A DNA stretch of 29,243 nt from a virus, in the IMG/VR virus record IMGVR_UViG_3300029263_000540, positions 1-29,243 of that record; one strand, written 5' to 3'. Position numbers and translations under genes: made by a program. The notes under the pieces are model-generated. The model saw nothing but the letters and a program-made list of their open reading frames with translations, made no database searches and had not been told where the DNA came from. Shown one piece after another: positions 1 to 29,243 of the stretch. Position 1 is the stretch's first letter, and each line of letters opens with the position of its first letter.

Positions 1-483
1 ACTTACACTATAATTCCCATTAGTTATAGAAGAAAATATATGTGTTGTATCTGCTGTAGTACCATAATGTGTACTCACGACAGAACCATTTTTTACCAAC
101 TCGTACCTATAACTAGATGTTTCTGTTATAGAATTTGTAATGCTTATTTGACCTAATTTATTAGTGTTTAATACACAATCATCATTTGTTAAGCTTCCCA
201 CTATAGTTGGTACCGTAAACCCACTTATTTGTAGTTGGGTGCCTCCTGTATTACCTCTTGAGTCTGTGACGGTGGCTTCATACCAACCTTCACATAAATT
301 TATAATGTCAAATGTAGATGCTGTATAACCATTACTACTACCTGACCAACTAATAGTATATGGTGGTACAACACTAGTTGTCCCAGAAACACCAACCGAC
401 CAAATTTGGCCATCACATCTACCACTTAATGTGTTTTCCACATTATAGTTAATTAAAATTATATTTCCGTTTGATGTCGCCAT
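1..483 (-). CDS. Partial tail fibre/adhesin with SprB-like repeats, 3' end cut off by window
   Basis: An ATG at 481-483 opens a frame that runs 161 codons without a stop to the window edge, so the C-terminus is missing. The protein starts MATSNGNIILINYN. Residues about 25-80 contain a 'VPPYTISWSG' stretch, then 'LCEGWYEATVTDSRGN', which is the pattern of the SprB repeat (a beta-sandwich repeat with PPYtYsWsnG and a later G-x-Y-x-x-x-V-x-D). A second unit begins near residue 97 with 'NDDCVLNTNKLGQISI' and reaches 'SSITNGNYSVS' at the edge. SprB repeats are known from the surface adhesin of gliding flavobacteria. In a phage tail cluster they would be expected in a receptor-binding fibre. It lies 9 bases after the 1275-aa gene in the same direction, with an A/T-rich leader and no Shine-Dalgarno. 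That the frame is coding is clear; the family is a by-eye match. Confidence 0.72.
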   Translation of the reverse strand, partial: MATSNGNIILINYNVENTLSGRCDGQIWSVGVSGTTSVVPPYTISWSGSSNGYTASTFDIINLCEGWYEATVTDSRGNTGGTQLQISGFTVPTIVGSLTNDDCVLNTNKLGQISITNSITETSSYRYELVKNGSVVSTHYGTTADTTHIFSSITNGNYSVS

Positions 484-492
484 ATAGTTATA

Positions 493-3400
493 TTATTTTA
501 TACCTTTACAAGGTTCTTTATCATTTATACATCTACCCATACTTTCGCACCAGTATTGACCTTCACTACAAAGACCCCTATCAGGAACACTAGGTGATAC
601 ACCTTCTTTTGGGGTATATTCGGTTTTACCACCTTTAGTTGATTTATCTATGGGTGAGTCTGTTGGTGGTAATATTACAACAGTACATTGTGCTACACAC
701 TCCTCAAATGTTGTGTAAGTACCATTTAAGTCCTGGAAACATAAACCATCATTACAAGAATATCTAATTTGTGCTTCAGTTGGTATTTGTGGCCCACCAG
801 GTTCGCCACCACCACCCATCGGTTGTATACCACCACCTCCTGTTTGACTTTTAGGTTTACTACCGTCACCAGTCGTGGTAACGTATAGTGTGGATGTGTA
901 TGGTGTAATACTTGGTTGTAGATTATTTATAACTTGTTGGATGTATATATTGTCATTAGCACAGTCACCAACTAGTTTAGCTTCACATTTTTTATTTAAT
1001 GAAAAACAATACTCTTGTGCTTTTTCTAAACACTCATCACACCCATCAATTTGTAAATTTTTAAATATGTTAGTTATCCCATATACTGGGTCTAATTTTA
1101 ATGCTGATGACAGTTCTTGACCACAACTACAATAATAACCACATTTTGTTTTAGATTCGTTAGTTTCTGGTTTTGCTGTATATTGTGAAAAAGCCGAAAC
1201 TACATTAACTTCTTTTCCTTTTATATTTAATTTTCTATTTAAATTAACCACTTTCCAATCAGCTGGTGTGGTTTTGTGTATTATATCGTAGGTTGTCTTT
1301 GGTTTTGACCCAGAACATGGTTTGTGAAAACCACAGTCAGGTGTAATAACAATAAAATGTTCTAACACATTACCGTAGTAATTTTTAAATTTATTATGTA
1401 TAACATAGGATTGTGTAAGTTGTGGAAAATTAAAATCACATTTACCACCATATTCGTCACTATTATAGGTTGGCAAGTAAAAACAGAATACTCCGTTATT
1501 TTTCATGCTCGTCATACTATAGTTAGATTTAGTACTTAACACATAATCTTTTATAACGTTAGATTCTACCATTCCCTGCCATTTATTGGTTGGTACCTGT
1601 GTTGTCACATCCCAAACTAATTTACTATCAGGTGCCGTACTATCTAAGAATGTTAGTGTATTAAAATTGCTTTTGTCCACATATGGTGTTTTTATATTGC
1701 CACACTCACTATCTGACAAATATAAAGTACCGTCAAGTCTTACAGTTTTTGTAGCCCCACCGGTCTTTAACTCAAAAGGTAATGATTTTTTGGTGGAATC
1801 AAAAAATAGTTTTTTATCAACCACACCAGTAGAAGCTTTTACACCCCTATAATAAGGTGCTTCTAAAGTATGTCCACTCATATCTAATTTATGACCTAAA
1901 TTTATACGAATAGCTGTATCACCACCTGGGGTTTCATAACCAAAATTGTAGAAACCACCTTTGGACGTTGATGTCCAATCTGTTTCATATCTTAATTGTA
2001 TTGTTTGTCCACTAATAAGATTTATAAATCCGGTATCTAATGTTACCGGGATTTGTTTGTGGAATATAGTGGATGATGTCATGGAACTTAACACACAACT
2101 ATTCATTCCACTAGTGGTTAAGTCATTATTATCCACATTTAAAGTTAAATAATCGTTAGCTAAACCATCACTTTCACGACTTCTTAAAACTTTAAATTCT
2201 GTTAGGGTAGTTCCAGTACCTCCTGTTGACGAACCTTTTATTATTGAAGCTTTAAAGTTAAAATTTACTATTCCGGTATTTGCGGGTGTATTACTACACA
2301 CGTATTTTTCATTACCTGAATAACAATTTCTATATTTTTCTCCAGCATTAAAGACAAAATTCGTATCAATAGCTACGGTTTCTTTTTCTCCCATACCAGC
2401 TTGGATTATCGAAGTGTTTATCAACCTCTTAATCTCGTAATCGTTATTTGGGTATGTTTGTGTAAATCCTGAAGGGTAAGCTGTTTCTAAATATTGACAC
2501 CATTGAGTGTCAGTGTATTGGATATTTAAATAGGCTTTATATGTGAACCTGTAGACCCCACTAGTTATTGCGGAATAGGTTAGGTAATTATCCGCATCAT
2601 ATTCGTTAAAAATTAAAGTGCCATTGTTACTACCATACGCCTCACTAAAAGTATAAGGTCTATATTGTAATGTTGCATCGTCTATTAAACCCATTTTTGT
2701 CTGGGTTTCTACATTACTAATCGGTATTATGGTTTCAGCTGAAAAAGATGCGGCACTTAATTGTAAATCATAAGTCTTATTATCTTGGTGAGCAGTTCCT
2801 TTTATATGGGTAAAACCAGTGTAAACTTCCGAATCATCTTTTTTACCATATGTGGAAAAACAAAAATCATTTACTGAGTTTGCACTGATTGGTGCTATTG
2901 TATATAAAGGTGTTAAAATATCATGAGTTTTGTCCGTATGTTCAGCACCAACCATAGCTCCTTTTTCTGGGTGTACGTGGTAATACCCAACATAATTTTC
3001 ACTACTAGGTAATGTATATTCGTTACCGACCGTATATAAACCTTTTTCAGAACCAATTTTTTCTGGCCCCACAATACATTCTTTATTAGGACATATTATT
3101 ATAGTATTTATACTACCGTAAGCATCGTAACTAAACCTAACGTCATTAAACGAATTTAAACCACTTCTTTCCACCCATTGTGACAACCTAGAATATGTTC
3201 TAGGTTTTATTTCTGGTCTTCCGTCACTATTGGTTGTTTGGTAAGTTTCGACACTACCTATTTGTTGACTTTTTAATTTTTCGGTGAATGATTGTAATTG
3301 TGTTTTTGTAGCAAATTTTAAAGAGTAGCACTTGTCAGCACCAACAAAAACTTCATTATTTTGCATTTCATCTACCCAATTTAAAGGGTATATGTATTTT

Positions 3401-4320
3401 CCGTTTTTAAAAATTTTATGAGTTTCTTTTATTTCGTTATCTTTAACGTACCTAGATATATTGTACGGTATTTGTACTTGGTTGGTTGCTGATAAATTTA
3501 CACCAGTTAAGTCCACATTTGTATCTATTGGATTTTCTACCGTATAGACATTACTACTTAGTAATTCTAAAGTTTCTGGTTCACAATTTTGTGGTGTTAA
3601 TTGTTTTTTATAGTCATACATTATCTCCCTATTAGTTAAATCTTTAGGTTTTAAAGTTAGATATGTAGTTTTTAATTTTATATTTTTAGGTTGTGTGGTA
3701 ATTTGTTTTACAGGGTTAATTGTTATTATATCACCTTTTATTATACCAGTTTTATCTAACTCAACCTTAAACCCTAATGAATGAACATATTGTTCACATT
3801 TTTCCACAAAAATATCCATGTCAAAAGAAAGGCTATTTATTGTGTTTTTTCTAAGTTTAATTCCGGGTATAATCATTTGGATTGCGTGAGATTTACCCCC
3901 AATAATTTTACCAAACGGTTTTATACTACCTTCTGTTGGGTTGGTGCTAAAGTAGTTTGTGTGACTTAGAAAGGCTCCTACTTGTGCACCAATAATTTTT
4001 TCAAACCCTAAATTACCTTTTGAGTTTCTAAAAATTTCTAGTATTAGTGGGGTTTTAGATGTTGTAACAAAATTATTATAGTTATTAAATTTTAGTAGTT
4101 TTTCATCAAAATATAGAAATGTTCTTTGTATACCATCCTCTAACTTAGCAATAACATCTACAGGATACATAGTGTTGTAAGTAAAATTAAACGAGCTTCT
4201 TTTACTTATTAATTCTTGTTGCTTTACTCTATTACTAACATTACCCGAAATAAAGAAATTAAACTTTATTTCTTCACCTAAAACTCTTAAATCTATTTTT
4301 GACCTATATATTTTTTCCAT
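493..4320 (-). CDS. Large tail-associated protein with His-rich motif and C-terminal Cys modules (1275 aa)
   Basis: Not a family I can name. The N-terminal ~350 residues are mixed alpha/beta without obvious motifs. Residues 443-467 hold a histidine cluster: H448-x-H450-P followed by H461 and H466-D467. The spacing H-x-H-x7-G-x2-H resembles the metal site of JAB/JAMM proteins (H-x-H-x7-S-x2-D) with Ser replaced by Gly and Asp by His. The middle (about 500-1000) is beta-rich and Thr/Ser/Asn-rich, as in tail fibres. A cysteine-containing part (about 1020-1130) is followed by a Gly/Pro linker near 1160-1185. Next come a small Cys module near 1187-1215, with the same C..C..Y-x-T..C-x3-C layout as in the 2608-aa protein upstream, and a final four-Cys segment (CSEGQYWCESMGRC..C). 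It starts 11 bases after the 1148-aa gene. Role inferred as a tail tip or fibre component; an enzymatic role is only possible. Confidence 0.7.
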   Translation of the reverse strand: MEKIYRSKIDLRVLGEEIKFNFFISGNVSNRVKQQELISKRSSFNFTYNTMYPVDVIAKLEDGIQRTFLYFDEKLLKFNNYNNFVTTSKTPLILEIFRNSKGNLGFEKIIGAQVGAFLSHTNYFSTNPTEGSIKPFGKIIGGKSHAIQMIIPGIKLRKNTINSLSFDMDIFVEKCEQYVHSLGFKVELDKTGIIKGDIITINPVKQITTQPKNIKLKTTYLTLKPKDLTNREIMYDYKKQLTPQNCEPETLELLSSNVYTVENPIDTNVDLTGVNLSATNQVQIPYNISRYVKDNEIKETHKIFKNGKYIYPLNWVDEMQNNEVFVGADKCYSLKFATKTQLQSFTEKLKSQQIGSVETYQTTNSDGRPEIKPRTYSRLSQWVERSGLNSFNDVRFSYDAYGSINTIIICPNKECIVGPEKIGSEKGLYTVGNEYTLPSSENYVGYYHVHPEKGAMVGAEHTDKTHDILTPLYTIAPISANSVNDFCFSTYGKKDDSEVYTGFTHIKGTAHQDNKTYDLQLSAASFSAETIIPISNVETQTKMGLIDDATLQYRPYTFSEAYGSNNGTLIFNEYDADNYLTYSAITSGVYRFTYKAYLNIQYTDTQWCQYLETAYPSGFTQTYPNNDYEIKRLINTSIIQAGMGEKETVAIDTNFVFNAGEKYRNCYSGNEKYVCSNTPANTGIVNFNFKASIIKGSSTGGTGTTLTEFKVLRSRESDGLANDYLTLNVDNNDLTTSGMNSCVLSSMTSSTIFHKQIPVTLDTGFINLISGQTIQLRYETDWTSTSKGGFYNFGYETPGGDTAIRINLGHKLDMSGHTLEAPYYRGVKASTGVVDKKLFFDSTKKSLPFELKTGGATKTVRLDGTLYLSDSECGNIKTPYVDKSNFNTLTFLDSTAPDSKLVWDVTTQVPTNKWQGMVESNVIKDYVLSTKSNYSMTSMKNNGVFCFYLPTYNSDEYGGKCDFNFPQLTQSYVIHNKFKNYYGNVLEHFIVITPDCGFHKPCSGSKPKTTYDIIHKTTPADWKVVNLNRKLNIKGKEVNVVSAFSQYTAKPETNESKTKCGYYCSCGQELSSALKLDPVYGITNIFKNLQIDGCDECLEKAQEYCFSLNKKCEAKLVGDCANDNIYIQQVINNLQPSITPYTSTLYVTTTGDGSKPKSQTGGGGIQPMGGGGEPGGPQIPTEAQIRYSCNDGLCFQDLNGTYTTFEECVAQCTVVILPPTDSPIDKSTKGGKTEYTPKEGVSPSVPDRGLCSEGQYWCESMGRCINDKEPCKGIK

Positions 4321-4331
4321 AATAATATTTT

Positions 4332-7300
4332 TTAGTATCCACCACCTCCACCACCTCCTGATGTTCCACCACCCCCTGATGTTCCACCACCACTAGAATA
4401 ACTACCACCACCGCTAGAATAACTACCACCACCGCTTCCTACATTAGTACTAGTTGTGGTTGTGTTACCCCCACCTCTTGGTGTTGTACTAGTTTGGTTT
4501 GGTGTGGTTGTTGTTGGGTTATTGTTATTATTATTTAAATCGTAAGTGTTTATCCACGCTAGATTTTTTACACCAAAATCTTTTAACCCGTATATACATA
4601 AAAGGTTATCCGTACTTCCTTGTTTTGTAAAGATTGGGGAGGATGTGAATTTTCTTTTATTACTATTAAATTCTCTTGCTAGTATTTTTGTTTCTTGTGT
4701 TACTAATTCACTTCCCGATATTAAAGAAATTTTATCTATGTCATATTCCGAAGCATACGTAGATATTGGATTTGTTGTATTTCCAGTTAATATGTTGTTA
4801 TAGTATAAGGTCCCAGTCGGTGGTGATACTGGTGGTGCGTTAAAACTCATCATTCTAGCTTGGAATTGTGATGCTGGGTATGATGTATACCCTGTTGGGT
4901 TTACTGTAAAGTTGGTTGTGTATCCACTACTGTATGGTGTCCCAGACATAGAGTAACATCTATATACAAATTTGTCCCTATGGAAATCTGAATTCTCTAC
5001 TTTAACACCACTAGTCCATAGTGTGGTTGCTGGGACCATTTGTTCAATTATTTTTATCCAATAATCACCCATAGATTGAGCGTAGTCTACCATCTTAGTA
5101 TATGTGTACTGGTTATTAGCTCCACAATTCATTTTTAAGTAATCCAAATACATTTGTTGTAGTACGGGGTAACCACCAGTTTTACCATCATTAATTGTCA
5201 TTCTATTTTTAACGTCTATAAAATATTTCCAAAAATTATCCCGAAATACTTTGAAGTCTAGTTTTTTAGCGTTAATTTGGGGGTTGGTGGAGTCCCAGGT
5301 TCCACCACTAGATGGGTATGGTGGGGGTAATGTACCACCACTAAACATACAATTGTATAAACTAGATTGTCTCCAAACATCGTAAGTTAAACCTTGTCCA
5401 ACATTTAAATTTAAGTCAACATTTTTTACATTTAAAACTAATTTTTCATTACTGGTTTGGTAGTACGCACTTCTCCAATACCTATCATTAAAACTGTATT
5501 GTCTAGTTTCATTTTCTGAAGAACATCTATTTTGTTGGAACATTTCAATATACCTAATTCTACTTATAAGGTATTTTCTCCATTTTGGGTTTGTCCCGGC
5601 TTGGGTTAATTCTTCAAATTTATTTATTAGTAGTTCTTTTCTTTTTTCTAACCCACCACATGTATCGTGAAAAATGTTATTTTTAAATGTGTTGGGGCTA
5701 TTTGTACCTAAAGCAAACATTGCCATGTCTGGTTCTATATCTGGTCGGTATATGTCTTGGCCTATTTCAACCCAAGATTTTTTATCGTCTATTATCCTTT
5801 TTAAACCGAAACCAAAATACATATGTGGGAACCTCCTAAATCTATCTAGGTATGGTGACTTAGGGTCGTTAGAAAGTTCTCCCGTACCCCAAAATCCACC
5901 CCAAGTAAAATTATTAAACTTGGTTACTATACTAGGGCTACATCCACTTAAGATTGATTTTTGTTGGTTTATTATTAGTTCTGATTTGTGCTCTTCATTT
6001 CGTTCAAACCATCCAGCTCCTCTTTGAAAAAAGAAATTATTTGTTATTCTGGGCACTTTTGGGTATCCACCATCATCTATGGGATAATCTTCATAAATAA
6101 ATGGGTTTGTTGTGGTACCTGTAACATAAGTAAAAGATGAAAATGGTACACTATATTTAATTGTTTTACTTGTATATGTTCCACCAGAAATATGTGCCCA
6201 ATTATTATTAAATTTATTAAGTTTTATTTTAGCATCCGCTAAAACAACATACTCATTAAACTCAACCAAAGCTTCTGGGGCACCCAATAAACCTAACATA
6301 AACTCTATAGATTTTCTTGTCCCTTTTGATTTAAATAGGTATCCGGTATTAAGTAATATCCTCCTATATAATTCAATATCTAATTCTGCTGGTGTTTTAC
6401 TAACACTAGTCCCAGAATATTGTGGGGTACTAATACCCAAAACATTGTCTAAGAAATTATCATTATTAAGTGTACTGGGTGTTGACCACCCTAATGTTTT
6501 AGCGAAATTTTTAATTAGTTCGTTAGGTATATTATTTTTACTATCATAACTTACATTAGTCATATAAGCTATACCATCAACAAAAGTTTTAATTTGGTCA
6601 AAACTTCTACCGTATATTTGTAGTGTTTTTTCTATTTTTTGGTCTGCCGTATCGAACTCTTTAAGTACTGGTGATGTTAGAAATCTAGAAACTAGATTAG
6701 TTTTTTGTGTATCTAGTTCACTACCTAATCCCGCTAATTGTGTTAGGTATTCAGTATACCCAGTAGTAGTTATGTCTAAATTAATAGCGTCTTGTTTGGG
6801 CCAAGTAACTAATGTATTTTTATAGTAAGTACCACCAACACTAGATTCCTTTATTAATTTAAAATTAGCTGTGTACTCTGGTACCACATCTCTATTCATT
6901 AAAAATTTATCTACATAATTAAAATTTTTAAATAAGTTATCACTTTCTAGTTTGTTTGGTTTTATAAAGAATTTTTCGGTGGTGGTTGTAGCGCATAAAA
7001 CCAAGTCCATAAATGGGTTACCCTCCACAGTAAAAGTTAGAAATCCTGTTGTTGTTGTTTGTGGTTTGAAGTCTATCACCTTATATTCTATATCCCCTAT
7101 GTTACCCCCAATAGTTAAAACATAGTTTTTATATTCCGTAGTTAAATTCCTTAATTTAGATACAGTTCCGTCAGCTACCTTAATTAAAGTATCCGACCCA
7201 TAACCGAACATTTCTAAATTATTTAAGATTTGTTCTTTACTAATAGGACTGTTTAGTAATTCACCATTAGTTGTAAATTCTATTACGAATGGGTTTGATA

Positions 7301-7778
7301 TGTGGTCAACATTAACCTTGAATGTTGTTTGGTCTGTCCCTGTATTATAAATTATATTGTAAGCGGTGGTATTCCCACTCATATTTAAAGAATTTACACC
7401 ATCGATAAATAAAGCTGCTGGGAAAAAATTAACTATGTTTTGTGTTGAGACACTTAATCTCTTTTTTAATGAACCGTATAGGACTAGTTCAGATATGTTA
7501 CTTGTATCTGTGTTTATGTATACTTGGAAATTGTTTTTTGCAAAAGCTTGTGCTGTTTTTAAATCACTAAAGTCTAGTGATTCTAATGTTATTGGGTTTG
7601 AAAACCCTTCTAGTTTTTGATTGGTGGATAAACTTCTTGTATATTCTTGGCCAATAGAAAAGTTACCCATGGTCATTTGTGATGAACCATCAGTAATTTG
7701 ATTACCAACTAGGTTATCACTAAAGGTATCTCCTCCGTGTCCTGGTGCTGGTGGATATCTAAATCTATTACTAGCCAT
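4332..7778 (-). CDS. Large baseplate/tail protein with P2 gpI-like segment and Gly-rich C-terminus (1148 aa)
   Basis: This is a long structural-type protein. Residues 380-510 include a helical stretch (RSFDQIKTFVDGI) and, at 470-500, 'LYRRILLNTGYLFKSKGTRK' leading into 'SIEFMLGLLGAPEA'. The pattern of Arg-Arg, a helix, KGT and a further helix ending in LG resembles the P2 gpI-type tail proteins that connect baseplate to fibres. This match is by eye and not certain. The middle is beta-rich with Tyr/Trp/Asn. The last ~70 residues are low complexity: an Asn run, Thr-rich segments, then GGGSYSS and GGGTS repeats ending in a poly-Gly run and a final Tyr. It begins 6 bases after the 302-aa gene, and its placement after baseplate genes and before adhesin-like genes fits a baseplate-to-fibre connector. 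T4 gp7 is of similar length, but I see no specific resemblance. Confidence 0.7.
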   Translation of the reverse strand: MASNRFRYPPAPGHGGDTFSDNLVGNQITDGSSQMTMGNFSIGQEYTRSLSTNQKLEGFSNPITLESLDFSDLKTAQAFAKNNFQVYINTDTSNISELVLYGSLKKRLSVSTQNIVNFFPAALFIDGVNSLNMSGNTTAYNIIYNTGTDQTTFKVNVDHISNPFVIEFTTNGELLNSPISKEQILNNLEMFGYGSDTLIKVADGTVSKLRNLTTEYKNYVLTIGGNIGDIEYKVIDFKPQTTTTGFLTFTVEGNPFMDLVLCATTTTEKFFIKPNKLESDNLFKNFNYVDKFLMNRDVVPEYTANFKLIKESSVGGTYYKNTLVTWPKQDAINLDITTTGYTEYLTQLAGLGSELDTQKTNLVSRFLTSPVLKEFDTADQKIEKTLQIYGRSFDQIKTFVDGIAYMTNVSYDSKNNIPNELIKNFAKTLGWSTPSTLNNDNFLDNVLGISTPQYSGTSVSKTPAELDIELYRRILLNTGYLFKSKGTRKSIEFMLGLLGAPEALVEFNEYVVLADAKIKLNKFNNNWAHISGGTYTSKTIKYSVPFSSFTYVTGTTTNPFIYEDYPIDDGGYPKVPRITNNFFFQRGAGWFERNEEHKSELIINQQKSILSGCSPSIVTKFNNFTWGGFWGTGELSNDPKSPYLDRFRRFPHMYFGFGLKRIIDDKKSWVEIGQDIYRPDIEPDMAMFALGTNSPNTFKNNIFHDTCGGLEKRKELLINKFEELTQAGTNPKWRKYLISRIRYIEMFQQNRCSSENETRQYSFNDRYWRSAYYQTSNEKLVLNVKNVDLNLNVGQGLTYDVWRQSSLYNCMFSGGTLPPPYPSSGGTWDSTNPQINAKKLDFKVFRDNFWKYFIDVKNRMTINDGKTGGYPVLQQMYLDYLKMNCGANNQYTYTKMVDYAQSMGDYWIKIIEQMVPATTLWTSGVKVENSDFHRDKFVYRCYSMSGTPYSSGYTTNFTVNPTGYTSYPASQFQARMMSFNAPPVSPPTGTLYYNNILTGNTTNPISTYASEYDIDKISLISGSELVTQETKILAREFNSNKRKFTSSPIFTKQGSTDNLLCIYGLKDFGVKNLAWINTYDLNNNNNNPTTTTPNQTSTTPRGGGNTTTTSTNVGSGGGSYSSGGGSYSSGGGTSGGGGTSGGGGGGGY
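4357..4434. repeat. Short tandem repeats encoding the Gly/Ser-rich C-terminus of the 1148-aa protein
   Basis: Two perfect adjacent copies of a 21-base unit (CTAGAATAACTACCACCACCG on the plus strand) lie at 4393-4413 and 4414-4434. Beside them are imperfect copies of a shorter unit containing CCTGATGTTCCACCACC at about 4357-4392. On the coding strand these give GGGSYSS and GGGTS repeats. Units are multiples of three, so copy-number change would keep the frame. Confidence 0.85.
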
Positions 7779-7784
7779 AACTGG

Positions 7785-8693
7785 TTAAACGTTTATTTGG
7801 TTAAATGTCTTACTAAAATCTATGTTGTTACCCCTATTTGCTCTAATTTCGTATAGTTGGTCATTAAATGCGTCTCTAACTTCATATAAATTATATTGTT
7901 GGTATATGTTATCATTAAAGTCGTAAAGGGTGTAGATTCCATCCTCTATCGATTTAGATTGGTTACCGTAAAGTGCTATTGCTAATGTGTCAAAATCGTG
8001 GTCAACCATTTCAACATCTAAAACTACTGGGTTAAAAAATGTATTTGTTATAATAACTTTTTGTCCTGGCTGCCCTATGAATGGGATAGCGTTAGGGTTA
8101 TTGGATGGTGCACTTGTAGGTGTTAGTGTACAGAATATTAAGTTACTTTCTGTATTTGTGTATGTATACCTAGGTGCTATTTGGTTTGGGTTGGTTAGAT
8201 TTGCGGCTACTGGTTCACAATAAAAGTTGGATGTAACCAACCTAAAAAAGTTATGTATTTTTTCACCGTTTGCTTGTAAATATTCTATTCTATAACCAAC
8301 CAATGAATGTGGTTTAAACCTACTTCTATAGGCTGCTGGTATATTATTTAAATCAAAAACTAAACCTTTTACATTAGGTAAAGATGCTAATATACCACAA
8401 TCTATAATGTTTGTTCTTATTTCAACAGGTCTAATGTAAATCGTGTAAATCCCTTTTTGGGCAAATACGTTTGATGGTAATTGTAAATCGTATAAACCAC
8501 CTAGAATTTCAACCCCATTCACACCACCTGTATTATTTTGGTGGTAGTGTGGTGTCAGTAGTGTATTTGCTGGCAATTGTGAAACAACAAAATTAGATGT
8601 TGCATCCCTATTAGGGGTGTAGTGTACAATGATTTGTACATCATCTGGAAGTACGTCCGCTGGTCTTTTTATTCCGTATGCTCCTAATGCCAT
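7785..8693 (-). CDS. Tail/baseplate structural protein of unknown function (302 aa)
   Basis: I do not recognise a named domain. The protein begins MALGAYGIKRPADVLPDDVQ, has no signal peptide, membrane segment or coiled coil, and is rich in Asn, Pro, Tyr and Ile, as beta-rich virion proteins are. 'GIYTIYIRPVEIR' near residue 80 and 'SIEDGIYTLYDFNDNIYQQY' near residue 255 look like two similar beta-hairpin segments (both contain G-I-Y-T-[IL]-Y), which could reflect two related domains. It starts 2 bases after the 73-aa gene and ends 6 bases before the 1148-aa gene, so it is probably cotranscribed and translated with them. A structural role is inferred from context only. Confidence 0.65.
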   Translation of the reverse strand: MALGAYGIKRPADVLPDDVQIIVHYTPNRDATSNFVVSQLPANTLLTPHYHQNNTGGVNGVEILGGLYDLQLPSNVFAQKGIYTIYIRPVEIRTNIIDCGILASLPNVKGLVFDLNNIPAAYRSRFKPHSLVGYRIEYLQANGEKIHNFFRLVTSNFYCEPVAANLTNPNQIAPRYTYTNTESNLIFCTLTPTSAPSNNPNAIPFIGQPGQKVIITNTFFNPVVLDVEMVDHDFDTLAIALYGNQSKSIEDGIYTLYDFNDNIYQQYNLYEVRDAFNDQLYEIRANRGNNIDFSKTFNQINV

Positions 8694-8695
8694 TT

Positions 8696-8917
8696 TTAAG
8701 GTTGTTTATTTATTTTATAAAACCCGTAACCATGTAACTCTAACTCACCCATATTTGGGGTTTGTCCTAGTCTTTGGGGTTTTTCAAAGACAGTTATTTT
8801 TCCTCTTTCTATAAATATGTTGGACCTGGTTTCTGGTCTTTCACAAACATTCATCAAAACCTCCTCTTTTGTTAAAGGAGGAATACAACCATTTCTAAAA
8901 ATTTTTTTAAATCCCAT
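8696..8917 (-). CDS. Small protein of unknown function in the tail cluster (73 aa)
   Basis: No family recognised. The ATG at 8915-8917 follows the 33-base gap that separates this gene from the nucleotidyltransferase-like gene and carries the shared TATTTAT motif. Sequence features: a basic N-terminus (MGFKKIFRNG), two cysteines (C11, C25), a middle segment 'ERGKITVFEKPQRLGQ' and a Gly/Tyr-rich end 'MGELELHGYGFYKINKQP'. An internal ATG (residue 22, MNVCERPE) is preceded by GAGGAGG with a 5-base spacer, a near-perfect Shine-Dalgarno that the other genes here lack. A shorter 52-aa product from that start is possible. Tight coupling to the 302-aa gene (2-base gap) supports it as a real gene. Confidence 0.6.
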   Translation of the reverse strand: MGFKKIFRNGCIPPLTKEEVLMNVCERPETRSNIFIERGKITVFEKPQRLGQTPNMGELELHGYGFYKINKQP

Positions 8918-8922
8918 CTATT

Positions 8923-8940
8923 GTTTTATTATAAATATCT
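8923..8940 (-). promoter_or_regulatory. Candidate promoter/regulatory motif, copy 1 (AGATATTTATAATAAAAC)
   Basis: This lies in the 33-base gap before the 73-aa gene. TATTTAT (8931-8937, minus strand) ends 13 bases before the start codon and is followed by an A-rich run. It resembles the motif in the two other longer gaps. If used as a -10-type element the transcript would have almost no leader; it could instead be an A/T-rich translation signal. Confidence 0.3.
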
Positions 8941-8950
8941 AAGTAATACT

Positions 8951-9523
8951 TTACACGGATACATTTTGTGTATAATATTTTTCTTTATATTCTGTTATTG
9001 ATATTGGTTTGCCGTACCTAAAACCAAACTTTTTTCTTGCTATATGTTTTTTTAGTGGGAACTCTCTATGTATTTCCCATATGTCTTTAATTAATTCTAC
9101 CTTACCTTTATCACCAAATTTAATAGCTTTAACAGTATGTTTTTTATCTATATTTAGTGATTCACCTGGTTTTAAACCCCATATGTCTTTTTTTCTTTGG
9201 AAACTTAGGTCCATCCAAAAATCACAATCTATTAGAGCTACTTCTACAGATTCTAGTAAAATTTCTTTGATAAGCTCATAGTCCAATTCTTTGTCGTTTT
9301 CTTGTGTTATAACCATATCTATATCCCAGGTAGGCCAAAAAGGTTTAATATCCATTATATGACTTGTAAAAGAGCCTGTAATATAAAATTCTACTTTATC
9401 GTACCAATATTTTTTAGATACTATATCTATCCATTTATTTAACCTTTCTATGGTAGGCATATAAATTTTTTTATCAACTTTTACATAACCTATCTCATAT
9501 TTTTTTTGAATTCCTAGTTCCAT
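8951..9523 (-). CDS. Small nucleotidyltransferase-fold protein (190 aa)
   Basis: Residues 47-70 show the signature of the nucleotidyltransferase superfamily: 'YITGSF' (G50-S51), then after 15 residues D67-I68-D69 in 'WDIDMVI', the pair of metal-binding carboxylates. A third acidic residue is available in 'IDCDFWMDLSF' (D99, D101 or D105). The length fits a minimal stand-alone domain. Members transfer nucleotides to proteins, RNA or small molecules; the substrate here is unknown. The frame stays open back to an ATG at 9688, but the extra 55 codons overlap the end of the 2608-aa gene and read as its out-of-frame shadow (Val/Leu/His-rich, unlike the rest). The ATG at 9521-9523, one base after the upstream stop (TAATATG), is the natural start. 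Its presence in a tail operon is unusual. Confidence 0.72.
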   Translation of the reverse strand: MELGIQKKYEIGYVKVDKKIYMPTIERLNKWIDIVSKKYWYDKVEFYITGSFTSHIMDIKPFWPTWDIDMVITQENDKELDYELIKEILLESVEVALIDCDFWMDLSFQRKKDIWGLKPGESLNIDKKHTVKAIKFGDKGKVELIKDIWEIHREFPLKKHIARKKFGFRYGKPISITEYKEKYYTQNVSV

Positions 9524-9524
9524 A

Positions 9525-12500
9525 TTAATTTTGATGTGGAGCAATTGATGATGAAATTGATGAACTACCTCCACCTCCACATGAAGTATGTTGACTGGTA
9601 ACACCACAAGGTAACCAAGCACTATCATAACCCATGGTGGTACCAAATGTACCGGTAGAAGGGTCACTAGGGTTAGAAATCTGGTCAACCCAACAAGGTG
9701 GGGGCTGCATTTGCTTAGCGGTAGGGTTATAAATATTGGTTGCTATTTTTTTTGATGCTAATCTTGGGACAGCAGGAGGACCTATTGGTTGTTCATTACA
9801 AGCACCATTAAACCCTAAACCATATTGACAACCACAACACCAACAACAATAATCTCCACTACCTGTTGGGTCTACATCATATATGCAGTCACCTAATTGG
9901 AATGGTAGGTAATTATATACTCCTGTTATTGGGTTATGTGGGAAATTAACTGGTGTTGGTATGTCATTAACTAGTGTTTGATTACATTCATCACATTCAG
10001 TACTTATCACTGGTGTACATGGTAAGTTATTAAGATTTACGTTACATGGTGCCCACATTCCACCACCTATATTTACACCTACAATTTGACTTGGGTATCC
10101 TTGATTATCTTTACACGTTGGAGGGGCACTAGCATTTAAAAATAGACTTTGCATTGTGTTGGATATTATTGGTGTCAACACCGATTGCTGTGCTCCTACA
10201 CAACAATAACAACAATCATTATCGGTATCGTCATAAACACAATCATCTATTGCGTATGTCGTATTCAAATCAAACAACCCTAAGTAATTTGCCCCAATAT
10301 TTAAAAATGAACTTAAATTTACGTCACAGTCATCACAACCAGTACTTGGTGGTATACAATTGGTTAGACAATCGGTTAATGAAGTAAACAGTCCAAGTCC
10401 TGTACCTGGGTCATAGCAATTATAATTTATTGGGTCACAATCCCAACTAGCTACAACGTATGGGTCACAACAATTTGTTGGGTCTTGTTCACAAGCTATT
10501 AATGATGAGTGATTACCATTTATATTATCTATTATGCAGGTACATGGAGCGTTACAAATTGGTGTAGAGTTTACCTCCATACAAAACGTTGGGGAATTGG
10601 ATGTACATCCTGGTGATGTACATGGTGTGTTTGAGTCATTACTAATAACAGAGCTTAATACATGTAAAAGAATTAAGTATCCGTCTGGAGAATAAAATTG
10701 GTTACCTGCTGCACCATTTGTTGGGCTGTAGATAGGTTGAGCCCCTCCTGACCATGTTGATGGTGTGACACAAGCTTGTACCCAACCCATAAATGTTAAA
10801 AAATCGTAAGTCCACCCCGCATTTATGTCTGGGTTGTGAAATACTAACCCTGTTTCTACTAAACGATAGATATTAGAACTTGTATTATTTAAATTGGTTT
10901 CTTGGAAACAATCTGGTGATTGTTGTAATCCTGGTTGTGTACCATACGGGTCAACTTGTTGACCCCCTACATAATTTATAAATTCTGTATTATAAGGAGA
11001 GATTGTTAGACCTGGAGGTCCAGAAGTCATCGTATAACCTAAAGCTCTTTGTTTAAGTAAGAAAGTTTGTAAAGCTGTACCAGGGTTGTTAAAAAACCCC
11101 GCGTTTTGGATATTGTTTACTTGGCTAGTACTAAAAATACCAGACAAGTATGTAGCGTCATTAGTAGCATCTAGAGTTAAATGATTTATATAATTATTTA
11201 CTGATACTGGAGATTGGGTACTAATGTAGGTTTGGTAACCTGTCCATGCTGATGTTGTTGTACCACTTTGCTCACATCTGTACATGTCTCCTGTTAGATA
11301 ACAGCATGTTGAGGTGTCTCCGGTACAAGCATTTATATTATTATAACCAACAAGAGCAAGTGGGTCAAAAATACAAGGACATACACCAGTTTGTGTGTTT
11401 GGATTTCCAGTATCACAAACCCAGAAACCTGTTACAGGTGGTACACAACAAGGGATTGCGACTGCAGCTACATTACAAACTGCTAAATCTGTATAAATAC
11501 AGCTAGGCCCACTAGTACAAGGTTCACAGGTACATGGTGTTGCGGTACATATACAATACATACCACCCCATGTTTGACCACCACTACCGCATGTAGGCAT
11601 TAATAGTGCTCTTAATTGTGTGAAGGTCATACCATTATTTGCTGCAAACCCAGCCAGAACTAATTGGTCTATAAATTCTTGTTTGGAATTTATATTGAAT
11701 GGCATATGGGCCGCTCCAAAAACTGGGTCATTAGTACAAGCGTACCAATTAAAATAGGTACTTATGTTTAATTGATTACCGGTTGCTGAGTCAGCACAAA
11801 CATCAACGGTACCTACGTAGGGAGTTAATCCCACATGATAATAGTTGGTAAACAAAGTTGTTGGTGGTACTGAATTTACTGGGTCACATATCCATTCAAT
11901 AGCTGTATATTGACTCATAGCACCACCAGGTATTAAAATTAAATTATTGGACCCACAAGTACCTGGAGATGGTACTGTTGAGCCAACAACACATTCATAC
12001 ATTTGTTGTGTAAACCCTGTAGTTGGACAAGTGGTGTCACATGGTACCCACATTGGGTACCCACCATTTGATTGTCCACCAGGTACTGTATTAGGCATGT
12101 TATTAGCTAATCGATTTGCATATTCGTTATACCATTGTGAGGGGTCCATTGAAGCGTGTATAGTCCAATCGTATTGGTCGTAAACCATAACATAACAACA
12201 ACAAGCTCCACTAATACTACAATGTATTACAGTATCACCCTCACCATAATTATAAAGTGGTCCATAAGGCTCAGCGTTTACAACTCCAGCTGCTGGTATT
12301 GTTACTACAGTACTATTTAGTGACCATGCACCACTAGTATCAATTATAGGGTATACGACACTACCCGCTGTTTGGCAGTCTTGACAAGGACAACATGTTG
12401 TGTTATTTGAACCTGTACCCCCTAATGGGTAAGAGTTAGCTGTACAGTCAGCTAAAGTATTATAAACCGTACAAGCTTGGTAGGGTGGTGTTGCGGTTAA

Positions 12501-15500
12501 AAATGGTATGGTAATAAGAGTACAATGACATGGGTCTGGTTGTACTAAAGGTCCTAAATCAGGTTTACACTCCCCACATAAAAAATTACATTCGTCTTGA
12601 CAGTCTCCCGGATTTGTAAATGGTCCGTGTACACAACCTGCAGGCATTGTACCCACAAAACTTACACACCCTAATGTTTCATCACAACACCATTCAGTGA
12701 CTAATGGACAACAAGGGTAATTTGTTTGTGCGTTTATACAATCCTGTATAGATATAGAACAATTAAAGTTATAAGGGTTTAAATCGCACGTACAACTAAC
12801 TACACTATCACAACAAAATCTACAAGCTTGTTGACAATCACTTTGACTTGCAAATCCTAATGCTGTACCTGTTGAGTATGGGTTGCTTGTCCCTCCTTGA
12901 CCAAAAACTAAACTATCTGACCAAGTTAAAAAAGGTGGTATTGATTGCCATCCTTGTATCACACCTTCTTGGAAACAGTTAGAGGTTGTCGCGGATTGAC
13001 CGGCGTTGGTATCACAAAACCAAAGTCCTGGGGTTGTACAGTCACACATGTTGGTGTTTTGGTAGCAGTCAAAAGCTGAGGAGTGTTCAGGAAACAAACC
13101 TAGTGGGTTATTACCCACAAACTGACAGGTACCTAATGTAGTTGCTATATCACACGCCCATTTACAATTATCCACACAATCAGACAAGTTGTTATAAGCT
13201 GCTATATTGTATAGTGGGTCACCATTGAAGACTTCTATACACCCTAAACCATTTGTACCTGGTATTCCAGGATTTAAAGAACTACACCAATCACTATCAT
13301 CACAATGAAATTTACTTCCAGTTGGTGCACAACAATCTAAATTAACCGGTGGTGGTAATAGTATTGCTTGTTGACATATCCAAAGACTTAAAAATCCGTA
13401 CCAACTGGAGGTATTTGTTGTTATACCATTTATAACATCTTGTAACATAACACAAGCGGTAAAATCATCTGATGTGTCTAATGGTGTCCCGTTTTCATCA
13501 CAATAACAACCTGATTTACAGTGGTCTTGGCAAGTACTAGCTGTATAACAATTTAATGCTGCTTCTTGACCGAGTACAAAATTACACGGTATTGGGTTTA
13601 AAACACATCCATCTATATAATCACAACTATAGGTGTCAGCTGAAGGTGCCGAACATGGGTCACAACCCCCTGTAGTAGCACCACTAGGTGTGCTCCCACA
13701 ACTTATCCACGCGTTTGGTATCCCATTAGGTGCGTCTGGTCCCTCTGGAACAAAGTAGTTACAGTCGTAAAATCCTGATGGTGGTCCTGAATATGGGTTA
13801 CTATATATAGGTAAGTCACAATAATAACAACATGTACTAGGTGTACCACCTGGGTAGGATACATAGTCGTATAAAGTATAGTCCCCACTTAGGTTAGTCC
13901 ATCCTTCTTGGTCGTTACCTTGACCACCCGTAAGTGGGTCACAAGCACAATCACAAGTTATTTCATCTGACACACATCCCGTTGGGTTATCTGCTGTACA
14001 CTGTGCCATCGTGAAATATACTGGTCCTGTTGGACTTGGTGTGTTAGCACCAATACTAGCAATAAAAGTGCAAGGCCAAAAAGGCCATGATGGGTCGTAT
14101 TGACCAGACAGTGGGTTAAATATTGGTGCAGATTCGTCACATTCTACATCACAACAACCTGTTGAGAGACAACAAGCTGAAAAAGAGTCATAGGGACCTC
14201 CAGGTGACCAAGTATAACTACTAGGTAATGCAACTGGGTTTGGCCAATTAATACAATGACCGTAACTTGAGCCATCATTCATATTTTCTAAACAATCAAA
14301 ACCACCATCTGTTGGGCAATTATCGTCACATAGTTGTGCGGTAGCATAACTTCCGTTTGGATATGGTTGGTCGACGAAATTAGGGTTGGCTCCAAAACCA
14401 CTTAACGGTACTAAAGCTGGGTCAACGTTCCAATCAGATTCCCATGCTGGTAGTGGTGTTGGACACGGAGCTAACATTTGACATGGTGTGGCTGCTCCAC
14501 TTAAACACACCCAACATTCTGTTAGGGCTGGTTGACACCAATTACAACAATCACCAGAAGTTGTGTACTGACCACAAGCATTAGTAAAACAGGGTATACA
14601 AGCTGAACTACCTGGGAACCCGGTCCCACCACTACATGGTTGGCTCCATGGGTCATAACAATCCCACCCACAAGGTCCTGATATACCACTATTATTTCCG
14701 GGTGCTGTTTGACAGGATAGTTCGTCTGGGAAACTACCACCTACAATCTCAACACATCCTTGGTCACAAAAATATTCCCAAGCTGCAAAATTACAACAAG
14801 CTGATATTCCTTGTAAAGATACACCAAGTTCACAATCAGTTAGGTCGTAATATGGGTCTAAAAATAATTGGTTGGAATTTGCTGTTAGTTGTGGTGTGGT
14901 TAAAACATAATTTGTCATTATATCGTAATAGTCTGATGGTGCAACTGTAAAACATGAAACTTCTGAACAACATGGTGTTGATGTTGGAGTTGTACAGGAC
15001 CAGGCTATAGGGTTACACCATTCTTCACAGTCTGTCATTGATGAAAATGTAACAGCGAAAGGGTATGTTGATACCGTATATGCTGAGTGAGTATAGTCTA
15101 TTTGTGTACACCCTGGCATGTCACAACCATACTGGTTACTACAATGCCATCTATCATCTACTGGACAATTCCCATCATTATATGCTGTTAAACAACCACC
15201 TGGTCCAGCATAAAAAGTAAAACTATCTTGTGTACTACCAGAAATCATTTCACAAATATATGGGCCGGGACTTGATAAATCTGGTGGACAAACCCAACTT
15301 ACACAACCAACATAATCCCACATAGTAGAATTTGTCATTGCTGTTGGTACCACACCAGTTGGTATACTGGTTATTGCTTGGTAACAATTACCGTCTGGTC
15401 CATATATAAATTGTCCTTGTGTAAATACTTGTGTACCATTCCATTCTCCCGCTATACCAACTGGCCCCATTGGTGAATAAGCGTTAAATATATTATATGG

Positions 15501-17351
15501 GTCAGCACAAGGTAAAGCACTTCCTGGTGGGCATGAAACACAATCAGGTGTACACCCTTCAAAAACATGTACATCGGTTCCTGTTGGGTTTAGCCAAACT
15601 CCTTGGTACAGTTGTGATGGCATAATACCAGCCCATGGGTCATTCAAACCACTATTACTTGTCTGTGTTATGCCTTGTTCCGCAACAACTACATAACAAC
15701 AACAATCTTGTGGTGATACATCATAAACTATATCACCTTGTATATAATCAACGAAAGGTGACCAGTTAGGGGGGTTAGCCGGTGATAATGTGGTTATCGG
15801 ATATGGTTGTAGGTTAACTCTATCAATATACTCATCTTTTGTTAAACAAAACTCACAGGTTTCCTCTGGACACTCAAAACAATCTTCACCACCAAAAGCT
15901 AATGAATTTAATCCACAACTAGTAGCAACAAAAATTGTAATTCCATTTGGGAAGTCGTAAAAATCTATAGGTGTTTGTCCGTTTGCTGAAGAAATTGTAT
16001 AACCAGTGTATACTGCATCAGCGTTAAATATTGAACCCACCATACCAGCTGTAATAGTGTTCGTTATAGGGTCAATAACATCACCACCAACAGGTAGTGA
16101 AACAAATTTTTCAAACCCATTAGGTAAAAATCCTGGAGCTGTTGTAGATGGTAAGTTACTATAGGTTGAGAAAATACCTATCGAACTATCCGTTATCCCA
16201 GTTAATTCAAAACAACCTATGGATGTACCACTGTACTGGTTTATGTTGGTTCCAGAATCAAGTGGGTAATAATTTGGTGAACCTACAGCACCATAAGTAC
16301 CATGATAAGCTGTGGAGGTAAATAATGGTGCTAAGTAAACTGAAGGTAGTGGGTTGGGCCCACTTAAATTTACTTGGTATGGGTTACCCCCTGGTGTACT
16401 AGGTGATAGTGTTCCACCCATTCCACTACCTGTAGGTGGAATTGTAGAATAAGGTTGAGCTAATATTTGGTTGTATGTTAAATTAGGTACTGTTACTGTT
16501 TGACTTACAGATGTAGGTCCCCATGGACCTTTATGTGTTATCTTAATACTATATTGTGATGGTGTAACGTACTCATGTACACTGGTAAGTGATGGATATT
16601 GTAAATCTTCACAGCAAGGAAAACCAAGACCGTTAGTTGGTACTGAGCAATCACACTCACCCCAATTTATGGTATATGGTGATTTTTGGAATTCCTTGTA
16701 TTGACCAAAATTTGTGGTATTATATATTTGCATTAACATACCATTACCTGTCGTATTAGCTGTAAAAACAAAATTAGAAAATATTTGTTGTTGGTCTATC
16801 CTTCCGTCCCAAACACTGTAGTGTCCAATATCATTATAATCTTGTGTTAGTGTTAATGGTATATTATACAATATACTATCTAGTGGGTCCAAACAATTAC
16901 ATATAGCGATACTTTCATCCCAAAAAGCGTTTACACCTTGTGATGACAATGTTTGGTTTATGTTGGTGTTCGTTACATCGTATATAGTAATTAATTCATT
17001 ATAACTATTTTGGTAGTAGGTACCTCCTGATGTTAAAATAAGACCTTTAAATAAAACGTAATTGTACCCATCTGGGTTAGTACAATTATTAGGGTTAGTA
17101 CTCAGTGGTGCGTCCCACAACACAACACATGGGTTGGATATTGAACAATCTTTTAATTCGTCTGGGAAACTGGACATCACCCCACTTTCTAAAGCATTAA
17201 CAACTTCAGACCCAGTAGAATTATACATCGTCACTCCAGAACAATTAGTACTTAGATTTATTGGGTAGAAATTTGTCCCTCCGGTACAAGGTAAAGTCCA
17301 AGTACTTGCTGATGATGCGGTTCTTCTTATGGTAAACTTTTGTATATCCAT
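9525..17351 (-). CDS. Giant cysteine-rich repeat protein of the tail cluster (2608 aa)
   Basis: By hand count it has about 195 cysteines (roughly 7.5%), and Lys/Arg are scarce. Two repeat types interleave. Type A is [WYF]-x-C-[D/x]...C...[YF]-x-[ST/N]-x3-C-x2-3-C; about ten copies are visible, e.g. starting WHCSNQYGC, YFCDQGC, YSCDYIDGC, FHCDDSDWC, WACDIATT, WFCDTNAG, WCCDETLGC, WVCDTGNP, WDCDPINYNC. Type B is a CBM5/12-like pattern, W...Y..GD.[VI]YD...CCC(Y/W).., usually closing in W-x-PC; six copies lie near residues 530-610, 630-690, 1150-1240, 1690-1790, 2350-2450 and 2470-2590. Cys-poor spacers lie near 260-470 and 2040-2200. No signal peptide or membrane helix is visible. It starts 3 bases after the 287-aa gene. 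I infer a virion surface or host-binding protein whose modules are held by disulfides or metal; function is unproven. The unbroken frame argues for strong selection. Confidence 0.75.
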   Translation of the reverse strand: MDIQKFTIRRTASSASTWTLPCTGGTNFYPINLSTNCSGVTMYNSTGSEVVNALESGVMSSFPDELKDCSISNPCVVLWDAPLSTNPNNCTNPDGYNYVLFKGLILTSGGTYYQNSYNELITIYDVTNTNINQTLSSQGVNAFWDESIAICNCLDPLDSILYNIPLTLTQDYNDIGHYSVWDGRIDQQQIFSNFVFTANTTGNGMLMQIYNTTNFGQYKEFQKSPYTINWGECDCSVPTNGLGFPCCEDLQYPSLTSVHEYVTPSQYSIKITHKGPWGPTSVSQTVTVPNLTYNQILAQPYSTIPPTGSGMGGTLSPSTPGGNPYQVNLSGPNPLPSVYLAPLFTSTAYHGTYGAVGSPNYYPLDSGTNINQYSGTSIGCFELTGITDSSIGIFSTYSNLPSTTAPGFLPNGFEKFVSLPVGGDVIDPITNTITAGMVGSIFNADAVYTGYTISSANGQTPIDFYDFPNGITIFVATSCGLNSLAFGGEDCFECPEETCEFCLTKDEYIDRVNLQPYPITTLSPANPPNWSPFVDYIQGDIVYDVSPQDCCCYVVVAEQGITQTSNSGLNDPWAGIMPSQLYQGVWLNPTGTDVHVFEGCTPDCVSCPPGSALPCADPYNIFNAYSPMGPVGIAGEWNGTQVFTQGQFIYGPDGNCYQAITSIPTGVVPTAMTNSTMWDYVGCVSWVCPPDLSSPGPYICEMISGSTQDSFTFYAGPGGCLTAYNDGNCPVDDRWHCSNQYGCDMPGCTQIDYTHSAYTVSTYPFAVTFSSMTDCEEWCNPIAWSCTTPTSTPCCSEVSCFTVAPSDYYDIMTNYVLTTPQLTANSNQLFLDPYYDLTDCELGVSLQGISACCNFAAWEYFCDQGCVEIVGGSFPDELSCQTAPGNNSGISGPCGWDCYDPWSQPCSGGTGFPGSSACIPCFTNACGQYTTSGDCCNWCQPALTECWVCLSGAATPCQMLAPCPTPLPAWESDWNVDPALVPLSGFGANPNFVDQPYPNGSYATAQLCDDNCPTDGGFDCLENMNDGSSYGHCINWPNPVALPSSYTWSPGGPYDSFSACCLSTGCCDVECDESAPIFNPLSGQYDPSWPFWPCTFIASIGANTPSPTGPVYFTMAQCTADNPTGCVSDEITCDCACDPLTGGQGNDQEGWTNLSGDYTLYDYVSYPGGTPSTCCYYCDLPIYSNPYSGPPSGFYDCNYFVPEGPDAPNGIPNAWISCGSTPSGATTGGCDPCSAPSADTYSCDYIDGCVLNPIPCNFVLGQEAALNCYTASTCQDHCKSGCYCDENGTPLDTSDDFTACVMLQDVINGITTNTSSWYGFLSLWICQQAILLPPPVNLDCCAPTGSKFHCDDSDWCSSLNPGIPGTNGLGCIEVFNGDPLYNIAAYNNLSDCVDNCKWACDIATTLGTCQFVGNNPLGLFPEHSSAFDCYQNTNMCDCTTPGLWFCDTNAGQSATTSNCFQEGVIQGWQSIPPFLTWSDSLVFGQGGTSNPYSTGTALGFASQSDCQQACRFCCDSVVSCTCDLNPYNFNCSISIQDCINAQTNYPCCPLVTEWCCDETLGCVSFVGTMPAGCVHGPFTNPGDCQDECNFLCGECKPDLGPLVQPDPCHCTLITIPFLTATPPYQACTVYNTLADCTANSYPLGGTGSNNTTCCPCQDCQTAGSVVYPIIDTSGAWSLNSTVVTIPAAGVVNAEPYGPLYNYGEGDTVIHCSISGACCCYVMVYDQYDWTIHASMDPSQWYNEYANRLANNMPNTVPGGQSNGGYPMWVPCDTTCPTTGFTQQMYECVVGSTVPSPGTCGSNNLILIPGGAMSQYTAIEWICDPVNSVPPTTLFTNYYHVGLTPYVGTVDVCADSATGNQLNISTYFNWYACTNDPVFGAAHMPFNINSKQEFIDQLVLAGFAANNGMTFTQLRALLMPTCGSGGQTWGGMYCICTATPCTCEPCTSGPSCIYTDLAVCNVAAVAIPCCVPPVTGFWVCDTGNPNTQTGVCPCIFDPLALVGYNNINACTGDTSTCCYLTGDMYRCEQSGTTTSAWTGYQTYISTQSPVSVNNYINHLTLDATNDATYLSGIFSTSQVNNIQNAGFFNNPGTALQTFLLKQRALGYTMTSGPPGLTISPYNTEFINYVGGQQVDPYGTQPGLQQSPDCFQETNLNNTSSNIYRLVETGLVFHNPDINAGWTYDFLTFMGWVQACVTPSTWSGGAQPIYSPTNGAAGNQFYSPDGYLILLHVLSSVISNDSNTPCTSPGCTSNSPTFCMEVNSTPICNAPCTCIIDNINGNHSSLIACEQDPTNCCDPYVVASWDCDPINYNCYDPGTGLGLFTSLTDCLTNCIPPSTGCDDCDVNLSSFLNIGANYLGLFDLNTTYAIDDCVYDDTDNDCCYCCVGAQQSVLTPIISNTMQSLFLNASAPPTCKDNQGYPSQIVGVNIGGGMWAPCNVNLNNLPCTPVISTECDECNQTLVNDIPTPVNFPHNPITGVYNYLPFQLGDCIYDVDPTGSGDYCCWCCGCQYGLGFNGACNEQPIGPPAVPRLASKKIATNIYNPTAKQMQPPPCWVDQISNPSDPSTGTFGTTMGYDSAWLPCGVTSQHTSCGGGGSSSISSSIAPHQN

Positions 17352-17354
17352 GTA

Positions 17355-18218
17355 TTAGTTTGTGATATATTCATAAAATTTTATTGGTCCGTTGGTTGTT
17401 TCACCTACTGCTGACAACAAAATACCAGTCATACCCGCAACGGAATTATACGGATGTACGGTGTAATTATATTTTGGTGTTGTATTACCCACTTCTATAT
17501 TTAACACTACCTGATAGTAAAAAAAATCTTCAAATTTATAACTTCCTTGTATCGGTGTTGGTTCCTGGTTTAACATTCTCATAACAGTACCTGTTTTTGC
17601 GTTAAAAAATTTACAACTCATGTAAAAGGTATTAGCTGTAAACAATTCTCTATCTTTTAACCATTGTAAATAATAATTTTCAGTCTTACCTACGGGTGCA
17701 GAAGCAGCAGAAAAAGTAGGTGTGTAAATATCGTATACTGGTATGTTGATACCTTCACTACGTTGGGACCAGTATTGTTCTGGGTCTTCAGACGCGATTA
17801 TTACAGTAGATTTTTTACCACAATTATTACTAGGCATTATACTAGAAAACATTAATTTTTGTTCCTTTCTTATTGGTGAATCGAAAAAATCGAATTTAAA
17901 AAAACTTTTTGTAAAGGACTGTGAATTTTTAGCTAACTCTTGATTTTTATAACCTAGAATATTAAAATCGTTAACGTATGTTGTATTTAGATTATCCCAG
18001 AATTCGAATTCGTAATGTATTTCAAAATTTGGTGCATAGTTGGGTGTATATCTAGTAGTTTCATAATCCTGTATATAATTTATATTATTTTGTAATTCTA
18101 TTTCTTCATGCATTTCTAGTAGTTGTTCACGACCTAGTTCATCAAATATTTGACCTAACGGTAATGTGACTTTCTTATCACTAAGAGATGCTTTTATTTG
18201 TATTCTATTCACAGACAT
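17355..18218 (-). CDS. Tail-cluster structural protein of unknown function (287 aa)
   Basis: No named family recognised. The frame extends two codons further to a TTG at 18222-18224, but the ATG at 18216-18218 (MSVNRIQIKASLSDKK) is the more likely start. It overlaps the end of the 597-aa gene by 14 bases, so translational coupling is likely. The N-terminus (K-K-V-T-L-P-L, then about 40 residues to 'DYETTRY') parallels that of the 597-aa protein (K-D-L-S-L-Q-P, then 'DYSTTYRPYGKID'). This suggests a common docking or assembly segment. 'FFKFDFFDSP' near residue 105 and a beta-rich C-terminal half are the other visible traits. No membrane segment or signal peptide. A virion structural role is inferred from the neighbours. 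Confidence 0.65.
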   Translation of the reverse strand: MSVNRIQIKASLSDKKVTLPLGQIFDELGREQLLEMHEEIELQNNINYIQDYETTRYTPNYAPNFEIHYEFEFWDNLNTTYVNDFNILGYKNQELAKNSQSFTKSFFKFDFFDSPIRKEQKLMFSSIMPSNNCGKKSTVIIASEDPEQYWSQRSEGINIPVYDIYTPTFSAASAPVGKTENYYLQWLKDRELFTANTFYMSCKFFNAKTGTVMRMLNQEPTPIQGSYKFEDFFYYQVVLNIEVGNTTPKYNYTVHPYNSVAGMTGILLSAVGETTNGPIKFYEYITN

Positions 18219-19998
18219 CGACAAATTCTGAAACTACATTTATACTACTAGAGCTATAACCAAACATAATAGGGTCTATTTTAAATTCTAAATTTAAATA
18301 TGGGTAGTGGGCATCATTTAAATAAGGATAATTAACACCATTATCACCGTCTTCAAAATAATCTAAAGGTAGGATAGGTCTCCACCTAAATGTTCCTTCT
18401 GATAAAGAATAAGTTGCGTATGGTGGTGTTGTAAATAGACTATCTTCATAACTTACAGTGGTTGATAATTTACGTATGGGTATTCGATGATGTGGTTGGT
18501 ACCTAAATATAGACTTTATAAAGCTAGTTGAGGTTCCTGGATATTCATACATAGCATGCTTATTAAATTTTAAAGAGTGACTAATTTCTGAAATAACCCT
18601 TTCTTTTAATTCAAATGGGTTATATTCTACAAACGCACCTCTATAGGTTGTTCCACTCAATGGTAATGGGTTTACCCCGTTTGGACTATTTTGAAATAAG
18701 TTACTTGGGTTGGTGTCATTATCAACAAATGGGTCTATAATACCATTTTTTCTGAAGTTCCAATCCCAACCATATCCTGTTGGTGAGTTAGCTGGTGTTT
18801 CATAGTGCCACATAAGATTTCTATTAACTTGAAAAATTGTTAGGTATATATCTGTTAGTGGTCTATTTAGGTTGTCTTGGAATTTATCCACATCTATATC
18901 TAAATTTGTATTCCATAGAAAGGATTTAAAGTCTTGTGTTATTACTGTTTTATCACCGTAACCATCTGGTGTTTTTTTAGATTTATACACCCTACCTTTT
19001 TTATTGTATATACCATCTTCAAACCCTGTCCTATCTAAACTATAGTCTGATGAATTAGTAATTAATTTATGTATGTGTGTACAGTATTGTGACCTGGTTT
19101 CACTAATATTATTTAAACTAATTATTCTTTGTAACACACAGATTGAATCTGGTGGTACTTCAGTTAAGTCAACACCTTTTGTATATATGTTAATGACGTA
19201 CTTTTCTGAGTTTGCGTATTCATTACCTAAAAAATCAACTTTAAATGTTTTTTGAGTTGTGGGTCCTAGTGGAGCATTGATTGTTATATTATATATCACA
19301 CTAGTAAGTCCTATTGGACTAATTGTTGGAGAGTTCTGTAGTTCTATGAATTCCCCAGCGTTTACCCCGTGTGGTGATGCGGTGGTTATCCTTAAAGTTT
19401 GTTTACCTTCAATAGTAATTAGTTGAATACGAGCTGGTATACCATCACCACTATTAAAACGTACACCAGACTCATCAAACATAAACTCCATAGTCTGTCC
19501 TGAATCACAATCAGAAACATAAGAAATGTACGTAACCCAATTATCTTGATAGGCGTCTATACTACTGTAGGGTAAGTCCCATGTATTTGTTGCTCCACCA
19601 TAACGATAGGGGGGCATAAAAGTAAATAAATCAGATGGTGGTAAACCTACACAGGGTGGTCCACTAAAAGGACTCACTACCGGTAGGATAGATATGGGGT
19701 CTGGACAACCAATATACGGTGGGGTAAAGTACATGTAATTTATTATATTTGGTTCATCTGTCTGACCTGTTATAATATTATTATATAAAACATCTATTTT
19801 ACCATATGGTCTATATGTTGTTGAGTAGTCTCTTTCAAAATCAAATTGGTCTCTTAAATTTAAAACTAAATTTCTATCACCTTCTATCATAGCTCGTTGT
19901 TCACTACTTAAAAAAGGTTGTAAGCTTAGGTCTTTATTCTGAGACCCAGCAAATTTAGATTCTCCTCTTACAATTCTTATATTTTTTTTATTACTCAT
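18205..19998 (-). CDS. Tail-cluster structural protein with an SPHG-type beta domain (597 aa)
   Basis: Residues about 201-275 contain 'TASPHGVNAGEFIELQNSP' followed by beta strands. This resembles the 'SPHGL-x-x-GD-x-V' segment found in many phage tail and baseplate proteins. The N-terminal 70 residues share a layout with the next gene's product (K-x-[VL]-[ST]-L..., then D-Y-x-T-T-x-Y). The C-terminal part is Tyr/Pro/Asn-rich and aromatic ('YPYLNDAHYPYLNLEFKIDP'). The start ATG overlaps the stop of the 1136-aa gene as TAATG, and the end overlaps the following gene, so these genes form a coupled translation series. The length is close to T4 gp10 (602 aa), but I see no sequence resemblance and do not assign it. 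Confidence 0.66.
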   Translation of the reverse strand: MSNKKNIRIVRGESKFAGSQNKDLSLQPFLSSEQRAMIEGDRNLVLNLRDQFDFERDYSTTYRPYGKIDVLYNNIITGQTDEPNIINYMYFTPPYIGCPDPISILPVVSPFSGPPCVGLPPSDLFTFMPPYRYGGATNTWDLPYSSIDAYQDNWVTYISYVSDCDSGQTMEFMFDESGVRFNSGDGIPARIQLITIEGKQTLRITTASPHGVNAGEFIELQNSPTISPIGLTSVIYNITINAPLGPTTQKTFKVDFLGNEYANSEKYVINIYTKGVDLTEVPPDSICVLQRIISLNNISETRSQYCTHIHKLITNSSDYSLDRTGFEDGIYNKKGRVYKSKKTPDGYGDKTVITQDFKSFLWNTNLDIDVDKFQDNLNRPLTDIYLTIFQVNRNLMWHYETPANSPTGYGWDWNFRKNGIIDPFVDNDTNPSNLFQNSPNGVNPLPLSGTTYRGAFVEYNPFELKERVISEISHSLKFNKHAMYEYPGTSTSFIKSIFRYQPHHRIPIRKLSTTVSYEDSLFTTPPYATYSLSEGTFRWRPILPLDYFEDGDNGVNYPYLNDAHYPYLNLEFKIDPIMFGYSSSSINVVSEFVDVCE

Positions 19999-22900
19999 TA
20001 TATAACTGTATCTGATAATTCTTCATCAACATATAACCTGATAAATTTATTGTAAGAGGTTTCTCCTGGTCTCAAACCAAAATAGTAGAATAGTGGTTGT
20101 GAGAATAACATTGATGGTCCTGTTAGATTTGTTATTGGTGGATATGAGTCTCCTGGTGTGCCTGGTAAACCAAAACCGTTTAGGTTACCTACCGTGTTTT
20201 GGTAGTCTCCTGAATTAATAATTGTTGAGCCGGTTGAGTTTGTCCAACTATTTGGAGCTGTTTTGTAATTACCTGTTGTGTATTGCCAATCATTATTTTC
20301 ATTACCAAAACCACTAGAACCGTTTATTCTCCAAATGTAAAAAGGGATTATTTGTGAACTACCGGACAATTCGTAAGAAACACAATCTATTAAGTCAGCA
20401 CCTGTCATAATAGTGGGTGTGCTAGCTGTAAATAAATGAGGTCTCCATTGTATATCATACCCAGCATTAACATTTATAGCGAAATCAACATAACTACCAG
20501 TTTCATTTATATTGTTAGGTTCTGGATACTCCAATAAATTCGGGTCTGTCAAAGATGTTGGTGCACCACCTGGTACAGTACAATCACATGATGTGTCCGA
20601 CATATTTGTTTCATAACCAAACACACCTAACATAGAGTTTTGCATCAATGCTTGACCCATATCACCACCTATTTCTTTTTCGGGTCTTGCAAATATACCA
20701 CCTAAAGACATATTAGGTTGTGACGCTTTAAGGTTGTAAGCGTCCGAAACTAGGTCTGTTATGTCTTGGAATGTAGTACTACCTATTTGGTCTGTGACTG
20801 AACAGTCCTCTGCAAATTTTTCATCCAAACATATTTGTTGTATACATTGGTTCCTAGAACCCATATCTACCATTGTAGTTGGGAATAGTATGTGTCTCTC
20901 CATATCACCTGTCCAGTGTGAGTTACCATAAAACCAGTTTGTGGTTTGATTACCACCCGCTACCCCATCATCATCAGCGATAAATTTACCTGTAGTTGCT
21001 GTGTTATATCTAAATGGTGTACACCTATAGTAAAAAGTATGGTCAGATGGGTGTAGGTAGACTACTTTTTTACAATACCTAGTACCTGATGTGTCATAAG
21101 TATCGTTAGCCGCATCATAAGATAATTTAGCTTTGAATTGAAATTGGTATAGAAATCCGTTTACCCAAGCATTTTCCCAAAAATAATTCATTATACCATC
21201 ACATAAAGCTGAAAATATTTTTTCTCTTCTGTACCACTCCCTAACTAGTACATCATTTGTGTTAAATTCCAAACAGGCAGCATTTAAACACATACATTTT
21301 ACATAACATCCACCTCCGGCTGCCATGTCATTACCTGCGGCTGTAGAATTACCTAATATGTCAGGTGGTGGATTACTTGTAGTTGAGTCGTACCCAAAAC
21401 TATCCGCACAGCAAACAACATCTCTTTCAATACCAAAAATATTAGTGGATGAGTCACAGTCATCATCATTCCAACTATAATTATCTTTAGCATTTTGCAT
21501 GTCTATGTTGGGGTTGGTCCTACACATACAACTTTCACATTCTGGGTATTTTTTTTGTCTTAGGGTAAATAAGACAAACCCCATCGGTATTCCAAATGTT
21601 AAACATGCAGGTTGGCACTGATTAGTCCACGATAATTGGCCACACATAGTAGGTGTGGGTGCAAAACTTAGTAGACTAGCAAGCCAACCCCAAGCATTTA
21701 TTAAAGTATAAACTAAACAAATAGCAGCAAAAATTATAAGGAATGGAATAAGTATTAAACCAAGTATAGAAGCAATAAGACCAAACACTACGGATAACAT
21801 TCTATAAATAATGTAAGTAAATAATAGGATAAACTGATTTAAAATTATTATACCCTTAAGTCTTTTTACAGCACTATTAACTGGGAAGAACATTGCTGAG
21901 GTTGAGCATTGTTGGTCTGCTTCTGGTAATATTTCTTTAATACCCAAAAATTGTCTTCTACCCCAATGCTTAACGTGGTCATGAAATTGTGAATAGGTAT
22001 AAACCCTATTAAAAGACATATCATAAAATAAATCAGTTGCTGGTGGAATAAGATTTGTTTGAGCCCATGGGTGGTAGTCACTATATTCTAAAGAAAATGT
22101 GTAAGGGTCATAGTACTTACTATTCCCTTCACCATCCATCAAAGTTTCACCAATTTCAGGCCAATCACCATTTAAATCAGTTTTAGTACCAAATTCTCTA
22201 ATTTGTGGTACTAAGTGTGAACCTCTCCTTCTTTGTCTTGCAGTACCTGAGGATTGTTCGGGTCTTACTCTAAATCTACATCTAGTCCTTGTAGCTACAC
22301 CTTTTGTTGGGTCGTTAGATTTTACTAAATTACCAAATTCATCAGTAATCATGTGGTCTAGATTCATTGGTACATGAACTAAGAAAGACCCCGTTTCATC
22401 TATTACTCTACCACCATCGTCAAAATAAAATCTTTCCATTACTGGTACTTGTCCACCTCCCATAGCAGAACCATCATAAGGATATGGTGGGAAAGCTGTT
22501 GGGTCGTCTTTAAAGAATGGTGTGTACCTAATACAGTCTATCATACCGGGTTGTGTTACTAAACTACACAATTCACCCATGTGTCTTTTTGGTCTACATC
22601 TTTTGTTTACCGAGTCTTTGTCGGTGTCAGTAGCTGTACTACCCATAAAGACAGCTGTCGGTTGTATTTTAATACCTGAATTACCTAAGTCAAAATCCAC
22701 CCTAGTTATGGACGCGTCGCAAAATTCTTCATCACCCCAAAAAGGTCTTACATCTATAGATTTTTGTTGTCCCACAATTTGTGGTAAATCGTCTAACGCT
22801 GGGTCATTTCTAAACCTGGTACCATCGAATTTTGAGTCTGGGAAACCTAGTTGTTTAAAATCTTCAGGTAACATAGAAAAACAACCTATATCACTCATAT

Positions 22901-23408
22901 CAACATCCATTACTAGAGTTTGGTCACCAACAGGTACCCCATATATCATAAAGTCACCAGACTCATTAGTTTTTACCGTAAATTTGTAGTATTTGTCATA
23001 GACATACTGTATTTCTTGTTTGTCTAAAACATCTTCTATTGTTGGGAACGTCCCAACCGCAACATGGCAGTCAAAGTTTGGTTTGGAACTTAATAGGTTA
23101 AATCTCTTACCGTCATCTGTGGTGTCAAAAGGTTGTGTGTAGGGATATAACAATCTAACCACTTCATTTTCTTGGTCTTCCGCGTCTATAGGTAGGAATA
23201 TTGATACCTTAGCATTCGGTATTCCGTAACCTCCGTTTGAAGTTACTCTACCTACCACAACACCAAAATCAGCACACATTCTTGTGTAAACGTCATTTTG
23301 TGAAAGTGATAAACTTAATATTTCTAATAAGTCAAAGTCTTGGTTTAGATTTAAACTAACTTTCTGGTCTTTACCGACTTGTGTCCTTACTCTAATAGAT
23401 TTAGCCAT
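19998..23408 (-). CDS. Large tail-cluster protein with carboxypeptidase-regulatory-like domain and central membrane-type stretch (1136 aa)
   Basis: Residues about 45-172 look like a CarboxypepD-regulatory/Ig-like domain: 'GVVVGRVTSNGGYGIPNAKV' followed by 'YKFTVKTNESGDFMIYGVPV', the usual V.G.V....G.P...V / t.t...G.F.i..vp layout. Residues 519-583 are a long, nearly charge-free hydrophobic run (IIILNQFILLFTYIIY..., then LILIPFLIIFAAICLVYTLI), enough for two or three membrane helices. A Cys-rich region at about 590-720 follows (CESCMC, VVCC, CYVKCMC), then a beta-rich C-terminal part ending at a 'FYYFGLRPGETSYNKF' segment. The gene follows the 102-base gap after the gp6-like gene and ends in a TAATG overlap with the next. 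Membrane helices in a tail-cluster protein suggest a part that enters the host envelope, or a tape-measure-like or accessory role. I cannot name the family. T4 gp7 has similar length but is not similar by eye. Confidence 0.68.
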   Translation of the reverse strand: MAKSIRVRTQVGKDQKVSLNLNQDFDLLEILSLSLSQNDVYTRMCADFGVVVGRVTSNGGYGIPNAKVSIFLPIDAEDQENEVVRLLYPYTQPFDTTDDGKRFNLLSSKPNFDCHVAVGTFPTIEDVLDKQEIQYVYDKYYKFTVKTNESGDFMIYGVPVGDQTLVMDVDMSDIGCFSMLPEDFKQLGFPDSKFDGTRFRNDPALDDLPQIVGQQKSIDVRPFWGDEEFCDASITRVDFDLGNSGIKIQPTAVFMGSTATDTDKDSVNKRCRPKRHMGELCSLVTQPGMIDCIRYTPFFKDDPTAFPPYPYDGSAMGGGQVPVMERFYFDDGGRVIDETGSFLVHVPMNLDHMITDEFGNLVKSNDPTKGVATRTRCRFRVRPEQSSGTARQRRRGSHLVPQIREFGTKTDLNGDWPEIGETLMDGEGNSKYYDPYTFSLEYSDYHPWAQTNLIPPATDLFYDMSFNRVYTYSQFHDHVKHWGRRQFLGIKEILPEADQQCSTSAMFFPVNSAVKRLKGIIILNQFILLFTYIIYRMLSVVFGLIASILGLILIPFLIIFAAICLVYTLINAWGWLASLLSFAPTPTMCGQLSWTNQCQPACLTFGIPMGFVLFTLRQKKYPECESCMCRTNPNIDMQNAKDNYSWNDDDCDSSTNIFGIERDVVCCADSFGYDSTTSNPPPDILGNSTAAGNDMAAGGGCYVKCMCLNAACLEFNTNDVLVREWYRREKIFSALCDGIMNYFWENAWVNGFLYQFQFKAKLSYDAANDTYDTSGTRYCKKVVYLHPSDHTFYYRCTPFRYNTATTGKFIADDDGVAGGNQTTNWFYGNSHWTGDMERHILFPTTMVDMGSRNQCIQQICLDEKFAEDCSVTDQIGSTTFQDITDLVSDAYNLKASQPNMSLGGIFARPEKEIGGDMGQALMQNSMLGVFGYETNMSDTSCDCTVPGGAPTSLTDPNLLEYPEPNNINETGSYVDFAINVNAGYDIQWRPHLFTASTPTIMTGADLIDCVSYELSGSSQIIPFYIWRINGSSGFGNENNDWQYTTGNYKTAPNSWTNSTGSTIINSGDYQNTVGNLNGFGLPGTPGDSYPPITNLTGPSMLFSQPLFYYFGLRPGETSYNKFIRLYVDEELSDTVI

Positions 23409-23424
23409 CTTTTACATTAATGTT

Positions 23425-23439
23425 AACCTTATTAAGGTT
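23425..23439. other. Short perfect inverted repeat AACCTT-ATT-AAGGTT
   Basis: Six-base arms around a 3-base centre, in the 102-base gap 17-31 bases upstream of the 1136-aa gene's ATG. There is no T-run after it on the minus strand, so it is not a convincing terminator. It could be an operator or a small leader hairpin between the candidate promoter motif and the start codon. Confidence 0.4.
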
Positions 23440-23446
23440 TATTGGT

Positions 23447-23465
23447 GTTTATAAGATAAATACTT
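23447..23465 (-). promoter_or_regulatory. Candidate promoter/regulatory motif, copy 2 (AAGTATTTATCTTATAAAC)
   Basis: This lies in the 102-base gap between the gp6-like and 1136-aa genes. TATTTAT (23456-23462, minus strand) ends 47 bases before the ATG, a normal promoter-to-start distance. 'TATAAACA' inside the region is one mismatch from the T4 late promoter TATAAATA. The rest of the gap (23466-23510) is A/T-rich and shows nothing further. It probably starts the transcript for the distal tail genes. Confidence 0.38.
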
Positions 23466-23510
23466 CCACCACTAAAATTAAAAGTAAGTTATGGCCTAGT
23501 ATAGTAAAGT

Positions 23511-25352
23511 TTAGGAGAATGTAGGTTTAGTATTTCTCTTAGTTCTAACAGCGATGTCTGTTTGTGGTAACATTATTTGTAGTATTTCGTCAGGTTGAGC
23601 GAAAATAGTGTCGTCTATCAACCCTATTTGTTTTGTAGTAGCGTTGATGTATGGTTGTGTACTTATAGATTGTGAATATGGGTCACCTACTTGATTGTAA
23701 ACTCTTACATCCACAATATTAACAACACCTTCTTGATTCATTATTTGTTTTCTTAATTCACCTAAGGATAAATCTTGACCCATTTCTATTTTATCTGTTT
23801 TAAAATAATCACCAACAATTGTAATTACACTGGTCACAACTTCTGATTGATTGACTCCGTTGGCTATTATTAAATCTATTTCTAATCTTAAGTCTATTAC
23901 TTTTGCTGACCCAACCATGATATAATCGTTTATCATTCTGTGGTTAGATAAGTATGTGGATATATTATTTTTTAAGGTAGAACTTACATTAGAAGTTAAA
24001 GTACCACTGGGTGTGTAAGAAAGTACACTTAACTTAATTTTATTTTCTACTTCAGTCGCACTTGCTTTTGCTGGTGAACCAAAAGAGGATGGCATAGTTC
24101 TTAATTGTGATACATAATCATTTATTGTTACCGCTCTTTTTTGTGCGGCAAAATTAAACGAAATATAATTCCTAATCTCATCTTGTGTCATTGGGTCGGC
24201 ACCACCTATTGCTGATGTTACATTATTTATAGCTAAGCTGTTAATAACTGATTGGTTAACTTGTTGACTTGGTCCAGCAACTATAAAGTCTACTATCCCT
24301 ACATTTCTTACAGCTCCAGCACCAATATTGGAAGATTTACCACCGCCTACCCTATATTGGATAAATAAGGTTGTATTTCCTTTTAGGGTATTACCCAAGG
24401 CAATATTATTCATGAATTTAGACATGTCTAATTTTACCCCTTTGGATGCAAACTCATCTAGAAGGTCTTGTGAGGTTTGATTTCCACCACCAAAAGTTAG
24501 GAAGAAAAACCCTTCAGGGGTATATTCACTAACAAATCTTTGTGGTGCGGTAACATACCTACCAACCTTAATACCCACATTATCTGGTGGTGAAGAAGGG
24601 TCTTCTACAAAAACTTCATTTTCTGCTAAAGCGTCAACCTCATACCATTTATCAGCTAATGGTGATATAAATTCTGATGAGTTAGGTAGTGACTGATACC
24701 CAACTCCCGGTTTTTGTATTATAGATGTTACTGATATTATATTTTTTTCTGGTAAAAATAATTTAAAAAATGGTTTGTTATTACTATCTAATATTTCTTT
24801 TTTGAATATTTTGGTTGTTCCGTTTACAATAACTTCTCTCTTAGTAATTGTATAATTAACTAGGTTTCCATTGGCATCAAAGTTAGGTATTTTAGTTCTA
24901 TTAGGTACCCCCTCCATACTATATGGTGATGAAAAATCACAATCATCCACTAATTCAAATATCTGACCACCACCATTAAACTGTGCTCCAGCTCTTAAAA
25001 GACCTAAGTATTTAAAATCTTCTTTATCACCTAGAGCTGGTACCACCACCGATAAATCCCCCACAGTAACAGAAGGTCTATTACCTGGTACTTTTAGACC
25101 GTAAGTTCTAGCTAGATTATATAAAGAACTTCTTTCTTCAGCAAATTGTAGTACTGTTTCTTGAAATGTCCTATCTATTTGAAAATTTAGGTTATCTGCT
25201 ACCGCTGCGTTTAAATCTAAAAACACTGAGTAAATGGAAGCATCGTTTGCATTTTGTATTAAGTCGGGATAATATGTATTAGTTAGTCTTAGTAACTCGT
25301 TTCTTATCCCTAAAAAATCTCTTTCGGTGTACGCTATTTGTTTTTCCGCCAT
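23511..25352 (-). CDS. Baseplate wedge protein, T4 gp6 / baseplate J-like (613 aa)
   Basis: The protein has the layout of the baseplate J/gp6 family. The N-terminal region reads 'YTERDFLGIRNELLRLTNTY' followed by 'ASIYSVFLDLNAAVADNLNFQ', the helical segment with Asp/Asn-rich L..laavaD.L.... that is typical of this family. The middle has 'IGGADPMTQDEIRNYISFNFAAQKR' followed by 'AVTINDYVSQLRTMPSSFG' (the 'a.t..Dy......p.v.ka' motif of J-like proteins), and the C-terminus has 'YFKTDKIEMGQDLSLGELRKQI'. The length is near T4 gp6 (660 aa). In contractile tails gp6 dimers form the inner ring of the baseplate wedge together with gp25 and gp53, and drive sheath contraction. The start is one base after the gp25-like stop, the usual 25-6 pairing. 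This gene and its neighbour are the firmest evidence that the phage is a myovirus. Confidence 0.85.
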   Translation of the reverse strand: MAEKQIAYTERDFLGIRNELLRLTNTYYPDLIQNANDASIYSVFLDLNAAVADNLNFQIDRTFQETVLQFAEERSSLYNLARTYGLKVPGNRPSVTVGDLSVVVPALGDKEDFKYLGLLRAGAQFNGGGQIFELVDDCDFSSPYSMEGVPNRTKIPNFDANGNLVNYTITKREVIVNGTTKIFKKEILDSNNKPFFKLFLPEKNIISVTSIIQKPGVGYQSLPNSSEFISPLADKWYEVDALAENEVFVEDPSSPPDNVGIKVGRYVTAPQRFVSEYTPEGFFFLTFGGGNQTSQDLLDEFASKGVKLDMSKFMNNIALGNTLKGNTTLFIQYRVGGGKSSNIGAGAVRNVGIVDFIVAGPSQQVNQSVINSLAINNVTSAIGGADPMTQDEIRNYISFNFAAQKRAVTINDYVSQLRTMPSSFGSPAKASATEVENKIKLSVLSYTPSGTLTSNVSSTLKNNISTYLSNHRMINDYIMVGSAKVIDLRLEIDLIIANGVNQSEVVTSVITIVGDYFKTDKIEMGQDLSLGELRKQIMNQEGVVNIVDVRVYNQVGDPYSQSISTQPYINATTKQIGLIDDTIFAQPDEILQIMLPQTDIAVRTKRNTKPTFS

Positions 25353-25353
25353 A

Positions 25354-25815
25354 TTATAAATTAATTATTACAAAGTCTTTAGTTTGGAAGATGTTGTCTC
25401 CAGAACTGTAGTCAATCCTTACCCTCATAGAATACTCTTTTTCTGTGGCACCAACAAAAGTAAAACTATTGTCCTCCAAATCAGGAGTATTTATTTCATC
25501 TTTTTCTTCTTGTCTAACATCTTCAGCTGTTTTTACTTCTACTTTAGTAATTACTAAGTTAGGTATGTACATTTCTACAGCTTCTCTTATTTCGGTATCT
25601 ATAGATGTTTTAGTAGCTGAATCCATAGGTTCAAAAATATACCTCATTAAATTTGTTCCAAAGTCTGGTAAAAAATAACGTGTACCTTTTAAAGTTAATA
25701 TTAAATGAATTAAACTAGAACGTACCTCACTGTCTGGTGTTTTATTAAGTCCTAGAAAAAATCCTTCTTGACTATCCGTAAATGGGAATGTTATACCGTA
25801 TCTTTGGTTGGGCAT
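25354..25815 (-). CDS. Baseplate wedge protein, GPW/gp25 family (153 aa)
   Basis: The length and motifs match the GPW/gp25 family of contractile injection systems. Residues 28-42 (DSEVRSSLIHLILTLKG) form the first helix with the conserved E30 and R32. Residues 45-63 read 'TRYFLPDFGTNLMRYIFEP', the family hallmark (R.f.p.fG..l...ifEp). 'EIREAVEMYIPNLVITKVEV' at 75-94 is the second conserved helix and strand. gp25 sits in the wedge core next to gp6 and helps nucleate sheath assembly. An acidic insertion at about 97-115 is somewhat longer than usual. The start follows a 20-base gap with the shared TATTTAT motif; the leader is a run of A's without a Shine-Dalgarno. Confidence 0.9.
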   Translation of the reverse strand: MPNQRYGITFPFTDSQEGFFLGLNKTPDSEVRSSLIHLILTLKGTRYFLPDFGTNLMRYIFEPMDSATKTSIDTEIREAVEMYIPNLVITKVEVKTAEDVRQEEKDEINTPDLEDNSFTFVGATEKEYSMRVRIDYSSGDNIFQTKDFVIINL

Positions 25816-25836
25816 CTTTTTTTATAATAAATACTT
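25816..25836 (-). promoter_or_regulatory. Candidate promoter/regulatory motif, copy 3 (AAGTATTTATTATAAAA)
   Basis: This lies in the 20-base gap between the DUF5522-type gene and the gp25-like gene, the border between metabolism and tail genes. TATTTAT (25827-25833, minus strand) ends 11 bases before the ATG and is followed by TATAAAAAAAG. It shares AAGTATTTAT exactly with copy 2. It may be a late promoter at the module boundary or an A/T-rich translation start signal. Confidence 0.35.
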
Positions 25837-26075
25837 CAAATATTAGTTTGGTGGGTGTTAATTCCCTCACCTTTTAAATATTTACTCATTTTTTGGTGTT
25901 TTGGTGAATATGGGCAGTGTTTACACCCATTACCACAACAACTACCTCTTTTTTTATGATAGTGTTCTGTCATCACCATTTTACCTTTTTCCCAATAAAA
26001 GTCTTCCGATTGTAGTTTTGGTTTTATAAATTCTCTATAATGTAAGTCACTAATCCAATCATCACTTCTTTTCAT
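25836..26075 (-). CDS. DUF5522-type cysteine-rich small protein (79 aa)
   Basis: Residues 22-56 match the DUF5522 pattern: 'QSEDFYWEKGKMVMTEHYHK' then 'KRGSCCGNGCKHCPY', i.e. E-D-[FY]-Y, T-E-x-Y-H-x-K-R-G-x-C-C-x-x-G-C-x-H-C-P-Y. Cysteines 46, 47, 51 and 54 with H38/H40/H53 could bind a metal ion or iron-sulfur cluster. The function of the family is not known to me; cellular members are common in Bacteroidota, which is one reason to suspect such a host. The gene overlaps the zinc-ribbon gene by 14 bases and ends just before the gp25-like gene. The tail after residue 57 (SPKHQKMSKYLKGEG...) is basic and probably flexible. Confidence 0.8.
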   Translation of the reverse strand: MKRSDDWISDLHYREFIKPKLQSEDFYWEKGKMVMTEHYHKKRGSCCGNGCKHCPYSPKHQKMSKYLKGEGINTHQTNI

Positions 26076-26256
26076 TTCTAATTTCTTTTACCCCTTCTTT
26101 ATGTCCACAATGAGGACATATTATTAAATTAGGTACCATTTCTTCATCTTCTGGTACGTTATTAGAAAACAAATGGTAGTCAGCAATTGACCACCATTTG
26201 TTACATACACCACAATTAAAGTGATATAAGATTTCTTTACTGAACTTATGCTTCAT
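26062..26256 (-). CDS. Small zinc-ribbon-like protein (64 aa)
   Basis: Two CxxC knuckles are visible: C15-x2-C18 ('FNCGVCNKWWSIADY') and C47-x2-C50 ('IICPHCGHKEG'). About 28 residues lie between them, the layout of a zinc ribbon. 'KWWSIADY' after the first knuckle is a notable aromatic segment. The protein is too small to hold another domain. It overlaps the 3' end of the ribonucleotide reductase gene by 11 bases and the DUF5522-type gene by 14, so the three are probably translated together. A nucleic-acid-binding or adaptor role is possible; nothing in the sequence shows which. Confidence 0.72.
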   Translation of the reverse strand: MKHKFSKEILYHFNCGVCNKWWSIADYHLFSNNVPEDEEMVPNLIICPHCGHKEGVKEIRNEKK

Positions 26257-28147
26257 CCAGTTCTTCTTTTTTTATAGTTTTTAGGTCCACATCTATCTCA
26301 CAAGTACCACCAGCACAGGCTAATTCACCAGTCAAATTTGTGTTATCATCTAATTCAACTACCATACCTAAATCAACGTCTTTAAGTGATTCCATCATTT
26401 GGTCGTAGTCATCTTCAGTAATATCTTCAAAAGGTGCTTGTATGTAAGAACCACCATTATAAGGTAATACCGATAAACCATTATAAGCTTTTCTATTTTC
26501 CCACATCCATTCACCCGCGGCATCCCATTCATGTTCCCTTAACGATATTGTAGCAGAAACGTTATGACTATTTGACCCATTTCTGTGTCCTGCTTTTACC
26601 CATTCGGTAGCTACTTTTTTAACTCTTTCTAGTAGTTGGAATGGGGACTCAGTTCTCATTATTGACCCTTCTGGAGCTTTTTGAGGTATACTAATTACAG
26701 CTGTATCATGAGGCCTAAAGTATTCGTCTTCAACTAACTCTGGATGGTTTTCGTTTAAATAAGTATAAATCGCTTCATTCTTACCCACACGAAGTCTTCT
26801 AATATAATAATCATTATGCCATGCATGAATTCCTGATGAAGTACCTAACGTTAACGATGTCGTTCCCGCAGGTTTAACAGTTGTACATCTAGCTGATTGA
26901 TTTATCTCTATTAATTTAGATACTCTAGTATTTTCTCTTTTAACTAGACTGGCTGCCTTAGACATGTCATAGGTAAGAACTTTCCCGGAGCCAATGCCAG
27001 TCATCGATACACCAATTAAAGCATCCTTCTCTGTTGTCTCTTGCCATATTTCTCTTAAGTAATGAAATGAAGTGTATCCCGCTTGTAGTGTCCCTATAAA
27101 TGCTGCTGTTTTTACTCTTTCGTTTAAATCTTCTTGTGACTCTATATTTGATACGTTTACCTCACAGAGATTACAGAATTGATTGGGTCTTAGTGCGATT
27201 TCACAACATGGGTTAGTTCCCCAATCCTTATCATTGTTTAAATAGATACCAGGTTCTCCAGCTCCAGATAACTCAACACGTTTCCAAAGGTCCATAAAAA
27301 ACTCTTTAGTTATTTTGTGTCTCATTAAACAAGCTGAATTGTTAGCTCTACCTCTTTGTGGGTTTAACTCCCACCAATTACCAGACTTACAACCAATCAT
27401 TTGTTCGTCATCAGCACTAAATAAACTAATTAAAGCTGCTCTTCTAATTCCACCAGCCAATACAGCGTCTGCAATATGACATACAATGTCATGTACTTCA
27501 ATAGTAGATAATTGTTCCCCATTTTCTTTTTGGTTTAGTAGACCTTCAATTTTAACTAAACATTCTTTAAGTGGTTGGGGTCCTGGGGCTTTACCACCTG
27601 AGGTGATTAATCTAGCTCCTTTTGGTCTGATATCAGAATAATCAAATTCTACTCTACTACCACCTCCATTCATATACGTTTTCATAAGAACTTTGATTGA
27701 GTCTGCCCAACCTTCTATAGAGTCCCCAATTAAGAATCTTTTTTTTCTTTTTTGGTATGGTTTTTGTATCACTGGTAACTTAGCTACGTGATGTCTTTGT
27801 ACTGAGTACCCAACACCTGTTCCACCCAACAGTAAAAACATTGTTTCACTGAAAGAATCTATATGGTCAATAGGTAGGTAGGCACAATTGTAAATTCTAT
27901 TAGGTGATATTTCGATTGGTTTTCCCCCGAACTGCATACTCCTCATCGATGGTAGTACTTTCTTATTATAAACTAATTTATATTTTTCGTCAATCTCATC
28001 TTTTAGATGTGGATATCTTTTTTGGTGCATTTCCTTATTACGGGTTACCAATTCACCCCACGACTCTCTTCTATTCAGTTCTGGTAGATACTTAGCGTAC
28101 TTCATGTAGACAGTAATATCCGACAGAATCTTATTTGATACTTCCAT
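26246..28147 (-). CDS. Adenosylcobalamin-dependent ribonucleoside-triphosphate reductase, class II monomeric (633 aa)
   Basis: It reduces ribonucleotides to deoxyribonucleotides for phage DNA synthesis using a cobalamin-generated thiyl radical; oxygen is neither required nor harmful. The active site aligns with the Lactobacillus leichmannii enzyme: N312-P313-C314-C315-E316 corresponds to N406/C408/E410 (thiyl cysteine C314), C325 in 'FCNL' to C419, and C88 in 'IYNCAYLPID' to C119. The C-terminal shuttle pair C611 and C616 ('ACAGGTCEID') has the same spacing as C731/C736. Other family segments include 'PSMRSMQFGGKP' near 66-77, 'GGTGVGYS' at 108-115 and 'KPAGTTSLTLGTSSGIHAW' at 425-443. It is about 100 residues shorter than the Lactobacillus enzyme. 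It lies 17 bases after the helicase, and the leader is A/T-rich. Activity needs host cobalamin and a thioredoxin-type reductant; none is encoded in this window. Confidence 0.93.
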   Translation of the reverse strand: MEVSNKILSDITVYMKYAKYLPELNRRESWGELVTRNKEMHQKRYPHLKDEIDEKYKLVYNKKVLPSMRSMQFGGKPIEISPNRIYNCAYLPIDHIDSFSETMFLLLGGTGVGYSVQRHHVAKLPVIQKPYQKRKKRFLIGDSIEGWADSIKVLMKTYMNGGGSRVEFDYSDIRPKGARLITSGGKAPGPQPLKECLVKIEGLLNQKENGEQLSTIEVHDIVCHIADAVLAGGIRRAALISLFSADDEQMIGCKSGNWWELNPQRGRANNSACLMRHKITKEFFMDLWKRVELSGAGEPGIYLNNDKDWGTNPCCEIALRPNQFCNLCEVNVSNIESQEDLNERVKTAAFIGTLQAGYTSFHYLREIWQETTEKDALIGVSMTGIGSGKVLTYDMSKAASLVKRENTRVSKLIEINQSARCTTVKPAGTTSLTLGTSSGIHAWHNDYYIRRLRVGKNEAIYTYLNENHPELVEDEYFRPHDTAVISIPQKAPEGSIMRTESPFQLLERVKKVATEWVKAGHRNGSNSHNVSATISLREHEWDAAGEWMWENRKAYNGLSVLPYNGGSYIQAPFEDITEDDYDQMMESLKDVDLGMVVELDDNTNLTGELACAGGTCEIDVDLKTIKKEELDEA

Positions 28148-28164
28148 ATTTTAATTTTTATTAA

Positions 28165-29243
28165 TTATTTTTTATTTATTACTTGTTCCCTTCTTTGTAG
28201 AGCTTTAGCTACTCTCTCCCTATTTCTATTGGTTTTTTCTTCTTCAAAACCTAGGAACGTTTGTGTGGTTTCAGTGTTTATTTCTAATGTACCATTGTCA
28301 AATTTACAATTTTCAAAAATTACACCGTCTTTACCTAACCTAGATTTAACAACAGCTATTGTAGCTAAACCAAGTTCTTTTTGTTGTAAAGTTTTAGCTA
28401 CAGATATAATAACATGCCCTACTTGTGCTTTTTTAATGGAGCCACCCATCATGTCAGTTGTTACAACTTCAGAACTTATAGATGTTCTATTTCCTTGAGT
28501 CGCTGTCCATCCAGCTAAATCTAACTCATGGCACATACCCTCAAATTTTCTCATAACCGAACCTTCACCTTTCCATTCATCATTAAATGCCCGGTCTGGT
28601 AATATACAATCTATATAGTCTATTAAAATCATATCAAGTTTAGTACCTTCAGATATGATTTTTCTTACTTGGTTTTTAATCTGTAACATACTCATCTCAT
28701 CTGACGGTAATTTTTTTAGTATTAGTTTACCACCAGTTTTTTTCATTTCATCAGCTTTATCCAATACCGTTTCTTTATGTTCACTTAATTTGTCATTAGG
28801 TATACCAGTCCAACACGTAAAATGTTTTCTTTGTATTATCTTAGGGTTGTCCTCAAAAAATATTTGTAATACGTTGTAACCCATGTTAAATGCCGTATTA
28901 GCAAATCTAGTTAACATAGTTGTTTTCCCAACACCTGTAGGTGCTAATATAACCCCAATCTCTCCTTTAGCTAACCCACCATTTAATATGTTATCTAAAC
29001 CATCAATACCAGTAGGTACTGGGTGTCTATAATCTTCTTCTAATAATTTTTCTAACTCTGTAAAAATCTCAAAACTGCCTTGGTCACCGTCACCTATTTT
29101 AATAGCGTCACGAATTAATTCCTCACATTTATCATAACTTTCGAAATCACCTTTCTCCATTATACTTTCTACTTTACGAATAGCCTTTTTAAGTTCTTGT
29201 TGTTTACAAAAATTTAGAGATTTTTCTTTAATATCTTCCCACC
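28165..29243 (-). CDS. Replicative DNA helicase, DnaB / T4 gp41-like, 5' end cut off by window
   Basis: This is a RecA-fold hexameric helicase that unwinds the fork ahead of the replisome. Numbering from the ATG at 29160: Walker A 'APTGVGKT' at 73-80, Walker B 'MILIDYID' at 177-184 (D181), a 'TQGNR' segment at 221-225 corresponding to DnaB motif H3 (S/T-Q-x-N/S-R), and 'KSRLGKDG' at 272-279 corresponding to the motif H4/arginine-finger region. The ATG at 29160 is not the true start. The frame stays open upstream through 27 more codons to the window edge (W-E-D-I-K-E-K-S-L-N-F...K-V-E-S-I before the Met), a helical segment like the DnaB linker, so the N-terminal domain lies outside. T4 gp41 is 475 aa; about 358 codons are visible here. 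The gene ends 17 bases before the reductase. Confidence 0.9.
   Translation of the reverse strand, partial: WEDIKEKSLNFCKQQELKKAIRKVESIMEKGDFESYDKCEELIRDAIKIGDGDQGSFEIFTELEKLLEEDYRHPVPTGIDGLDNILNGGLAKGEIGVILAPTGVGKTTMLTRFANTAFNMGYNVLQIFFEDNPKIIQRKHFTCWTGIPNDKLSEHKETVLDKADEMKKTGGKLILKKLPSDEMSMLQIKNQVRKIISEGTKLDMILIDYIDCILPDRAFNDEWKGEGSVMRKFEGMCHELDLAGWTATQGNRTSISSEVVTTDMMGGSIKKAQVGHVIISVAKTLQQKELGLATIAVVKSRLGKDGVIFENCKFDNGTLEINTETTQTFLGFEEEKTNRNRERVAKALQRREQVINKK

Follow-up and report, generated by a model that had tools for sequence, protein, structure and literature searches.

A cysteine-rich giant protein among the baseplate genes of an uncultured marine myovirus lineage: a likely tail adhesin with CBM5/12-like modules on a split core

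The window analysed here, an IMG/VR fragment considered over its whole length of 29,243 nt, encodes a protein of 2608 aa with 195 cysteines (hereafter, the giant), which belongs to an uncultured marine myovirus lineage and is located among the baseplate genes. We consider it likely that the giant is a virion tail adhesin, anchored by a conserved core and carrying glycan-binding modules that would be stapled by disulfides oxidised after lysis. The coordinates, open frame, length and cysteine number reported in a preliminary description of this DNA proved exact on recount, and the strand is the minus one. The main features are the following:

9525..17351, minus strand: giant cysteine-rich protein, 2608 aa, 195 Cys, net charge -189
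15891..17351, minus strand: N-terminal core of the giant (aa 1-487, 13 Cys), PKD-like
9528..15890, minus strand: cysteine-rich modular region of the giant (aa 488-2608, 182 Cys, 8.6%)
8696..8917, minus strand: 73-aa ORF, other half of the core (HMM positions 303-361, E=2.7e-23)
25354..25815, minus strand: gp25-like baseplate wedge protein (PF04965, E=1.2e-12)
23511..25352, minus strand: baseplate J/gp6-like protein (PF04865, E=1.9e-7)

The frame of the giant opens with ATG and is unbroken, and cysteine represents 7.5% of its residues, the median among 200 ORFs of at least 300 aa from the window and the loci of its relatives being 1.2%; the rest of the window proteins mostly contain 0-3% cysteine, with two small exceptions (79 and 64 aa) at 5-6%. 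Lysine and arginine together account for 31 of the 2608 residues (1.2%, compared with 7-16% in the neighbouring proteins), the longest run free of both spans 544 aa, and a predicted trypsin digest yields two peptides of 7-30 aa, covering 1.3% of the protein. Because of this near absence of Lys and Arg, the giant is expected to be underdetected in trypsin-based proteomics, and virion studies and marine metaproteomics based on trypsin would largely miss it. The search of the whole giant against Pfam, PHROGs, NCBIfam, PDB and cultured phages returned no match, including none to the tail-fibre models in PHROGs and NCBIfam, nor any full-length match to a known fibre; since no family matched, membership of a known phage tail-fibre family was rejected. 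The earlier statement that no named family fits holds for the protein as a whole in Pfam, PHROGs, NCBIfam and PDB, but one of its two kinds of module resembles CBM5/12 and its core resembles PKD domains, in both cases at scores under the Pfam gathering cut-offs.

As regards the core, an HMM built from 24 cysteine-poor forms matches the giant at aa 158-487 through its positions 53-296 (whole-protein E=3.5e-26), with aa 158-315 and 365-487 being homologous to a cysteine-poor protein of about 360 aa in related phages, and its remaining positions match the 73-aa ORF as listed above. It follows that one core protein is divided between the giant, which carries its first half, and the 73-aa ORF, which carries the other; the modular region, of about 2,120 aa, is attached to the end of the first half. 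On sequence grounds, the core resembles a PKD domain at scores below the Pfam gathering cut-off: in the first member scanned, the best match to PKD/PKD_4 reached 21.8 bits compared with a cut-off of 27, and the best PKD E value among five cysteine-poor relatives was 1.1e-4.

The 73-aa domain is encoded in 387 IMG/VR stretches, and the IMG/VR relatives of the giant share its gene order. For the comparison of architectures we kept 80 loci, a number which overstates the independent evidence, since near-identical contigs of a single phage account for several of the relatives. Three arrangements occur. In the first, a giant, 2440-2966 aa long and with 7.4-8.5% Cys in the complete copies, is accompanied by a separate ORF of 73-77 aa; in the second, there are two mid-size cysteine-rich proteins, the second of which carries the 73-aa domain at its end; in the third, a single cysteine-poor protein of 357-396 aa, with up to about 1% Cys, occupies the same locus. 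Module content varies widely among relatives. The two-protein forms (L033, L035, L036, L042, L045 and relatives) display 'GCTDPNAINYDPTAIIDDGSCEY' repeats and dockerin-like stretches, likewise of extracellular type, instead. In the tree of the neighbouring protein of about 302 aa, the giants cluster together (SH-aLRT 100), as do the cysteine-poor forms (97), and two changes are required to account for the two-protein forms; being midpoint rooted, this tree fits either module gain in the giants or module loss in the cysteine-poor group.

The upstream side of the giant hosts, all on the minus strand, genes for a DnaB-like helicase, a ribonucleotide reductase, a DUF5522 protein, the gp25-like protein and the baseplate J protein, and the synteny of the last two with the giant locus is maintained in the relatives whose sequence extends there. 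In a phage collection, the J protein has matches at 26-29% identity in Flavobacterium phage immuto, Microcystis phage Mel-JY01 and an uncultured 484-kb phage, the annotated match being the baseplate wedge of Flavobacterium phage immuto. Moreover, clear Shine-Dalgarno sequences are absent before the start codons, which, together with the Flavobacterium-phage match, suggests that the host of the lineage is probably a member of the Bacteroidota. The window contains no tRNA genes. Searches of the same phage collection with the giant, the core and the 302-aa neighbour retrieved no relative except for short repeats shared with Synechococcus phages, and no relatives of the full family or of the 73-aa domain were found in the GTDB genomes.

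The preliminary description counted about ten copies of one repeated module, of which the analysis recovers two distinct kinds, in roughly six and six to eight copies, respectively. The strict pattern proposed for the repeat matches only three times, and self-BLAST of the giant gave no off-diagonal match, so that no repeats became visible by self-comparison; degenerate copies were instead recognised by profiles derived from the modules of other phages. The longer of the two, module B, follows the pattern G-x-W...Y-x2-G-D-x-V...C-C-Y...W-x2-C and occurs, on the minus strand, at the following positions:

15540..15770, minus strand: module B1, aa 528-604 (profile, PDB and Pfam searches, AF2, Foldseek)
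15303..15449, minus strand: module B2, aa 635-683 (profile, AF2, Foldseek)
13698..13904, minus strand: module B3, aa 1150-1218, degenerate (profile, 7.4 bits)
12039..12272, minus strand: module B4, aa 1694-1771, degenerate (3.0 bits in the window)
10044..10280, minus strand: module B5, aa 2358-2436 (profile, 13.0 bits)
9606..9926, minus strand: candidate module B6, aa 2476-2582 (pattern only, under the profile threshold)

A profile trained on distant phages only gave four matches in the window (14.8, 13.0, 7.4 and 6.4 bits), the highest single score among 200 cysteine-fixed shuffles being 8.9 and the next 6.7; module B4 reaches 11.6-15.1 bits in several orthologues of the giant. When a profile of 14 module B copies was compared with the PDB, the leading matches came from the chitin-binding domains of chitin deacetylases (3wx7 first, E=0.0012, then 8yh4 and DA1) and from that of chitinase A1. 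Furthermore, CBM_5_12 (PF02839) was matched by six of the 14 single modules (best E=6.1e-5) and weakly by four relatives from the giant and two-protein groups (13.6-19.2 bits, compared with a gathering score of 26.2), with no match of PF02839 to the window giant itself. In the AF2 model of B1-B2 (aa 488-692), pLDDT is about 80 over B1, both structure models obtained in this work being moderate (pLDDT 66 and 75). Foldseek matched this prediction, always at E values above 1e-3, to the tail fibres of phage 7-7-1 (2.4e-3) and the baseplate/receptor-binding complex of phage Milano (2.9e-3), and, after these, to chitin-binding domains (2d49: probability 0.96, target TM 0.69, E=0.15), whose small beta-sheet fold the module may share. 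Module B, with about six copies in the giant, resembles CBM5/12, with which it has the W...Y..GD.V....CY.a....W pattern in common in addition to the profile matches; different from CBM5/12, it features extra conserved cysteines (CCY, W-x-x-C) and longer loops, and scores below the Pfam gathering threshold.

The second kind, module A, is short, with four to six cysteines in the arrangement W-x-C...Y-x-[ST]...C-x3-C, and is also found in distant relatives. Its copies in the giant are as follows:

15015..15152, minus strand: module A, aa 734-779, weak (broader profile, 6.8 bits)
13164..13313, minus strand: module A, aa 1347-1396 (21.9 bits; copy in the training set)
13038..13163, minus strand: module A, aa 1397-1438, in tandem with the preceding copy (24.9 bits; in the training set)
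11301..11426, minus strand: module A, aa 1976-2017 (26.5 bits; in the training set)
10467..10583, minus strand: module A, aa 2257-2295 (held-out profile, 6.3 bits)
10356..10448, minus strand: module A, aa 2302-2332 (held-out profile, 12.8 bits)

The broader profile, trained in part on modules of the window, recovers six copies, and the held-out profile gives two matches in the window, with a top shuffle score of 6.1 bits. The fold predicted for module A is strand-strand-helix with the C-x3-C in the last helix, as in Kunitz/BPTI domains, and all four Foldseek matches are to BPTI/Kunitz structures; with these being the only matches, at E values of 3-9, the module is left without an assigned family. 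A Kunitz/BPTI identity was rejected in view of the Foldseek E values of at least 3, the lack of a match to the Pfam Kunitz model and the different cysteine spacing, and an onconase-type identity was likewise set aside, the PDB profile matches having E values of at least 0.16 and being taken as chance.

A recognition role is suggested by the comparison with a relative (L002), where identity is 80-91% up to aa ~1650 of the giant and then falls to 14-54%, whereas the neighbouring baseplate-region proteins remain at 89-96% throughout. The C-terminal third of the giant is therefore hypervariable, and a conserved base with a distal end that varies is typical of receptor recognition. Considering this variability together with the CBM-like modules and the synteny with baseplate genes, the giant most likely functions as a tail adhesin that binds glycans.

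The combination of cysteines with a contractile tail has known parallels. In Agrobacterium phage Milano, the sheath and baseplate of the contractile tail are joined by interchain disulfides, and the structural proteins contain 2.1% Cys on average, their bonds lying both inside a subunit and from one subunit to another (PMC10811340); phage 7-7-1 also has a disulfide-linked contractile tail (PMC12796354). Like these phages, that of the giant would have a contractile tail with cysteine-enriched proteins predicted to form disulfides; the difference is that the giant concentrates 7.5% Cys in repeated small modules of one protein. By tblastn against 50,697 phage records, a collection not confirmed to include Milano, no homology between the giant and Milano or 7-7-1 was detected. 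By analogy with Milano, whose sheath and baseplate are held by such bonds, the giant could be mainly a cross-linked armour or scaffold of the tail, its CBM-like folds being structural rather than ligand binding; the best Foldseek matches of B1-B2, which are phage tail proteins and not chitinases, and the cysteine richness of an adjoining 1136-aa protein of the baseplate cluster (32 Cys) would agree with this. We regard such a role as unlikely, since the C-terminal third diverges much more rapidly than the adjacent proteins, as expected of recognition rather than of a scaffold, and relatives differ widely in module content.

The cysteines themselves are strongly maintained. Between the window and one relative (L018), 122 of 128 aligned cysteines over aa 1-1660 are conserved (95%), compared with 41% of all residues and 50% of the tryptophans, and in a comparison of nine diverged giants 84-92% of the cysteines are identical, the overall identity being 33-38%. 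Among the cysteine differences in moderately diverged pairs, 12 of 21 were local pairs changing in the same direction, compared with 1.9 under the null (0 of 2000 resamplings), in a run that used looser alignment masking and had one pair in common with the run on the closest pairs; in the latter, 2 of 13 differences were paired, which is not significant (410 of 2000), the changes being too few. Paired change favours disulfides over four-ligand metal sites, and disulfides arising on the virion once the cell has lysed, one of the options raised in the preliminary description, are the best supported of them in light of the cysteine conservation, the local paired changes and the disulfide-linked virions published for Milano and 7-7-1. 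Metal binding, also raised there, would imply a tail protein stabilised by zinc or iron-sulfur and already folded in the cytoplasm; the giant has many CC, CxC and CxxC clusters, iron-sulfur is known in lambda gpL-type tail-tip proteins, going by the title of a study cited in PMC10276861, and, because the host cytoplasm is reducing, metal would permit folding before lysis. It is nevertheless a quite improbable explanation, since a four-ligand site would tend to fail with the loss of two ligands, which makes gain and loss in local pairs a poorer fit, histidine is scarce (0.9%) and no metal-binding family was matched. In the contigs of eight relatives, no thiol oxidase (Evr1/Alr) was matched, but the controls were equally blank and the search was uninformative; thioredoxin was found only in the contig of one distant relative.

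A non-virion protein released at lysis, for instance a matrix, decoy or biofilm-modifying factor, would suit the very acidic, Lys/Arg-poor composition and extracellular-type modules, and the virion placement is one that we infer, but this reading is very improbable, and the secreted role raised earlier is not supported, given that no strongly hydrophobic or signal-like segment was seen at the N terminus, that the gene has a fixed place among the baseplate genes and that the short homologue of the cysteine-poor phages sits at the same place.

We think it likely that, as a multivalent glycan adhesin, the giant forms an appendage of the virion in the baseplate region, where the PKD-like core and the 73-aa protein would position it on the tail and the small modules, spanning approximately 2,120 aa and including about six of CBM5/12-like type and several of the short type with four to six cysteines, would project from the core. 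The protein would be synthesised reduced in the host cytoplasm; upon lysis into oxygenated seawater, its cysteines would pair as disulfides, producing a rigid, protease-resistant chain of modules able to grip polysaccharides of the host or of particles, with a specificity set by the hypervariable C-terminal third. A rather improbable extension of this adhesin model is that oxidation acts as a step of virion maturation, the protein being an inactive, flexible, reduced chain inside the cell and turning only upon lysis into a rigid, sticky, protease-proof fibre of many modules, and that the split of the core gene let a single-gene adhesin reach ~2,400-3,000 aa in one phage clade.

CBM-bearing baseplates also have a precedent. 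In the Bacillus cereus phages Vp4 and Deep-Blue, CBMs are present in the baseplate wedge protein of one and absent from the homologue of the other, with cell binding shown (PMC11406892). Similar to what is proposed for the giant, there is a CBM-bearing baseplate protein, and a PKD-like domain occurs in a receptor-binding protein; different from it, the CBMs belong to other families, the hosts are Gram positive and the available part of that report mentions no cysteine-rich repeats (PMC11406892). The parts of the giant thus have precedents, in disulfide-linked contractile tails and in CBM-bearing baseplates, while for their combination, scale and split-core architecture none was found in the literature searched. 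A widespread uncultured phage lineage would in this way possess an adsorption apparatus with large cysteine-rich arrays of predicted glycan-binding modules on a split core gene, and its cysteine-poor, two-protein and giant forms offer a natural series for asking what disulfides are worth to a phage in seawater.

Some further observations concern the proteins surrounding the giant. The 1136-aa protein of the baseplate cluster (19998-23408, minus strand), which has a weak CarboxypepD_reg match, contains 2.7-3.5% Cys in giant-bearing phages compared with 1.2-1.7% in five cysteine-poor relatives. At aa 520-576 it presents a strongly hydrophobic, hairpin-like stretch of about 55 residues, also present in one giant-bearing, one two-protein and two cysteine-poor relatives, which is unusual in a tail protein and possibly serves for membrane insertion at infection. 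Between the giant and the 73-aa gene, an ORF of about 190 aa (8951-9524, minus strand), seen in the window and in some relatives and not in others, resembles, on inspection by eye, a nucleotidyltransferase (GSFTSHIM...WDIDMVI); Pfam gave no confident match. Two small cysteine-rich ORFs, a DUF5522 protein (PF17653, E=1.1e-18) and a zinc-ribbon-like ORF, adjoin the baseplate genes (25836-26256, minus strand). Downstream of the giant, a 1275-aa protein (493-4320, minus strand) carries one short module A near its C terminus, at aa 1186-1212.

Follow-up and report, generated by a model that had tools for sequence, protein, structure and literature searches.

A long hydrophobic helix in a baseplate-module protein of large contractile-tailed phages and its possible role in a buried bundle

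TM1136, the name used here for the product of an open reading frame on the minus strand (19998-23408, 1136 aa) of a 29-kb virus fragment (29,243 nt, referred to below as the window), contains a long and very hydrophobic segment that is predicted to form a single α-helix between two β-rich halves of the protein. This greasy helix is more likely to join parts of proteins than to cross a membrane two or three times. The reading that we prefer, with a confidence just short of even, is that TM1136 is an accessory structural protein encoded with the baseplate genes of large phages that have contractile tails, and that its helix belongs to a protein-protein bundle in the virion. The family is large and lies in the core baseplate module of widespread uncultivated phages with contigs of up to 412 kb; searches of PHROGs, PDB sequence profiles and INPHARED with TM1136 gave no match, and no homologue was found among 50,697 deposited phage records.

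Results

The module genes considered here, all on the minus strand, are:

25354..25815 (-), gp25-like baseplate wedge protein (PF04965, E 1.2e-12)
23511..25352 (-), gp6-like baseplate wedge protein (Baseplate_J; PF04865, E 1.9e-07)
19998..23408 (-), TM1136, the 1136-aa module protein that carries the hydrophobic helix
18205..19998 (-), g597, the next module gene, conserved, without a database family
17355..18224 (-), g289, conserved module gene, without a database family
7785..8693 (-), g302, conserved gene preceding g1148
4332..7778 (-), g1148, candidate gp7/TssG/gpI wedge subunit, with the KGT segment YLFKSKGTRKSIEFMLGLLG

An earlier note on this DNA, made from the sequence alone, had placed the protein right after gp25 and gp6, and the Pfam matches of the two neighbours confirm this position, as does the recurrence of the gene order in relatives. 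The order gp25-gp6-TM1136-g597-g289, followed by g302 and g1148, is found in almost every locus long enough to show it, and a survey of 80 loci anchored on gp6 returned the same arrangement except for a group in which g597 directly follows gp6. Loss of TM1136 was at first considered for the approximately eleven loci of this group; the whole records of L263 and L264, the two long members that were searched, show the gene to be relocated there, after g1148 and away from gp6, which it adjoins in most loci. No TM1136 match was found within the fragments L239 and L247, which are too short for the gene to be called absent. A gp6 alignment that includes far members is too divergent to serve as a search query. 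A tail sheath is present in seven out of the eight relatives searched, and the family is therefore assigned to contractile-tailed phages, the wedges of which generally hold equivalents of gp25, (gp6)2 and gp7 (PMC6300606; PMC10457771).

Within TM1136 the following features can be distinguished:

22884..23276 (-), conserved β domain, weakly CarboxypepD_reg-like, aa ~45-175
21855..21866 (-), positively charged N-terminal flank KRLK, aa 515-518
21693..21854 (-), hydrophobic stretch (shuffle test, conservation), aa 519-572, predicted as one continuous α-helix (AlphaFold2)
21711..21767 (-), most hydrophobic 19-mer, aa 548-566 (Kyte-Doolittle (KD) mean 3.15; Wimley-White sum -14.6 kcal/mol)
21522..21644 (-), conserved Cys cluster after the helix, aa 589-629 (C589, C598, C602, YPECESCMC)
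20043..20090 (-), C-terminal family motif FYYFGLRPGETSYNKF, which in distant members reads FYFYFGLxxGxTAxDxF

Translation places both the 1136-residue product and a hydrophobic stretch at aa 519-583 as the earlier note had them. The Cys-rich region described beside the stretch is also borne out, TM1136 containing 32 cysteines of which C589, C598 and C602 are conserved just past the helix. The regulatory-like β domain said to flank the stretch stands only in part: Pfam gives a sub-threshold match to CarboxypepD_reg (PF13620) at aa 143-166 (E 0.0036), which lies about 350 residues N-terminal of the stretch, so that the domain does not flank it directly. The likeness to this carboxypeptidase regulatory-like domain is short and partial, and although weak partial matches recur in distant members (best E 1.3e-4), the curated cut-off of 32.3 bits is reached neither by TM1136 (18 bits) nor by its homologue L302 (22.6 bits).

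The hydrophobic stretch is far beyond what chance would give for a protein of this composition. Among 2000 composition-preserving shuffles of TM1136 itself the best 19-residue KD mean was 1.68 +/- 0.27 (maximum 2.79) as against 3.15 in the protein, and the best 50-residue mean 0.79 +/- 0.19 (maximum 1.60) as against 2.32. Hydropathy in this analysis was scored on the Kyte-Doolittle, Eisenberg and Wimley-White scales. Hydropathy windows divide the stretch into two peaks, 527-545 and 548-566, and R536 is the sole charged residue within aa 519-571. By its KD mean and Wimley-White sum the segment is hydrophobic enough to span a bilayer, and at the flanking column 515 all 35 close relatives present R or K. 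In a 210-kb relative, of which an 80-kb region with structural genes was scanned, the TM1136 homologue is the only tail-module gene with 19-mers above KD 2, a value which is also exceeded there by a few short opposite-strand ORFs that are probably spurious.

An AlphaFold2 model of TM1136 built from 112 sequences (mean pLDDT 82.2, pTM 0.82) presents aa 519-572 as one unbroken helix of 54 residues, with block pLDDT 81-95, between β-rich halves; a previous model from 43 close relatives was of low quality (pLDDT 37.6), and addition of distant relatives was needed to obtain a reliable one. At 1.5 Å per residue the helix would extend to approximately 81 Å, much in excess of a single membrane span. 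The model contains no separate hydrophobic helices connected by turns, and alignment of close relatives reveals no loop-sized insertion within the stretch. As the fold is largely β with one long helix, and not mainly α-helical, identification of TM1136 as a tape measure protein was rejected. No signal peptide was seen on inspection by eye.

Column hydrophobicity over aa 530-572 has a pronounced α-helical periodicity, with an index of 3.92, 3.30 and 3.36 in the close, middle and far clades respectively against 1.0 in shuffled columns; these values were reached by 0, 1 and 0 of 2000 shuffles. The peaks fall at 100, 102 and 103 degrees, and because 43 columns cannot resolve 100 from 102.9 degrees it is chiefly the position-wise pattern that supports the heptad reading; in this pattern a/d/e are hydrophobic and b/c/f the least hydrophobic positions. 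One face of the helix in the middle and far clades bears K/R or D/E at 530, often K at 543 and, with hardly any exception, N553; there are some four charges per segment as opposed to a mean of 1.0 in the clade of the window. Members of this latter clade lack charges on the outer face as well, their best 19-mers have an average KD of 3.0, and small residues line one face (S/G543, A546, G550, G/A554). The alignment used shows distant relatives to lack aa 516-529, i.e. 14 residues or two heptads. The two or three transmembrane helices proposed in the earlier note thus find no support in the single continuous helix of the model or in the heptad-like amphipathic pattern of the relatives.

Scans of IMG/VR yielded 54 loci with the window protein, as well as 273 candidate stretches that were confirmed and have an alignment. 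The MAG contigs L121 and L122 (33-36% identity) led to a further large clade of TM1136, on contigs up to the 412 kb noted above, for which homology covers the N-terminal ~540 residues and the C-terminal motif. The tally of conservation covered 182 distinct homologues, each complete as far as aa 640, with a 19-mer of KD >= 1.6 at the equivalent place as the criterion. The segment is kept in 179 of them, down to about 30% identity, with a median KD of 2.65 over all 182 and a favourable Wimley-White sum in 180, while hydropathy of the N-terminal domain never exceeds 1.47. Its sequence is variable, with an entropy of 2.0 bits compared with 0.8-1.3 bits in other conserved stretches, and its hydrophobicity is retained. 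The earlier note had asked whether homologues conserve the segment and took its lack as counter-evidence: it is conserved as a hydrophobic element in nearly the whole family, and three members are without it, namely L212 (730 aa), L296 (1263 aa) and L302/L303 (~810 aa). These three identify the helix as a nearly universal but removable module.

In L121-like loci (e.g. L135, L136 and L139) the TM1136 homologues reach ~2000-3000 aa, being extended past the FYFYFGL motif by parts that seem to vary and might resemble adhesins.

Discussion

The gene order of the module points to TM1136 being a component of the virion; its oligomerisation, the burial of its helix and its docking near gp6 are likewise inferred. 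The two largely β-structured halves would be joined by the long hydrophobic helix (aa 519-572), which in the assembled virion would most likely pack against other copies of TM1136 or against an adjacent wedge protein to form a bundle of heptad type. Such a bundle would bury the hydrophobic faces of the helix, and packing of this kind would dock or oligomerise TM1136 beside the gp25/gp6 wedge. We favour a bundle or docking function because of the length of the helix, its heptad pattern, the charges found in relatives and the precedent of T4 gp7. T4 gp7 is a wedge protein for which baseplate structures have been solved. It also has a TM-like segment (aa 886-904, KD 2.07; the GenBank note reads 'C-terminus is predicted integral membrane domain'), so that hydropathy by itself is no proof of a membrane protein, although that segment is less hydrophobic than the best 19-mer of the window's clade. 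A further analogy is provided by the XM1 baseplate, where a (gp16)2-gp17 core bundle is accompanied by the Ig-like accessory protein gp12 and helix bundles hold the contractile wedges together (PMC10457771); there, however, the helices belong to the gp6/gp7 homologues, whereas TM1136 is a separate protein and the resemblance is one of analogy only. What counts against a bundle is the uncharged outer face and the high hydropathy of the window's clade, which would be unusual unless the helix were fully covered. That the helix can be deleted in nature fits an accessory element for membrane contact just as well as one for docking.

The most substantial competing explanation, to which we give an appreciable but distinctly minority probability, is that of a membrane-active helix, shielded in the virion and released by contraction or genome delivery, with a single insertion of about aa 540-566 into the host membrane, either singly or in a bundle, that docks the baseplate or lines a passage. 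The very high hydropathy of the segment (KD 3.15, -14.6 kcal/mol), the favourable Wimley-White sum in almost every homologue, the small-residue face in the window's clade and the conserved basic flank at 515 all speak for it, as do the retention of hydrophobicity in a helix of variable sequence and the standing of the homologue as the only strongly hydrophobic tail-module gene in the 80-kb region of the 210-kb relative. A precedent exists in the ejection protein gp16 of T7, a large virion protein whose putative membrane regions are kept folded away inside the particle (PMC8954989), which suggests by analogy that burial in the virion and entry into a membrane may both be true of one protein; T7 gp16 is, however, an internal core protein of a podovirus, whereas TM1136 is encoded together with contractile baseplate genes. 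Against membrane insertion stand the 54 continuous residues of the predicted helix, the charged or Asn residues that most of the distant relatives carry on one face, the existence of family members without the helix and the lack of a signal peptide on inspection by eye; a single span would moreover leave one large half of the protein on each side of the membrane. A more specific version, in which the shielded helices enter the host membrane at contraction as a bundle of several subunits to dock the tail or form part of the DNA passage, with the helix-less variants representing lineages that do without it, appears rather unlikely.

Arrangements with several membrane crossings or a purely anchoring function are less probable still. 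Two or three separate transmembrane helices, as a hairpin or multi-pass segment, would be allowed by the length of the stretch and by its two hydropathy peaks, but the continuity and confidence of the helix from 519 to 572 and the lack of loop-sized insertions at a possible turn in close relatives make this improbable. Hydropathy and basic flank would equally suit a helix that fastens intermediates of the baseplate to the inner membrane of the infected cell during assembly, with no part in penetration, and TM1136 would be produced in the cytoplasm; the amphipathic pattern of the relatives argues against a simple anchor, and we regard this proposal as very improbable.

TM1136 is unlikely to be the gp7/TssG wedge subunit. 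The proposal that it is gp7/TssG/gpI, with its hydrophobic segment the counterpart of that in T4 gp7, draws on its position directly after gp6, as for gp7 in T4, on the similar length (1136 aa compared with 1032 aa for T4 gp7) and on the TM-like segment shared by both. However, the T4 segment is shorter and lies near the C-terminus, and there is no sequence or profile similarity between the two (hhalign of A3 against T4 gp7, probability 0.2%). The gp7-like KGT segment belongs instead to g1148, which matches, and shares this segment with, the corresponding proteins in Mel-JY01, immuto and LR756508 (97.6%, E 4.7e-12); no TM1136 was found in these three records. In L263 and L264 TM1136 is placed after g1148 and away from gp6. 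Overall, an assignment to gp7 seems remote. A Gly/Ser-rich C-terminal tail is a further feature of g1148, and its KGT segment aligns in a profile comparison with T4 gp7 at STKGIEASYKFLF, a match that is not significant (E 0.083). That g1148 is the likelier gp7, and TM1136 an accessory protein, is a lead and not a proof.

A helix engaged in a bundle would represent an unusual way of building or docking a contractile baseplate, while a membrane-active helix would be a rare instance, open to test, of a part that contacts membranes and is encoded next to the wedge genes. Homologues that naturally lack the helix are at hand for comparison.

Several other genes of these phages merit description. The baseplate module of the window encodes an extraordinarily Cys-rich protein of 2608 aa (9525-17351, minus strand; 195 Cys, 7.5%) without a Pfam match, which is conserved in relatives, for example as a 2883-aa homologue with 7.9% Cys in the 210-kb relative. 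Also on the minus strand are a 190-aa ORF (8951-9523), overlapped by a longer TTG-start ORF, that includes a GS...DxD-like stretch and matches a nucleotidyltransferase family very weakly (PF07984, E 0.098), and a 1275-aa protein (493-4320) with 31 Cys and no Pfam match. In the 80 kb examined of the 210-kb relative (L220) there is no clear tape measure protein; its tail region encodes a 2019-aa protein (142-6201, minus strand) with an endolysin/peptidase-like C-terminus.
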